Assembly: GCF_014132355.1 (NCBI RefSeq)
Contig: NZ_BLZO01000011.1
Span: 1-64,000 of the forward strand
Reading direction: 5' to 3'
DNA length: 64,000 bases
Source: Okeania sp. KiyG1
Lineage (GTDB): Bacteria > Cyanobacteriota > Cyanobacteriia > Cyanobacteriales > Microcoleaceae
Numbering within the stretch: position 1 is the stretch's first letter; each line of letters starts with the position of its first letter. The translations under genes were made by a program, and so were the position numbers. Positions 1 to 64,000 of the stretch are shown one piece after another. The notes below the pieces were generated by a model, which was not told the DNA's origin, did no database searches, and was given only the letters and a program-made list of their open reading frames with translations.

Positions 1-1
1 T

Positions 2-289
2 TCTGTAAAGTTTGCTGGTAATAATTCTAATTCAAATAGACCGAATTCTAATACTTTATCAACTCCTACTTTACCTGAGTTACCACCTAGAAGTACAGAA
101 AATGGGCAAAACTCCATTGACGCTCCTCAGAATTTGCCTGAAGGAGAAGTAGGTGTAGATAGTCAGAATAGTTTTCCTCTACCACCAATATTGAATCCTG
201 AAGCAACTGCTAAAGAAGCAATAGAACCTTTTATCAAAGAACCTTTTATCAAGGAACCTTTTATTGAGTTGCCACGTTTAAGAATTTAA
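2..289 (+). CDS. C-terminal end of an unidentified Pro/Asn-rich protein (partial)
   Basis: An open frame enters from the left edge and stops at TAA 287-289, giving about 95 residues. The sequence is rich in Pro, Asn, Ser and Glu, with no membrane segment. Near the end it has three near-identical repeats of the form IKEPF, followed by a short basic tail. Such low-complexity tails are common at the ends of secreted or surface proteins, but nothing identifies the family. The start lies outside the window. Confidence 0.6.
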   Translation, partial: SVKFAGNNSNSNRPNSNTLSTPTLPELPPRSTENGQNSIDAPQNLPEGEVGVDSQNSFPLPPILNPEATAKEAIEPFIKEPFIKEPFIELPRLRI

Positions 290-590
290 TTAAAATCATA
301 CAAACATGAATAACTATAATAGTTATGGCTACATACTCTGTTTTTTCTATTCAATTATTCCTGTGGATAGATTGCTAAAAATAGGAGGTATACAATGATG
401 TAGAATAAAGTGCAAAATGAAAATACTATCTAAAAAAATTGATGGTTTCTCGGAAATTACTATACTTTAATCATATAAAAACTAGAGGTTTAAATAATTA
501 TTGGGCAAATCACCAAGCAAGTTGATTTTTATTTCTAGTTATCATCACCCAATGCCCAATATTAAATAATCAATTCCTGAATTAAAAACT
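290..590. other. Intergenic, no feature recognised
   Basis: About 300 AT-rich bases between the partial gene and the epimerase-like gene. I see no open frame, strong hairpin or convincing promoter. Confidence 0.5.
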
Positions 591-1463
591 GTGTTTGCCA
601 TCGCACTTCAACAAAAACAATACAAAACTTATACCCTCTCTGATTTAGGATTTAATTCTAGTATAAATGTCATTCCAGAGAGAGGAGGAATAATTACAAG
701 TTGGTGTATTAATAATCAGGAGCTACTTTATTTTGATTCCAAAAGGTTGGAAAATCCAGAATTAATAGTAAGAGGTGGTATACCTATCCTGTTTCCTATT
801 TGTGGCAACTTGCCGAATAATATATATAAATATAATGGTAATAATTACTTTCTCAAACAACATGGATTTGCACGAGAACTACCTTGGGAAGTCATAGAAA
901 AGTCTACTAAAGACCGGGCTTCAATAACTCTAGTTTTAACCAGTAATAGATTAACAAAAACTGTTTATCCCTTCGATTTTAAGTTAACTTTTACTTATCG
1001 AGTAAAAGGTAATTCTCTAGAAATATTCCAAGTTTACACCAATTTGAGCAATACAGAAAGGATGCAATTTTCGACAGGGCTACATCCTTATTTTTTTGCT
1101 CCAAATAAGCATCAGCTTCGCTTTGATATCCCTTCAATGCAATATGTGGAAACAAAAACAGGAAAAGTCCACGATAATGATGGTAAATTTGACCTTAATC
1201 AAGATGAAGTAGATGCAATATTTGGAAAATTAACAGGCTTGGCCACTACCGTTTACGACCAAAGCCGTGGTCTAAAGATTATTTTGAGTTATACATCTAC
1301 TTATTCAACTATGGCATTCTGGACAGTTAAAAATGAAGAATTTTATTGCTTAGAACCATGGACAGCTCCTCCAAATTCTCTAAATACAGGCGATCGCTTG
1401 ATTGATTTAGAGCCTGGAGCTTCATGTGAAATGGTAGTTAGACTCACTGCAACATTTTTGTGA
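591..1463 (+). CDS. Aldose 1-epimerase / hexose-6-phosphate mutarotase family protein
   Basis: The 290-residue product has the layout of the galactose mutarotase-like beta-sandwich family, which interconverts alpha and beta anomers of sugars or sugar phosphates in the cytoplasm. Family landmarks are RGGIPILFP near residue 61, the catalytic-type histidine in HGFAR (91-95), GLHPYF (163-168) and an acidic residue in LEPWT (about 254-258), which would be the general base. It has no signal peptide. The start is GTG at 591 without a clear Shine-Dalgarno, so the first few residues are uncertain. The gene stands alone. The exact sugar cannot be told from sequence. Confidence 0.85.
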   Translation: MFAIALQQKQYKTYTLSDLGFNSSINVIPERGGIITSWCINNQELLYFDSKRLENPELIVRGGIPILFPICGNLPNNIYKYNGNNYFLKQHGFARELPWEVIEKSTKDRASITLVLTSNRLTKTVYPFDFKLTFTYRVKGNSLEIFQVYTNLSNTERMQFSTGLHPYFFAPNKHQLRFDIPSMQYVETKTGKVHDNDGKFDLNQDEVDAIFGKLTGLATTVYDQSRGLKIILSYTSTYSTMAFWTVKNEEFYCLEPWTAPPNSLNTGDRLIDLEPGASCEMVVRLTATFL

Positions 1464-1546
1464 TACTTGATATGATATACTTAAAATGGTAAACAAGTAA
1501 TGATTTTACAGAGAATCAGTCAGAAAGCCACGCGGATTTATCCCGG

Positions 1547-1957
1547 GTTGAATGACACAGAGGGGTTTTAACCCCGTGTTTTTGGCTATAATGACAACAA
1601 GCGAGTAGGAACAAGGTTGATAGTGTTGATCTGAAGCTAGTACAGGTGAAATTCCAGCCAGTAGGAAACTAACCGATTGATTCGGGTAAAGTTCCAGGGG
1701 ACAGGCAAGCAACGCAGCTGAAGTAGCTATTTGAATCTGCCAGACTGGTATAGGCAACCACTCACGAAAGCGACGCGCGAAAGTAAGTGCAATGTAGGTG
1801 AAATATTCAGCCTATCTGAGCGTTTAGGGGGTTTTTGACTACTCCCACTAGAAAAAGAGACTAGTGACAGCTAGTAGTCGTTCAGAATCGTGGTTTTAAC
1901 CCGATTTGGAACAACTGCTTAGAATCCCTCGTACTTTAGTCGAGGGAGAAGTCAATA
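1547..1957 (+). ncRNA. Structured TnpB-less IS element remnant resembling an omega-RNA (right-end RNA)
   Basis: This GC-richer stretch has no believable ORF. It opens with a hairpin (GGGGTTTTAACCCC, about 1561-1574) and contains several short pairing segments. It ends at 1922-1955 with a stem of TCCCTCG and CGAGGGA followed by GAAGTCAA. That ending has the layout of IS200/IS605-type right ends downstream of tnpB, from which the guide RNA is processed; compare the right end of the tnpB element at 58.8 kb (stem followed by GAGTGTCAA). No tnpB lies beside it. I infer an IS605-derived MITE or orphan guide RNA. A decayed self-splicing intron is the alternative. Confidence 0.4.
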
Positions 1958-2159
1958 ATGAATATTCTTAAATCTTTAGGACTATCATATAGTTTAGTGT
2001 TGATTTGTCCATTCGCTATGAAGTTCATAATGCATAGAAAATAACTAAATTGTCCATAAATTTTTCACAAAATCTCAAATTTTTTTCTGAAAGGTATTGC
2101 AATATTAATTATGACTATGCTATATTTAGTGGAAGTGTGAAATAAGACAAAATTTAGAA

Positions 2160-2231
<72 letters not shown>

Positions 2232-3551
2232 TTAATATTAAAAACTTAAAAATTATTAATTTAGAGCTTAAACCCTGCTCTATGAATATTTTGCCTTTAT
2301 ATTAATAGAAGCCTTATGGAATATTAGCCCGAGTAAAAATTTTTGAGCTACGAGTCGGGAGTTGAGTAGAGGCAATACAGGAAAAGGGTTGAAAAACACT
2401 CCAACACACCCCCTCATAGCAAATCTGATAGCATCGGTCTAATTATTGCTCTGCTGATTAAATTTAAAAGCATTGACATATAAAGACAAGTGTCTTTTGG
2501 TGCCTTTAAAAGTGTGCCCCCCTCAGCTCTTCATGCTCATGCATGGAGCGTATTTTAGGCTCATAGTTGGGCAGAACAATCTTGGGACAATTCTTACTCC
2601 ATACCTCCTCGCTCCCGACCCATTTCTCCTGTCTCCTGTCTTCCCCTCCAGGGAGGGGTTAGGGTGGGTTGTCTCCTACCCCAGCAAAAAGACTTTCCAT
2701 AAGCAAACCCTAATTAGATCAAGAGTTTGGTGAGGGTGGGTCCCCACCCCTAACCCCTCCAAAGAGGCAGGGTCAATTTATTGTCACGCTTAGAAAAAAG
2801 GAGGAGAGTGTGGGAAGTGTGGGAAGTGTGGGAAGTGTTGGAAGTACAGGGCTCAAAAAATATAGGGTTTTCAAGAATTTATAATTTAGAATTTATAATT
2901 TAGAATTACCTCTCCTTTAAAACGGATAGGATTGACTAATAATGAAAATTTTTATTTATTATCCCCTTAAAAGGGGAGGCTTTAAACCACAATATTTCGG
3001 TAAATATTCTCTGACCACCATGAATTAGAGCTGATTTGTAAACTGAGTTGAAACTCCTTTCTAGCATGGGTTTGCTGAAAACTATGTTCTGGGGGCTTAG
3101 ATAGTCTCAAACCCTTACACTGTAAAGCATTTATCCTCTTAATATTTACTTGATAAATCAGCTCTCAGCCCTGCTCCAAAGAGGGGAGTGTAGGGAGATG
3201 GTTATAGTAGCAACGCTGCTAGAAATCAAATGGCACACCCATTCCTGATTCACTTTTAGCCACCTCTGTCCGGAATCAGAAATGGCGGGTTTGTCTCCAC
3301 TTCCCTATCCTCTCCCTATCCCTCAGAACCCCTATCCTGCAAATAATTCAACAGATGTGGGTAAAACATAGCTTTCAAAGGGTAGCTAGGGAGGATGGAC
3401 AGTGCGGGCCTCCAACCAACGTTGAGATAAATAAATAAAAAAGTATAGATAGACAGAATCTTCATTTTGTCTTAATATTGTCGTAAGATTTAAACTTAAG
3501 TAAATCAAATTTACCGATCGGCTAATAACAAAAAATATAGGAGGACAAGGT
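2232..3551. repeat. Long intergenic region made of dispersed repeats
   Basis: About 1.3 kb without a credible gene. It contains a copy of a dispersed element (about 2455-2600) that recurs at 5140-5290 and inverted at 46505-46670. It also has three copies of TGTGGGAAG (about 2810-2840), AGAATTTATAATTT direct repeats (about 2876-2907), and the CCCCTTAAAAGGGG...TTTCGGTAAA element (about 2896-3007). The final 130 bases before the aldolase presumably hold its promoter. A purine-rich AGGAGG near 3540 is its ribosome-binding site. Confidence 0.6.
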
Positions 3552-4622
3552 ATGGCTATCGTACCAATGCGGTTATTATTAGACCACGCAGCAGAAAACG
3601 GTTATGGAATTCCTGCATATAATGTCAACAACATGGAGCAAATTCAGTCCATTATGCAGGCAGCAGATGAAGCAGACAGTCCTGTAATTCTCCAAGCTTC
3701 TCGTGGGGCACGCAAATATGCTGGTGAAATTTTCCTACGTCACTTAATTATTGCTGCTGTAGAAACATATCCTCATATTCCCATCGCCATGCATCAAGAC
3801 CATGGTAATGCACCCTCTACTTGCTATTCTGCTATGCGCCATGGTTTCACTAGCGTAATGATGGATGGTTCTCTAGAGGCAGATGCTAAGACTCCTGCTA
3901 GCTTTGAATATAACGTTAATGTTACTGCTGAAGTAGTTAAAGTTGCTCACTCCATTGGTGTAAGTGTCGAAGGAGAATTAGGTTGCTTAGGTTCTCTAGA
4001 AACTGGTATGGGCGACAAAGAAGATGGTCATGGTGCAGAAGGCGTCCTTTCTCGCGAACAACTTTTGACAGACCCAGATGAAGCAGTAGAATTTGTAGAA
4101 CGTACCCAAGTAGATGCTCTAGCAGTTGCTATTGGTACTAGCCATGGTGCTTACAAGTTTACCCGTAAGCCTACAGGAGAAATTCTAGCTATTAGTCGTA
4201 TTGAAGAAATTCACCGTCGCCTACCCAATACTCACTTGGTTATGCATGGATCTTCTTCTGTACCTCAAGACTTGTTGGAAATGATCAACCAATATGGTGG
4301 TTCAATTCCAGAAACCTATGGTGTACCTGTAGAAGAAATTCAAAAAGGAATCAAGAGTGGTGTTCGTAAGGTAAACATCGATACTGATAACCGTTTGGCC
4401 ATTACTGCTGCTATTCGTGAAGCTGCTGCCAAAGATCCTTCTAACTTTGACCCTCGTCACTTTATGAAGCCTTCTATCAAGTACATGAAGCAAGTATGTC
4501 TAGACCGTTATCAACAGTTTGGTACTGCTGGTAATGCTAGCAAAATTAAGGTTCACACTTTGGATGAGTTTGCTGCTAAATATGCTAGTGGAGAATTAGC
4601 TGCGACTACTAAAAAGCAGTAG
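3552..4622 (+). CDS. fba: Fructose-bisphosphate aldolase, class II (Calvin cycle type)
   Basis: The 356-residue enzyme condenses glyceraldehyde-3-phosphate with DHAP (and erythrose-4-phosphate with DHAP) in the Calvin cycle and gluconeogenesis. It is the zinc-dependent class II form, often called cbbA or fda in cyanobacteria. Visible residues are HQDHG at 81-85 (catalytic Asp83, zinc His84), the acidic [11 protein letters not shown] segment, the zinc histidines in TSHGAYKF and VMHGSSS, and the phosphate-binding NIDTDNR. Length fits the family. The ATG has a strong AGGAGG site about seven bases upstream. It is monocistronic, with a terminator right after it. Its frame is intact, unlike many genes in this window. 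Confidence 0.97.
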
Positions 4623-4663
4623 CAGTTTAATTTCTGAAATAAAATATTTAATTAGTTTAGTTG

Positions 4664-4702
4664 ATGAGAAGCCCTGAAAATAATTAGGGTTTCTCATTTT
4701 TT
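4664..4702 (+). terminator. Rho-independent terminator of the aldolase gene
   Basis: ATGAGAAGCCCT (4664-4675) pairs with AGGGTTTCTCAT (4686-4697) with one mismatch and a ten-base loop, followed by a run of six T. It lies 40 bases after the aldolase stop. Confidence 0.85.
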
Positions 4703-4705
4703 AAA

Positions 4706-4990
4706 GTCAAAAGTCAAAAGTCAAAATTTAGAATTTAGAATTTAGAATTTAGAATTTAGAAGTTAGAATTTAGAATTTAGAATTTAGAATTTAGAATTTA
4801 GAAGTTAGAATTTAGAAGTTAGAATTCAGAAGTTAGAATTTAGAAGTTAGAATTCAGAAGTTAGAATTTAGAAGTTAGAATTCAGAAGTTAGAATGAATA
4901 GCTTCGATGCCATTTGTTAGTTCATAACTTATCTTATTAATCAATCAGAATTCAGAATTTAGAAGTTAGAAAGTCAGAATGAATAGCAAA
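4706..4990. repeat. Microsatellite-like array of TTAGAA-based units
   Basis: About 280 bases of degenerate tandem repeats built from GTCAAAA, then TTAGAATTTAGAA and GAAGTTAGAA units, many copies in a row. It follows the aldolase terminator and is noncoding. Similar GAAGTTAGAAGTT units are inserted in the repeats at 17.8-19.6 kb. Confidence 0.8.
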
Positions 4991-5129
4991 GTTAGGATAA
5001 AAGGCAGAATAACTACAGAAAAATCAAGAGATAAATACATCCAACTACCTCTTCTAAATTTCCAGTTCCTCCTGAATTATGACTCCTGACTCCTACCCCT
5101 ACCATGCATACTTTTTCACCAAACCCTAA

Positions 5130-5290
5130 TTAGGATTTGCTGATTAAATCTAAAAGTATTTACAGATAAAGGTAAGTGCCTTTTTAAGTATCAAAAAGTG
5201 CGAGGTTTTAGGTGGTAATGGTTCAATTAGGAGCTGATTTTGGTCAAGATTTGGGCAGAACAATCTTGGAACAATTCTTACTCCTACCTC
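5130..5290. repeat. Dispersed intergenic element (family A)
   Basis: It begins around GCTGATTAAATCTAAAAG and continues through AAGGTAAGTGCC to GGGCAGAACAATCTTGGAAC. Related copies occur at about 2455-2600 and, inverted, at 46505-46670; a fragment is at about 63715-63745. All copies are noncoding and end close to a gene 3' end. Confidence 0.65.
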
Positions 5291-5403
5291 CTCCCTCATT
5301 CCTATTTCTCCTGTCTTCCCCTCCCCTCCCAGGAGGGGTTAGGGGTGGGTTGTCTCCTGTCTCCTGACTCCTACCCCTACGATGCATACTTTTTCACCAA
5401 GCC

Positions 5404-6659
5404 CTAATTATTCATACATTGCTCGTGAATTCCCCCCTGTTTGCAGATGTAATTAATTTGATTAGGGTCTAAATTTTTGGCAAAATTAAAATTAACACCT
5501 CTTAAATGATCGGATTTGAATGTATCAAGTGGACTAGCCAAAAATTGATCTAATTGAGCTGGTTTTGGAGTTACTAATTTAGCTCCTTTTAAATCAGTTC
5601 CACTCAAATTTGCTCCTCGTAAATCTGCCAAACTCAAATCAGCATTTCGTAAATTAGCATTCTGTAGTTGAGCATTCCGAAAATTAACATTAGTTAGTTG
5701 GGCTAAACTCAAATCTGCTTTTCTTAAATTAGTTCTACTGAAGTTTGCTCCTGATAAATTTGCTCCTTGCCAATTAGACTCCATTAAATTAGATGATTGA
5801 AAGTTAGCTCCTTCAGCCTTAACTTTACTTAAATGAGCTCTGCGTAAATTAGCTTCTGATAAATTAGCACTTCCTAAATCTGCACCAGTCAAACTTGCTT
5901 CTGTTAAATCTGCTCGCTGTAAATCAGTTTCAATTAACTTAGCGCTGCTTAAGTTGGCCTCTGTCAGAACCGAATCAGGCATTTTTGCTTTATTTAGAAT
6001 TGCTCTAAATAAGTCTGCACGCTTCATCACCACTGGGCCAAATACCGCACCCGTTAAATTCGTTTCTATCAAATTTGCTCCACTCAAATCAGCAATCAAA
6101 TCATCAAAAGTCCCTAAGCGATTATCTTTTCCTGGTCCATAAAAGCGACTATTCTTAAAACTAGCCTGATTAAGAATAGCGCCTCTAAATTTCGCTCCAG
6201 ACAAATCAGTATTTTCTAATATCAAAGTAAAGCTCGCCGGACCAGAAGTTCTCTGGCCTAAATCAACCCCACTTAAGTCAGCCTCTTTAACCGACCCACT
6301 GTAAACTTTGAGAACTTTAGCGATCGCCTTTTGAGTTGCTCGTAGTCGCAGAGATACTAAAAGCTGTTCTTGAGAGTTGCCTCCATAACTGAGAGAATCT
6401 AGATCATTTTTGATAGCTTGATTTAAGTGACGTAGTTCCGGTATTACCGTTGGTCCAGCACTAACTAAAGATTGTTGAATTCCATCAAGTATACTTGGTT
6501 CATTTTCTTGCCCCAACAAATCCACTAACAATGGTATGGCACGAGGATCTTTCGTAGAACCCAAAGCTAAAACTGCCACTCGTCGTTGCTGAGTTTTAGC
6601 CGAAGTCAGGGACAACTTATTCACAAGAGCCAGAAACATATCATTATCTTGTTGTTTAA
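5404..6659 (-). CDS. Pentapeptide-repeat portion of an RDD/pentapeptide membrane protein (downstream frame)
   Basis: The frame holds a short HEAT-like region (VLALGSTKDPRAIPLLVDLL) followed by long runs of A(D/N)LXX pentapeptides with two interruptions. This pattern folds as a right-handed quadrilateral beta-helix of unknown partner. The start given is where this frame joins the upstream RDD frame. Upstream of that point it is only a shadow of the RDD gene. The real product is probably one protein of about 716 residues, with an N-terminal membrane domain and a cytoplasmic or lumenal beta-helix. Joining needs a -1 shift at 6654-6660 or one missing base. Confidence 0.8.
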
Positions 6660-7553
6660 ACTCCGGGAATTTGCTTGATTTTGAATATAAACTTGAGTTC
6701 CAAAAATTGTCCCCAAAACCGAGACCAGACCTACACCAGTTATCATCAGTAAAGTCATACCTGGATTTTTTCGTATCCAAGGCCAAAGATGAAAACTTTC
6801 TGATTTTTTGTGAGTAGTAACAATTGCTGCTGTAGAAGCTTGTGTCTGAGAATCGATAAAATTAAAAGGATTAGAATCTAATTGGCCAGAACGGGCATCT
6901 ACAACAAAAGTGTCTCCTAAGCGATCGTGTCCTGCGCGACGTAGCTTATTGAAACGAATAAAATAAAGATCGCCTAGTAATGCTAATCCTGATAATGCCG
7001 AGAGAATGGTCAAAGAAGGAAATGCCCCAGTTAGATACCAAACCAAGTAGGCAGTTCCCATAGGTAGTCCCCACTTCCCAAAGCCTTCACGGACAAGGAT
7101 TTTTCTCCAGCCTGGAGAAGTTCCTAAAGCTGTGACAACTCTGATTTCAAACCAACGCTTAGGCAATGTTTGACCTGTTCTGGCTAACAAAAATAACTGC
7201 CAACCTACAATTGTGACAGGAGCAAATAATGCTACAGACCAAAATAAATTAGCAGGAGGCGTTACTTTCTGAGAACGGTTTCGTAAAGGAATTGCTAAAG
7301 TATTGGCAATTGCTTCTGTGGTCGTTGCTACTACTGGGTTAAGAGGAACAGATTTGGTGCCGATATTATTAGCCAATTGACCAAGGCCAAATGGAATTAT
7401 TCCACTAAGCACAACCAGGGATACTTCGGTAGTCCAAGCACCACATCTACGGACCCATATAGGTAGTTGCTTGGATTTTGGCTGCCACGATGACTCGGGA
7501 TTATTACTATTATTGATATCTGAGATATCTGAACCAAAAGTTGGGCTTGTCAT
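6621..7553 (-). CDS. RDD-family membrane domain, N-terminal part of the pentapeptide protein (upstream frame)
   Basis: The 310-residue frame starts at ATG 7553 and contains an RDD-type membrane domain: helices around residues 45-65, 105-125 and 165-200, and RRAGHDRLGDTFVVD typical of RDD proteins. A further membrane helix follows (MTLLMITGVGLVSVLGTIFG), and the frame then ends abruptly at 6621. The last ten residues look like out-of-frame translation, because the neighbouring frame carries on sensibly at that point with QQDNDMFLALVNKLS. It may anchor the pentapeptide helix in the thylakoid or plasma membrane. Function is unknown. Confidence 0.75.
   Translation of the reverse strand: MTSPTFGSDISDINNSNNPESSWQPKSKQLPIWVRRCGAWTTEVSLVVLSGIIPFGLGQLANNIGTKSVPLNPVVATTTEAIANTLAIPLRNRSQKVTPPANLFWSVALFAPVTIVGWQLFLLARTGQTLPKRWFEIRVVTALGTSPGWRKILVREGFGKWGLPMGTAYLVWYLTGAFPSLTILSALSGLALLGDLYFIRFNKLRRAGHDRLGDTFVVDARSGQLDSNPFNFIDSQTQASTAAIVTTHKKSESFHLWPWIRKNPGMTLLMITGVGLVSVLGTIFGTQVYIQNQANSRSLNNKIMICFWLL
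6654..6660 (-). other. TTTAAAC heptamer at the RDD/pentapeptide frame junction
   Basis: On the coding strand the upstream frame reads AGT TTA AAC, so the heptamer T TTA AAC is in the register X XXY YYZ required for -1 slippage. The -1 frame then continues as CAA CAA GAT into the pentapeptide frame. One missing T in this run would give the same picture. Confidence 0.45.
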
Positions 7554-8047
7554 ATTGATGTGCTTATTCTCGTATTCTCAACTTTTAGACTAATTATTTT
7601 GTTATTTTGCACCGTAAGTATGGTATTACTATTAAGGCTACCTGTTTTCACCCTTTTTTTTTACTTTCCTAACTAGGAACAAATAAGGAGCTAATATTAC
7701 ATTTAAACTGGTTCTATATCTATATTTCCCATACTTTCCAAACTTATCTGTTATGTCTAAATCTTGTTAACAGATAAAAACTGTAATCAATTCATACAGT
7801 GTTGGTAAACGATCGCAGAAATACTATATACTATTATTCTTTTGTGGTCAAACTAATGCTTTGACACTTTCTTTAACACTACTAGGTAAATACTAGAATT
7901 AATTTAATTGAGCAAATTTAAGTCAGATTAATACTGCCAATAAATCTAATACTCATCTTTAAACTTATATATTTTTAATGTATCAATTTACCTATATTTT
8001 TGAGTTATTAATTATCAATATAATGCCACAATAATCACAATTAATTT
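7554..8047. other. Intergenic, nothing recognised
   Basis: About 490 very AT-rich bases between two leftward genes. It presumably holds the promoter of the RDD gene. I see no repeat, hairpin or ORF that I would call. Confidence 0.5.
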
Positions 8048-8380
8048 CTATTTTTCACTTTCATTTTTACCTGTTTCTGAATAATTAGGTAAGAATAAAA
8101 ATTTATATCCTATATATATCGAACCTCCAAACACAGCTATAGTAATTAACAAAGAAACTAAACTAATAATAGCCTCTAATATCTTGATTATGAATAGAGG
8201 AATAACGATTAAACTTATAATTTTTGCCCATTGAGGAAGTTCTTGAAACCATTTTAAAATTTGGGAATAAAAACCTTGAAGCGATTTGAAAATATTAGAT
8301 AGAGAGTTCTGTAAACTTGATACATATCCCTCCTCTACTTCGGGATTTTTTTTGAAGTTATTATCGTTGTAATGATTCAT
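8048..8380 (-). CDS. Small two-helix membrane protein of unknown function
   Basis: This 110-residue protein has a polar N-terminus, an amphipathic segment (SLQNSLSNIFKSLQGFYSQILKW, about 22-44) and two adjacent membrane helices (about 54-75 and 76-96). The tail is charged and ends in NESEK. I do not recognise the family. Translation starts at ATG 8380. The gene stands alone, and codon use resembles its neighbours. Confidence 0.6.
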   Translation of the reverse strand: MNHYNDNNFKKNPEVEEGYVSSLQNSLSNIFKSLQGFYSQILKWFQELPQWAKIISLIVIPLFIIKILEAIISLVSLLITIAVFGGSIYIGYKFLFLPNYSETGKNESEK

Positions 8381-9595
8381 CGGAAAAAAAGTTTTACTTT
8401 AACTCATCAACTCATCAAATTATAGATAATATTTGCTTAGGAATAATTATAAATTCTCAACAAAGCCAATATCATTCTCTACAATCTAAAATATCTAGGT
8501 GATTGACCAAGTATTAAGGAAAAGGAAATAACAAAAATCAAATTCCAATTTTTGGCAGGGCTGTTTCATTAAGGGTGAAACGTTTTTGGGGAGTGAGTTT
8601 GGGAGGTATAGGTTGGTGGAGGATATGGGAAAGATCGAACCCCTAAACAGTTAATTCAACCCTTATGGTTGTAGTTTTTTTCTACACTCCCTACATTCCC
8701 CTCCCAGGAGGGGTTTGGGATGGGTCCCCAAACCTCCCACGCTTTCCACACCCAGGTGATTATCAAGAATGAAATAGCCCTGAATTTTTGGACTCCTCCT
8801 TACTTCGCCAAACTTAACAGCTCTCCTACTTTCAGTTCAATTAGATTTTTTGATTTGGAAGCTTAAGTTAAGTATTTCACCATTTTTGCCCTTGCCGTAC
8901 TATTTTATAGTATTAAAATTTGACCAAAAAGAGGGTCTTAAGCCTCCTTTAAGCTATCCCTTATAAGGAACTCCTGAAACCCTGTATATGGGGAGATGGG
9001 GGGATGGGGAGATGGGGGATGGGGAGAAAAAATCTCTAATTAAATACGTTTACTCTCCGAAATACCCATTGAATGGCTAGTACATAACCTCTATCTTTTG
9101 TCAAGTTTTGTGTTAAGAAAGATGTTTATAAAGCATAGCCTTTTAAGGGGATAAAAAAAGTAAGCTTCATTATTTTCAGCCTCTGAATTTCCTAGGTCAT
9201 ACTGCGCAAACAGCGGTTGGTAATGATAACTGATAACTAAAATGGCGTACAGAATATAAAGTTAGGATAAAATTCCATGCAATCCTATCCGAATTACTTA
9301 AAGATTCCGTAAAGAAGCAACCGAAAAGTTGCCATCATCAATCAACTTATGCCAGAATAAAACAAATTGGCTAAGGGTGTAGTAAAAAAAATTACCCTCT
9401 CATAGTTAAAAACCCACTTATTGTAGCGCTTTCTCAAGCTTTGAGGCTTAAGCAAAACAAGTAAATGTCACTAAAATTACATTCTAATAAGTGTATGACT
9501 CAGGGTAAATAATCTCAAGTAAAATCCTAAGTCCAATCCAGATAACTAAATAATATCTGAATATATAATAATGAGCCAATACTTGTCCTATTCTA
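8381..9595. repeat. Intergenic region with repeats and a G-rich tract
   Basis: About 1.2 kb with no credible gene. It includes a CTCCCAGGAGGGG palindromic piece near 8700, a G-rich tract at 8990-9026, a fragment of the TCATACTGCGCAAACAG dispersed repeat near 9198, and the upstream region of the acyl-AMP ligase gene. Confidence 0.5.
8990..9026 (+). repeat. G-rich tract with quadruplex potential
   Basis: Five runs of four to six G separated by short AGAT or AT spacers on the plus strand. The pattern satisfies a G-quadruplex consensus. It sits 570 bases before the acyl-AMP ligase start. It may simply be a microsatellite. Confidence 0.4.
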
Positions 9596-11413
9596 ATGAG
9601 TGAGACAGTGAAATATTCCACCCTAATAAACCTACTTCAGACTTTATCAGCAGAACAACCGGAAAAGCTAGCATACACTTTTTTGGTTGACGGCAAAAAA
9701 GAAGGGGAAAACTTTACCTATGCTTCACTAGAGCATCGAGTACGAGCTATTGCAGCATTTTTACAGAAAAATGAAGTCAAAGGAGAGCGAGGTTTACTAC
9801 TCTATCCACAAGGACTAGAAGCAATAGCAGCTTTTTGTGGCTGTCTATACTCTGGAGTTATCGCAATTCCAGTACCTCCTCCAGAAGCAGGTCGTCTCAA
9901 ACGAACTTTGCCTAGACTTAGAGCGATCGTTCAAGATGCTCAAGCTTCCATAGTTATGACAACGGCCACAATTATTTCTCTTGTGGAAGAGGTGGCTGAT
10001 GAATTTCCTGAGTTCGAGACTATGCGCTGGATAGATACTGAATCTGTCGATCTAGAAATAGCTCAGGAATGGAAAGATCCTGGTATTACTGGCAATACAC
10101 TAGCGTATTTGCAGTATACCTCTGGTTCTACTTCTACTCCAAAAGGGGTAATGCTGACCCACAAAAACTTGATTAATCACTTAGGCTATCTACAGAGAGC
10201 TTGTGGGTACACGCCAGAAAGCAAAACTATTACCTGGATGCCTTTCTTCCATGATTATGGGTTAGTGGAAGGAATGATGGAACCCCTATACAACGGAACT
10301 CCATGCTACATAATGTCCCCATTCTCATTTGTGAAGCAACCTCTGAGATGGCTGCAAGCTCTGTCAAATTATAAAGCGACCCACTCTCAAGCACCTAACT
10401 TTGCTTATGACCTTTGTGTTCGACGAGTTAAGCCAAAACAACTATCTACTTTGGACCTGAGTAATTGGGAAGCAGCAGGTAATGCAGCGGAACCTATTAA
10501 CCCAAAAGTTATGGAGAGTTTCTACGGGACTTTCTCAGCTTGTGGTTTTCGTTGGAATGCTTTTGCTCCATGTTATGGGCTGGCAGAAGATACTTTACTG
10601 GTTTCAGCTAAACCTAAACTCACAGAACCGGTACTTTGCACTATAGATGCAACAGCTCTAGTAGAAAAAAATAAAATTGTCAAAGTTTCTCCCGATGCAA
10701 CAGGGGTAAGAGCTTATCCATCTTGTGGTCGCTTAGTTTGTGAAACTCAGGTAGCTATTGTCAATCCAGAAACTTTAGCAAAATGTGCTACTGATGAAGT
10801 GGGAGAGATTTGGGTATCGGACCCCAGTGTAGCTCAAGGATACTGGGAACGTCCGGAAGTTACCAAAGAAACATTCCAAGCTTACATCAAAGATAGTGGA
10901 GAAGGTCCGTTCTTACGGACTGGGGACCTGGGATTTATGAAAGATGGGGAGTTGTATATTACAGGTAGGATTAAAGATTTAATTATTATCCGAGGTACAA
11001 ATCACTATCCCCAAGATATTGAGTGGACAGTACAACAGGTTCACCCGGCACTTCGTCCAGATTATGGTGCTGCTTTTTCAGTGGAAGTTAGGGGTGATGA
11101 ACATTTAGTTATTGTTCAAGAGGTAGAACGTCGCACTCAAGATTTGGATACGGAGAAAGTCATCAATGATATCCGCCAAGCTGTTTCAGAGGACCATGAA
11201 TTACAAGCTTATGCTGTGATTTTGGCTAAACCAGGAAATATTCTCAAGACTGCTAGTGGCAAGATTCAACGTCGTGCTTGTCGTTCCAATTTTATGGCCG
11301 GAACCCTGGACGTGATATCTGACTGGAGTGAAAATCCTCAACTAACCTCCAAGTATCGAAAGTTACAAGAAGAAGTTGAGTCATTAGCATCCCAAATGAA
11401 AAGTAGCCCGTAG
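9596..11413 (+). CDS. Fatty acyl-AMP ligase (FAAL-type adenylating enzyme)
   Basis: The 605-residue ANL-superfamily enzyme activates a fatty acid as acyl-AMP, to be loaded on the acyl carrier protein two genes downstream. The ATP loop YTSGSTSTPKG lies at 174-184. FHDYGLVEGM and the MSPFSFVKQP loop are typical of FAALs rather than acyl-CoA ligases. GDLGFMKDGELYITGR and the catalytic-lysine region KTASGKIQRR lie in the C-terminal domain. It starts at ATG 9596. The acyl-CoA dehydrogenase follows 44 bases later and then the carrier protein, so they form one operon. Such trios feed lipopeptides, polyketides or lipidated polymers; here an MBOAT follows. Confidence 0.9.
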   Translation: MSETVKYSTLINLLQTLSAEQPEKLAYTFLVDGKKEGENFTYASLEHRVRAIAAFLQKNEVKGERGLLLYPQGLEAIAAFCGCLYSGVIAIPVPPPEAGRLKRTLPRLRAIVQDAQASIVMTTATIISLVEEVADEFPEFETMRWIDTESVDLEIAQEWKDPGITGNTLAYLQYTSGSTSTPKGVMLTHKNLINHLGYLQRACGYTPESKTITWMPFFHDYGLVEGMMEPLYNGTPCYIMSPFSFVKQPLRWLQALSNYKATHSQAPNFAYDLCVRRVKPKQLSTLDLSNWEAAGNAAEPINPKVMESFYGTFSACGFRWNAFAPCYGLAEDTLLVSAKPKLTEPVLCTIDATALVEKNKIVKVSPDATGVRAYPSCGRLVCETQVAIVNPETLAKCATDEVGEIWVSDPSVAQGYWERPEVTKETFQAYIKDSGEGPFLRTGDLGFMKDGELYITGRIKDLIIIRGTNHYPQDIEWTVQQVHPALRPDYGAAFSVEVRGDEHLVIVQEVERRTQDLDTEKVINDIRQAVSEDHELQAYAVILAKPGNILKTASGKIQRRACRSNFMAGTLDVISDWSENPQLTSKYRKLQEEVESLASQMKSSP

Positions 11414-11432
11414 GGGCGAATGGCATTCGCCC
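11414..11432. repeat. Dispersed palindrome, copy 1 (between FAAL and dehydrogenase)
   Basis: GGGCGAATGGCATTCGCCC, a near-perfect inverted repeat directly after the ligase stop codon (TAG 11411-11413). Related copies sit at 13848-13866 and 39429-39447, both with central CC. Inside an operon it could be a processing or stabilising hairpin. Confidence 0.8.
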
Positions 11433-11457
11433 ATACAAAAAATTTAGGAGATTTAGC

Positions 11458-13260
11458 ATGGATAAACTCAAGCAATATTGGGTAGCTGAAGAATTAGAGC
11501 GCTCTCTTGGCGATCCAGAAAATCCAGACAGTACAATGTCTTTCAAGAGAGTCATTGAAATTGATGAGAGTGAAGAATTTCCACATCAGGAAGTTGAATG
11601 GCTCTATAATTGGAAGCTACAACATTACTATATCCCTGTTAATTGTGGGGGAGAGTTTACTTCTTTTGAAGAGTTTGTGGCCTTTGTTAGAGTTTTGTGT
11701 AGGCGCGACCAAACAATTGGAATTGCTTTTACTACTATGTTTTGGTCTTTTCTTACCTGGATGGCAGGTACGGAGGAACAAAAGCAAAAGTTAGCAACTT
11801 ATATTAAAGATGAACATGGGACAATGTGCCTTGGTTACTCAGAGAAGGAACATGGTGCTGACCTCATTGGTGGAGATTTGACCGCAACAAAAGTTCCTGG
11901 AGGTTATCTACTGAATGGGGAAAAGTGGCCGATAAATCGTGCGACTATTTCTGGAGTATCTTATATATTAGCAAAGACTGACCAAGAAGATGGGGGTGCT
12001 AGGGGGCTGTCTTTGTTTATGGTAGAAAAAAGCCGACTAGACCCAGATAATTACTACAATTTACCGAAAATTCTGACTCACGGAATTCGAGCTTCTGATA
12101 TGAGTGGGATAGGTTTTAAGGATTGCTTTGTTCCCGAAGATATGTTGATAAAAGGGGAAGGAGCAGGTCTAGAAGTAGCTTTGAAAGGGTTTCAAATTAC
12201 TCGAACTTTATGTGCAGCTTTTTCTCATGGAGCAGCAGATACAGCTTTAAGAACTACGTTAAAATTTGCTATTAATCGGGTTATTTACAATAAAACAGTT
12301 TTTGACATTCCTCAACCTAGGAAAATTCTGGTAGATGCTTTTTTAGACCTATTAATTTGTGATTGTGAAACTATTGGAGCAGCAAGAGGATTTCATGTTA
12401 TTCCTCAGCAATTTAGTGTTTGGGCAGCAGTGGTGAAATATTTTGTTACTGTTCAGTTAGAAACAATGATTAATAATATTTCATCAGTGTTAGGTTCTCG
12501 CTTTTATATGCGGGAAGAACATGACTGGGGAATATTCCAAAAAGTGCTGAGAGATAATTCAATTATTAGTGTATTTGATGGCAGTACAACTGTTAATTTG
12601 CATGCTCTAATTTTACAGTTCCGTCAGTTAACAAAAAATCGTTCTCGACGGAATTCTGCTAAGATGGAAGGAATTAAATCTCGTCTAGAAATCATCTTTT
12701 CCTTGGATAAACAATTGCCTACTTTTGAACCAGAAAAACTGGAAATTGTAGGGCGGGGTGCTGATGATGCTTTACAAGGATTAGAAATTGCGTTAGAACA
12801 GTTAAAAGATTTAAAAGCTGCTAATTTAAACACTAAAGTTTTAGAGCAAATTACTGCACTGACTGAGTGTGTTATTGCAGAAGTAAACGCTCACGATGAA
12901 CAAATTGCTAATTCAGCATTTGAGTTTGGTCACGACCAGTCACCAGAATTATTTGAAATAGCGAAAAATTACTGTGCTTTACATGCAGCAGCATCTTGTG
13001 TGCATATGTGGATTTATAATCGCGAAATATTGGGTGAATTTTTTGCAGATGGTGAGTGGTTGGTACTGTGTTTAAATCGTTTACTACAACCTTTTGGGCA
13101 TTCACAAAAAGTAGACCAATTATATTGGGAAAAAGTTACTCAAGAAATGCTCAAACTTTATAACGAAAATAAAGTATTTTCTATTGTTCCTTTTCAACTA
13201 GCACAAACTCAAAAACAGGAGAATAAAATAAATGCAAGTTCAGAACTCCAGCACGCTTAA
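11458..13260 (+). CDS. Acyl-CoA dehydrogenase family flavoprotein
   Basis: The 600-residue protein has the acyl-CoA dehydrogenase fold: helical N-terminal domain, the FAD/substrate segment CLGYSEKEHGADL, a middle beta domain, and a C-terminal helical domain with SVFDGSTTVNLHA where the family normally has the DGTTEI-like segment. It is longer than the usual 380-400 residues. The extra part is a helical C-terminal extension from about residue 400. Between a FAAL and an ACP it most likely introduces an alpha,beta double bond in the carrier-bound acyl chain. It starts at ATG 11458 with AGGAG eight bases upstream. It overlaps the ACP gene by 29 bases. Confidence 0.85.
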   Translation: MDKLKQYWVAEELERSLGDPENPDSTMSFKRVIEIDESEEFPHQEVEWLYNWKLQHYYIPVNCGGEFTSFEEFVAFVRVLCRRDQTIGIAFTTMFWSFLTWMAGTEEQKQKLATYIKDEHGTMCLGYSEKEHGADLIGGDLTATKVPGGYLLNGEKWPINRATISGVSYILAKTDQEDGGARGLSLFMVEKSRLDPDNYYNLPKILTHGIRASDMSGIGFKDCFVPEDMLIKGEGAGLEVALKGFQITRTLCAAFSHGAADTALRTTLKFAINRVIYNKTVFDIPQPRKILVDAFLDLLICDCETIGAARGFHVIPQQFSVWAAVVKYFVTVQLETMINNISSVLGSRFYMREEHDWGIFQKVLRDNSIISVFDGSTTVNLHALILQFRQLTKNRSRRNSAKMEGIKSRLEIIFSLDKQLPTFEPEKLEIVGRGADDALQGLEIALEQLKDLKAANLNTKVLEQITALTECVIAEVNAHDEQIANSAFEFGHDQSPELFEIAKNYCALHAAASCVHMWIYNREILGEFFADGEWLVLCLNRLLQPFGHSQKVDQLYWEKVTQEMLKLYNENKVFSIVPFQLAQTQKQENKINASSELQHA

Positions 13261-13624
13261 TACTGAAGCAAAAACAGAAAGTTCCCCTTTAGAAATCTTA
13301 CAAAAGTGGATTGCTGAAAAGTTAGCAGAACAATTGTCTGTTGACAAAAGCACTATCGAATTTACTGAACCTTTAACTCGTTATGGGTTGGACTCAATTG
13401 ATGCCGTAACTCTAGTTGGTGAGCTGGAAGATGAACTAGATTTGGAGTTACCTTCTACTTTATTTTGGGATTATCCAACTATTGAAAAATCTGCTGAATA
13501 TTTAGTTTCTGAGTTTGATATTTCTGAGGCATTAGAAAATCTGGAAAGTTCTGAAGAAAAAACAGAAGAAGCAGAAAAACCTGCTGAAAAATCTGGTAAA
13601 GGTTGGGGTAGTTTCTGGAAGTAA
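13232..13624 (+). CDS. Acyl carrier protein of the FAAL cassette
   Basis: This 130-residue carrier protein has one PP-binding domain (about 20-95). The phosphopantetheine attachment serine is Ser55 in YGLDSIDAV. An acidic tail rich in Glu and Lys ends in GWGSFWK. It is longer than the housekeeping AcpP (about 80 residues), so it is probably dedicated to this pathway. The ATG at 13232 lies inside the 3' end of the dehydrogenase gene, with CAGGAG upstream, which indicates translational coupling. Confidence 0.92.
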   Translation: MQVQNSSTLNTEAKTESSPLEILQKWIAEKLAEQLSVDKSTIEFTEPLTRYGLDSIDAVTLVGELEDELDLELPSTLFWDYPTIEKSAEYLVSEFDISEALENLESSEEKTEEAEKPAEKSGKGWGSFWK

Positions 13625-13847
13625 GTGGTTCATATTTTAGCATTCAGCTATCAGCGGTCAGCACTTCCCTGCGGGATGCTACGCAAACAGTAATAATACT
13701 CTGATGTGCGAGGACAGGGTTTAACTAGCTGTTAGCTTTTAGCAGCTCTGGTCTAAACCCCTGGTTTATAGAAACCGGAAGGTTTAGGTGTGGTAAGATT
13801 CTCTTTTTAAACGTTTACTGCTGAGTGCTGCGAATGTTATTTAGCGA

Positions 13848-13866
13848 GGGCGAATGCCATTCGCCC
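13848..13866. repeat. Dispersed palindrome, copy 2 (between ACP and MBOAT)
   Basis: GGGCGAATGCCATTCGCCC, the same inverted repeat as at 11414 and 39429, in the 314-base gap between the carrier protein and MBOAT genes. The rest of the gap holds a fragment of the GGATGCTACGCAAACAG repeat and no gene. Confidence 0.8.
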
Positions 13867-13938
13867 CTACAAAATATTTCATATATCGACAATTTATTGC
13901 GATAGGTTGCTATAAAGTACAGAGGAGGAAATAGTTAA

Positions 13939-15396
13939 TTGAATTTTTCTGATTTTTCCTTCTGGTGGGTGCTGCTGATTTTTAGCGTGCCTTTCCTCAC
14001 CATCCGCGCTCTAGGGAAAAGTTTCAACTTCTGGCAAGATTATTTTGATACCATCGGCTTGATGGTACTATCATTAACATTATTTTTAAATGCTAGTTTC
14101 AAAAGTTTTGCCGTATTTATATTCGAGGTGATTTTCAACTACATAATGGTGCGACTAATGTTGCAAAGACGTGGTTGGGAGTCAAGGGCGATCGCTACAT
14201 TTTTAATAGTATTTGATGTAGCGGTATTAGCATACTTTAAATATCTCACCTTTTTTGTAGAAGATGTAGTAGGTTTAGTAGTAGGAATTCCGGATAATTG
14301 GCAACAAAGTTTTCCTTTACCTGTATATAAGACTATTCCACCAGGTATTTCTTTTTATACTTTTCAGATGGTGGCATTTGTTGTAGATTCTTTTACAGCT
14401 AAAAAGAAAAAGCCAATTAATTTCATAGATTACGTCAACTTTATCGCATTTTTCCCTCAAATTGTAGCAGGTCCAATCGAAAGACGCAAACAATTATTAC
14501 CCCAGTTAGAATCTTTTAAATTCAAGTTTACTGTAGAAAACTTTGAATTAGGTTTGCGATGGTTATCTCTAGGTTTATTTATGAAGTTTGTTCTAGCAGA
14601 TAACATTAGTCCATATATAGACCTACAGCAAGCAACAAATGCTTTATTAGTTTGGTTTCATGCCTTTTTGTTTACTTTAAGAATATATTTTGACTTTGCT
14701 GGTTACAGCTTTATGGCTGTTGGTATCGCTAGATTTGTGGGAGTTAAACTAGAATTAAATTTTCTGGCACCCTACACTTCTGTTAGTATCCAAGAATTTT
14801 GGCGACGTTGGCACATTACTCTGAGTAACTGGTTTAGGGACTATGTTTTTATTCCACTAATGGGTGCAAATAAAAAGTGGGCACCATTTTATTTATTTAT
14901 AACATTTACTCTTTCAGGCTTTTGGCACGGGGCAGCCTGGAATTTTATTTTATGGGGAGCTTACCACGGGGCATTATTATTGGCGATCAGATATGCTGGG
15001 AGACCTTTTCAGAGGTTTGTGGGCAGATGGACTTCTAGAACTGATTTAGTTTCCTGGGCCTTGACGTTTATGTCAGTGACTCTAGGCTGTTTATTTTTTA
15101 TGGAAACTAATATTAGTAGGTTGGGTACTAAGTTACTAACTTTAGTTACACCTGGAGCTTATTCAATTTCAGGAGCGATCGATGCTTTTAGCTCTTATAG
15201 CATCAATGAGGGTTGGGCTTTAATTTTTACTTTAACTGTGGCCATAGGGGCATTATTTTTAGAACATTTGGCAGTTTGGCAGCAGCGAGATGAGTATGAA
15301 TTGTTGTTATCTCCTTGGATATCTAGGGGTCTGCTAGGTTTAACTATTTTACTGGGGGCAACTATTCCTTCTGAATTTATTTACTTTGAGTTTTAA
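13939..15396 (+). CDS. MBOAT-family membrane O-acyltransferase (AlgI/DltB-like), cassette copy
   Basis: The 485-residue polytopic protein has about ten hydrophobic helices and the MBOAT signature. FWRRWHITLSNWFRDYVFIP lies near residue 287, and the presumed catalytic His is in SGFWHGAAWNF near 333. The family transfers acyl groups from a carrier to hydroxyls of a secreted polymer or lipid. The start is TTG at 13939, chosen because a strong GAGGAGG site lies just upstream. Lying after FAAL, dehydrogenase and ACP, it is the likely acceptor of the activated chain. That would be a long or unsaturated acyl group rather than acetate; this is an inference. Confidence 0.9.
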   Translation: MNFSDFSFWWVLLIFSVPFLTIRALGKSFNFWQDYFDTIGLMVLSLTLFLNASFKSFAVFIFEVIFNYIMVRLMLQRRGWESRAIATFLIVFDVAVLAYFKYLTFFVEDVVGLVVGIPDNWQQSFPLPVYKTIPPGISFYTFQMVAFVVDSFTAKKKKPINFIDYVNFIAFFPQIVAGPIERRKQLLPQLESFKFKFTVENFELGLRWLSLGLFMKFVLADNISPYIDLQQATNALLVWFHAFLFTLRIYFDFAGYSFMAVGIARFVGVKLELNFLAPYTSVSIQEFWRRWHITLSNWFRDYVFIPLMGANKKWAPFYLFITFTLSGFWHGAAWNFILWGAYHGALLLAIRYAGRPFQRFVGRWTSRTDLVSWALTFMSVTLGCLFFMETNISRLGTKLLTLVTPGAYSISGAIDAFSSYSINEGWALIFTLTVAIGALFLEHLAVWQQRDEYELLLSPWISRGLLGLTILLGATIPSEFIYFEF

Positions 15397-16391
15397 TAGA
15401 ACTCTGTTCAACAATTAATAATTAATAATTAATAATTAATTATTACCTCTCATTTAAAAAAAGAGGATTGATTCAAAGGAAAATTTTTATTTTTATCCCC
15501 TTAAAAGAGAATGGTTTGAACCACAAATTTTCGGTAAAAGTGTTAATTAAATCAATTTAAGATATCAAATCAATAATTTCATCTCCCTATTTTCAATACC
15601 CTATTCCTTGACTTCTGCAACAAGTCTAATGATTAGATTTAAAACATTTGTTCCGGAAGGATATTTTGGATTTACAAGACTTTTGGGGGTGTGAAATACC
15701 ATGGTTAACAGATTAAATATGATTGTATTGAATTTAATTTGGAGTGCTGATGTATAGCTATCATCTATCAGCTAGATTCAAAACAATTACTTGTTAAGAT
15801 GAATGAAGTTTTAGAGGTAGCCTAATATTTGCTTGGACTGCTATCTGTAGGATAATATTGAATAGTAAAGTTGGTTAGGTACTAATACATTTTGCTCTGA
15901 CAAATAGAGCTGTATTTGACTTGATTTAAAAGTTTAATTGCCTGTCATTTCAGTTAGCCTCCTAGGTCGGAGCTAGGCTAACAGTATCTCTGCAATAAGG
16001 AGGCTTGACCTTGGCGAATATTATCTTTGTTTTATCCTCTTATACCAATTCCTAAAAGTAATGCTATACTTCAGTGATACTTCAACAGTCAAAGATTTAT
16101 CAAGATTCAAAGTCTTTTTTTGACAATTATTAGTGAGTTAGTATAGATTTTTCCTACTTTTAACCCCTCCCCACCTCCCACACTTCCCACACTTACCCAC
16201 CCAATCATACATAGCATTCTTTTTGAGAAATGGTATTAAAAGGGGAGGCTTTAGACCACAATTTTTCGGTAAAAGCTTTGAAGTTAATTTAAAAAAATTA
16301 CGATTGCTTCCTGAAAATTATCATATCGGGATTTGTCAGGAGTAGTTTTTATATAATAGGCAAAAATCAATAATTATCGACATTAAAAGCT
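15397..16391. repeat. Intergenic repeats between MBOAT and ndh
   Basis: About 1 kb without a gene. It contains TAATTAATAATTAAT microsatellite sequence (about 15414-15440), one copy of the CCCCTTAAAA...TTTCGGTAAA element (about 15440-15540) and a partial one at 16225-16275. It also has AGCCTCCTAGGTCGGAGCTA (about 15957), a widespread cyanobacterial intergenic motif. Confidence 0.55.
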
Positions 16392-17624
16392 GTGGAAACT
16401 GGAAAAATATCTGAAACAGCAATAGCTACAAAAATTTGTATTTTAGGCGGTGGCTTCGGCGGTCTTTATACAGCATTGTATTTACAAAGTTTTCGGGGAT
16501 TTAAACATAAAAACTGCCAAATAACTTTAATAGATATAAACGATCATATTGCATTTACTCCTTTACTTTATGAGGTGATTACAGATGAACTTAAAACTTG
16601 GGAAATAGCTCCATCTTTTGATAAATTACTCAAAAATAAAGATATTAAGTTTTGCCAAGATACTGTTGAAAATATTGATTTTCAAGCTCGTGAAGTTAAA
16701 CTTTTAGAGGGAGGAAGTTTACCTTATGATTATTTAGTTATTGCTGTGGGTGTCACTAATGGAAAAATGCCAAATGGTGCAGAAAATGTTTTGACATTCA
16801 GAACTTTAGCTGATATTCAACGCCTCGAACAAAAGTTACAAAGTTTGGAAAATTCTAGTCAAGAAAAAATTAGGGTAACTATTGTTGGTGGGGGGCCGAG
16901 TGGGGTAGAGTTAGCAGGAAAAATAGCGGATAGATTGGGTAAAAGGGGAGAAATACGTCTGATAGAAAGAGGAAAGGAAATTCTGAAAAGTTTTACTCCT
17001 GCTACTCGGAAAAATGCTCAACTTGCTTTAGATAAAAGAAATGTTTTAGTCAGTTTACAGACGGGTGTGAATGCTATTGAAGCTGACCAAGTTACTATTT
17101 TACAAGCTGGAGAAACTGCTGTTATTCCCACTGATTTAATATTATGGACTGCGGGGGTTCAAATGAGAGAGTGGGTGAAAAATTTGGATTGTTCTCATAA
17201 TTCTAGAGGTCAACTTATTTGTGAGCCAACTTTACAGTTAGTTGACTATCCAGAAGTATTTGCATTGGGAGATATTGCGGAGATTTCATACCCCAGTAAT
17301 CAACAACTTCCAGCAACAGCTCAAGTTGCTTATCAACAAGCAAGTCAAGCAGCAAAAAATCTGTGGAAAAGTTTAAATAATAAACGCCCAAGACCATTTC
17401 ATTATTTACATTTAGGAGAGATGATTACTTTGGGGATGAATACGGCAGCTATTTCTAGTTTTGGTATTAGTTTATCTGGCTCTTTTGCTGCTTTAGTTAG
17501 GTTAGGAGTTTATATTCAAAGATTACCTACTTTATCTCACAAATTTCAAGTTATTCGCCATAGATTACAAGTTTGGTGGAAAAATTTATTTGGCAAATCA
17601 GCTAGTCACAAAAAGTTGAAATAA
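16392..17624 (+). CDS. ndh: Type II NAD(P)H:quinone oxidoreductase (NDH-2)
   Basis: The 410-residue non-pumping flavoprotein passes electrons from NAD(P)H to plastoquinone on the membrane surface. Two Rossmann motifs are present: FAD-binding GGGFGGLY (19-26) and NADH-binding VGGGPSGVELAG (about 165-176). LGDIAE near 290 closes the FAD site. The C-terminal region carries an amphipathic segment that would bind the membrane. The GTG at 16392 is the start. Nothing suggests an operon partner. Cyanobacteria usually have several paralogues, so its exact role may be redox sensing. Confidence 0.88.
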   Translation: METGKISETAIATKICILGGGFGGLYTALYLQSFRGFKHKNCQITLIDINDHIAFTPLLYEVITDELKTWEIAPSFDKLLKNKDIKFCQDTVENIDFQAREVKLLEGGSLPYDYLVIAVGVTNGKMPNGAENVLTFRTLADIQRLEQKLQSLENSSQEKIRVTIVGGGPSGVELAGKIADRLGKRGEIRLIERGKEILKSFTPATRKNAQLALDKRNVLVSLQTGVNAIEADQVTILQAGETAVIPTDLILWTAGVQMREWVKNLDCSHNSRGQLICEPTLQLVDYPEVFALGDIAEISYPSNQQLPATAQVAYQQASQAAKNLWKSLNNKRPRPFHYLHLGEMITLGMNTAAISSFGISLSGSFAALVRLGVYIQRLPTLSHKFQVIRHRLQVWWKNLFGKSASHKKLK

Positions 17625-17758
17625 GTAGGTAATTTATAATTTTAATACAGTCAATAACTATAGCGTTTTCAGATGATATGTCAAACAAGAGTTAGTTATT
17701 TACTAACAGTAAAAAGTTCGGCAAACCTTCTTACCTGTTGCCTGTCAGACTGGAAAAA

Positions 17759-19704
17759 ATGTTTGGTTTAGATTTGCGTTCGCTGGCTCTATTTAGAGTG
17801 GGTTTAGCAAAGGAAGTTAGAAGTTAGAAGTTGTTTTGAGAAAATTAATAACTAAATAATTAAAATGACAGTAAGTATGGAAAAGGAAAAAATAATTTCA
17901 GTGCAACACTGGAAAAAATGTTTGGTTTAGACTTACGATAGCTGGCTCTATTTAGAGTGGGTTTAGCAAAGGAAGTCAGAAGTTAGAAGTTGTGTTGAGA
18001 AAATTAATAACTAAATAATTAAAATGACAGTAAGTATGGAAAAGGAAAAAAATAATTTCAGTGCAACACTGGAAAAAATGTTTGGTTTAGACTTACGATA
18101 GCTGGCTCTATTTAGAGTGGGTTTAGCAAAGGAAGTCAGAAGTTAGAAGTTAGAAGTTGTTTTGAGAAAATTAATAACTAAATAATTAAAATGACAGTAA
18201 GTATGGAAAAGGAAAAAAATAATTTCAGTGCAACACTGGAAAAAATGTTTGGTTTAGACTTACGATCGCTCGCCCTATTTAGAGTGGGTTTAGCAAAGGA
18301 AGTCAGAAGTTAGAAGTTGTGTTGAGAAAATTAATAACTAAATAATTAAAATGACAGTAATTATGGAAAAGGAAAAAATAATTTCAGTGCAACACTGGAA
18401 AAATGTTTGGTTTAGACTTACGATCGCTCGCCCTATTTAGAGTGGGTTTAGCAAAGGAAGTCAGAAGTTAGAAGTTGTGTTGAGAAAATTAATAACTAAA
18501 TAATTAAAATGACAGTAATTATGGAAAAGGAAAAAATAATTTCAGTGCCAGACTGGAAAAATGTTTGGTTTAGACTTACGATCGCTGGCTCTATTTAGAG
18601 TGGGTTTAGCAAAGGAAGTCAGAAGTTAGAAGTTGTGTTGAGAAAATTAATAACTAAATAATTAAAATGACAGTAATTATGGAAAAGGAAAAAAATAATT
18701 TCAGTGCCAGACTGGAAAAAATGTTTGGTTTAGACTTACGATCGCTGGCTCTATTTAGAGTGGGTTTAGCAAAGGAAGTCAGAAGTTAGAAGTTGTGTTG
18801 AGAAAATTAATAACTAAATAATTAAAATGACAGTAAGTATGGAAAAGGAAAAAAATAATTTCAGTGCAACACTGGAAAAAATGTTTGGTTTAGACTTACG
18901 ATCGCTCGCCCTATTTAGAGTGGGTTTAGCAAAGGAAGTCAGAAGTCAGAAGTTGTGTTGAGAAAATTAATAACTAAATAATTAAAATGACAGTAATTAT
19001 GGAAAAGGAAAAAATAATTTCAGTGCCAGACTGGAAAAAATGTTTGGTTTAGATTTGCGATAGCTGGCTCTATTTAGAGTGGGTTTAGCAAAGGAAGTCA
19101 GAAGTCAGAAGTTAGAAGTTGTTTTGAGAAAATTAATAACTAAATAATTAAAATGACAGTAATTATGGAAAAGGAAAAAATAATTTCAGTGCCAGACTGG
19201 AAAAAATGTTTGGTTTAGACTTACGATAGCTGGCTCTATTTAGAGTGGGTTTAGCAAAGGAAGTCAGAAGTCAGAAGTTAGAAGTTGTTTTGAGAAAATT
19301 AATAACTAAATAATTAAAATGACAGTAAGTATGGAAAAGGAAAAAATAATTTCAGTGCAACACTGGAAAAAATGTTTGGTTTAGACTTGCGATAGCTGGC
19401 TCTATTTAGAGTGGGTTTAGCAAAGGAAGTCAGAAGTTAGAAGTTAGAAGTTGTTTTGAGAAAATTAATAACTAAATAATTAAAATGACAGTAATTATGG
19501 AAAAGGAAAAAAATAATTTCAGTGCAACACTGGAAAAAATGTTTGGTTTAGACTTGCGATAGCTGGCTCTATTTAGAGTGGGTTTAGCAAAGGAAGTCAG
19601 AAGTTAGAAGTTAGAAGTTGTTTTGAGAAAATTAATAACTAAATAATTAAAATGACAGTAATTATGGAAAAGGAAAAAATAATTTCAGTGCAACACTGGA
19701 AAAA
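17759..19704 (+). repeat. Tandem array of 12 units copied from the 5' end of the HTTM gene
   Basis: Units of 158-167 bases run head to tail, each beginning ATGTTTGGTTTAGA. They start at 17759, 17918, 18078, 18245, 18403, 18561, 18721, 18881, 19040, 19206, 19372 and 19539; the thirteenth copy at 19705 is the real gene. Every unit carries the first ~16 codons of the HTTM reading frame, then breaks into GCAAAGGAAGT and a noncoding part. That part ends with ATGACAGTAA, GGAAAAGG and a poly-A run of 6 or 7. Length classes differ by one extra AGAAGTT. Several units carry TAG inside the frame. There are no spacers, so it is not CRISPR. Confidence 0.95.
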
Positions 19705-21537
19705 ATGTTTGGTTTAGACTTGCGTTCGCTCGCCCTATTTAGAGTGGGTTTAGCATTAGTAATTATTGTAGAATTAATTATCCGTGCAGGAGATTTAACA
19801 GCTCATTATAGTGATGCCGGGGTGTTGCCTCGAACATTACTCAAGGAAATTTCAAACCCTTTTTATTGGTCAATAAATTCAGTTAGTGGTGAAGCTTTTG
19901 TACAGGGTTTAATTTTCTTATTTGCTGGATTGATAGCTATAGCTTTGCTAGTAGGATATCGAACTAGATTAGCAACTATTGCTATGTGGGCTTTTATTAT
20001 TTCTATTCATAATCGAAATCCAGTCCTAATTTTTGCTGCCGATCATGTACTACGCGCTCTACTTTTCTGGGCAATGTTTTTACCGTTAGGAGCGAATTAT
20101 TCAATAGATAGCGCTCTTAATTCTTCAACAGAAAAATTACCTAAACGTGTTGCTTCTGCTGCTACTGTAGCGCTAATGATTCAAATGGTTTTAATTTATG
20201 CAGGTTCGGCAGCTTATAAGACTAAAAGTGAGATTTGGTGGCCTGATGGAGATGCAGTCTATTATGCTCTGAATTTTGATGGCTATGCTACACCATTTGG
20301 ACAATTTTTACTAAGTTTTCCTGAGCCGATATTAAAGTTACTAACCTGGGCAGCTCTTTGGTTTGAATGGTTAGGACCTTTTATGATTTTTATTCCTATT
20401 GGAATTACATTTTTCCGCTGCGTTTCTGTTATTTCTTTTATTCTTTTACATATTAGTTTTGGTCTATGTTTTGAACTAGGAATATTTCCTTATTTAAGTG
20501 TTATGAGTTGGTTGGCTTTTATTCCTACGGCAGTTTGGGATAATTGGCAGGAAAAAATCCAGACAGATGAACGGCAAGGATTGAGAATTTATTATGATGC
20601 AGACTGTGGATTTTGTAAGAAAGTTGTTTATCTGTTACGCACTTTTTTGATATTACCAGGAACGCCATTAAATACTGCTCAAACTGATGAATCTATCTAT
20701 GCTGATATGCAGGATAAAAATTCTTGGGTTGTTGTAGACTGGCAAGGAAATCGACATTTTAAGTGGGAAGCTTTGGTTTATGTATTTAGTTTGTCTCCTA
20801 TCTTTAAACCTTTGGCTTTCTTGATGGGATTATCAGCGATAATGCCTCTAGGAACAAAATTTTATGAATCTATTGCTAATAATAGAAAATTTGCTGGAAA
20901 TTTTACTAAACCATTGCAATTTCGTCCTCTATATGTACGTCCTTTTCTGGGTTTAAATATCATCGTATTTTTACTACTTATCTATACTTTGACTTGGAAT
21001 GTTAAAGGTTTTGTTAGGCAAACTTATCAAAGAAGAGGAGTACAAAAGCAGGATTTAATCGCTAAAGTGCACAAATTATTTCGACGTAGGACTTTTCAAA
21101 AATTGGATGTTTTTGGTAAGCTCACAAAGTTAGACCAATCTTGGAGTATTTTTGCACCTGCTCCACCACGAGATGATGGTTGGCACGTTATTTCTGGGAA
21201 GTTGAAAAATGGGAAAGAGGTTGATGTTTTATATGAGAAAGGAGAGTCTATAAGTTGGGATAAACCGACGATGAAACAATTTAATAACCTATATAAGAAT
21301 ATGCAATGGCGGAGTTATTTTCTTACTCTAAATCGAGCTATTGGTCGAAGGCTTTATCCTTATTATGCAGAGTATGTTTGTCGTGAATGGAATAGGAAGT
21401 ATGAGAGTGCTGAAAAATTAGAAAGTTTGGATATTTTCTTTATGGAGGAGAGAACTGTACCACCAGGAGAAATACAAACTGTGGAAAAGAAAAATATTAT
21501 GCAAAAGTCTTGTTCGGATGAGCAAAAAGATATTTAG
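19705..21537 (+). CDS. HTTM-domain membrane protein fused to a DCC (DUF393) domain
   Basis: This 610-residue protein has an N-terminal HTTM domain (horizontally transferred transmembrane, related to vitamin K gamma-carboxylase) with six or more helices over residues 10-280. A DCC thiol-oxidoreductase-like domain follows, with DADCGFC at 298-304. A further helix lies near 410-430, followed by a soluble tail. In-frame coding upstream of ATG 19705 reads SATLEK. It would extend to ATG 19652 if the A-run at 19674-19679 had seven A, as in several array units, so the true start may be 19652. An MBOAT gene follows 148 bases later. The substrate is unknown. Confidence 0.85.
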   Translation: MFGLDLRSLALFRVGLALVIIVELIIRAGDLTAHYSDAGVLPRTLLKEISNPFYWSINSVSGEAFVQGLIFLFAGLIAIALLVGYRTRLATIAMWAFIISIHNRNPVLIFAADHVLRALLFWAMFLPLGANYSIDSALNSSTEKLPKRVASAATVALMIQMVLIYAGSAAYKTKSEIWWPDGDAVYYALNFDGYATPFGQFLLSFPEPILKLLTWAALWFEWLGPFMIFIPIGITFFRCVSVISFILLHISFGLCFELGIFPYLSVMSWLAFIPTAVWDNWQEKIQTDERQGLRIYYDADCGFCKKVVYLLRTFLILPGTPLNTAQTDESIYADMQDKNSWVVVDWQGNRHFKWEALVYVFSLSPIFKPLAFLMGLSAIMPLGTKFYESIANNRKFAGNFTKPLQFRPLYVRPFLGLNIIVFLLLIYTLTWNVKGFVRQTYQRRGVQKQDLIAKVHKLFRRRTFQKLDVFGKLTKLDQSWSIFAPAPPRDDGWHVISGKLKNGKEVDVLYEKGESISWDKPTMKQFNNLYKNMQWRSYFLTLNRAIGRRLYPYYAEYVCREWNRKYESAEKLESLDIFFMEERTVPPGEIQTVEKKNIMQKSCSDEQKDI

Positions 21538-21685
21538 GGAGAAGGTCATTTCAGTTATCAGTTATCAGTTATCAGTTATCAGTTTTTAGTACTTCTGCAA
21601 TCAGAAGACTTGAAAATACGGAGTATTCTTTTTTTATCCTCTTAAAATGAGGAGGCGTAACTACCCAATTTTTAGGTTACTAGAT

Positions 21686-23167
21686 ATGCTATTTAATTCT
21701 TACGTTTTTATCTTTTGTTTTTTACCTTTAACTCTGATTATATTCTTTGGTTTAACGAGATTTGGTTTAATTAAGGCTGCCAAAGTTTGGTTGACTGCTA
21801 GTTCTTTTGCTTTTTATGGTTATTGGAATGTTGCTTATTTGCCTTTGCTGATAATTTCAATTTTGTGGAATTATCAAATGGGGAAATTTATTGCTGAGGC
21901 TAAACCAGAAAGTAAGCAAGCAAATGTTTTACTTTGGGTAGGTGTAGCTATTAATTTAGCCATAATTTCTTATTATAAATATGCGAACTTTTTCTTGGAT
22001 ACTTTTAATTCAGTAGTTTCTACAAATTTGAATGCTGGGCAAATTATTTTGCCTTTGGCTATTTCTTTTTATACTTTTACTCAGATAGCTTATTTAGTAG
22101 ATGCTTATCGTGGGGAAACAAGAGAGACAAATTATGACCTTTTAACTTATAGTTTCTTTGTAGTTTTCTTCCCTCAATTAATCGCTGGACCTATTTTACG
22201 CCACGATGAACTTATTCCTCAGTTTCGTCAATTGCGTAATTTTATTTTTTCCCAGAAAAATATGGCTTTGGGTTTAAGTCTTTTTAGTCTGGGATTGTGT
22301 AAAAAAGTTTTGATAGCTGACACTATATCTCCATGGGTAGCACTAGCTTTTAATCATGCTGCTGATTTGAGTTTTATTGAAGCTTGGGTGGGAGCTTTAA
22401 GTTACACTTTTCAGCTATATTTTGATTTTTCTGGTTACTCTGATATGGCGATCGGTTTGGGGTTGATGTTTAATATTAAATTACCGATTAATTTTAACTC
22501 TCCCTACAAGGCTACTTCTATTAGTGATTTTTGGCGAAGATGGCATATTACTTTATCCAATTTTCTCAGGGATTATTTATATATTCCTCTCGGTGGAAGT
22601 CGTCGTGGAGAAGTGCGTCGTTATAGTAATCTTTTGACAACGATGCTGTTAGGTGGATTATGGCATGGTGCAGGTTGGACTTATGTAGTTTGGGGAGGTT
22701 TACATGGTATCTATTTATGTATTAATCATGGTTGGCGAAAGTTAAATATTCCGATGCCGAAAGTATTGGCATGGGTAATTACTTTTGTTGCTGTTATTGT
22801 TAGTTGGGTTTTATTTAGAGCGCAAAATTTTCAGGATGGTCTAGATATTTTACAGACAATGGCAGGTATCAATGGAGTAGTTATACCAGGGGAAGCTAAA
22901 GGTAAATTATCTGTGTTAACTAATTTTGGTTTTCAACTCCAATCTTGGAAAAGTATGACTTATCTACCGGAATTTTTGGGTAGTAAAATTTTCTCAATTT
23001 TGACTTTGATAGGTTTAACTTTTTCTGTAAGTTTCCTACCCAATACTCAGGAAATTTTGGCAAAGTTGAAACCTACATGGTGGTGGTCAGTTTGGATTGG
23101 TGTTTTGACAAGTGTGGCTTTATTATCGCTGAATCGTGTGTCTGAATTTCTTTATTTCCAATTTTAA
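21686..23167 (+). CDS. MBOAT-family O-acyltransferase (AlgI/DltB-like)
   Basis: The 493-residue polytopic membrane acyltransferase begins MLFNSYVFIFCFLPLTL, the usual AlgI-type start. I therefore chose ATG 21686 over the upstream ATG at 21647, which lies in a dispersed repeat. Signature segments are ISDFWRRWHITLSNFLRDY and LGGLWHGAGWTYVVWG with the catalytic-type His. Such enzymes move acetyl groups across the membrane to modify exported polysaccharides, together with an SGNH partner protein. Three SGNH-like genes follow directly, the first after 15 bases, giving the classical MBOAT-SGNH pair. Confidence 0.92.
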   Translation: MLFNSYVFIFCFLPLTLIIFFGLTRFGLIKAAKVWLTASSFAFYGYWNVAYLPLLIISILWNYQMGKFIAEAKPESKQANVLLWVGVAINLAIISYYKYANFFLDTFNSVVSTNLNAGQIILPLAISFYTFTQIAYLVDAYRGETRETNYDLLTYSFFVVFFPQLIAGPILRHDELIPQFRQLRNFIFSQKNMALGLSLFSLGLCKKVLIADTISPWVALAFNHAADLSFIEAWVGALSYTFQLYFDFSGYSDMAIGLGLMFNIKLPINFNSPYKATSISDFWRRWHITLSNFLRDYLYIPLGGSRRGEVRRYSNLLTTMLLGGLWHGAGWTYVVWGGLHGIYLCINHGWRKLNIPMPKVLAWVITFVAVIVSWVLFRAQNFQDGLDILQTMAGINGVVIPGEAKGKLSVLTNFGFQLQSWKSMTYLPEFLGSKIFSILTLIGLTFSVSFLPNTQEILAKLKPTWWWSVWIGVLTSVALLSLNRVSEFLYFQF

Positions 23168-23182
23168 TAAACTTAGATAGAT

Positions 23183-24391
23183 ATGAGTACAAATAATCAA
23201 CTTAGTTCTAGTTACTCTCAACCTTTAACTGCCGAAAAATATTTGGCAAATAAAAAAAAATATCGTCGATATAATTGGCTGTTTTTATTGTCAGCTATAC
23301 TACCTGTAGTAGCAGTAGGAATATTCAATATTGTTGTATATCCTTATGATGTATTTAATACTCCCAATTTTTTAGGAATAAATCATTCAAAACCTCGGAA
23401 AGATAATAACGATCGCCTGTTTAAAGCAATTGATATTATTCGCATTAAACCTGTAACAGTTTTGATGGGTTCATCCAGAACAAAACGCGCTATAGACCCT
23501 AACTATCCAGCTTTAAAAAATCATCAGCCAGCTTATAATGTAGCACTTACTAAGGGAAATTTCTATGAGTTACGACGCTATTTAGAACACGCGATCGCTA
23601 ATCAGAAAAAATTAGACTTAGTGATTATCGGCTTAGATTTTTTTATGTTTAATTCATTGATACAAACTAGGGAAAGTTTTTATGAACAGAGACTATAAAA
23701 AAATATATTACCTTGGAATATTTGTTGAATATTACCTTTTCTTTAGATGCATTTTTTGCAAGTCAAGAAACAGTAATTCATAGTAATAAAAATCTACCAA
23801 ATAATATTTTTGATGGAGAAAATGGATTTATACCTTATCTAAATGTTGATCCTAAAAACTAAGTCTAGATTTGAAAAATTATGAATAGTTATTATGAAGG
23901 TTACTATACAACCTATGAACTATCTCCTAAATTACTAGATGAATTCAAAAAAGTAGTCGATTTATGCAAAAAATCAAATTAAATTAATATCATATATTTC
24001 TCCTGCTCATGCAACTCAATGGGAAATTATTAAAAGTTCTGGTCAGTGGTCAACTTTTGAAGAATGGAAACGTAAAGTTGTAGAAATTAGTGATGTATTC
24101 GATTTTTCTGGATATAACAGTATCACATCTGAGACTATTCATAATAATATGGAAAATTATACAGAGAATTCTCATTACACTCCTAAAGTAGGAAATTTAA
24201 TTTTGAATAGACTCCTCTCTTACAAAGAAAAAGAAGTTCCACAGGATTTTGGAATCTTAATTAATTCAGAAAATATTGAATCTCATCTCGCAAAAATTCG
24301 TCAAGACCGAGAAATTTGGGCTAAACATCATTCTGATGAAGTGAAGTTAGTAAAAGAAATTAAACAAAAGTTTGATGCCTCGCTAAAATAG
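23183..24391 (+). pseudogene. SGNH-hydrolase-like MBOAT partner, copy 1 (decayed)
   Basis: The frame is intact for 171 residues. It has a cytoplasmic Lys-rich N-terminus, a membrane anchor (about 33-50) and an SGNH-like block with GSSRT. It then stops at a TAA where the other copies have GAA after the RL pair. Downstream homology continues with several more shifts and stops up to 24391, which matches the C-terminus of copies 2 and 3. At least one lesion is a substitution rather than a run-length change, so this copy is truly broken. It is tandem to two close paralogues. Confidence 0.8.
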
Positions 24392-24450
24392 ATGAAAATT
24401 ATATTGAAGATATTAAATTCACTAAAATCTACTTTAACTGGGATTTAAAT

Positions 24451-25684
24451 ATGAGCATTAATAATCAACTTAGTTCTACTTACTCTCAAACTTCATCTCC
24501 CCAAAAATCAGAAAAATTGTAGGAAATAAAAGAAAATATCTTCTATATAATTGGATATTTTTATTGTCGGTATTTATGCCTATAGTTACTGTAGGATTGT
24601 TCAATATTCTTGTCGATCCTTATGATGTTTTTAATACTCCTAATTTATGGGGAATAAATCATTCAAAACCCCGAAAAGATAATAACGACCGCCTTTACAA
24701 AGCAACTGATATTATTCGGATTAAACCTGTTACTATTTTGACTGGTTCATCTAGAACAAAACAAGGTTTAGACCCGAATCATCCGGCTTTAGAGAATGAG
24801 CAACCTGCTTATAATTTAGCTCTTAATGGTACCAATATTTATGAATTACGACGTTATATAGAACACGCGATATCCAATCAGAAAGAACTAGATTTAGTTA
24901 TTGTTGGCTTAGATTTTTTGATGTTTAATTCATTGCGTAGAAATCGAGGAGTTTTTTCAGAAAGGAGATTAGAAAAACAGTATATTTTCTTCAAAGATTT
25001 TATTAATGTAGCATTTTCTTTAGATGCTGTGCAGGCAAGTAAAGAGACTATAATTGATAGTAAGAAAACTCCACTAGAATATCCAGATTACGGAGAAAAT
25101 GGATTTATGCCCGAACTAAATCTCGATCCTGAAGAAACTCAGCAGAGATTTACAGGAAACATCTTCCTGTATTTTAAAAGTCCAGACTCTAGGTATCAAC
25201 TATCCACTAAATTCTTGGATGAATTGAAAAAAATAGTAGATTTATCTGAAAAAATCAAATCAAGCTAATGTTATTTATCTCTCCCTCTCATGCAACTCAG
25301 TGGGAAACAATTAGAGCAACAGGTAAATGGTCAACTTTTGAAAAATGGAAACGTGAAGTTGTAAAAATTACTCCTATACTTGATTTTTCTGGATACAACA
25401 GCATCACAACTGAACCTATCCATAATGATATGGAAAACTATAGAGATAATTCTCATTACACTCCTAAAGTAGGGAATTTAATTTTGAATAAGCTCCTCTC
25501 TTACAAAGAAGAAGAAGTTCCAGAAGATTTTGGAATCTTAATTAGTCAAGAAAATATTGAATCTCATCTCGCAAAAATTCGTCAAGACCGTGAAGTTTGG
25601 GCAAAAAATAATCCTGATGAAGTGAAGTTGGTAAAGGAAATTAAACAGAAACATGATGCTTCGCGAGCAGAAAAAAATCAATAA
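24451..25684 (+). pseudogene. SGNH-hydrolase-like MBOAT partner, copy 2 (two single-base breaks)
   Basis: Homology runs from ATG 24451 to the stop at 25684. That gives 411 residues if one base is restored at 24517-24518 (TT) and one at 25248-25253 (A6). Open pieces cover 24564-25268 and 25268-25684. Landmarks are the N-terminal membrane anchor, LTGSSRTKQGLDPNH, DLVIVGLDFLMFNS, ISPSHATQW and the C-terminal NSHYTPKVG, whose His would be the SGNH catalytic His. A membrane-anchored periplasmic partner passing acyl groups to a polymer fits the family. Both breaks are homopolymer-type and may be sequencing errors. Confidence 0.75.
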
Positions 25685-25915
25685 AAGCTATATAGGGTTT
25701 CTGAATGGGATGTAAAAACTGAGTCCTATTTAAAAGGGAATAGGGAATGGGGAATGGGTAATAGTAAAGAAGGAAAACAGCATGAAATAGTGAAAAAGAC
25801 AAGTGAATGGATACCCAATAAACACTCTTTTTTATTAGAAAAAATCTGAATCTAGATTTACATCTCAAATCAAGAAACTATATATATATATGAACTGAAA
25901 TATATTGGAGATAAC

Positions 25916-27149
25916 ATGAGTATAAGTCGTCTAGTTAGTTATATTTATTCTAATGTTTCCGTTCCCAAAAAGTTAGAAAAATATGCGGCAAAGAAGAGAA
26001 AATATCGCCGATATAATTGGATATTTTTACTGTCGGTATTTCTCCCTGTAGTTACTGTAGGAGTATTTAATATTGTTGTCGATCCTTATGATGTATTTAA
26101 TACTCCAAATTTCTTGGGAATAAATCATTCAAAACCTCGAAAAGATAATAGCGATCGCCTATATAAAGCAACAGATATTATTCGCATCAAACCTGTAACT
26201 ATCCTCATTGGTTCGTCCAGAACAAAACAAGGTTTAGACCCTAATCATCCTGCTTTAAAAAATGAACAACCTGCTTACAATTTAGCTATCAATGGTATCA
26301 ATGCTTATGAATTACGACGTTATTTAGAACACGCGATCGCTAATCAAAAAGATTTAGATTTAGTTATTCTTGGCTCGGATTTTTTCATGTTTAATTCATT
26401 GCTGGAAAATCGACCAGGCTTTTCTGAAGATAGATTAGAAAAACAGCATATTTCTTTGAAAGATATAATCAACATTGCCTTTTCTGTAGATGCACTTTCA
26501 GCAAGTAAAGAAACGATAGTTGATAGTAAAAAAACTCCGTCAGATGATATTGTCTCTGGAGAAAATGGATTTATGCCTTATCTAAATCCTAACCCAGAAA
26601 CAACTCAGTGGAGATTTAGAAATGGCATCAATGTTTATTATAATTTTCATGCTCAATATGAATTATCTACTCCATTAGAGGAATTAAAAAAATAGTAGAT
26701 TTGTGTCAAGAAAATAACATCAAGTTAATACTATTTATTTCTCCTTCTCATGCAACTCAATGGGAAGCTATTAGAGCAACAGGTGAGTGGTCAACTTTTG
26801 AAGAATGGAAACGTGAAGTGGTAAAAATTACTCCTGTATTTGATTTTTCTGGGTATAACACTATCACAACTGAACCTATCCATAATGATATGGAAAACTA
26901 TAGAGATAATTCTCATTACACAAAAAAGTAGGCGATTTAATTCTCAACCGGATTTTATCCTATCAAGAAGAAGAAGTTCCAGAAGATTTTGGAATTTTAA
27001 TTAATTCAGAAAATATTGAATCTCATCTCACAAAAATTCGTCAAGACCGTGAACTTTGGGCAAAAAATAATCCTGATGAAGTGAAATTGGTAAGAGAAAT
27101 AAAACAAAAATATGATGCAAAAATCAGCGAAAAAATAAATGAAAACTAG
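25916..27149 (+). pseudogene. SGNH-hydrolase-like MBOAT partner, copy 3 (two single-base breaks)
   Basis: The third tandem paralogue spans exactly the same 1234 bases as copy 2. The frame from ATG 25916 is open to 26695, where A7 (26686-26692) should be A8. It resumes at 26701 and breaks again at A6 26922-26927, then runs to TAG 27147-27149. It has the same anchor, GSSRTKQG, ISPSHATQW and DNSHYT landmarks as the others. With both bases restored it encodes 411 residues. The GCGATCGC sites inside are shared with copy 1. Confidence 0.75.
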
Positions 27150-27180
27150 ATTTAATTACTAATTTTATTTGCAAGTAAAT

Positions 27181-28890
27181 ATGATTATGAATAATCGACT
27201 ATCTATTCACCCATTTCTTAGGGAATTTTTATTTCTTTTGTACCCTTATTAATTTGTTCTATAATCATTACTGAACATATGTTTAGTGAGGGACTTATTT
27301 TTAAAAGCCATGATATGGAAGCCCATGTTACATGGTTAATTCATTTTTCAAGACACATTGCGGAAGGGATTTTGTACCCGAGGTGGCTAGCTAATACTAA
27401 TTATGGATACGGTAGCCCAGATTTTGTATTTTATCCTCCTGGAGTTTACTACATTGGCTCTTTTCTAAAGCTAGCAGGAATAGATATTCAGAAAACGATA
27501 ACTTTCCTATTTTTACTAGCATCTTTATTGGCTGGTTTTAGCTGTTATGTTTATGGTCGAAACAAATGGGGTAAGAGAGTTTCTTTATTAGCTGCATTAG
27601 CTTATATGACATCTCCTTATCTAGTCCTAAATATATATCAAAGAGCTGCTTTACCAGAGACATTTGCTGTAGCACTATTTCCTTTGGGATTATTTTTGAC
27701 AGACCAAGCTTTTGGCAAACCAAAATGGAGAATAGGTTTGGCATTTTGTTTCGCAGCTTTATCTTTGACACATGCACCTAGTCTACTTCTTTACACTATT
27801 TTTTGGTTTTCATATGTAATTTGCTTCTTACTAAAATATTCTTGGAAAGCTATTGTAATAACCATCGCATCTGGAATGGTCGGTTTAGGAATAGCATCCT
27901 TCTACTTATTACCAGCTATTCTGGAAAAGAATTTAGTAAATGTAAATAGTATGAGAGAAGTTTCTGGAGGCTTTCAAGACAATTTGATATGGTCTCCTGG
28001 AAGTTGGACTAATATATTTATGAGGACTACAATAACAGATATTTTTACATATCAACTATTAACTATTATTGTTTTGACAATAATAATATTTTTTGCTGTC
28101 GGCAGGAACCTAAAAAATTAAAGAAGCTAGTATTTGGTTGATTTTTTTAGGAACTTTATTATTTATGATGACTTATCCCTCTGTAAAGATTTGGCAAAGC
28201 AGCAGAACATTGCAAATGGTTCAGTTTCCTTGGAGACTCATGGGAATGTTTTCATTTGGAGTAGTTGCTATGCTGGCAATTGCTATGAATAGAGTTTTGA
28301 ATAGCAAATCCCAACTAAAGTTAATTTTATCTTTAATTGTAGCAGTAATTTTTATAGCTAATGCTACTTATTTCTATAGTTTATCTAGAGCTTTACCAGG
28401 TTTTAATAATGCTGGCAATCCAAAGAAAGCTGCATTTAACCCTAAATATAATGTAATCAAGCTTGCTCTTGAGGAAAAAGAAATAAGTCAATTTAGTCAA
28501 TTTCGAGGTAGGGTTGAGTATCTACCATTAACACCAGAAGGAATAGCTGCTAAACCTATAGCTAGACAACCTCATATTTCTATTCTTAAAGGAGAAGCCT
28601 TAATAAAGCTTGACCAATGGCATAGTTACAACAGAATTTTTAATGTCTCAGCAACAGAAGATACGCACTTAAAAATACGAACTTTTTACTATCCAGCTTG
28701 GCATTTATATGTAAACAATAAACCCTATCCTAGAATTGTATCTGATGATGGAACAATTGAACTTAAGCTAAATCCAGGTGAGTATACAGTTAAGCTGTTT
28801 TATTCTTGGACTTATCCATTTTTCGTAGGTATAATTATTAGTGTTTTTAGTATTATTATACTTGCGACATACTGGTATAAATTTGCTTGA
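27181..28890 (+). pseudogene. GT-C-like membrane protein (PTPS-related domain), copy 1, frameshifted
   Basis: Aligned by eye to copy 2 (29510-31261), this gene spans ATG 27181 to 28890 and would encode about 570 residues. Three single-base additions are needed: GGG at 27221, A6 at 28112 and TTT at 28133. It is polytopic with 10 or more helices. HVTWLIHFSRHIAEGILYPRW lies in the first large loop, where GT-C enzymes keep acidic residues that bind the polyprenyl-sugar donor. The C-terminal end has a beta-rich domain, YYPAWHLYVNNKPYP. The family is annotated as 6-pyruvoyl-tetrahydropterin-synthase-related membrane proteins but behaves like glycosyltransferases. Confidence 0.75.
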
Positions 28891-29509
28891 AGCAATAATA
28901 AAAATTCTTAGTCGATCAAACTATATATTTCAAGTAGCAAGTCAAATTATTCCATAAGTTATTAGTAAAGAATTTTTTTCTTCTCTTGGTCGATTGAATA
29001 TGGTTAGGTAACCCATCAATCCCATCCTAGGTCATGCTCCGCAAACGACCGCTTTTTCTCCATTCATGGAGAGGCTTTATACCTTAATTTTTCGGTAATA
29101 AATCACAGATAATTGGCTACCAAGAATTAAAGGTATCGTAATTCTGTAGTTTCACTCACTCCAAATTTAATTCCTAGTAGTTGAGCTTATTCTTATTATT
29201 GTGGAGTTTTTATGCTTGTTTTAATAACTTTTCTAGTTGTTCATAGTTGATGCCTAATAAACTTTTTGATTCTTGTGGATGATTGTGAATATACTCAACC
29301 ATGCAGGTCATAATTGACCACCAAAAATTACATTTTTTATTACTCTATCACAATTGATTTATTTTTCGGAGATATCTATTCAGTAGATACCCTTATTTGC
29401 TTCTGCTAATAATTTTAATTTTCTTTAATTATCCAGTTTTTAGATTTATTCCGGAAACTAAATCAGAAGCTAGAAGAATGTTTTGTCAACATTTAGAGAA
29501 GTTAAGTAA
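28891..29509. repeat. Intergenic with duplicated flanks and a dispersed element
   Basis: The first 70 bases (TTGAAGCAATAATAAAAATT and on) recur after copy 2 at 31260-31327. The last 90 bases (TTATCCAGTTTTTAGATTTA and on) recur at 31325-31410. In between lie a partial TTTTTCGGTAA element (about 28980-29103) and a CCTAGGTCATGCTCCGCAAA fragment. No gene seen. Confidence 0.6.
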
Positions 29510-31261
29510 TTGGGTAAGCTTGTGGCACAAGAAACTACTTTGAAAGGTTTCTTATCCAAAACATCTAAGATTCTCCCTAAATTCTCTTTTCCACCCTATT
29601 TAATTGAAGGGGGGATAGTTTTTCTAATCTTTGTAGCGACTTTAATTATAAATTGGAGGATGATTAGGCATGGACTTAATCTTAATTTCAATGTCGATAT
29701 TAAGTGGCATCTTACATGGATTCAACATTTTTCTCAACAACTCTCTGAAGGAATTTTATATCCTAGATGGCTTGCTGGAACTAACTACGGTTATGGTAGT
29801 CCTACCTTTGTATTTTATCCACCTTTTGTTTACTATCTTGGCTCGTTTCTCAAATTAAGTGGATTAAATATCCAAGATACTGTTATTACTCTTTTCTCCT
29901 CAGCACTTTTCTTATCAGGTTTAACTTTTTACATTTATGGTCGAAATAAGTGGGGAAGGATTGCTGCTTTAGTTGGTGGATTGGTTTATATGACATCACC
30001 ATATATTGCTCTTGATATCTACTGGAGAGGAGGTTTAGCATCTATATTTGTTCAGGTATTGATTCCCTTACTTTGGTGGCTAACTGAGCAGTCTTTCTCA
30101 GGGAAAAAGTGGAGATTGGGATTAGCTATTTGTTGGACAATAATTGCCTTAACTCATACTCCAAGCTTGTTGCTTTGTGCAATTGTCTGGCTGTTTTATA
30201 CATTATTTTTTCTACTCAATAAACCTTGGAAAGCTGTAGTAGAAACAATTTTATCAGCAGGTATAGGATGGGGAATAGCTTCTTTCTATTTACTACCAGC
30301 TATCCTGGAAAAACGTTTTGTTAATATTGAAGTAATGAGGGGGGTTGTCGGAGGAGTTAAAGAGAATTTATTTAATCTAACACAGCTTTTTACTCTAATT
30401 CAGAATAATTATCGGGCTGCTTATATCTTTCTTCATGAGTTTTTAGCAATTGCTCTGTTAATAATAATTGCTTTTGTTTTCTGTCGCCGTCAGTCCGCTA
30501 TTCTTCAGGAAACTTGCCATTGGAGCATTTTTGCACTTACTTTAACTTTTTTTATGAGTTCCAGGTCTGGGTTTATCTGGCAATCTAGTCCAACTTTACA
30601 AATGGTTCAGTTTCCCTGGCGATTATTACAAATTTTTTCTTTTGTTGGAGCTGTCTTATCTGCAACAGTTTTCAGTGGAATTCTTAAACTTCGTCTGCGT
30701 TCTCGATTTTTATTATCCCTAGTAATTGTTGTAATTTTGCTGATGAATTTTAGGTACTTTCATAAACTATCCAATGAATATATCGCACTTCGTAAGCCAG
30801 GAAAAGCTAATATTGAACATCTTCAATATATCAAAACAATTATGAATGACCCCTACACAGATAAATTGAGGGATGTTGAAGAGTACCGTCCTCTTCTAAA
30901 AAATGGTTCTTCTTCTCCACCAGTTCCGCTCATTGGTCAACCCAAGATTTCTGTTGTTAGTGGTCAGGCAAAAATAAACATCCAGGAATGGCAAAGCTAC
31001 AATAGAATATTTTCCGTGACTACAGAAAAACAGTCCAAGATTAGAGTCCGAACCTATTATTATCCAGCTTGGCGTATTTATGTTAATCAGAAACCTTATC
31101 CTTTGAGCATGGCTAATGATGGGGCAATTGAACTCAAGCTAAATCCGGGTGACTATACAGTTAGACTTTTTTATTCTTGGACTTATCCATTGATAGTCGG
31201 TGTAATTATTAGTATTTTTAGTATTATCATACTTGCGAGTTATTGGTATAAATTTGCTTGA
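29510..31261 (+). CDS. GT-C-like polytopic membrane protein (PTPS-related domain), copy 2
   Basis: This intact 583-residue paralogue of the gene at 27181 has about ten helices. Its large first extracytoplasmic loop carries DIKWHLTWIQHFSQQLSEG and PRWLAGTNYGYGSP. The C-terminal soluble domain contains RTYYYPAWRIYVNQKPYP, and a last helix follows. I infer a membrane glycosyltransferase using a polyprenyl-phosphate sugar, supplied by the GT2 enzymes at 33.5 and 38.2 kb. The TTG at 29510 is the earliest start; GTG 29522 is possible. It is one of three tandem copies with near-identical flanks. Confidence 0.75.
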   Translation: MGKLVAQETTLKGFLSKTSKILPKFSFPPYLIEGGIVFLIFVATLIINWRMIRHGLNLNFNVDIKWHLTWIQHFSQQLSEGILYPRWLAGTNYGYGSPTFVFYPPFVYYLGSFLKLSGLNIQDTVITLFSSALFLSGLTFYIYGRNKWGRIAALVGGLVYMTSPYIALDIYWRGGLASIFVQVLIPLLWWLTEQSFSGKKWRLGLAICWTIIALTHTPSLLLCAIVWLFYTLFFLLNKPWKAVVETILSAGIGWGIASFYLLPAILEKRFVNIEVMRGVVGGVKENLFNLTQLFTLIQNNYRAAYIFLHEFLAIALLIIIAFVFCRRQSAILQETCHWSIFALTLTFFMSSRSGFIWQSSPTLQMVQFPWRLLQIFSFVGAVLSATVFSGILKLRLRSRFLLSLVIVVILLMNFRYFHKLSNEYIALRKPGKANIEHLQYIKTIMNDPYTDKLRDVEEYRPLLKNGSSSPPVPLIGQPKISVVSGQAKINIQEWQSYNRIFSVTTEKQSKIRVRTYYYPAWRIYVNQKPYPLSMANDGAIELKLNPGDYTVRLFYSWTYPLIVGVIISIFSIIILASYWYKFA

Positions 31262-31324
31262 AGCAATAATAAAAATTCTTAGTCGATCAAACCATATATT
31301 TCAAGTAGCAAGTCAAATTATTCC

Positions 31325-31592
31325 ATAATTATCCAGTTTTTAGATTTATTCCGGAAACTGAATCAGAAGCTAGAAGAATGTTTTGTCAAAATTTAGAGAA
31401 GTTAAGTAATTGGGTAAGCTTGTGACACAAGAAACAAGCTTGAAAGGGTTTTTATATAAAATATCTAAGATGCTCCCTAAATTATCTTTTCCACCTTATT
31501 TAATTGAAGGGGGAATAGTGAAAATGAAGATAATGGGAGACAAATATATGTCTCGTAAATTAATTTATTTGTATTTCTCTTCCCAAAGTTAA
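31325..31592 (+). pseudogene. Truncated third copy of the GT-C-like gene (5' end only)
   Basis: From 31325 the sequence repeats the upstream leader and first ~37 codons of the gene at 29510 (LKGFLYKISKMLPKL and FPPYLIEGGIV), then diverges into unrelated codons and stops at 31592. It is a broken end product of the tandem duplication. The next gene begins 80 bases later. Confidence 0.75.
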
Positions 31593-31673
31593 TTACCACA
31601 TTTATTTTGTGCCTCCCTCAACTTAATTACCTGGCTTTGCAAATATTTAGAATATTGGCAAGGTAAATTTGTG

Positions 31674-33275
31674 ATGAAAAATATACTGAAAAATACATCT
31701 CTAATTATATTAGATAAGTGGCTTTTATTTGGGTCAATATTATTGTTTCTATCTCTAGTCTTTGGTTTATTCATTAGGATAGTTGGTGTTGTTCAGTTTT
31801 CTATTTTGTCTGGCGATCAAATACGAGATGCTTATGCAACTATGGAAATTTGGCAAGGGAAATTTCCAACTCTTGGACCCCACTCAGCTTGGAAATTTCT
31901 TTGGGGAGATTTTGTTTACCTGCCTCCCCTCTACTTTTATTTAGTCTTTCCTTTCACTATTTTAAGTAGTCAATTATCAATTCAAGCTCTTCCTAACGCA
32001 TTTTTCACCTTTCTAAGTATTCCTTTACTTGTTGCAGTAATCTACCAACTATTAGAAGGAATAGAGACTTCAAAAAGATTTTTTATCGCTAGTTTAATTG
32101 GCTTTTGGTATAGTGTTTTGGTTAGAAATATGGGGATGAACTCTAGCGAGAGTCTAGCAGGTAATCCTGGTTCTATTCCATTTTTTATTCTTCTCTTTAT
32201 TTGGCTTTATAACTATCAATTAAGTTCACCAAAAAAGTATACTAATTCTGTTTTGTCTTGGATTGGATATGGCATAGTCTTAGCTATTCTAGTAAGCTTA
32301 CATTTCTCTGCTCTTTTTGTAATGCCAGTAGTTTTTATAATTAGCTGTATCTATTGGTTTTTCAAAAATAATAGAAACCCGAAGTGCTTAGTATTATGTT
32401 TATATGCTGTGTTGTCTTCTATTATAACTTTATTACCATATTGGATAGGCGAAGTACAACGTAACTGGATAAATACAATCGGAATTATTTCCCTTGTTAG
32501 GAATGTAAGTAGCGATAAAGAATATTCGTTAAATTTGTTGGAAAGAGTAATAGTTATCATCAAATCCTACTTCAGTCTAGGGAACGACATTTACTTTATG
32601 GCTGATTCTAGAAGACTATTAATGTTTTCTATTTTGTCAGTTACTTTTCTAAGTCTTATTCTGTTAGTTGGATTACTTAAATTTAGAGGTAATAAGAATA
32701 TTTACCTGATTGTATTGGCAACTTCAATTCTATTTTTTATTGCGTATTCATCTGCGGATCAAGAAAAAACCTATAACCCTGTATTTTACAAATTACTAAT
32801 ATATTGTTTGCCTTTATTTTTGACAGCAGTGAGTATAGCTTATTTGAATATATCTAAACCATTAGAAAAAATAATTTTAATTATTATCGTACTTGCATTG
32901 TGTTTTTCTATCCTCAATAATCTGAGACTAAGTATTAACTACATCAACAGCCACATCGGTAAGAATCAAATACTAGCAACTAATACCATCGCAGAAGTTC
33001 TTGATACCCTTCCAGAAAGGTCAACATTTTGTCATCCAAAAGGATTATCTAAAAATTTACGCCTCTATCAATATACAGACCTGTATGTAACAGCAAAAAA
33101 CTTAAAATTCTCAGAGAATTGCACTGCTGGTGATTATTATATGTCTGGTAAGTTTGGCTTAAATCCAAGTACTTTTAAGGTTTACCCTTCTAAGAAAATG
33201 AAGAAGACTGTGAATGACAAAACAATGAAAATAATCAAAGAAGGTAGCACTTACTATCTCTATCAAATTAATTAA
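31674..33275 (+). CDS. GT39-like polytopic membrane glycosyltransferase candidate
   Basis: The 533-residue product from ATG 31674 (a GTG directly before it is possible) has about eleven hydrophobic helices. An early loop, SGDQIRDAYATMEIWQGKF, has the acidic pair typical of GT-C/GT39 (PMT/ArnT-like) enzymes, and a soluble C-terminal tail follows. It would transfer a sugar from a polyprenyl-phosphate carrier on the outer face of the membrane. The region's GT2 genes could provide the donor. The specific acceptor is unknown, and a plain O-antigen-ligase-type role cannot be excluded. Confidence 0.65.
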   Translation: MKNILKNTSLIILDKWLLFGSILLFLSLVFGLFIRIVGVVQFSILSGDQIRDAYATMEIWQGKFPTLGPHSAWKFLWGDFVYLPPLYFYLVFPFTILSSQLSIQALPNAFFTFLSIPLLVAVIYQLLEGIETSKRFFIASLIGFWYSVLVRNMGMNSSESLAGNPGSIPFFILLFIWLYNYQLSSPKKYTNSVLSWIGYGIVLAILVSLHFSALFVMPVVFIISCIYWFFKNNRNPKCLVLCLYAVLSSIITLLPYWIGEVQRNWINTIGIISLVRNVSSDKEYSLNLLERVIVIIKSYFSLGNDIYFMADSRRLLMFSILSVTFLSLILLVGLLKFRGNKNIYLIVLATSILFFIAYSSADQEKTYNPVFYKLLIYCLPLFLTAVSIAYLNISKPLEKIILIIIVLALCFSILNNLRLSINYINSHIGKNQILATNTIAEVLDTLPERSTFCHPKGLSKNLRLYQYTDLYVTAKNLKFSENCTAGDYYMSGKFGLNPSTFKVYPSKKMKKTVNDKTMKIIKEGSTYYLYQIN

Positions 33276-33283
33276 ATGGGGAT

Positions 33284-33402
33284 ATAGATGGGTGCATCTC
33301 ATAGTTTACAAAAATACTTTTTTCTTATATATTCCCTGTTGCCTATTGCCTAAAAGCAATAATTTTTTGGCTTTATTCTTGCATTGAGATGCACCCATAT
33401 AG
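33284..33402. mobile_element. MITE with GGGTGCATCTCA terminal inverted repeats
   Basis: GGGTGCATCTCA (33290-33301) and its reverse complement TGAGATGCACCC (33385-33396) are perfect, flanked by TATA-like bases and enclosing about 85 noncoding bases. Size and TA flanks suggest an IS630-type MITE. Confidence 0.65.
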
Positions 33403-33517
33403 GTTGTTGTTACTGTGATGAGTAATTATGATTTATAGAAAAGTTAATTATCCTAAATAATAACCAATAAAATTGATTAGAGGTGCTACTGTTAACTCTA
33501 TATTACTTGGATTTAAT

Positions 33518-34486
33518 ATGCTTGTAAAAGAAGAAAAAGTACAACTTTCCATAGTTGTTCCTTGTTATAATGAAGAACCAAATATTGACTATTTATTTGA
33601 ACGGTTAATATCAGTCTTAGATCCTCTAGAAATGACTTATGAAATAGTCTGTGTAAATGACGGTAGTAAAGATAATACTCTCAAGTTATTAGTAGAATAT
33701 CATCAACGTAATCCTGCAATTAAAGTAGTCAACTTTTCTCGTAACTTTGGTAAAGAAATTGCTCTGACAGCAGGGATTGACTATACAACAGGAGATGCAG
33801 TTATACCCATAGATGCAGATTTACAAGACCCACCAGAATTAATTGGAGAACTTATAGCTAAGTGGCGAGAGGGATATGATGTGGTCTACGCAACTAGGCG
33901 ATCGCGACAAGGGGAGAGTTGGGTCAAAAAATTTACAGCTCAAAGTTTCTACAGGATAATTCAGGGGCTAACTTCTGTAAAAATTCCACCGGATACTGGG
34001 GACTTTAGGTTAATGGATCGAAAAGTTGTAGAAGCTCTCAAACAATTACCTGAAACTAACCGTTTTATGAAAGGTTTATTTTCGTGGGTAGGTTATCAAC
34101 AAACTTCAATATTATATGACCGAGATCCTCGTTTCAAAGGTCAAACAAAATGGAATTATTGGAAGCTTTGGAATTTTGCAATTGAAGGTATTACTGCTTT
34201 TAGTTCTAAACCTCTCAAAATTTGGAGTTATATTGGCGTATTAATTTCTTTAATTTCGTTTATTTATGCTGGGTTTTTAGTTATTAGGACTTTGATATTA
34301 GGAACTGATGTTCCTGGTTATGCTTCATTAATCGTAGCTATTTTATTTTTAGGTGGTATGCAGTTATTATCTCTCGGAATTTTGGGTGAATATTTAGGTC
34401 GCATTCACTATGAGGTGAAGAGAAGACCTCTTTATTTAGTCAGGGAAAGTTATGGATTTAAAAATCAGATTACTAGGAGTGAATAG
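33518..34486 (+). CDS. GT2 polyprenyl-phosphate glycosyltransferase (GtrB/DPM1-like)
   Basis: The 322-residue enzyme has a cytoplasmic GT-A domain followed by two C-terminal membrane helices (about 232-255 and 268-290), as in GtrB-type dolichol-phosphate-sugar synthases. Visible motifs are SIVVPCYNEE, VNDGSKDN and the metal site PIDADLQDPPE, then GDFRLMDRKV. It would transfer glucose, mannose or a similar sugar from UDP/GDP-sugar to a polyprenyl phosphate for use by GT-C enzymes nearby. An upstream TTG at 33473 is possible. ATG 33518 is preferred because the conserved domain starts shortly after it. Confidence 0.9.
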   Translation: MLVKEEKVQLSIVVPCYNEEPNIDYLFERLISVLDPLEMTYEIVCVNDGSKDNTLKLLVEYHQRNPAIKVVNFSRNFGKEIALTAGIDYTTGDAVIPIDADLQDPPELIGELIAKWREGYDVVYATRRSRQGESWVKKFTAQSFYRIIQGLTSVKIPPDTGDFRLMDRKVVEALKQLPETNRFMKGLFSWVGYQQTSILYDRDPRFKGQTKWNYWKLWNFAIEGITAFSSKPLKIWSYIGVLISLISFIYAGFLVIRTLILGTDVPGYASLIVAILFLGGMQLLSLGILGEYLGRIHYEVKRRPLYLVRESYGFKNQITRSE

Positions 34487-34553
34487 TCTCTAACTTTTTG
34501 TTATTAAATCAAGGATACTAAAGCAGTAATTTTGGGGTCGGAGTAGAGATTTA

Positions 34554-35255
34554 ATGTTCAATTTTAAAACTGGTATTTTTATCCTGACAATTATTTGTAT
34601 AATTGCCACGGGAATAACAGCTTATTTATTAGGTGGTTTGGCTCCAGAACAAGTTCAAACTTGGCTAGAAAGAGCAGGTATTTGGGCACCAATAATCTAT
34701 ATAGTTATTTATACAATAGCAACTATTTTAGTGTTGCCTTCCACAGCACTTAATTTGGCTGGAGGCGCAATTTTTGGACCGTGGATAGGCACATTATGGA
34801 CAAGTTTAGCAGCTATAATTGCGGCAATTATCGCATTTTATTACTCTCGTACTATAGGTAGAGAATGGATTTCTCAAAAGTTGGCTGGACGATGGCAGGC
34901 AATGGATGCTGAAATGCGTCAGGGAGGATTATTTTATATGTTTGCCATTCGTTTATTGCCAATTATTCCTTATGGTTTAGTAAATTTTGCTGCTGGTTTA
35001 ACATCTGTTAGTTTTAAAGATTATCTATTAGGTACTATCTTGGGAACTGTACCTGGTGTTTTGCCTTTTGTAATGTTAGGAAGTTCTGGTTTAACAGCAT
35101 TAAAAACGGGTGAAGTTTTACCTTTAATTGGAGCATTAAGTCTCATTGCAATGTTAGTAGGAGGTGCAACTTGGTATCGTCGCCGTCGTAGTTTGCCAAA
35201 GAAAGTTATAGAAGAAATTAATAAGTCATCTTCATCAGATTTTTCTAATGATTAA
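34554..35255 (+). CDS. TVP38/TMEM64 (VTT/DedA-like) membrane protein
   Basis: This 233-residue membrane protein has the VTT domain: a hydrophobic start, then GGAIFGPWIGTLWTSLAA, a re-entrant-type segment, and AIRLLPIIPYGLVNFAAGLTSVSFKDYLLGT, the conserved family core. The tail is basic and soluble. VTT proteins are thought to move or scramble membrane lipids, possibly the polyprenyl-phosphate carrier. It starts 67 bases after the GT2 gene in the same direction, so the two probably form an operon and share the carrier-lipid cycle. Confidence 0.9.
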   Translation: MFNFKTGIFILTIICIIATGITAYLLGGLAPEQVQTWLERAGIWAPIIYIVIYTIATILVLPSTALNLAGGAIFGPWIGTLWTSLAAIIAAIIAFYYSRTIGREWISQKLAGRWQAMDAEMRQGGLFYMFAIRLLPIIPYGLVNFAAGLTSVSFKDYLLGTILGTVPGVLPFVMLGSSGLTALKTGEVLPLIGALSLIAMLVGGATWYRRRRSLPKKVIEEINKSSSSDFSND

Positions 35256-35402
35256 ATTACTGTTTGTTAATCTCCAAAAATAACCAGATGACAAAAAAAA
35301 TTTTAATAATTATTAATTCTTTCAATATATAAATACATTAGCGTCCGCTGCTATATTTATTAGATGTGAAACCCTGTGCTTAGACGACAATAACTTTACT
35401 TT

Positions 35403-36317
35403 TTAGTTTTGACTTTTTTGTTCCAACCAAGCCAAACCAGCAGCAAAAGTTTCAGCTAAAACACTAATCAATCGATAAAATGCAACAGCACTTAAAACAA
35501 TACCAGAAGAAAATTTATGCTCTAGTAAAGCTAAAGCAGTTGCTTCAAATACTCCAACACCTCCAGGCGCTCCTGGCACAACTAAACCTAATAACCACGC
35601 TAAACTAAACGCACTAAATATTAATAAAACGTGATTCAATTCAACAGAATTGAAAGCTAATATAGTGAATAAAAATCCAGAACCTCGAATCAATACAAAA
35701 CAAATTTCTCCCAGAAAAGGCTTGATTAAATAGCGCTCTAATTTTAATTCAGTAGCTGGCTCTAAATCAGATTTGCTGACTTTTAATTTGATTTTAACTA
35801 AATATTTAATTACTGGATTTAAAATTCGTGGATGAAGACTAAAAATAACTATGCCAAAACACAGAACTTGCAAAAATAAACTCTCTTGAGTAGAACCAAC
35901 TAAAGCGACAGCTAAAGCTGCAGCCGCCATTAAAAGTGGTTCTATTAAAACACTTAAAATTGCAGTTTCAACAGGTACTCCTACTTTTTTTGTTGCATTA
36001 ATTCGACCATAAAAATGCCAGATATTTCCAGGCAAATACTTAGCAATATTTGTCAGTAGATATACTCTAATTGCCCACCGCAAATTAACTTTTTTATGAA
36101 ACTCTTTAATAATCCAAAACCAGACTACTCCTGACCAGACATGAGCCATTGTTGTGAGGATCAAAGCAGCTCCTAAACTTACCCACCCAGAATAACTAAT
36201 CCTAATTTCTAGCACTTGTTCCCAGTTGTCTTTGAGAGTTTTAGCTAGAAAAAATAGAGTTAATCCTAAAATAATCCACCGCAGATAAGGTTTAATGGCC
36301 GACAAAACTTTTTTCAT
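35403..36317 (-). CDS. LPG-synthase-type (UPF0104) transmembrane flippase-like protein
   Basis: This protein of about 304 residues has eight or so helices and belongs to the lysylphosphatidylglycerol synthase TM family. The conserved segment is PGAPGGVGVFEATAL near the C-terminus. It lacks the synthetase domain and so resembles the stand-alone flippase-like members found in glycan loci. ATG 36317 (MKKVLSAIKPYLRW) is preferred over a TTG nine bases upstream. It lies convergent to the VTT gene and follows the GT39 gene in the same direction with a gap of about 80 bases, so co-transcription is likely. Confidence 0.85.
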   Translation of the reverse strand: MKKVLSAIKPYLRWIILGLTLFFLAKTLKDNWEQVLEIRISYSGWVSLGAALILTTMAHVWSGVVWFWIIKEFHKKVNLRWAIRVYLLTNIAKYLPGNIWHFYGRINATKKVGVPVETAILSVLIEPLLMAAAALAVALVGSTQESLFLQVLCFGIVIFSLHPRILNPVIKYLVKIKLKVSKSDLEPATELKLERYLIKPFLGEICFVLIRGSGFLFTILAFNSVELNHVLLIFSAFSLAWLLGLVVPGAPGGVGVFEATALALLEHKFSSGIVLSAVAFYRLISVLAETFAAGLAWLEQKSQN

Positions 36318-36394
36318 AAAGTACAAAAATAACTCGGTTGATAAATGTTAACTCTTTGCCTTTCGTCTCTAAACTGTGTAAGTATTCAGCCTAA

Positions 36395-37873
36395 TCATTT
36401 TTTATCTAACTTAGGAATTAGCAATAATATATTTGCAGTACCAATAATTTCCTCTGATTCAATTGTAAATTTTTCTGCAAATACAGACTTAAAAATTTTC
36501 ATATCTCCCCCGTAATAGATAAACCATATACGCGAGTCTTTAGGAGGTAAACTTTCAACCCAATTTTTTAAATGGACTGGAAGATTTGATTTATCTGTTT
36601 TTTCCCTCTGATCGACATATATAGGTGCAGAACCTCGATAATAGTAAGCTAGAGGAAAAGAGCCGCCATTGATAGGGAAAGAATTAGCATGATTTGTAGA
36701 GTACATAATTATGTCACCTTCTCTATCTTGACTTTCAATCAATTGTGCTGCTGGTCTGTAGTGGTCTAATGCTCCCGTATATCGCTTTGAGGTTGTATAA
36801 TAAGTTACTAAACCAAAACTAACAGCCAACATATATATTACAGCCAGCATGACTCCAATTATTTTTTGCCAATCCAAAATCTTAAAAAAGCCAATTGCCA
36901 CCAGTAATATAAAGTATGGCTGAGAAATGATTAGGTAACGACTATTCCAGATCGAGTAGAATACATTAGAAAAAACAAAAATAGATGCAGCAGGTATAAT
37001 TCCCCATGAAGCTAACCATACAACTTCCTGAGTACGAGGTTTTTTAATAATTGCAGCCAGAATAACTATAACAACAATTAAAGCTACAACTTGAATCAAT
37101 AATTGTGTATAAGGTGGTGGTGGTGGGTGAGCAAACACAGTCATTATTCTTAGCTCTCGAAAGATTTCTTTCACACCAGGAATTGGTAAAGTCACTCGGT
37201 GTGAACCTGAATAATTTTTCACAGAAATAGCTACAGGAATACTAGCAAGGATTATTGTTAAATATAGAACTAGATAACTGATTAATCTGGAAATTTTAAA
37301 CTTAAACTTAAGCCATAAAATCAGAATATCTGGTACCAAAAAGGCTGCATTTAAAGGTGTAGTGTAACAGGATAAAATTCTACCTACAACCCATATGAAT
37401 CGTGGAAGTTTTTTATCTGGTTGCTTCAGAGAATGTGCCAGACCAAGACAGCCACAAAGCCCAAGGCAAACACCCATTGTATAGTATCTAATTTCTTGAG
37501 CATGATTGATAAATAGTGGAGAAATAGTTAGTAAAAATGCGGCAAGAAGACCAATTTTTTTACTAAAAAAGTCATTACCTAATCTATAAATTAGATATAC
37601 AGATAATATTGCAAAAATAATAGCTGGCACTCTCAACCATACTTCATTATCAGAAATGTTAATCCATGGATTTAAAAGAGCATAGTAGAGTAGCCTACCC
37701 TTATTAAAAGCCATTCGCATACCATCCCTAATACTGAAAAATTCATCTATCCATAGACCTCGGAAATTTATTCTGTAAAAGTATAAACAACAGGCTAAAA
37801 GAAGAATCAATAAAATAGGAAACCATTCCTTTTTTTTGATAGCGTCAATCAACCTCTGAAAAGCACTTAACAT
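36395..37873 (-). CDS. GT39-like (ArnT/PMT-type) membrane glycosyltransferase
   Basis: The 492-residue polytopic protein opens with a cytoplasmic stretch, then a helix, then FRGLWIDEFFSIRDGMRMAF. WIDEFFS is the acidic loop-1 motif of GT39-type enzymes that hold the polyprenyl-sugar donor. About eleven helices follow, then a soluble C-terminal domain of about 120 residues. It probably glycosylates a lipid or polymer outside the cytoplasm. It starts at ATG 37873. The upstream gap of 294 bases to the rightward GT2 gene would hold both promoters. Confidence 0.85.
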   Translation of the reverse strand: MLSAFQRLIDAIKKKEWFPILLILLLACCLYFYRINFRGLWIDEFFSIRDGMRMAFNKGRLLYYALLNPWINISDNEVWLRVPAIIFAILSVYLIYRLGNDFFSKKIGLLAAFLLTISPLFINHAQEIRYYTMGVCLGLCGCLGLAHSLKQPDKKLPRFIWVVGRILSCYTTPLNAAFLVPDILILWLKFKFKISRLISYLVLYLTIILASIPVAISVKNYSGSHRVTLPIPGVKEIFRELRIMTVFAHPPPPPYTQLLIQVVALIVVIVILAAIIKKPRTQEVVWLASWGIIPAASIFVFSNVFYSIWNSRYLIISQPYFILLVAIGFFKILDWQKIIGVMLAVIYMLAVSFGLVTYYTTSKRYTGALDHYRPAAQLIESQDREGDIIMYSTNHANSFPINGGSFPLAYYYRGSAPIYVDQREKTDKSNLPVHLKNWVESLPPKDSRIWFIYYGGDMKIFKSVFAEKFTIESEEIIGTANILLLIPKLDKK

Positions 37874-38167
37874 AAACTATCTTTCCTGGCTGCAAAAATT
37901 AGGTTATATAATTTATTAAAAAGTATGTTACTTTTGTCCTGTAGAAGCCCTCACCAACTGATTAATGCTGTTAGTATATATACTTGATAGTGATAAGTAG
38001 GTAGGCATGAAAAATCTTAGCTATATTAAGATTTGTATACTGACTCCAAGCTCCTCCAAAAAGTTGAGTTTAGAGGTTTTTTACATTCTTATTTAGATAG
38101 CAACAAATTTTAACACCAACTTACTTAGATTTAAATTAAACTTTATAAAACAATAGGATAATTAATA

Positions 38168-39169
38168 ATGAGTAACCACCTATCTACTCCAGAGATGGAG
38201 CTACATAAAAGCGCCCCTACTCAACTAGATTTATCTATAGTTACACCTATTTATAATGAAGTCGATAGTATTCCTCAACTATTAGAAAAAATTTCTACTA
38301 CTTTAATAGAAAATCAACTTACTTACGAAATTATCTGTGTAGATGATGGTTCTCAGGATGGTTCGACAAAACTACTAACAGAATTAGCTGAAAAACGTAC
38401 AGATTTAAAAGCAGTAATTCTCCGCCGAAATTATGGACAAACGGCAGCTATGGCAGCAGGGTTTAAGTATGCTATGGGCAAAGTAATTGTTACTTTGGAT
38501 GGAGATTTACAAAACGATCCAGCTGACATTCCACTATTATTATCTAAGCTTGATGAAGGTTATGATTTAGTGAGTGGGTGGCGAAAAAATAGGCAGGATG
38601 ACGCTGTTACACGACTACTTCCTTCTAAAATTGCTAATTGGATAATTGGTAAAGTTACAGGGGTAAATTTACATGATTATGGTTGTTCCTTAAAAGCTTA
38701 TCGTTTGGAATTAATTACTGATATGAATCTCTATGGTGAATTACATAGATTTTTACCAGCTTTAGCTTTTATTGAAGGGGCAAGAATTGCAGAAATGCCT
38801 GTAAAACATTATGCTCGTCGCTATGGTCAAAGTAAGTATGGTCTAGGGCGAACTTTTCGAGTTGTGATGGATTTATTAACAGTATTTTTTATGAAAAAAT
38901 TCCTCACTAGACCGATGCACGTTTTTGGAATGTTGGGTTTGATTTCTGGGGGCTTAGGTTTACTTTTTGGCATTTATTTAACGATTCTGAAATTAGGCTT
39001 TAATGAAGAGATTGGCGATCGCCCTCTACTAATTTTAGTTGTTGTCTTATTACTTGCAGGTTTACAATTATTTAGTTTTGGTTTATTGGCAGAATTACTG
39101 ATGCGAACTTATCACGAATCTCAAGAACGACCTATTTATCGAGTTAGAGAAATTGTTGGTAAAAATTAA
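38168..39169 (+). CDS. GT2 polyprenyl-phosphate glycosyltransferase (GtrB/DPM1-like), second copy
   Basis: The 333-residue enzyme has a GT-A domain, SIVTPIYNEVDS, VDDGSQDGS and the metal site TLDGDLQNDPAD, then two C-terminal membrane helices (about 243-265 and 278-300). It resembles the enzyme at 33518 but is clearly a distinct paralogue: ARRYGQSKYG replaces the corresponding loop. It would make a polyprenyl-phosphate sugar for the divergently transcribed GT39 gene. It starts at ATG 38168. Confidence 0.9.
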   Translation: MSNHLSTPEMELHKSAPTQLDLSIVTPIYNEVDSIPQLLEKISTTLIENQLTYEIICVDDGSQDGSTKLLTELAEKRTDLKAVILRRNYGQTAAMAAGFKYAMGKVIVTLDGDLQNDPADIPLLLSKLDEGYDLVSGWRKNRQDDAVTRLLPSKIANWIIGKVTGVNLHDYGCSLKAYRLELITDMNLYGELHRFLPALAFIEGARIAEMPVKHYARRYGQSKYGLGRTFRVVMDLLTVFFMKKFLTRPMHVFGMLGLISGGLGLLFGIYLTILKLGFNEEIGDRPLLILVVVLLLAGLQLFSFGLLAELLMRTYHESQERPIYRVREIVGKN

Positions 39170-39477
39170 CAGAAGAAGGAAGAAGGCATCCCCCCTTGCC
39201 CCCCCTTTGAAAGGGGGGGAGGAAGAAGGGAGAAGGCGTTTAGGTGTTGCTGAATAAATGTATGAAATTCAATTAGTGGTAAATGTTCACCCAAAATAAT
39301 AGTAGGGGCGGGTTCCGCGTTAAGTTAATGGTGTTACAAATTATTCAGATGAACCCGCCCCCGTCCCAATAATCTAATGCGGGGAGGATGTCAATGAAAA
39401 ACTCTTTTCTACCTTCTGACTCCTGTACGGGCGAATGCCATTCGCCCCTACTGACTCCTTATCTAAATTACTACAGA
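39170..39477. repeat. Intergenic with several inverted repeats
   Basis: It holds a hairpin of C-rich and G-rich runs around 39189-39222, an inverted pair GGCGGGTTC/GAACCCGCC (about 39306-39360) that recurs at 42511-42569, and palindrome GGGCGAATGCCATTCGCCC at 39429-39447. Two genes converge here, so these may act as terminators. Confidence 0.6.
39429..39447. repeat. Dispersed palindrome, copy 3
   Basis: GGGCGAATGCCATTCGCCC, identical to the copy at 13848-13866 and one base different from 11414-11432. It is in the gap between convergent genes. Confidence 0.8.
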
Positions 39478-40578
39478 TTATTGATAAGTGGGAAAATCAA
39501 TATATCCTTCTTTATCAAATGAATACCAAATTTTCACATCAGCAGGTGGATTAAGAGGCCAATTATTAGCAAAACGTTCTACTAAATCTGGATTACTAAT
39601 AAAAGGTCGCCCAAAAGCAATTAAGTCGGCATTTCCAGCTTGAATTGCTGTTTCAGCAGTTTCTTGAGTATATCCGCAATTTCCGATAAGAGTGCTGGTA
39701 AACACCTCTCTAAATTCAGCCAAAGTCATCGGTTCACCTAATTCGTGAGAACCAAAAGCTAAACCATCCATAACGTGAAGATAAGTTAACCCATAATTAT
39801 TTAACTGTTGCGCAACATAAATAAAAGTTTCCCGAAAATCTGGCGAACCCATATCGTTAAAATTACCATTAGGACTAATTCTTGCCCCAACTCTATTAGC
39901 AGGCCAAACAGTTAAAATAGACTCTACAATTTCTTTGAGAAACTGAAATCTGTTTTCCAGACTGCCACCATAGCGATCGCTCCGATGATTGGTTTTTGAC
40001 TGTAGAAATTCGTCAATCAAATAGCCATTTGCTCCGTGAATTTCTACTCCATCAAAACCAGCAGACTTTGCACGTTCGGCAGCTAAACGATAATCTTCTA
40101 CAATTGCTGGAATCTCTTCTGTTTCTAGAGCGCGAGGGGTTTCTAATGGTTGTTTGCCAATGGGAGTATGAATATATTCTTGATTCAGTCTAATAGCAGA
40201 GGGCGCTACTGGCAATTGACCATTTTCGTGAAAGCTACTATGAGAAGCTCGTCCACAGTGCCAAAATTGAAGAAATATAGGAGTTCCTTTGCTATGGACA
40301 GCATCTACAACTTGTTTCCAAGCTTCTGTCTGTTCGTCTGAGTAAATACCTGGAGAATTGACCCAGCCATTAGCTTGTTTGGAAATGACAGTTGCCTCTG
40401 AAATGATTAAACCTGCCCCAGCTCGTTGGCCATAATATTCGGCCATCATAGCATTGGGCATTCGTTCTGTGCCTGCTCGCGATCTAGTCATTGGAGCCAT
40501 GACAACTCGGTTTTTTAGGGTTAAATCTCCCATTATTAAGGGAGTTAGTAGAGTTTGTGAATCTGTTTGAGTAGTCAT
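39478..40578 (-). CDS. Old yellow enzyme family alkene reductase (NADH:flavin oxidoreductase)
   Basis: The 366-residue FMN TIM-barrel enzyme starts LLTPLIMGDLTLKNRVVMAPMTRSRA, the standard start of the OYE/NemA family. QFWHCGRASH, then FDGVEIHGANGYLIDEFLQ (the HGAN pair binds the substrate carbonyl), NRFGGS-like NRSDRYGGSLENR and the C-terminal IAFGRPFISNPDL follow in order. It reduces activated C=C bonds in enones or nitro-olefins using NADPH. It stands alone and starts at ATG 40578. The natural substrate is unknown. Confidence 0.93.
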   Translation of the reverse strand: MTTQTDSQTLLTPLIMGDLTLKNRVVMAPMTRSRAGTERMPNAMMAEYYGQRAGAGLIISEATVISKQANGWVNSPGIYSDEQTEAWKQVVDAVHSKGTPIFLQFWHCGRASHSSFHENGQLPVAPSAIRLNQEYIHTPIGKQPLETPRALETEEIPAIVEDYRLAAERAKSAGFDGVEIHGANGYLIDEFLQSKTNHRSDRYGGSLENRFQFLKEIVESILTVWPANRVGARISPNGNFNDMGSPDFRETFIYVAQQLNNYGLTYLHVMDGLAFGSHELGEPMTLAEFREVFTSTLIGNCGYTQETAETAIQAGNADLIAFGRPFISNPDLVERFANNWPLNPPADVKIWYSFDKEGYIDFPTYQ

Positions 40579-40891
40579 GTTTTTAATTGACCAGTTTCTA
40601 GGATGATAATTTGATATTTATCTGTTTATTTTACCTGGAATTAATAATAGATTTAATTTCTCAAAAAATCATAATTTTGAGCGATATTTAACTATCTATA
40701 GCTATAGGTTTAGAATTAAATAATTTTGCTTAGTCAATAGCAAGATTATGTAAGCATTCAGCATTCAGCAGTCAGGTATCAGTTTGATTAGAGCTTGAAT
40801 TAGTATGAGTTAAAAAGTCAAAAAGGAAAGGTGCCGAAATATCAAAAGCTTAAAATTCAGACAAGGTAATATTTTCTTCTCTCCTAGATAA
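40579..40891. other. Intergenic, no gene
   Basis: About 310 AT-rich bases between the ene-reductase and menE. They include a fragment of the AGCATTCAGCA repeat (about 40753). The CTTCTTCCTTCTTCC microsatellite just to the right encodes the Lys/Arg-rich tail of menE. Confidence 0.5.
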
Positions 40892-42370
40892 CTAAAGTCT
40901 TCTTCTTCCTTCTTCCTTCTTCCTTCTTCCTTCTTCCTTCTGAATTGCTATTTTTTTTAACAATTCCCGATTAATTTTACCCTGAGAATTACGAGGTAAA
41001 TTTTCAACTTTAACCCAAGATTTAGGTTGTTTAAATTTACTCAATTTTCCATTAATAGCACCCTGAAAGTTTTCTATAGAAATCTCTAATTCATCAGCAA
41101 CATAAACAGCAGTCACAATTTCACCCCAATATTTATCGGGTAAACCTATTACACAGACATCAGTAACTAATCCAGTTGCTAAAATAGCTGCTTCTACTTC
41201 TGCCGGAAAAACATTTTCTCCACCAGTAATAATTTTTTGACTACGACGACCTACTATATTTAAGCAACCTTGATTATCCAAACATCCTAAATCATCCGTC
41301 ACAAAACTTTCAGAAGGATTAAATAAGTTGGGATAATATCCTAATGCTAAAGAATGAGATTTGATGTTAAGAATCCCAATTTTATTTTTGCCTAAAATCT
41401 CCCCATTTTCACTTTTAATCATAATTTCTGCGTGGGGTAAAATTTGACCGTTGCTATTATTTCCTGTCAAAAAATCTTCCGGTTTAAGAGTAGCAACTTG
41501 AGCAGCAGTTTCAGTCATTCCGTAAGTAGGTGCTAATCTAATCTGATATTTTCTGGCTAGATCAAATAATTCTTGCCAAGCAGGTGCGCCACCTAAAAGC
41601 ACTGTCTGAAAATTAGATAACCAGTTTGCTGTTTCTGAATTTTGTATGAGCTTTTGTAACTGAGTTGGTACTAGAGAAATAAAAAATTTATTGGGATTAA
41701 TATTCCATTCCTTTTTGTCGAAAATTTCTTTATATGATGGCAAAATTACTAAATTTCCTCCAGTAGTAAAGGAGCGCATGAATTGCATTAAACCACTGAC
41801 GTGATATAAGGGTAAAATACAAAATGAGTTAATTTGTTGTACTTGGAAATATTTTTGGAAACCTTCCACTGATGATAGTAATGTTTCCCATGTGTGAATG
41901 GTAAATTTAACTTTTCCAGATGAGCCACCAGTAGGAATCATAATCAAATTTTTGGAAAAAATTCCTTGGTATTATTATTAGTATGGATTGGTTTTATAGA
42001 GATGCTATTTTGAGGAGATACATCATTTTTGTATATATCTGCTCCTAGAAAATTTTCGTCGGGAGTATTTCCAAAAATTATGTCTGGTTGTACTAATTCT
42101 AATACTTGTTCCCATTCTTGTTTACCCCAATTTGGATTACATAGAAAGACTTGAAAACCAGTAGCAACAGCAGCAATGAAACTTGTAATAAATTCTGTTG
42201 ATTTTGATTCTGATATAAATATCTTTGGTGTAGATTCTGAATGAAATTTTTCGCTCAAGTAATCAAACTTTTTTACTAATGGAATAGATATCAATACTTT
42301 TATTACCAATCAGTAAATCACTATTTGTGCTTAGATAGTTAAAAATTTGGTTCATAAATTGTCTTGTCAT
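40892..42370 (-). pseudogene. menE: o-Succinylbenzoate-CoA ligase, frame broken twice
   Basis: The enzyme adds CoA to o-succinylbenzoate in phylloquinone synthesis. Homology begins at ATG 42370 (MTRQFMNQIFNYL). It shifts at A6 (plus-strand T6 42269-42274, one base too many) to the frame holding FDYLSEKF...FFPKI, and shifts again at A5 (plus-strand T5 41949-41953, one base short). The 351-codon main frame from 41947 has PTGGSSGKVKF (ATP loop), PTYGMTETAA, TDDLGCLD and NSQGKINREL. The C-terminus ends in a run of KKEEGRR repeats from a microsatellite. Joining gives about 490 residues, the normal length. The two indels compensate each other. Confidence 0.85.
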
Positions 42371-43099
42371 ATTTTCTCTTGTTCATTAAATCAATGGGGA
42401 ATTACAAAACCAAAGGCGCGATTTTTGAGTAGATTTGATTGTAATTCTGTCGCGAGTCGTAGTGCTGATTTTCTACCAATTTTTGTTTCAAATACTAAAT
42501 GGAATAAAGAGGGCGGGTTTTGAGAACTAGATGCTCTTACCTCAAGGATTTTGGTTAAACCCGCCCCTACTTATTACCAATTAGTAAATCACTATTTGTA
42601 CTCAGATAGTTAAAAATTTGGTTCATAAACTGTCTTGCCATATTTCTTTTTGTTCATCAAACCAATGGGTAATTTCAGTTATAAGTTATCAGTTATCAAC
42701 TATCAGTACCTCTGCAATAAGGAGGCTACGAAAATACGGAATTATCTTTTCTCTTGGTCGATTAGATATGGCGAGGAAACCCGCTCTTGACAGAGCCGCT
42801 CCGAAGATCGCCATCTCTCGACAGCTTTTTATCCCCTTAAAATGGGATACTTTAGACCACGATTTTTCGGTAATTCCAAAACCAAAGGTACGATTTTTGA
42901 GTAGATTTGTTGTAAGCATTTCCTAGGTCATGCTGCGCAGGAAATGCTTACCTAAATTCGCGCATTCGCGCATTAGAATAAATACCCTAACTATTTGTAG
43001 CAAACATTTATCAATTTGGTATAATTTATTGATTCTTTCAAAAGCTGAATGATAATAGCTGAATTATTACGATTATTTCAAAAGCTAATCGCTGAATAC
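42371..43099. repeat. Decayed duplicate copies of the menC tail / menE start, with a dispersed element
   Basis: Reading leftward, 42371-42500 and 42576-42680 both repeat the end of menC and the beginning of menE (the second reads FDEQKEIW and ATGGCAAGACAGTTTATGAA on the minus strand). A third menC-tail fragment lies at about 42870-42915. The CCCCTTAAAA...TTTTTCGGTAA element (about 42764-42872) splits the second copy, and a GGGCGGGTTT/AAACCCGCCC inverted pair lies at 42511-42569. A perfect 13-base inverted repeat (GTAAGCATTTCCT) brackets 42912-42951. Confidence 0.75.
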
Positions 43100-44053
43100 T
43101 TACTGCCATATTTTTTCTTGTTCATCAAACCAATGGGTAATTCCAAAACCAAAAGCACGATTTTTAAGTATATTTGGTTGTAATTCTGTCGCGAGTCGTA
43201 GTGCTGATTTTCTACCAACTTTTGTTTCAAATACTGAAGAGAAAACTATATCAATAGTATGATTTTGACAAAAATTACGGAGTTGCGAAGGTGAACCAAA
43301 AATAGCAGGTTTAATCGAAAATATTCCTCGCCAACCCTGTTGATAATATTGTTGCATTTTACTGAAGTTAGCCACAGATTCATCTAAAGCAATAGGGGTC
43401 GAGTGTTGATGACTTAATTTCAACATTTCCTCAAATTTATCAACAGGTAAAGGTTGTTCTATAAATTCAATTAAATTGAAATTTTCAGATATTTTTAACC
43501 ATTGTTTTGCCTCCTCAAAAGTTAATCCACCATTAGCATCTAATCTGAGATTTGCTTCTGTAGGAAGTGCTTTAGCTAACTGCTGAAAAATTTGTAGTTC
43601 CGTTTGAATTTTACTAACTCCTATCTTCCATTTAAAAGTACGATATCCTTCTTGCCATAGTGGCTGCCAAACTTCTAGAGCTGACTCTCCTTCTGGTAAT
43701 AAAGCACTGTAAAAATTAGAGCTTTTTAATTCTTCTTTCTTATCTATTTCTCTTTCCCTCAGATTTTCCCAAGCTGATTCAAAACCAAACTTACAAGCAG
43801 GTAAATTTTCAGGAATAGATAAAATTGTTTCTACTGTAATTTCTGTTGGTAAGTGGTGACAAAAATCTAAAGCTTCCGACAAAGTTTCAGAGTCAAACCA
43901 ACTCAAAGGAGCAATTTCACCTAACCCTATTTTCCCAGTTTCGCTAGTTAGTTGTAAAATTATTCCTTCTCTAACATCCCAGATACCATGACTGGTTTTG
44001 AGGGGTTGTTTGAAGTTCCTTTTGTAGAGGGAAAATTTTAGTTGGTACTGCAT
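43100..44053 (-). CDS. menC: o-Succinylbenzoate synthase
   Basis: The 317-residue enolase-superfamily enzyme dehydrates SHCHC to o-succinylbenzoate in the phylloquinone pathway. Active-site residues are in place: FKWKIGV (KxK pair), LRLDANGGL, FIEQPL, IALDES (three metal ligands) and SIKPAIFG (second base Lys). I chose ATG 44053 (MQYQLKFSLYKRNF) over 44104 because the family starts there. The stop follows EKIWQ, slightly earlier than in the decayed copy to the left, whose tail reads EIWQDSL. The gene presumably once overlapped menE; duplicated debris now separates them. Confidence 0.93.
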   Translation of the reverse strand: MQYQLKFSLYKRNFKQPLKTSHGIWDVREGIILQLTSETGKIGLGEIAPLSWFDSETLSEALDFCHHLPTEITVETILSIPENLPACKFGFESAWENLREREIDKKEELKSSNFYSALLPEGESALEVWQPLWQEGYRTFKWKIGVSKIQTELQIFQQLAKALPTEANLRLDANGGLTFEEAKQWLKISENFNLIEFIEQPLPVDKFEEMLKLSHQHSTPIALDESVANFSKMQQYYQQGWRGIFSIKPAIFGSPSQLRNFCQNHTIDIVFSSVFETKVGRKSALRLATELQPNILKNRAFGFGITHWFDEQEKIWQ

Positions 44054-44515
44054 AATTTTTGGGGGAGGTGTTCTTAGAAAAATTTTATCTCTTTGCCTTT
44101 TCATTGCAAGGTAAGGAGAGATTTTATAGCAGTGTTCATTAAATTAGGCTACATCTATAAAAGTTGTCTATCAAAGTTGATAGTACATAATTTTTAGGGA
44201 AGGTTTTTTTTGAAATTAACCTCTTTGCCTTTTTATTGCAAAGTAAGGATAAAATATTGTAAGTATTTCCTGCGGAATGCTGCGCAAACAGCTATTAGCG
44301 GTCAGCTTTTAGCTGTTTCATAGATAATGTATATACACTGCTAAGGTCAAGGTCAGTTTTTTTCCAATACTTTATAATTATCCTTGAATTTTTTAATATT
44401 AATTCCTGCTCTCAAGGCAATGAATTAATAGCTGATAGCTTATAACGTAGTTCCGACCATAGGAGGCTAGCTGAAGGCTGAATGGTTACAAAATATTTTC
44501 ATGTATATGACACTG

Positions 44516-44635
44516 ATAGTAGTACTTATATAAAAATAGTAGACTTGCAAAGGTAGGCTAAAAATCTCGCTCAATATAGTAGTACTTATATAGAAATAGT
44601 AGACTTGCAAAGGTAGGCTAAAAATCTCGCTCAAT
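44516..44635. repeat. Two tandem 60-base units
   Basis: 44516-44575 and 44576-44635 are near-identical, starting TAGTAGTACTTATATA and ending AATCTCGCTCAA, with one or two differences. Noncoding. Confidence 0.9.
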
Positions 44636-44756
44636 TACGATACTGGCAACTTACTAATATTAATCGTGATAGAAAAGTAAGTCTTCAAGAATACTGAAAA
44701 GTTGTCAAAGTATATGTTGATAATTTTTCTAATTCACGATAAATTTAGGAATCCCA

Positions 44757-44880
44757 TGTTACCGAATAATTAAGGTTTAAAGCCTCTATTTTAAAGGAGC
44801 AACAAGAAAAAAATTTCCCTAACGCGTCAATTCTCTTCTTTTCAAGAAGAGGTAATTATTAATTATTAATTATTAATTGT
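44757..44880 (-). repeat. Dispersed CCCCTTAAAA/TTTCGGTAA element (reverse copy)
   Basis: Starting at TTACCGAATAATTAAGG and ending in the TTATTAATTATTAATT microsatellite, this is the reverse complement of the element seen at about 2896-3007, 15405-15540, 50350-50455 and 50960-51058, with partial copies at 16225, 21626, 28980, 42764 and 48340. The core is an inverted pair of CTCCTTTTAA-like arms. Probably a MITE-like family. Confidence 0.65.
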
Positions 44881-44918
44881 TTAATTTATAGCTTCTATGA
44901 AATTTAGCTCTGTTTGAA

Positions 44919-45749
44919 CTACTTCTTTTTCCTTCCTTCTAGCAAAAAAATTATCAGAATTTCAATCCATTTTTGAGGATTTTCCCAATGAATATTATGA
45001 CCAGATTCAGGAATTATTTTCAGATTAGCAACCGGAGATAATTTTGTCATTTCTGTATTAATAGCTTTAAATTTATCATCAAATTCTCCCACCATTAATA
45101 AAGTAGGAATCTGATAATTTGATAATTTATCCCAGAGAGAAGGTTGATTGCCTGTTCCCATATTTCGGAGAGACTTTGCTAATTCTAAAGGGTTATTTTC
45201 TAACCGTCTTTCTATGACTTTCTCAAAATTATTATTTTGCCTCAAAGATTTAAATAATCCTTGACTATACCAATTAGATAAAAATTCTTGAAAATTACTA
45301 TTTTCTAACTTATCAGCTAACCTTAAATCTGATTCACAACGGAGCGATCGCTCAACTTCAGTCTTTAATCCTGGCGACGCTGATTCTAATATTAACTTAT
45401 TAAATCTAGTGGAAAAATTAATTGCCATATATAAAGCTAATCTGCCACCCATTGAATAACCAAATAAATAACAATTATCAATTTTCAACTCATCCAATAA
45501 ATGAATCAATGCTATAGCAGTATTTTCCATATCGTAATACTCATCACCGCCAGTAACTATAGTTTTCCCATGTCCAGGTAAGTCAACTGTTAGACAACAA
45601 AAATATTCACATAATTGGGGAATCAAATCGACAAAATCATTACTACTTCCCATAAATCCATGTAGTAATAGAATAACAGGCTTATTAATTTTACCTGTTA
45701 AATAATAGTGGAGTTGATAATAACGAGATATTTCTGTCAATTTTGTCAA
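44919..45749 (-). CDS. menH: SHCHC synthase (MenH-type alpha/beta hydrolase)
   Basis: This 276-residue alpha/beta hydrolase most likely eliminates pyruvate from SEPHCHC to make SHCHC. Oxyanion segment LLHGFMGSS begins near residue 28, the nucleophile Ser99 is in GYSMGGR, and the acid Asp (VGEFDDKF) and His (ESGHNIHWENP) follow. The Arg near the nucleophile and the short cap fit MenH. The gene sits between menC and msrB/menA on the same strand, which supports the call over other hydrolases. The start is uncertain: TTG at 45749 is the only early candidate. The C-terminus ends in KKK from a microsatellite. Confidence 0.85.
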   Translation of the reverse strand: MTKLTEISRYYQLHYYLTGKINKPVILLLHGFMGSSNDFVDLIPQLCEYFCCLTVDLPGHGKTIVTGGDEYYDMENTAIALIHLLDELKIDNCYLFGYSMGGRLALYMAINFSTRFNKLILESASPGLKTEVERSLRCESDLRLADKLENSNFQEFLSNWYSQGLFKSLRQNNNFEKVIERRLENNPLELAKSLRNMGTGNQPSLWDKLSNYQIPTLLMVGEFDDKFKAINTEMTKLSPVANLKIIPESGHNIHWENPQKWIEILIIFLLEGRKKK

Positions 45750-45925
45750 AAAACCCTATATTCAGAAATAAAAGTGATTTGGACTACTGAAATAAAATAT
45801 ATTGAAGAATGTTTATAGAAAGAAGAAATAGCTTATAACGTCGCCAATTAGTAGAGAAATTAAAACAATAAATATCATTGAAGTACTGAATTTAGATTTT
45901 ATAGTGATAAGTCTACCTTTCCTTA

Positions 45926-45955
45926 AATTATGGTGGTATGTTTGCCACCATAATT
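45926..45955. terminator. Hairpin downstream of msrB
   Basis: AATTATGGTGG (45926-45936) and CCACCATAATT (45945-45955) form a perfect 11-base stem with an 8-base loop, ten bases beyond the msrB stop. There is no T tract on the minus side, so it may stabilise the transcript end rather than terminate by itself. Confidence 0.5.
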
Positions 45956-45964
45956 CTCAATTAC

Positions 45965-46384
45965 TTACTCAGACTTAACAAACTTCAGCGCAGCAGAATT
46001 CAAACAATATCGCAATCCAGTTGGTGGAGGACCATCAGGGAAAACGTGACCGAGATGAGCATCACAATTACTACAAAGAATTTCTGTTCTTCGCATAAAT
46101 AAACTCCAGTCAGCTTCTTCTTTGATATTTTCCTGATTAATCGGTGCCCAATAACTCGGCCAACCTGTGCCAGAATCATATTTCTCTTCGGAACTAAATA
46201 AGTCAGCACCACAACAAACACATTTGTATATTCCTTTTTCTTTATTGTTGTGATATTCCCCTGTAAATGGTCTTTCAGTTCCCTTTTTTCTAGTTACATT
46301 GAACTGTTCTGGTGTGAGTTGTTCTTTCCATTCTTTTTCACTTTTTTGAACTTTACTAACCATACTTTTAATATTCCTATTCAC
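45965..46384 (-). CDS. msrB: Peptide-methionine (R)-S-oxide reductase
   Basis: The 139-residue enzyme reduces methionine-R-sulfoxide in oxidised proteins. It has two zinc-binding CxxC pairs (CVCCGADLF and [12 protein letters not shown]), [13 protein letters not shown] and the catalytic Cys in RYCLNSAAL near the C-terminus. Start could be ATG 46384 or the internal ATG 46363 ([12 protein letters not shown]), which looks closer to the family. It has no targeting signal. It lies inside the men cluster but is functionally unrelated, with its own flanking gaps. Confidence 0.95.
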
Positions 46385-46743
46385 AGATTATTTTTGAGCA
46401 CAAAACCTAATTTTTAAGTGCTATAGATTGTCATGCTTTACTAATTGTAACATATTGTTAAGCAGTCTGAGGATTATCTTTTTACTTGGGCAGAAAATTA
46501 TATATAGCGTTTCCCAAGGTTAAGAATTGTCCCAAGATTGTTCTGCCCAACTATGCGCCTAAAATACGCTCCTTTTTGAGTGTGAAGAGCTGAAAACCAG
46601 GCACTGCAATTCGACCCCAAAAAGGCACTTACCTTTATCTGTAAATACTTTTAGATTTAATCAGCAAGCCCTAATTATTAATTATTAATTATTAATTATT
46701 AATTATTAATTATTAATTATTAATTGTTCCTCATATCTCATGT
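46385..46743. repeat. Intergenic: inverted family A element and ATTAATT microsatellite
   Basis: 46505-46670 is the reverse complement of the element at about 5130-5290 and 2455-2600 (TTGTTCTGCCCAACTATG here). Eight or so TAATTAT units follow at 46672-46727. No gene. Confidence 0.7.
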
Positions 46744-47640
46744 TTAAATCATAAATCCCAAACCAAATAATAATCCACTAAAAAAATGTAGATAAACAGC
46801 AATAAATTTGCAGTTACTAACTTTTTCTGGTTGGTCGTGATAATTGCCAACATGGCGACATAACTGAATAGCAAATGGTAAACCACCAAAACTTAACAGA
46901 GTCCAAACTGGGAAAATTCCTAAACCTAAACAGATAGAAATGAGTACAAAAACAATTCCACAAGACCAACTTAATAATTGAGAACCTACTTTAGTTCCCA
47001 TTCTCACAATAGGCGATCGCTTCCCTGCTGCTAAGTCATCTTTTACTTGGTGAAAGTGAGAACAAAAGAGAATAAGAGTAGTAGTAATTCCAATAATTAT
47101 TGATGCGGTCAAACTTATCATTGACCAACTTTTAGTTTGACTATAATAAGCAGCAGAAATTGCCAAAGGACCGAAAGCAAAAAAACAGAGAATTTCTCCT
47201 AAGCCTTGATATCCTAATCTAAAAGGAGGACCTTGATAAATATATCCCAAAAAACAGCACAACAATATTAATCCAATCACCGTTAAATCTTTTTGCCACC
47301 AACTAATTCCTAAAACACCTGAAATTCCCAACAGTAAAAACAAATTACCCAGGACAAACATCAAAGATTTATTTCCTGTCAAATTTACTAAAGAATGATG
47401 TTTATTTTTATCGATACCTGTTTCTGAATCAAATACATCATTACTAATATTTTCCCAGGCTAAAATGAAAATTGCTGATGTAATAAATGTTGAAAAAATC
47501 GACCAATTAATCGAATTTTTTTCCCAGAAAGCTATTGCAGTTCCCACCCATATAGGCATAATAGCTACACTATACATAGGTGGTTTGATGGCAGCTAGCC
47601 ATAATTTTTTCTGAGATTGATTTATTGTTTGAAATGTCAT
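46744..47640 (-). CDS. menA: 1,4-Dihydroxy-2-naphthoate phytyltransferase
   Basis: The 298-residue UbiA-family integral membrane prenyltransferase joins a phytyl (or other prenyl) diphosphate to DHNA, making demethylphylloquinone for photosystem I. It has eight to nine helices and the first Asp-rich motif NDVFDSETGID (67-77). The second motif region is HFHQVKDDLAAGKRSP. Start ATG 47640. It is divergent from menF across a 1.15 kb gap, so the two could share control. The frame is intact, unlike menD, menE and menF. Confidence 0.93.
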   Translation of the reverse strand: MTFQTINQSQKKLWLAAIKPPMYSVAIMPIWVGTAIAFWEKNSINWSIFSTFITSAIFILAWENISNDVFDSETGIDKNKHHSLVNLTGNKSLMFVLGNLFLLLGISGVLGISWWQKDLTVIGLILLCCFLGYIYQGPPFRLGYQGLGEILCFFAFGPLAISAAYYSQTKSWSMISLTASIIIGITTTLILFCSHFHQVKDDLAAGKRSPIVRMGTKVGSQLLSWSCGIVFVLISICLGLGIFPVWTLLSFGGLPFAIQLCRHVGNYHDQPEKVSNCKFIAVYLHFFSGLLFGLGFMI

Positions 47641-48795
47641 CTTAATTTGATAATTAATTTTGAGATTTTGGTAATAGTTATGTAAGCATTCAGCTATCAG
47701 CTTTATTCCTTTTAGTGGACAATTTAAGCTCGTTATTCTTGTGCTTCAATTCTTTGTTTAAAAATGTACTAGAAGTTAAGCAAGTGCTTGCTTCATTCAT
47801 TAAAAAGCTGAATGCGTTCCCATTTCGCACCGAAGAACTGACTGCTAATAGTTGTTTGCGCAGCAGTCCGCAGGAAATGCTTACATAGTTATGGAGGTTG
47901 ATTTTTATAGTTTAATGAGTTGTGACCAACTTCTCAATCCTAACTCTAGATAATAATAAACATACTTTTGATAAACATACTTCAGAAATATTTTTCCCTC
48001 ACAACAATTAGACATCTCTTAACACTTTAATTTCCGAGTTATGCAGAAAACTTAACAAAAAATAATGTAATTTATTTTTCCTTTACATTTGATTTAATTT
48101 GGCCTTTCTAGTTATTCTGAATAATTCTCTATGACCTACACAGCAGTTTTCGGAGTGGTTGTGCAAAATCTCTTGTAATTAGGCAATAGCTCTAGAAAAG
48201 GTAAGAGTTTAGACTTTTTATCTATTTTGAGATTTTTGACAAAAAATGGTTAAGTAGGTAGGTCATTTCAGTTATCAGTTATCAGTACCGACTGCCGTTT
48301 GCACAGCATGACCTAGGAAAGTATGAGGTAAGAAAATAGTGAAGTTTACTTTTTTCATCCCCTTGAAAGAGGAGACTATTGACCCTATTTATTGGTCAAA
48401 TTAAGACTTTATAGAGAATCTTTATTAAAGAAGAAATTAAACAATTTCTTTCACTCAACCTCAATACCTGTCTTTTTGTTTGATATTTATTTATACCTAC
48501 TTACTGAGGACTGCTATTATATCTTAAATACTATAAAACCAAACTTAAAGCTCTTGGTAATAGCCTGGTGCTAACGATATGTAAAAGTCTCAAAAAGAGA
48601 ACAGGAAAGAGAAACGCAAAAAAAAGGAGGGAAAAAGATTTAATTTTGACCATAACTATGGGGTCTAATATAAATAAAGGTGATAATTTTAATTAAAACT
48701 AGGGGATAAATTGGGCCATTTTTAGGAATTGAACAGCCCAACCAATGAATCTCTTAATATTCAATATTCAGTAAAAATTTCCGATTCTTTTTTTC
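47641..48795. repeat. Long divergent intergenic region between menA and menF
   Basis: It contains TTTGCGCAGCAGTCCGCAGG with AAATGCTTAC (about 47854-47884), a partial TTATCAGTTATCAG repeat with AGCATGACCTAGG (about 48265-48318), and a partial CCCCTTGAAAGAGGAG element (about 48340-48398). Both promoters must lie here. I see no reliable consensus and no gene. Confidence 0.55.
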
Positions 48796-50288
48796 ATGCC
48801 TGCAATACCCACTTCTGTTAATCTATTTCAAAGCTGCCAGGACCTGCATCAGTTTCTGTTAAATTGTCAACAGACATTAACGGAACAGGTGCAGAAAAAA
48901 GTCATTAGTATTTCTGTGGAAATATTACCAGTAGATCCCCTAGCAGTATTGCAGGAAATTTGTAAACCCCATCAACTACATTTTTATCTAGAAAAACAAG
49001 TTATTGGAAAAACAAATACTGAAAAAAATACCTTAGCGATCGCTGCTGTAGATGCTGCTACCCACTTTACTGTTAAGAGTGGGAACCGTTTCTCACAAGC
49101 TCGATCTTTTATTCAGTCATGTCTTAATAATACAATTGTTTTAGGTGCAACACATTTACCATTTTCAGGTCCTCACTTTTTTTGTAGTTTTACTTTCTTT
49201 GAACAAGATTCCCAAATCAATCTACATATTTCTCAAAATGCTAATTATCAAGAAGAACTATCTATAAATTCTCACTTTCCTTCAGCCACTATATTTTTGC
49301 CACGGTGGCAAATAACTCAGAAAAATAATCGCTATATACTTGTTATTAATACAGTTCTCACTACATCCATAGATATTCAAAATATTTCCCAGATAATTTG
49401 GCAGAAATACCAGCAAATTACTCAAATAAATAATACTTCTTTATCAAGTTTAATCAAGCCTCACGGAAATCTTCGGAAAATTAATCCCAATCATTTACAG
49501 GACTTTAAAAAATCAGTAGCTTCCGCTCTAGATTTGATTAACTCAAATTATTTAAAAAAATAGTTTTAGCCCACGCCATAGACATATATTCTCAAACCCC
49601 TGTTAACTTAATTCAGTCTTTAAATAATTTACGATTCATTTATCCAGACTGCTATGTATTTTCTACCAGTAATGGCAAAGGTCAAAACTTCATAGGTGCA
49701 AGTCCGGAAAGGTTAATTAGTATTAATAATAACCAATTAATTACAGACGCTTTAGCAGGTTCAGCACCTAGAGGTAAAACCTCCACTCAAGACGTCAAAT
49801 TAGCCAAGAATTTATTATGCAGTGAAAAAGATTTACGAGAACATAAATTTGTCATAGATTTTATTATTAAACATCTCCAAGATTTAGGATTAAATCCTCA
49901 TTATCCATCTCAACCCCATCTACTACAATTGTCAAATATTCAGCATTTATGGACACCAATTACAGCAGAAATTTCCCAAAATATTCATATATTAGAAATC
50001 CTAGCAGAGCTACATCCCACCCCAGCAGTAGCAGGAGTTCCGAGAGATACTGCTCAACAACAAATACATAATTTTGAAACTTTCGAGCGATCGCTTTATG
50101 CAGCACCTATAGGTTGGATAGACTATCAAGGAAATGGGGAATTTGTCGTGGGTATTAGGTCAGCATTAATAGACGGAGACCGCACCAGACTTTTTGCAGG
50201 TGCAGGCATAGTTGTTGGTTCAAAACCAGACAAAGAATTAGCAGAAGTTCAACTAAAACTTCAGACTTTATTAAAAGCTTTAGTTTAA
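48796..50288 (+). pseudogene. menF: Isochorismate synthase, single frame break
   Basis: The enzyme converts chorismate to isochorismate, the first step toward phylloquinone. Homology runs from ATG 48796 to 50288, 497 residues when joined. The first frame stops at 49563 directly after a run of seven A (49554-49560). One more A restores KKIVLAHAIDIYSQ and then ASPERLI, LAGSAPRGKT, HPTPAVAGVPRD, RSALIDGD and FAGAGIVVGS, the chorismate-binding core with its catalytic residues. The N-terminal part is the variable half of the family. The A7 run is also a classical slippage site, so a full-length product may still be made. Confidence 0.85.
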
Positions 50289-50299
50289 GTAAAGTAGGG

Positions 50300-50547
50300 A
50301 ACAGTGTTCAACAATGAATAATGAATAATGAATAATGAATAATGAATAATGAATAATTACTTTTCCTTGAAAATAAGAGGATTAACTAAAAGGAATTTTT
50401 TTATTTTTCTCCTTTAAAGGAGAGACTTTAAACCTTAATTATTCGGTAAAAGCTTTTCTCTGTCTCAGGTTCATTATCAATCTCTGTCCTAACCAACTCT
50501 TTCCTTGCTATAAATACAACCATTCTATTTATTTAACAAGTCATACT
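50300..50547. repeat. Duplicated leader region of the repeat-protein genes
   Basis: AATGAATAATG microsatellite and a TTATTCGGTAAAAG dispersed element, followed by the ~100-base leader of the gene at 50548. The same arrangement recurs at 50933-51149 before the second gene, 602 bases downstream. Confidence 0.75.
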
Positions 50548-50958
50548 ATGAACAATTTATTTGATAATTTGGCAAATCAAGATAGTGGTATTAGTGACAA
50601 TTATGGTTTACTTAATAACGATGATTTATCCTCAACCCCGGATGATATAAATCAAGACTTAAACCAGAATTTGACCGATAGTTTCCATCAGCAACAACAA
50701 TTCCACTATCAAAATTCAAGTATGGGTTTAGGGGAAAATCCAGACTTTGCTAAAAATCACTTTTCATCCGATAATTTGGCAAATCAAGATAGTGGTATTA
50801 GTGACAACTCTGGTTTACTTAATAACGACGACTTATCCTCAAGTTCGGATGACATAAATCAAGATTTAAAGCAGAATTTGACCGATGGTTTCCATCAACA
50901 ACAACAGTTCGACTATCAAAATTTCAATGTTCAACAATTAATAATGAATAATAAATAA
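50548..50958 (+). pseudogene. Truncated first copy of the 69-residue-repeat protein
   Basis: This 136-residue ORF starts MNNLFDNLANQ like the full gene at 51150 and carries just under two 69-residue repeats. It then runs directly into the duplicated intergenic DNA (tail VQQLIMNNK) and stops. It arose by a tandem duplication of about 602 bases whose junction fell inside the second repeat. It lacks the C-terminal domain, so it is probably non-functional, although it could be translated. Confidence 0.8.
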
Positions 50959-51149
50959 TTACTTTTCCTTGAAAATAAGAGGATTGACTAAAAGGAAATT
51001 TTTTCTTTTTCTCCTTTAAAGGAGAGGCTTTAAACCTTAATTATTAGGTAAAAGCTTTTCTCTGTCTCAGGTTCATTATCAATCTCTGTCTTAACCAACT
51101 CTTTCTTTGCTATAAATATAACTATTCTATTTATTTAGTAAGTCATACT

Positions 51150-52487
51150 ATGAACAATTTATTTGATAATTTGGCAAATCAAGATAGCAGTATTAGTGAT
51201 AATTCTGGTTTACTTAATAACGATGACTTATCCTCAACTCTGGATGAGATAAATCAAGATTTAAACCAGAATTTGACTGATAGTTTCCATCAGCAACAGC
51301 AGTTCGACTATCAAAATTTCAATATGGGTTTAGAGGAAAATCCAGACTTTGCTCAAAATCACTTTTCATCCGATAATTTGGCAAATCAAGATAGTGGTAT
51401 TAGTGACAACTCTGGTTTACTTAATAACGATGACTTATCCTCAACTCTGGATGAGATAAATCAAGATTTAAACCAGAATTTGACTGATAGTTTCCATCAG
51501 CAACAGCAGTTCGACTATCAAAATTTCAATATGGGTTTAGAGGAAAATCCAGACTTTGCTCAAAATCACTTTTCATCCGATAATTTGGCAAATCAAGATA
51601 GTGGTATTAGTGACAACTCTGGTTTACTTAATAACGATGACTTATCCTCAACTCTGGATGAGATAAATCAAGATTTAAACCAGAATTTGACTGATAGTTT
51701 CCATCAGCAACAGCAGTTCGACTATCAAAATTTCAATATGGGTTTAGAGGAAAATCCAGACTTTGCTCAAAATCACTTTTCATCCGATAATTTGGCAAAT
51801 CAAGATAGTGGTATTAGTGACAACTCTGGTTTACTTAATAACGACGACTTATCCTCAACTCTGGATGAGATAAATCAAGATTTAAACCAGAATTTGACTG
51901 ATAGTTTCCATCAGCAACAGCAGTTCGACTATCAAAATTTCAATATGGGTTTAGAGGAAAATCCAGACTTTGCTCAAAATCACTTTTCATCCGATAATTT
52001 CCATCAAAAGCAGCAATTTGAACATCAAGATTTTGGTACAGATTTTTCTGGAGTAAATTCTGAATCTCCATTGCCAGAAATTTCTAACTTTCAGCAAGAG
52101 GAAAATAATTTAAGTTTAAGTTCTCATACTTTTGAAAGTCACAATATTGGTTTATCTAGTCATCGTTTGGAATTTAATTCATCCTCCGATCAATATCCTT
52201 ACGCAACTATAGATAATTCAGGTGATATTTACTTACATACAGCTAAATATCATTATCATAAGGCAGGTTATTTAAAAGGTCGTGCAGTTTATAATTCTGG
52301 TTATAATTATCTAGGATATGCAGGTACAGATGGTAAAGTTTATGATAATCATAATCATGCTGTTGGTTGGGTAGATAATAATGGCAATGTCTATAATGAA
52401 GGAGGAATTCAGGTTTCCCATACTAATAAAGGAGTGGTTGGTGCTGCTGCCTATTTATTATGTTCTTATTATGGAGGAGCAAATTAA
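51150..52487 (+). CDS. Protein with four 69-residue Asn/Gln/Asp-rich repeats and a C-terminal GxVY domain
   Basis: The 445-residue protein has no signal peptide or helix spanning the membrane. Residues 6-281 are four repeats rich in Asn, Asp, Gln and Ser, each with SGLLNNDDLSS and FHQQQQFDYQNFN. A low-complexity linker follows. The C-terminal ~95 residues have four to five short beta repeats, each with G-x-(I/V)-Y: GDIYLHT, GRAVYNSG, GKVYDN and GNVYNEG. This resembles a beta-flower or YD-type small domain. The product ends CSYYGGAN. I do not recognise a family function. Prion-like Gln/Asn content suggests self-association. Confidence 0.75.
   Translation: MNNLFDNLANQDSSISDNSGLLNNDDLSSTLDEINQDLNQNLTDSFHQQQQFDYQNFNMGLEENPDFAQNHFSSDNLANQDSGISDNSGLLNNDDLSSTLDEINQDLNQNLTDSFHQQQQFDYQNFNMGLEENPDFAQNHFSSDNLANQDSGISDNSGLLNNDDLSSTLDEINQDLNQNLTDSFHQQQQFDYQNFNMGLEENPDFAQNHFSSDNLANQDSGISDNSGLLNNDDLSSTLDEINQDLNQNLTDSFHQQQQFDYQNFNMGLEENPDFAQNHFSSDNFHQKQQFEHQDFGTDFSGVNSESPLPEISNFQQEENNLSLSSHTFESHNIGLSSHRLEFNSSSDQYPYATIDNSGDIYLHTAKYHYHKAGYLKGRAVYNSGYNYLGYAGTDGKVYDNHNHAVGWVDNNGNVYNEGGIQVSHTNKGVVGAAAYLLCSYYGGAN
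51165..51992 (+). repeat. Four 207-base coding repeats
   Basis: Units start at 51165, 51372, 51579 and 51786, each exactly 207 bases (69 codons) and almost identical in DNA. Two more partial units lie in the truncated copy at 50563 and 50770. Near identity including third positions means recent expansion or frequent conversion. Confidence 0.95.
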
Positions 52488-52814
52488 TTTTTGGGAAGGA
52501 AGAAGGAAGAAGGAAGAAGGAAAAAAATAACTTAATTCAACCTCAAATATTTATGGAGTTTGGAGGGTTTGGAGACCAAACCTCTACGTTTCCAATTTAA
52601 TACCAAATTCAAAAAAGGCAGTTACATCTTAATTTGTGATTTATTCCTAAAAGAAAAATTATAAATTCCATAAATTCTAAAATTTCCACCTTTTTTCCTC
52701 TTTAATATTTATGTTTTTCTTTCTCTGTTCCCAGCTCCGGTGTTCCTTGTTCCCTGTGTCCTCACGCTTTGCAATATTTTATGAAATTGGTATAACTTTC
52801 TTAATGAATAACAA
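52488..52814. other. Intergenic, no gene
   Basis: GGAAGAAGGAAGAAGG microsatellite right after the stop, then about 300 AT-rich bases with no ORF or clear hairpin. Confidence 0.5.
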
Positions 52815-53380
52815 ATGATTGAAACTAAACCCAAAATTTACACCTTTGCTGAATATTCGCAATATCAAGATAGTACAGATAATAAATATGAATTAGTGAA
52901 TGGAGAACTTATATCTTTGACACCTCCTAGTGGAATTCATGCTTTAATTTTGACTTTTTATTTCAAGAATTTTATCAAGAAGTTATCAGAATAAATGCTC
53001 CTTGGCAGGTAATGCCAGGAAATATCGGCATTAGAACAGCTATTAATAAATCTCGCATTCCCGACTTAACAATTATTACTTCCGAACAAACAGAATTACT
53101 CAAAAATATGACTACTGCTATTTTAGATTCTGCTCCTATTTTAGCAGTAGAAATTGTCAGTCCTGGTAATAGAGATGATGATTATCGGTTTAAGCGATCG
53201 GAATATGCTGTGAGAGAAATTCCTGAATATTGGATAGTTGATTATGAGGCACAAAAAATATCTGTGTTGACTTTGGTAAATGGATTTTATGAAGCAGAAG
53301 AATTTAGCGATCGGGATGTAATTATTTCTGGTACTTTTTCCGAATTAAAGTTAACAGTAGATCGGATTTTATTAGTTTAG
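52815..53380 (+). pseudogene. Uma2-family endonuclease-fold protein (DUF820), single frame break
   Basis: Uma2 proteins are a large cyanobacterial family with a PD-(D/E)xK nuclease-like core of unknown role. Homology starts at ATG 52815 (MIETKPKIYTFAEY) and breaks at the T5 run 52955-52959. Restoring one T joins it to the frame ending at 53380, total 188 residues, the normal length. Core residues RIPDL, AVEIVSPG, RSEYAVREIPEYWIVD are present. It is one of many homopolymer-type breaks in the window. Confidence 0.85.
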
Positions 53381-53851
53381 TCCAGTAGGGTGTGTTAGCG
53401 AAACGAAGTGGAGCGTAACGCACCATTTTTGATGTGGCTTAAAAGGCAAAGTTTTAGATCCAATTATTTTGATGAACCAAATATTAGAAAAGTAATTTCT
53501 CAGAGACTGAGAAAGCTTCGAGGGTACTTTAAATAATAATCATAAATTATCCGGAAATATTCCCCTCCCAATGTGTAGGTTGGGTTGACGTAGGAAACCC
53601 AACATTTATTAAACCTACTGAAAATTTCAAATTAAAGGAGAAACTAAGATTGCTTAGAGAGTACTTTCAATAATAATCAGAAATAATAGTGAAATATTCC
53701 TCCAGATGATGTAGGTTTGCTTGAGGAACAAAACCCAATATTAAGAAGCTAAACAACTAAAAAATTGATAACTGATAACTGAAAAGGAAACCCAACATTT
53801 CTTAAAGTTTTTGAACCTACTAAAAATTTCAAATTACAGGAGAAAAAAATT
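53381..53851. repeat. Intergenic with common cyanobacterial palindromes
   Basis: Inverted pair GGTGTGTTA/TAACGCACC at about 53389-53424 and two GGTTGGGTT...AACCCAACA stretches (about 53578-53610 and 53790), all of kinds repeated in cyanobacterial genomes. AGGAG at about 53838 is the likely ribosome-binding site of the next gene. Confidence 0.55.
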
Positions 53852-56800
53852 ATGGCTATACCTTTACTTCCATTTGCTGTTAGTGCCGGACCTTCTCTAT
53901 GGCATAGTTGCGTTAATGCTTTTAATTGTGCCTCTGGTAGAAATATGCAAAAAGATTTAGAAAGGCAACGACTTGCTCATCAAAAAGAATCACAAGAAAG
54001 ACAAATTGTTCATCAAAAAGAATTACAAGAAAAACAAAGAGTGGCTCAACTTGAGATTGAATATATGCGTACTATGTCTCAGATTAAGTTGCAGCAAAAT
54101 AATCAACAATTTCAACTAGATTTACAACAAAATAATCAAGCATTTCAGGCAGGAATAGAATATCAACGTCTTGCTGCTCAAGCAAAGTCACAACGAAATA
54201 ATCAAGCATTTCAAAGAGAGTTAGAAACTCAACGCTTTGCTCATCAAAAAGAATTACAAGAAAAACAAATATCTGCACAGTTTGACCTGGAAACTTATCG
54301 TCAAGAATTTCAAGCTAAAATAGTCGAATATCAATGCCAAGAAAATCGGAAACTTCAAGAATTTATCAAAGCAGTGGATATGCAAATAGCCAAAAGTAAT
54401 CAAGAATTTCAAGCATGGCTATTTCAACAACAAAAACAACTGCAAATTGAACTAGCTCAATATAACCGAGAAACCCAATTCCTAAACGCAGCATATCAAC
54501 GAGAAGTTAGTCTAGAAATTAAAGAATTAGATAACTGGCCACTCAAAATTTATCCCTGGCAAATTCTCGAATATCATCAAGGTAGAAATCCTATTCCGGT
54601 ACAAATAGTTCTTGCACCTCCAGAAATAGACTATGACCACTTTGAACACCTAAATAAAACTTCCACCTCCGCATTTCCTAAAGTAGAAAAACGTCTTTCT
54701 CAACACTTACGAAATTTCCTGGAAAAATACTATCCTCTGGAAAATGAACGACGACCTACAGAATTAATAGACCGTGCTTGGGATAGTAACCGTTTTGCTG
54801 GAGGTAGCGCAGTTAAAGCCATATTTAGTCGCTTAAAATCTGAACCTATACTATTAATAGAATCAGAAGTAGATGGAGACCTGATTAATATTCAAGTTGC
54901 CTATTGGAGTGGCGGACAAGCAATTTCTCCTTTCTACAAAACTATGATTCGCCATCTACATTATCCGAAAATTCTCTACGAATTTGCTATTCAACGTGCC
55001 TTACATTGGGAAACGGATGTTAAACAGAAACTCTTGGCAAAAGGCAAAACCGAACAAGAGATAAATCAAATATGCAGTGGAGATAATCCTTTAAATTTGA
55101 ACATTTATAGAAAAAATCAAGAATTAGCAGCAGATGGAATAGAAATCGAATGTCACTACAAAACTAATAGCGAAGACTTTGGCAAATTATCAGCTTTGTT
55201 AGGAGCATATCATAATATTATTGCTGCTCTATTTACCGACATTCATTATTTAATTCACACTAACTTATCGCCCAAGTTGCCAGAATTATTGCCAGAATTA
55301 GAAACAGAATTTTCCGTAGATCGCCGTTTGGCAGATGACCTGTTTCAAATGGTAGTTGAAAGTTATATTGGCAGTCTCCGAGCTATGGAAAAAGACCGCT
55401 CAGAATTAGTACCAGAATTTGCTGCGGATATTGCTTTTGGTTTGACTGGTTTATCTAATCCTACTTTTGCAGAAAAAATGTTGGATTTTTCCCTGGAGTC
55501 TTGGCTAAATTCCCGTTATCTTTCTGTGGAGAATGGCAGAGAAAAATTTGACATAGTGGCTGAAAATTTACTGCCTCTAGATCGGGAATTTGTTATTAAG
55601 GTTAATCGCTGTTTGGTTGGTTTGGCTAAGGAGAAAAAATTGAGTGTAATAAATTCTTGTTACCAGCGGGCAATTAAGAATTTTAATCAGAAAAAATATC
55701 AGGAGGCAATTATTGATTTTAGCTACGTTATAAATTTGAATCCTCAATTTGCCGATGGTTATTATCGGCGAGGTTTGACTTATATTCAGTTGGAAAAATA
55801 CCGAGAGGCAGTTGATGATTTGACTCAGGTTATTAGGTTAGATGCTAGTCACTCTCAGGCATATAATTGTCGGGGTTATGCCTACTTTAAATTAGGAGAA
55901 TATCAGCAGGCGGTTGATGATTATAACCGAGCCGTAAATTTAGGTTTGACTGAGGCGGTGAAAAATCGAGATATTGCTCTGGGTGTTTGGCAGGAAATTA
56001 AACGTAGGGCGGAGGAAAAAATTAGGTGGGAAGAAAGGGAAAGACAAGAAAGAGAGGCACAGGAAAAAAGGGAGCGGGAGTCGAAAGGGGAAATCTTTAC
56101 TTTTGAAGTAGTTACTGTCAACAACTCTGGCAAAATTATTAATCCTACCCAGGGAAGTGCCAGGCAAAAAATTGAAGACTTCGGTAATGGGATTAAATTG
56201 GAAATGGTTTATATTCCTGGGGGAAGTTTTCTCATGGGGTCGCCGGAAAATGAGCCGGAAAGAGAAAGTTATGAAAGTGAGAATTATTTTGAGGAGGATA
56301 TATATGTGAACAGAGAAAGTTATGAAAGTGAGAATTATTTTGAGGAGGATATATATGTGAACTTTGATTGTCTCGAAGAGGAGGTGGAATGTGGGTATCA
56401 AGAAAGTCCGCAACATCAAGTAACTCTCCAACCTTTTTATATGAGCAAATATCCCATTACCCAAAACCAGTATCAAGCCATTATGGGAAATAATCCTTCA
56501 TCTTTTAAAGGAGGAAGTCGCCCCGTAGAAAATGTGAACTGGCATAACGCCGTAGAGTTTTGTCGAAAGCTATCTGAGAAAACTGGGAAAATTTACACCC
56601 TCCCCAGTGAGAGTCAGTGGGAATATGCCTGTCGCGCCGGGACAACTACTCCTTTCTATTTTGGAGAAACTATAACGTCTGAGTTAGTTAACTATGAGGG
56701 GAAAATAGGACAAACAACCGATGTGGGAAGTTTTCCACCCAATGCCTTTGGTTTATACGATATGCATGGCAATGTCTGGGAATGGTGTCTGGATGTTTGG

Positions 56801-57013
56801 CACAATAATTATAATGGAGCGCCTACCGATGGAAGTGCTTGGGAAACTGGGGGAAATAGTAATAGAAGATTGCTCCGTGGTGGTAGCTGGAACAACAATT
56901 CTAGGGGTTGCCGGAGTGCCGGGCGTAACTACAATAATGGCGACCTCTTCTACAATGTTAGGGGTTTTCGGATTGTCTCGTCTTCCCCGGTGGTTTCTGC
57001 CTTTCGTTCCTAG
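53852..57013 (+). CDS. Large coiled-coil / TPR / FGE-sulfatase-domain protein, probable DGR target
   Basis: This 1053-residue protein has a short hydrophobic start, a Gln-rich coiled coil (about 30-210), an uncharacterised middle domain (about 220-590) and two to three TPRs (about 605-710). A charged helix follows, then a formylglycine-generating-enzyme fold (about 790-1050) with KLEMVYIPGGSFLMGSPE, PVENVNWHNAVEFC, YTLPSESQWEYACRAGT and GLYDMHGNVWEW. The C-terminus RGGSWNNNSRGCRSAGR to VRGFRIV is the C-type-lectin-like end that DGRs vary. It is more likely a binding protein than a sulfatase activator. An exact 51-base duplication lies at 56261-56362. GTGs and stop are normal; the start is ATG 53852. 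Confidence 0.88.
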   Translation: MAIPLLPFAVSAGPSLWHSCVNAFNCASGRNMQKDLERQRLAHQKESQERQIVHQKELQEKQRVAQLEIEYMRTMSQIKLQQNNQQFQLDLQQNNQAFQAGIEYQRLAAQAKSQRNNQAFQRELETQRFAHQKELQEKQISAQFDLETYRQEFQAKIVEYQCQENRKLQEFIKAVDMQIAKSNQEFQAWLFQQQKQLQIELAQYNRETQFLNAAYQREVSLEIKELDNWPLKIYPWQILEYHQGRNPIPVQIVLAPPEIDYDHFEHLNKTSTSAFPKVEKRLSQHLRNFLEKYYPLENERRPTELIDRAWDSNRFAGGSAVKAIFSRLKSEPILLIESEVDGDLINIQVAYWSGGQAISPFYKTMIRHLHYPKILYEFAIQRALHWETDVKQKLLAKGKTEQEINQICSGDNPLNLNIYRKNQELAADGIEIECHYKTNSEDFGKLSALLGAYHNIIAALFTDIHYLIHTNLSPKLPELLPELETEFSVDRRLADDLFQMVVESYIGSLRAMEKDRSELVPEFAADIAFGLTGLSNPTFAEKMLDFSLESWLNSRYLSVENGREKFDIVAENLLPLDREFVIKVNRCLVGLAKEKKLSVINSCYQRAIKNFNQKKYQEAIIDFSYVINLNPQFADGYYRRGLTYIQLEKYREAVDDLTQVIRLDASHSQAYNCRGYAYFKLGEYQQAVDDYNRAVNLGLTEAVKNRDIALGVWQEIKRRAEEKIRWEERERQEREAQEKRERESKGEIFTFEVVTVNNSGKIINPTQGSARQKIEDFGNGIKLEMVYIPGGSFLMGSPENEPERESYESENYFEEDIYVNRESYESENYFEEDIYVNFDCLEEEVECGYQESPQHQVTLQPFYMSKYPITQNQYQAIMGNNPSSFKGGSRPVENVNWHNAVEFCRKLSEKTGKIYTLPSESQWEYACRAGTTTPFYFGETITSELVNYEGKIGQTTDVGSFPPNAFGLYDMHGNVWEWCLDVWHNNYNGAPTDGSAWETGGNSNRRLLRGGSWNNNSRGCRSAGRNYNNGDLFYNVRGFRIVSSSPVVSAFRS
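56261..56362 (+). repeat. Exact tandem duplication of 17 codons inside the FGE domain
   Basis: 56261-56311 and 56312-56362 both encode RESYESENYFEEDIYVN. It adds an acidic insertion near the start of the FGE fold and keeps frame. Confidence 0.95.
56871..56978 (+). other. Candidate DGR variable region (VR)
   Basis: The last ~35 codons before the short tail encode LRGGSWNNNSRGCRSAGR, then a run rich in Asn/Tyr/Gly/Asp/Leu/Phe codons, then RGFRIV. In cyanobacterial FGE-type DGR targets this is where adenine-directed mutagenesis acts. AAC/AAT codons at several sites are consistent with an adenine-rich template. No template repeat with this sequence was found in the window. Confidence 0.6.
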
Positions 57014-58010
57014 AGTTCTTCCCCTCTTTTCCCCTTTTGTATCTTTCCTAAATCCATCGGTGCATCCGTGGCCAAATCCTTGTGTGCAGTTTCTGTCTTT
57101 CGTTCCTAGCACTCATCATTAAATCAACCAGATTCAGACAGCTTAGTTAAAGTAGGTTGAATTGAGCGCTCACAGGGATTATGCCACGGATGTACGGATT
57201 AATTTGTTAGTCAAAGTGGATTGGGTTGAGGAACGTTAGCGGAGCTTATCCGTTAGGATAAACCCCACATTACCTATATATATAGATACAAACTTTTGAC
57301 TAATAGATGAAATTTTTGACATTCGGTAAACCTCAAAAATGAAACCTAACACCAGCCATCTATATATATAGATATAAACTTTGTTACTCCCACATAGCAC
57401 AAAACGGTAAATCTATCAAACTGCCATAACAGGAAGGGAGAAAAATTAGTCATTCATGGCAGAAAAAATCAACAAAATTTCCTCTTCAAACAACGATATA
57501 ATCAGTATTTCCAGCTTCAAAATCTAATTAAGCAATAACTCTCCCTTGGATCTTTCATTCTTTCAGACTATCACAGAACCGAACCAAAGAGCTGAAAATA
57601 TTGAAACCTCGTTAGCCAAATCAGACAAAATTTCCCCTGATTTGTCATCAACCCCTGACAATATTTAAAATTTTCAAACTAAAAAGCCCAAACCTATAAC
57701 CAAAACTTAGGAGTATAGCGATCGCCCCCGAAACAACCATCAAAATCAAACATTCTCTGAAGCACTCAGAAAAAAAGGTGCGTCGAAAAAAGCGATCGCT
57801 TCCTAGACAACCAGGCAATAATTATTCTCCGAAGCACTCAAAAAAGCATCGCTTCCCAGACAACCATCAAGATCAAACATTCTCTGAAGCTCTACCAAAA
57901 AACGGTGCATTGAAAAAAGCGATCGCTTGACAATCCAAAAAATTGCTACAATTGCTAATAACCCCTGATTCAAACTGGCAATAATAAATTTCTCTAGAGG
58001 TTACAATTAA
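57014..58010. repeat. Intergenic between DGR target and small-gene operon, with HIP1-containing repeats
   Basis: A near-repeat of TTTCG-TTCCTAG (56995-57013) occurs at 57090-57109. CTATATATATAGATA-type direct repeats lie at about 57276 and 57358. Three imperfect ~70-base units carrying HIP1 (GCGATCGC) or near-HIP1 sites and CATTCTCTGAAGC lie at 57718-57925. No template repeat or reverse transcriptase was found by eye. Confidence 0.6.
57718..57925. repeat. Three imperfect ~70-base tandem units with HIP1 sites
   Basis: Units begin near GCGATCGC at 57718 and 57792, and with a one-base-deleted GCATCGC near 57847, each followed by AGACAACCA-like and TCTGAAGC segments. A further GCGATCGC at about 57920 ends the array. 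Located 90-300 bases before the small-gene/avd operon. Confidence 0.7.
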
Positions 58011-58202
58011 TTGTCTAAAAGAAAGTTTCGTAAATCTGTCGAAAGTATTCGGCAACAGATTAACAAACACCATCAAAAAATAGCAGATGAACAAGAGAAA
58101 GCTATTCCGGATGAAGGCTTAATTTCATATTGGCAAAAAGAAATTTCCGGATTAGAAAAAAGTTTAGCCAGAGCAGAAAAAAGATTGAGGCGCGGTAAAT
58201 GA
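58011..58202 (+). CDS. Small basic helical protein, DGR-operon gene 1
   Basis: The 63-residue highly charged protein is predicted all-helical (FRKSVESIRQQINKHHQKIADEQEK, then a second helix ending RLRRGK). The start TTG 58011 is supported by AGAGG about ten bases upstream. It overlaps the next gene by ATGA (58199-58202), so the two are translationally coupled. I do not recognise the family. The position before avd and after an FGE-type target suggests a DGR accessory role; this is inference only. Confidence 0.6.
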   Translation: MSKRKFRKSVESIRQQINKHHQKIADEQEKAIPDEGLISYWQKEISGLEKSLARAEKRLRRGK

Positions 58203-58441
58203 TTTATAAACTCGAAAAGCCATTAAATGTTAACTCAACCCTATCAGTATTATTGGCTGAATTAGGAGAAGAATGCGAGACAGTTCTATTTTTACTAAAT
58301 CAGCTACAACTGCCAAATCTAACAGATGAACAAAAAGGTGATATTTTAGCAGAACTAACTGGGTCTGTTTGTCATTTGCACGTTCATACAGAAAATTTAC
58401 CAGATTTAATTCAAGACGAAATTGAACAATTGCCAGATTAA
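58199..58441 (+). CDS. Small acidic helical protein, DGR-operon gene 2
   Basis: The 80-residue acidic protein (LLAELGEECETVLFLLNQLQLP, then DEQKGDILAELTGSVCHLHVHTENLPDLIQDEIEQLPD) starts at ATG 58199, overlapping the previous stop. It is predicted all-helical, with no known motif. Basic and acidic partners encoded back to back could form a complex. Family unknown. Confidence 0.6.
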   Translation: MIYKLEKPLNVNSTLSVLLAELGEECETVLFLLNQLQLPNLTDEQKGDILAELTGSVCHLHVHTENLPDLIQDEIEQLPD

Positions 58442-58502
58442 TCAAAATTAATTAGCAAGATTTGAGGCTGACAGGGTTGACGAAATCCGACTAAAAGTTG
58501 AA

Positions 58503-58811
58503 ATGAACGAACTATCGATTATCCAAAAAACTTACGACTTAATCATCTGGTATGTACCAATAATCAACAGACTACCCAAGACTCATAAATACACAATCGG
58601 CGATCGAATAATTAACGGTTTATACAACTTTCTAGAATCTCTAATTATTGCCAAATATGCCTCAGAAAAAATCAACCTACTAAAATCTCTCAATCCCAAA
58701 CTAGACATAATTCGCTACCAAACCAGAATCCTCTTAGACTTCAAACTCATCAACAACAAACGTTACGAATATATCAGCCAACTAATAAACGAATTGACAC
58801 TCGCCCGTTAA
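58503..58811 (+). CDS. avd: DGR accessory protein Avd-like four-helix bundle, 3' end replaced by an IS end
   Basis: The 102-residue protein matches the layout of Avd, the positively charged pentameric four-helix bundle that binds the DGR reverse transcriptase: IQKTYDLIIWYVPIINRLPKTHKYTIGDRIINGLYNFLESLIIAK, then KLDIIRYQTRILLDFKLINNKRYEYISQLINEL. The last residues TLAR and the stop are encoded by the right end of the TnpB element (from 58794). Joining the sequence at 60351 would give a 109-residue protein ending NNTDRGKERFS. No reverse transcriptase gene follows. ATG 58503 starts the conserved core. Confidence 0.8.
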   Translation: MNELSIIQKTYDLIIWYVPIINRLPKTHKYTIGDRIINGLYNFLESLIIAKYASEKINLLKSLNPKLDIIRYQTRILLDFKLINNKRYEYISQLINELTLAR

Positions 58812-58850
58812 ATCAAAGATTATAACGGGAGATTCTTGTTTCAAACTCTT
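58795..58850 (-). ncRNA. 3' end of the TnpB guide (omega) RNA
   Basis: Immediately after the tnpB stop, a stem of TCCCGTTA and TAACGGGC, loop ATAATCTTTGATT, then GAGTGTCAA at the element edge. In TnpB systems this is the RNA scaffold end, with the flanking host DNA acting as guide. Here the guide would be avd 3' sequence read on the minus strand. The 5' limit inside tnpB cannot be placed. Confidence 0.5.
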
Positions 58851-60063
58851 AACTAGGTAACAAATCAAACAAGCTGAGTTGTACCCCCGCCAGACCGTCT
58901 CTACAAGCATTTTGGTTAACGGTATGCCCTACCGCTATTAGTCCTCTATTTCTAATTACTTTTGCAGCAGCTACATCGCGATTTATTTGATAACCGCAGT
59001 TGCTACAATTATGCTTTCTATCAGACAATTTCTTTTTCTGTCTATGACCACATCTAGGACATTCTTGAGAAGTATGATTTTTATCAACTTTTGCATAATA
59101 TTTACCTCGTTTCCAACAAACAAAAGGTAATATTTCGTTAATAAACTGACCTATTCCACTATCTAAAGATTGCTTCCTGATAATACCTCTAGACCAAGAA
59201 TTAAAGTTAATATCTTCTACAAAAATATTATCAGCTAAATTGCAAAGTTGATGAGCTAATTTGAAATGCCAATCACGTCTAGTATTAGCTATTTTTTCAT
59301 GTAGTTTAGCTATTCTGTTTTGATATTTGAACCAATTATTTGACCTAATTGTTTTCTTCTTAAGTCTTCGTTGCAGCAATTTAAGCTCGCGTAGTTGACT
59401 TAACAAAAACTTAGGAGATTTAATTAATTGTCCTGTGGAAGTAGCTACAAAATTTTCTATACCTGCATCTACACCTAATGAGACTTTGCCTACTGGATTA
59501 TCTGGCACTGATTCTGAGGAAGTAAAAGTAATCATCAAATAATAACCACTAGCTTTTTTAACTATCCTAGCTTGTTTAGCTGTCATAGCTTCGGGATAAG
59601 GTCTACTTTTTCTAATTTTAATCCAACCAAGTTGAGGTAATTTAACTTTAGTATAACCTAAACAATTTTTAAGCATTGCAGGAAAAACAAAGCTTCTTAA
59701 CTTTTTCTTAAATCTAGGAAAGCCTTTACCCAAACTTTTCATCTTAGAAAATGCTTGATCTAAATTCTTTAAAGTTTGTTGTAATACTTGAGCATTAACT
59801 GACTTTAATTTAGGATTAGTTTTCTTAGCTATGGTTAGACTTTTTGCTTGATTATTATAACTAGGATAAGGAGTGTCAGCAGGTATAATATATTCAGAAA
59901 TAATTGAACAACTATTGATTGGCGATTTTCTTGAACTTAACCAGTCTTTACGCTCTCTTAAAGCATAATTATACACACTTTTACATACATCAAGAATCTG
60001 ATTAATTTCTGCTTCTTGTTGTTGATTTGGTCTAAGTTTGTACTGATAAGTTAAAGCTATCAC
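58849..60063 (-). CDS. tnpB: RNA-guided endonuclease TnpB (IS200/IS605-type OrfB)
   Basis: From GTG 60063 (MIALTYQYKLRPNQQQE) the product has 404 residues, the usual TnpB length. The TTG 45 bases upstream is possible but outside the family start. RuvC residues are Asp199 (GVDAGIENF), Glu283 (FVEDINF) and Asp363 (NRDVAAAK). The zinc finger has CPRCGH and CSNCGY. All catalytic residues are present, so it is probably an active RNA-guided DNA nuclease that maintains the element by cutting empty sites. Start and frame are unbroken, unlike the neighbouring host genes. Confidence 0.95.
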   Translation of the reverse strand: MIALTYQYKLRPNQQQEAEINQILDVCKSVYNYALRERKDWLSSRKSPINSCSIISEYIIPADTPYPSYNNQAKSLTIAKKTNPKLKSVNAQVLQQTLKNLDQAFSKMKSLGKGFPRFKKKLRSFVFPAMLKNCLGYTKVKLPQLGWIKIRKSRPYPEAMTAKQARIVKKASGYYLMITFTSSESVPDNPVGKVSLGVDAGIENFVATSTGQLIKSPKFLLSQLRELKLLQRRLKKKTIRSNNWFKYQNRIAKLHEKIANTRRDWHFKLAHQLCNLADNIFVEDINFNSWSRGIIRKQSLDSGIGQFINEILPFVCWKRGKYYAKVDKNHTSQECPRCGHRQKKKLSDRKHNCSNCGYQINRDVAAAKVIRNRGLIAVGHTVNQNACRDGLAGVQLSLFDLLPS

Positions 60064-60124
60064 TTGACAATATTTTATATTTCTAGATATACTAATAGTG
60101 TAACGCAAATTGTATATACAGTCA

Positions 60125-60295
60125 ATGGTTAGGAAAAAAAATTTTGTAGTAAGATTAACTGATGATGAAAAAGAAAGACTAGAGTATTATGCAGAAATTA
60201 TGCAAGTATCAATGTCTGAAATAATTCAAGATTATTGCAAAAGCTTGCCAAAACGACCTCAAGCTCAATTAAAGGATTCGCTACCGCTCAATTAA
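60125..60295 (+). CDS. Ribbon-helix-helix DNA-binding protein inside the TnpB element
   Basis: This 56-residue protein starts at ATG 60125 (MVRKKNFVVRLTDDEKERLE). The first beta strand with alternating basic residues, then two helices with SMSEIIQDYCKSL, match CopG/Arc-type RHH regulators. It is transcribed away from tnpB. The two starts are only about 60 bases apart, so it could repress both genes through a shared promoter. It lies inside the direct repeats that bound the element. A TTG at 60110 is an alternative start. Confidence 0.7.
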   Translation: MVRKKNFVVRLTDDEKERLEYYAEIMQVSMSEIIQDYCKSLPKRPQAQLKDSLPLN

Positions 60296-60427
60296 TTGCT
60301 GGTTTAAATTCATCTCACCGTTAAATCAAAGATTATAATGGGAGTCCTCTTTAAATAACACTGATAGAGGGAAGGAAAGGTTTAGTTAATTGATATTCTA
60401 TATGTTTCAGTAGTTCAAAACTCAAAA

Positions 60428-62184
60428 ATGGCAATTGATTTTAGAAATATAAACACAGTCTGGGCATCAATTTTAGTAGAAACATTACAATATCTAGGAT
60501 TAACTACAGCAATTATTAGCCCTGGTTCCCGTTCCACACCTTTAACATTTGCCTTTGCTACTCACCCAAAAATCGAAACTATTCCTATTCTTGATGAACG
60601 TTCTGCATCATTTTTTGCTCTAGGAATAGCAAGAAAAAATTATCAACCTGTGGTAATAGTCTGTACATCTGGTACTGCTGCTGCCAATTTTTATCCTGCC
60701 ATAATAGAGGCAAAAGAAAGTCGTATCCCACTATTAGTTTTAACGGCAGATAGACCTCCAGAATTACGAAATTGTCATGCAGGTCAAACAATAGATCAAG
60801 TCAAATTATATGGCAGTTATCCCAACTGGCAAGTTGAATTAAGTTTGCCTTCTATAGAACTAAAAATACTTGAATATTTAAGACAAACAATTATTCATGG
60901 TTGGAGAAAAACAACTTTACCGACACCTGGACCTGTGCATTTTAATATTCCTTTTCGAGACCCTTTACCTCCCATACTCCAACCAGAAGTTATTTCCTTA
61001 AAAGCACAATTCCCCCAAAACTTTTTTGCTACAGTACAGCCAATTTTCACAACAGAATTTTTGCCGAATTTTGACTTAACATTAGATTTAAAAAATCAAC
61101 TTCAATCTGGCGAAGGCATAATTATTGCAGGTTTAGCACAACCCAAAAATCCTCAAAAATATTGTCAAGCGATCGCTCAAATTTCTCAAATTCTCAAGTT
61201 CCCAGTTTTAGCTGAAGGTTTATCTCCTCTGAGAAACTATTCTCGGTTAAATCCCTATTTGATTAGTACTTATGATTTAATTTTAAGAAATCAGGAAATA
61301 GCACAAAAACTTATTCCTAAAATAGTTTTACAAATCGGCGAATTACCAACAAGTAAACAATTAAGAATTTGGCTAGAAACAACTAACCCTCATAGATTAA
61401 TCATCGATCAAAGCGAGGATAATTTTGACCCGCTTCATGGAAAGACAAATCATTTACGACTTTCAGTAGAACAACTAGCTAAAATTTTTACTCCTAAACT
61501 TTTCCATAGTAACTCCGATGGCAATTACTTAAGTTTGTGGTGCAATGCCGAAGTAAAAGTTAGAGAGGCGATTGACAAAAAAATGGCAGCAATCAATCAA
61601 ATATTTGAACCTAAAATACCTTGGTTAATTTCTCAAATATTACCCCAAGGTACACCAATATTTATTGCTAATAGTATGCCAGTCAGAGATGTAGAATTTT
61701 TCTGGGTTCCTAATAATTCCCAAATCAAGCCATTTTTCAATCGAGGCGCAAATGGAATAGACGGTACTTTATCAACTGCTTTAGGTATTGCTCATCGCCA
61801 ACAAAGCAGTATTTTATTAACAGGAGATTTAGCACTTTTACATGATACGAATGGTTTTTACTAAGAAATAAATTAGTCGGTCATTTAACTATTATTTTGA
61901 TTAATAATCAGGGAGGTGGAATTTTTGAAATGCTACCAATAGCTAAATTTGAACCACCTTTTACAGAATTTTTTGCTACTCCCCAAGATATTAATTTTGC
62001 CCAGCTATGTAATACTTATGATGTAGAACATCAGAATATATATTCTTGGCAGCAATTACAAAAACTTTTAAAGACTCTACCTAGTAGTGGAATAAGAGTT
62101 TTAGAATTACAAACAAACCGCCAACTAGATGCTAGATGGCGGTTAGATAATTTAGATAAATTTGCAGCAGATTTATTGCTATAG
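60428..62184 (+). pseudogene. menD: 2-Succinyl-5-enolpyruvyl-6-hydroxy-3-cyclohexene-1-carboxylate synthase, single frame break
   Basis: The ThDP enzyme joins isochorismate and 2-oxoglutarate in phylloquinone synthesis. From ATG 60428 the frame is open for 478 codons: SPGSRSTPL, DERSASFFALG with the ThDP Glu, CTSGTAAANFYPA, RGANGIDG and the GDLALLHDTNGF metal site. It then stops at 61864 after the T5 run 61855-61859. With one T more it reads LLRNKLVGHLTIILINNQGG and continues to 62184, 585 residues in all, the normal length. It lies 78 bases after the TnpB element. Confidence 0.88.
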
Positions 62185-62477
62185 CAGAAGGAAGAAGGAA
62201 GAAGAAAGAAGGAAGAAGGAAAAGTATTACTTTGTCTGAGTTTTAAGCTATAGGTAAGCATTTCCTCCGGAATGCTGCGCAAACAGCTGTCAGCTATTAG
62301 CTAGCCTCCTATGGTCGGAACTGCGTTAACAGCTATTAATTTTGGGGAAGGTAAAAATAATTTAGAAATTGAGACAGAATAAAAGTTACTGTTAAAGTTC
62401 CCTTCCTAAACCTTAGAAGTAATTATTCATTACTAATTGCTTATAGCTGACTGCTAATAGCTGAATGCTTACAGTTA
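62185..62477. repeat. Intergenic with microsatellite and dispersed repeats
   Basis: GGAAGAAGGAAGAAG directly after menD, then AAGCATTTCCTCCGGAATGC with TGCGCAAACAG (about 62252-62285), CCTCCTATGGTCGGAACT (about 62305) and the target-site TTA of the IS5-like element at 62475-62477. No gene. Confidence 0.6.
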
Positions 62478-63389
62478 GAGACTGTTTGTAAAACAAATCT
62501 TAAGAACAGCCAGATTTTTTAGCACTAAGCCTTCGTAAGATTAATCTAATCATTGCAGTGTAAATCAGAGCTTCACTAATCTCTGGTAGTTGTTCATAGT
62601 CGAGAACTAAACGTCGGTTGTGAAGTAGCCATGCAAAAGTTCTCTCTACTACCCATCGCCTGGGCAAGACTTCAAATTCTTTACTGTTGCGCTTGATTAT
62701 TTCCACTTGTGCTGAAATCAGCTGTGCGATCGCTAGCTGAAATTTCGGTCCACTATAACCAGAGTCAGCCCAAATTAATTCTATGCGAGAAATATTATCA
62801 GCCTGTTCCATGACCAATGCCATAGCTCCCAAGCGTTCTCCCATATTTGCTTCACGCTCCTTGTACCCCTAGTAGTAACCCTTGAGTATCAACCAATATA
62901 TGACGCTTACGGCCTTTTACTTTTTTGCCGCCATCATAGCCATATACCTCCCCCTTTTTGCCGTTGTTTTTACCGATTGAGAATCGACAACTGCTGCAGT
63001 AGGTTCTCGGTGTCGTGTTTCAAGTATTCTTGTTTCTCGCCGTAGAGTATGATTTATTTCCTCCCAAACACCATGTCGTTGCCATTTACGTACATTCAGT
63101 TGATACAGTTTGCCAAGGTGGTAGATCATGGGGCAAAGAACGCCAATGACAACCAGAATAAAGGATATAGAAGATACCATTAACTACTTCTGTGAGATTA
63201 GCGTTTGGTTTTGGCCCTCGTTTTTGAGGTTTGGGTAGCAAAGGTTCTAGTAGTTCCCACTCGCGATCGCTTAGGTCACTGGCATAAGATTTTCGGGACA
63301 TTGATTTGACACTTATCATTGATTTTTTTATTTTCCTACCTTAAATACCTCTTCATGGCCATCTTTAGCTTTTTTTTACAAACAGTCTC
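62478..63389 (-). mobile_element. IS5-family insertion sequence, 912 bases
   Basis: Perfect 16-base terminal inverted repeats, GAGACTGTTTGTAAAA at 62478 and its complement ending at 63389, flanked by direct TTA repeats (62475-62477 and 63390-63392). A single leftward transposase gene fills it. Sharp ends and an exact target duplication imply a recent insertion. Confidence 0.92.
62500..63319 (-). pseudogene. IS5-family DDE transposase, several single-base breaks
   Basis: The transposase reads DLSDREWELLEPLLP and CHWRSLPHDLPPWQTV in the first frame (63319 down to 63086). YQLNVRKWQRHGVWEEI and [12 protein letters not shown] (first catalytic Asp) follow in the second, and ELIWADSGYSGP (second Asp) and LPRRWVVERTFAWLLHNRRL (Glu) in the third (62844 down to 62500). 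One break is a G5 run on the coding strand (C5 at 62950-62954) that needs a sixth base to give [10 protein letters not shown]. The others are near 63105 and 62865. The element looks complete, so it may be intact in the organism. Confidence 0.85.
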
Positions 63390-63390
63390 T

Positions 63391-63484
63391 TATAGTCATT
63401 CCAGTTAAGATTGAAACAAGGGTTTCTTGCCTTGAAAGAGTTTCAGCTGAAAAAGTGTTTCAGTCTTATTCAGAATGACTATAG
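63391..63484. mobile_element. MITE with TATAGTCATTC terminal inverted repeats
   Basis: TATAGTCATTC at the left and GAATGACTATA (63473-63483) at the right are perfect. Pairing extends inward over about 28 bases with mismatches (GATTGAAACA versus TGTTTCAGTC). It is 94 bases and noncoding. Flanking TA fits IS630-type targets. It directly abuts the IS5-like element. Confidence 0.75.
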
Positions 63485-63852
63485 AGGAAGTAGTCAGATA
63501 TTTTATCCCTTAATTTTTCTGCAATTATAGCAATGTGCGCTGGCATATTTACACATTATTTTTTGTACACCTTTTCGCTTACTGCATTTTAAGCTGGACA
63601 TTGTAAATACCTGAGCGCTCATTGCTATATTATGCCCAAAATCCTAACTTTTTGGTCGTTCAAGCTTAAAAATTTGCACTTTTGTACAGCGAAAAAAAGC
63701 TAAAACTTTTACCTGTCAATGCCTTTATATTTAATCAGCAAGCCTTAATTATTAATTATTAATTATTAATTATTAATTGTTGAAAGTTCCCTATTTCCTA
63801 GCGCATAATCCTATAATAATTTAATTTTTCTTACTCTCAAATAATCCAAAAT
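63485..63852. repeat. Intergenic with family A fragment and TTAATTA microsatellite
   Basis: A shortened piece of the dispersed element ending in TTTAATCAGCAAGCC (about 63712-63746), then TAATTATTAATTATTAATTA (about 63747-63780), then the end of the glutaredoxin gene. No gene seen in 63485-63710. Confidence 0.5.
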
Positions 63853-64000
63853 TTATACAGCAGCAGGCTTACTCAATAAAGGATCTAACTCACCCTTTCC
63901 ATCTAAAGCATAAATCTCATCACAGCCACCAATATGTTGGTCATTGATAAAAATCTGTGGCACAGTACGATATCCATTCGCACGTTCAGCCATAGTATTC
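63853..64000 (-). CDS. grxC: Glutaredoxin 3, C-terminal part (partial)
   Basis: The frame enters from the right edge on the minus strand and ends at TAA 63855-63853. The visible 48 residues include RTVPQIFINDQHIGGCDEIY, the TVP-x-x-F-I and GG-C-D segments that bind glutathione in GrxC-type monothiol/dithiol glutaredoxins, then a short helix and SKPAAV. The active-site CxxC would be outside the window. Confidence 0.92.
   Translation of the reverse strand, partial: NTMAERANGYRTVPQIFINDQHIGGCDEIYALDGKGELDPLLSKPAAV

Follow-up and report, generated by a model that had tools for sequence, protein, structure and literature searches.

The locus adjoining menD in Okeania sp. KiyG1, located in the 64,000-nucleotide stretch analysed here (the window), is very probably a deletion relic of a cyanobacterial DGR, as judged from comparison with an orthologous locus of a sister species. 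Between avd and a TnpB element, the same-genus locus (genome G002, contig C2) carries a reverse transcriptase (RT) and a template repeat, TRb, a stretch that is missing from the window, in support of one of two options raised in an earlier note on this DNA, namely a target locus that has lost its RT.

Results

The former DGR target gene (53852..57013, plus strand, 1053 aa) is an open ORF recognised through Pfam, PDB-sequence and synteny matches. An N-terminal part without family match is followed by TPRs and a C-terminal FGE/C-lectin domain, and Pfam detects FGE-sulfatase in residues 844-1042 with 161.8 bits, in addition to the TPRs. Among solved structures, matches were obtained to PvdO (121 bits) and Treponema denticola variable protein 1 (2y3c, 92 bits), congruent with the CLec/FGE target protein suggested previously. 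The variable region (VR) candidate of the earlier note was confirmed almost to the base, with the sister-species templates aligning gap-free to 56872..56978 (plus strand), and an IMH-like tail (56980..57021, plus strand) is 90% identical over 42 bases to the tail after the sister TRb. The gene hence appears to supply the C-lectin-fold target with a 3' VR that a complete DGR requires.

The G002 locus, whose RT is shared with a contig of Okeania sp. SIO2C9 (NZ_JAAHGO010000010.1), reads in the order target, TRa, avd, uninterrupted DGR RT, TRb, 182-aa ORF, TnpB element and menD. The best solved RT match of its RT, at 182 bits, is 8ub7, which we take to be a DGR RT, with the other listed RTs at 67 bits or below. 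Between TRa and the VR next to it, 10 of 30 adenine sites differ and none of the 77 others. This locus may not be fully working either, since its target is broken near the N-terminus by an in-frame stop, leaving two ORFs in one frame.

Compared with G002, the window lacks the RT, TRb and the 182-aa ORF, and of the templates a tail alone is left. No DGR RT was found at the locus in the 64-kb window, nor any template beyond this remnant (57089..57147, plus strand), which joins the end of a template tail to a piece of downstream flank (94% over 33 bases and 93% over 27 bases); apart from it, the absence of RT and template repeat near the target had been noted correctly before. The missing stretch maps to a junction at 58793..58794 (plus strand), the point at which the sister holds RT, TRb and the 182-aa ORF. 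The latter occurs in G001, G002, G004 and G005, whereas the window and G003 lack it. Considering that four of the five other same-genus genomes carry the ORF, the window appears to have lost it, making a deletion in the window likelier than a gain in the sister. A degraded DGR calls for an orthologous locus with RT and template, and for a marker that polarises the loss, and these are provided by G002 and the 182-aa ORF, respectively. Target sequence, whole or truncated, adjoins menD in all five other same-genus genomes.

The junction abuts an IS200/IS605-type element (58794..60363, minus strand; edges inferred from the sister and from an empty site in G004), inside which the TnpB ORF is found (58849-60108, minus strand). 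The avd gene (58503..58811, plus strand, 102 aa) is native to about 58793, while the TnpB element supplies its final codons and stop. The earlier note had avd ending about 38 bases before menD, which is wrong, as the 38 bases separate avd from the end of the TnpB ORF. The argument that the element was unconnected with the missing RT likewise fails, with the deletion ending at its left end, and irrelevance of the element was rejected because the avd frame terminates within it.

We propose that a retroelement arranged as target, template, avd, RT and template would formerly have rewritten the C-lectin VR by adenine mutagenesis. A deletion that began at codon 97 of avd and reached the left end of the TnpB element would then have taken the intervening stretch, which in the sister holds the RT, TRb and the 182-aa ORF. 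The core of a further template, downstream of the target gene, would have gone in a second change, so that no fewer than two rearrangements are needed. The deletion may have been made by recombination of TnpB elements. Presumably, no cell of the strain has a working RT and the target is still in use, and the open frame of the target gene suggests that its VR is, most likely, a binding surface that has become fixed.

We then turn to the remainder of the genome, where a single DGR-type RT was found, in two pieces on contig C43, split by an IS with 15-base inverted ends and five duplicated bases; among 36 RVT_1 matches, the DGR-type call denotes similarity to the sister and C43 RTs rather than a classification of each match. 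In its present form the C43 template mismatches the window VR at 12 of 33 adenine and 18 of 74 non-adenine sites, and these non-adenine mismatches, together with the split RT, led us to reject the C43 DGR as it now stands as serving the window VR. Searching the genome for the template signature with two mismatches allowed returned C43 and the window VR only, and the assembly, itself 92% complete, yielded no template in agreement with the window VR; an RT or template may thus lie in the part that it does not cover. The genome-wide check proposed in the earlier note thus recovered an RT, although an interrupted one, and no matching template, and its other option, a satellite target served by a distant RT, is not supported in this assembly. 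Of the parts of a complete working DGR, the DGR-type RT is absent from the locus and broken on C43, and a template equal to the VR at all non-adenine sites, as a remote target would need in the same genome, was likewise not found in the 92% complete assembly.

Continued rewriting of the target in trans, with RT and template supplied either from genome regions outside the assembly or by sibling cells with an intact copy, we consider improbable. The incomplete assembly leaves room for these components, and trans targeting is the best reading of a VR on contig C24 of the sister, equal to TRb of C2 at 77 of 77 non-adenine sites and changed at 14 of 30 adenines. Moreover, in the parts of the reports at hand, a Thiohalocapsa population has both intact and transposon-broken RT variants (PMC10907252), and at least 11 of 18 VR loci of Trichodesmium erythraeum are hypervariable in metagenomes (PMC8867640). 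However, the interrupted state of the sole RT, the misfit of the C43 template and the lack of any further template signature in the genome speak against ongoing rewriting, as do four non-adenine differences of the window VR that neither sister template accounts for, which suggests drift or a now-lost template.

The avd assignment of the earlier note stands up to the homologue check, with 113 bits to NCBIfam DivGenRetAVD (cut-off 80), a model without matches in 14 control genomes, and 53.8 bits to Pfam bAvd (cut-off 40). A generic four-helix protein was rejected, as PF05635 yields 17.4 bits, below the cut-off of 33.8. Among PDB sequences, avd had no match up to E 1. The accessory protein that a complete DGR requires is hence present with its C-terminal end trimmed: the window protein ends at profile position 95 of 104, whereas the sister avd covers 104 of 104. 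The dS between window and sister is 0.42 for avd as compared to 0.20 for part of the target, and the upstream flank of the window avd matches an avd remnant after the sister TRb. Thus, the two avd genes are probably not orthologous, and the ancestor may have had two.

Retention of the orphan avd for work elsewhere, as a trans helper for the C43 DGR or in a role free of RT, would agree with its open frame and strong family match despite the trimmed end, and with a dN/dS of about 0.1 between avd copies. It would also agree with an in-frame insert of eight to nine codons after residue 35 in the C43 avd, although that protein still scores 117 bits, above the family cut-off. The low dN/dS, which also counts somewhat against a relic, mostly records the period that preceded the loss. 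As the RT on C43 is broken too, and as G005 has no more than roughly the first 35 bases of the corresponding avd, so that the gene is dispensable there, we regard such retention as unlikely, to the same degree as rewriting in trans.

The two coupled small genes reported between target and avd are indeed both open (58011..58202 and 58199..58441, plus strand), the first being conserved in G005, and neither has a family match among Pfam and NCBIfam profiles. Relatives of the second occur in 20 of the 62 genomes of the family, so that this gene is not specific to DGRs, and none turned up in G002 despite its RT. With the RT present in 15 of the 62, the pair was rejected as DGR machinery.

The adenine bias of the window VR is weak when taken alone. 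Against TRb, mismatches fall on 8 of 30 adenine and 7 of 77 other sites, with five of the 15 differences in third codon positions (P 0.024, and 0.005 at sites where TRa and TRb agree; hypergeometric, sites taken as independent, uncorrected for the 62 segments). Segments below 64 of 107 identical bases were left out of the count, including at least the G000 places on C93 and C46, while the contig-start loci L067, L059 and L068 were included in the segment reading. For tandem FGE genes on four stretches, 13 of 18 segments lack adenine bias at P<0.001, yet the other five reach it despite at least 14 non-adenine differences; the control is not clean, and the test alone is therefore not specific. 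FGE paralogues are plentiful in the genus. Given this abundance and the unspecific test, one could imagine a common FGE paralogue without any DGR past, lying by chance beside a gene for a four-helix protein, but this reading is contradicted already by G002, where RT and templates sit with the orthologous gene and its VR departs from TRa at adenines only, by the VR tail and template remnants matching DGR templates and by the avd score well above cut-off, rendering it exceedingly improbable.

Across the genus, an RT is found in two of six genomes, uninterrupted in one, and the other genomes keep adenine-biased VRs. The VRs of G000:C42 and G004:C55 are identical over 107 bases. Of nine 50-base blocks that together cover 250 bases ahead of the VR start and 200 beyond it, eight are identical at 49-50 positions and one at 45, compared to 42-48 further upstream. 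A VR frozen between diverged species is weakened by these near-identical surroundings, and a recent transfer or conversion tract would be as good an explanation. Separately, the VRs of G003:C35 and G005:C44 are identical at 104 of 107 positions, with flanks at 93% and 99%.

Discussion

The deletion relic favoured here represents a well-resolved case of DGR dismantling: a single chromosomal locus keeps its RT and templates in one species and stands at varied stages of loss elsewhere, with scars that show how. The host is a marine cyanobacterium and the target is receptor-like. A wider and tentative reading, which we find doubtful, is that Okeania and Trichodesmium DGR repertoires were locked in after diversification, with RTs lost repeatedly and independently through IS insertion, deletion, frameshift or stop, receptors and sometimes avd kept, and the variants inherited as a fixed innate-like set. 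If true, the disappearance of RTs would be favoured after good variants have arisen and would not be mere decay. We rate it low because of the hypervariable T. erythraeum VR loci described above, although the record of that species has an interrupted RT. The notion of DGRs as temporary generators whose products are then fixed has been raised for cyanobacteria, in the part of the report at hand (PMC7517822). Should variants have been selected after RT loss, the clade would offer a direct test of this notion, with the best products fixed, and the window locus is useful for the question of how DGR repertoires become fixed.

Among known systems, the closest are the cyanobacterial FGE/C-lectin DGRs, with records from Okeania sp. 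SIO2C9, Trichodesmium, Dolichospermum, Pleurocapsa and Amazonocrinis whose avd proteins are 59-90% identical to that of the window. Six records (L124-L127, L129 and L130) share the order target, avd and RT, directly followed by a template-like repeat (weak in L127, 69 of 107), whereas the window has lost both RT and template by deletion; two Trichodesmium records, one of them T. erythraeum, keep an RT that is interrupted. Remote targets and IS-degraded DGR loci have been published, as far as the available portions of the papers extend (PMC7517822, PMC10907252). As described there, all3226 of Nostoc PCC 7120, a remote or remnant variable protein, resembles the window in having VR homology without a nearby RT (PMC7517822), while the window additionally has avd and template scars, and an orthologous RT locus that polarises the loss. 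Thiohalocapsa PB-PSB1 is similar in that, in the sections at hand, the RT is either interrupted by a transposon or replaced, templates are lost and some targets are served in trans (PMC10907252), but it belongs to a different phylum, and the present comparison is between species and from assemblies rather than reads.

The target gene and its Avd protein

The target gene (53852-57013) encodes 1053 residues, comprising TPRs and a C-terminal FGE-sulfatase domain. Among solved structures it matches 2y3c, Treponema denticola variable protein 1, at 92 bits, itself presumably the target of a diversity-generating retroelement (DGR), and PvdO and FGE enzymes match too. With the templates of the sister genome (G002, same genus), TRa and TRb, as reference, the boundaries that the earlier note had proposed (56871-56978) for the variable region (VR, 56872-56978) are exact to the base or nearly so. 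Read in the frame of the window target, all 30 adenines of TRb occupy first or second codon positions. Set against TRb, the window VR differs at 8 of the 30 adenine sites and 7 of the 77 other sites, with 5 of the 15 differences at third codon positions. Neither TRa nor TRb accounts for four of the non-adenine differences.

The FGE part of the target also contains a perfect 51-base tandem duplication (56261-56362), the residues of which are absent from the orthologous proteins of G002 and of a further congener, G005. Separately, a 207-base tandem repeat in seven copies lies at 50563-52000, within two adjoining ORFs.

The avd gene (58503-58811) scores 113 bits with the NCBIfam model (cut-off 80) and 53.8 with Pfam bAvd (cut-off 40). 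The former gave no match in any of 14 control genomes. What had been described from sequence as an Avd-like four-helix gene is, on these scores, a real Avd. The genome (G000) holds two avd genes above the family cut-off, a third match remaining below it at 21.2 bits.

The sister locus and the deletion in the window

Among six genomes of the genus, the window's own counted, Avd was found in two and a DGR reverse transcriptase (RT) in two. The RT on contig C2 of the sister is the same as that of Okeania sp. SIO2C9 (NZ_JAAHGO010000010.1). In L052, the extracted stretch of this contig, the menD locus reads target (7060-10044), TRa (10195-10301), avd, RT (353 aa), TRb (12477-12583), a remnant of the start of a second avd (12776-12851), a 182-aa ORF, a TnpB element (about 13494-15138) and menD. 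The sister target forms two ORFs in one frame, and is thus interrupted by an in-frame stop near the N-terminus. Its RT best matches the solved RT 8ub7 (182 bits), with other RTs at 67 bits or less among the matches listed. The VR adjoining TRa differs from it at 10 of 30 adenine and 0 of 77 other sites. Between TRb and a VR on contig C24 the corresponding counts are 14 of 30 and 0 of 77, a pattern best read as targeting in trans.

Window positions 58502-58793 align with the sister avd (90%), and 58791-58908 (72%) and 58910-62169 (95%) with its TnpB element and menD; between these blocks the window holds no counterpart of the 2.2 kb that separate avd from the TnpB element in the sister. Comparison of the junction sequences, with the element edge taken from G002 and from an empty site in G004, demonstrates that the last codons and stop of the window avd are supplied by the TnpB element. 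Since the 182-aa ORF is found in G001, G002, G004 and G005, its absence from the window is more likely a loss; it was not seen in G003, where the target is truncated. A template tail and flank, of 33 and 27 bases, are left at 57089-57147, on the target side where G002 carries TRa. A 260-base part of the TnpB element has matches elsewhere in G000, in G001 (98%) and in G005 (93%), making recombination between copies of the element a plausible cause of the deletion.

The window and sister avd genes show a dS of 0.42, against 0.20 for the target (600 codons), and the flank upstream of the window avd (58465-58502) matches both the avd remnant 3' of TRb in G002 and that of G005. The ancestor probably had two avd genes, and the copy retained in the window may not be the one that the sister carries. 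Whichever copy was kept, RT and template are gone from the window.

Within menD (61790-61950), a homopolymer that is one T shorter than in the sister (5 against 6) splits the reading frame, reflecting either a true frameshift or a sequencing error. At 62500-63319, three adjoining or overlapping minus-strand ORFs resemble what we take to be a broken transposase.

Losses across the genus and RT integrity in the family

The G005 locus retains the target and the two small genes, together with approximately the first 35 bases of avd. Its template breaks off after about 17 bases, and the four-helix gene present there is an IVP (PF05635, 79.5 bits) and not an Avd. The IVP gene, of the 23S rRNA intervening-sequence type, consists of two overlapping ORFs just 3' of the cut template (L120, contig C61, 4827-5188). 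In G004 and G001, which lack avd and RT, target sequence, the 182-aa ORF and menD are present. A 23-base template signature occurs with zero mismatches in G002 (two) and on contig C43 of G000 (one), and with one or two in VRs of G000 (one), G002 (two) and G005 (one); at up to two mismatches it was not found in G001, G003 or G004.

In the four RT-less genomes, 18 of 43 VR-like segments are adenine-biased (P < 0.001, uncorrected): 1/4 in G001, 4/10 in G003, 7/15 in G004 and 6/14 in G005. Six of the 43 have at most five non-adenine differences from TRa or TRb, one in G003 having zero. Runs of FGE genes spaced about 1 kb from one another occur in four species (L177, G005 contig C212; L179, G004 contig C66; L178, G002 contig C24; L181, G003 contig C112). 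As a control for adenine bias these tandem stretches are not clean: across all four species, 13 of 18 segments lack the bias at P < 0.001 and five have it, each with at least 14 non-adenine differences.

RT copies were counted at E 1e-30 or stronger. The genus and group g11, which by identical match statistics includes the named records of Trichodesmium and Hydrocoleum and two more of Okeania, together 13 genomes, hold eight copies in seven genomes, only that of G002 being uninterrupted; many of the genomes surveyed are drafts or MAGs, and sequence errors may underlie some of the frameshifts. Among the other 49 family genomes, eight hold one copy each; seven of these copies run without interruption at least as far as residue 341, and the eighth, in G025, spans residues 1-156.

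A second DGR in the same genome

The G000 assembly (10.98 Mb, 198 contigs, 92.36% complete) yields 36 RVT_1 matches, counted here as one set. With the full sister RT as query (E 1e-30), the match is confined to C43, in two pieces; the C43 RT piece itself finds 14 places, C43 at 524 bits and the other 13 at 37.9 or less. The C43 element, on the minus strand, reads FGE target, avd, RT, template. Its template and its own VR differ at 14 of 33 adenine sites and at 2 of the 74 others, an indication that the element was working until recently. The RT is split by an IS: the two RT matches overlap by five bases, and the junctions, read by eye, show TTTTA flanking the insertion on either side and inverted ends of 15 bases. 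Neither RT piece contains a stop. The C43 avd (L029 7651-8076) carries an in-frame insert, PTPNPSQEG, of eight to nine codons after residue 35.

Against the window VR, the C43 template differs at 12 of 33 adenine and 18 of 74 other sites. Adenines are the sites that a DGR rewrites; the non-adenine mismatches thus rule out this template, in its present form, as writer of the window VR.

Comparison with known systems

A search of the available library for the retroelement in combination with Okeania found no paper, and the present instance was not found in print in that search. A metagenome survey states that it misses remote targets (PMC8144416). For cyanobacteria, PMC7517822 reports remote variable proteins, a remnant in Nostoc PCC 7120 that has no RT, and variable proteins with IS200/IS605 transposases nearby. 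For Thiohalocapsa, PMC10907252 describes RTs broken by transposons or replaced, one lost template, and diversification in trans. For Trichodesmium erythraeum IMS101, PMC8867640 reports a pair of DGR RTs as well as remote targets; at least 11 of the 18 VR loci are hypervariable in metagenomes, which counts against a general lock-in. Given these published remote and degraded loci, the kind of locus seen in the window is already known.
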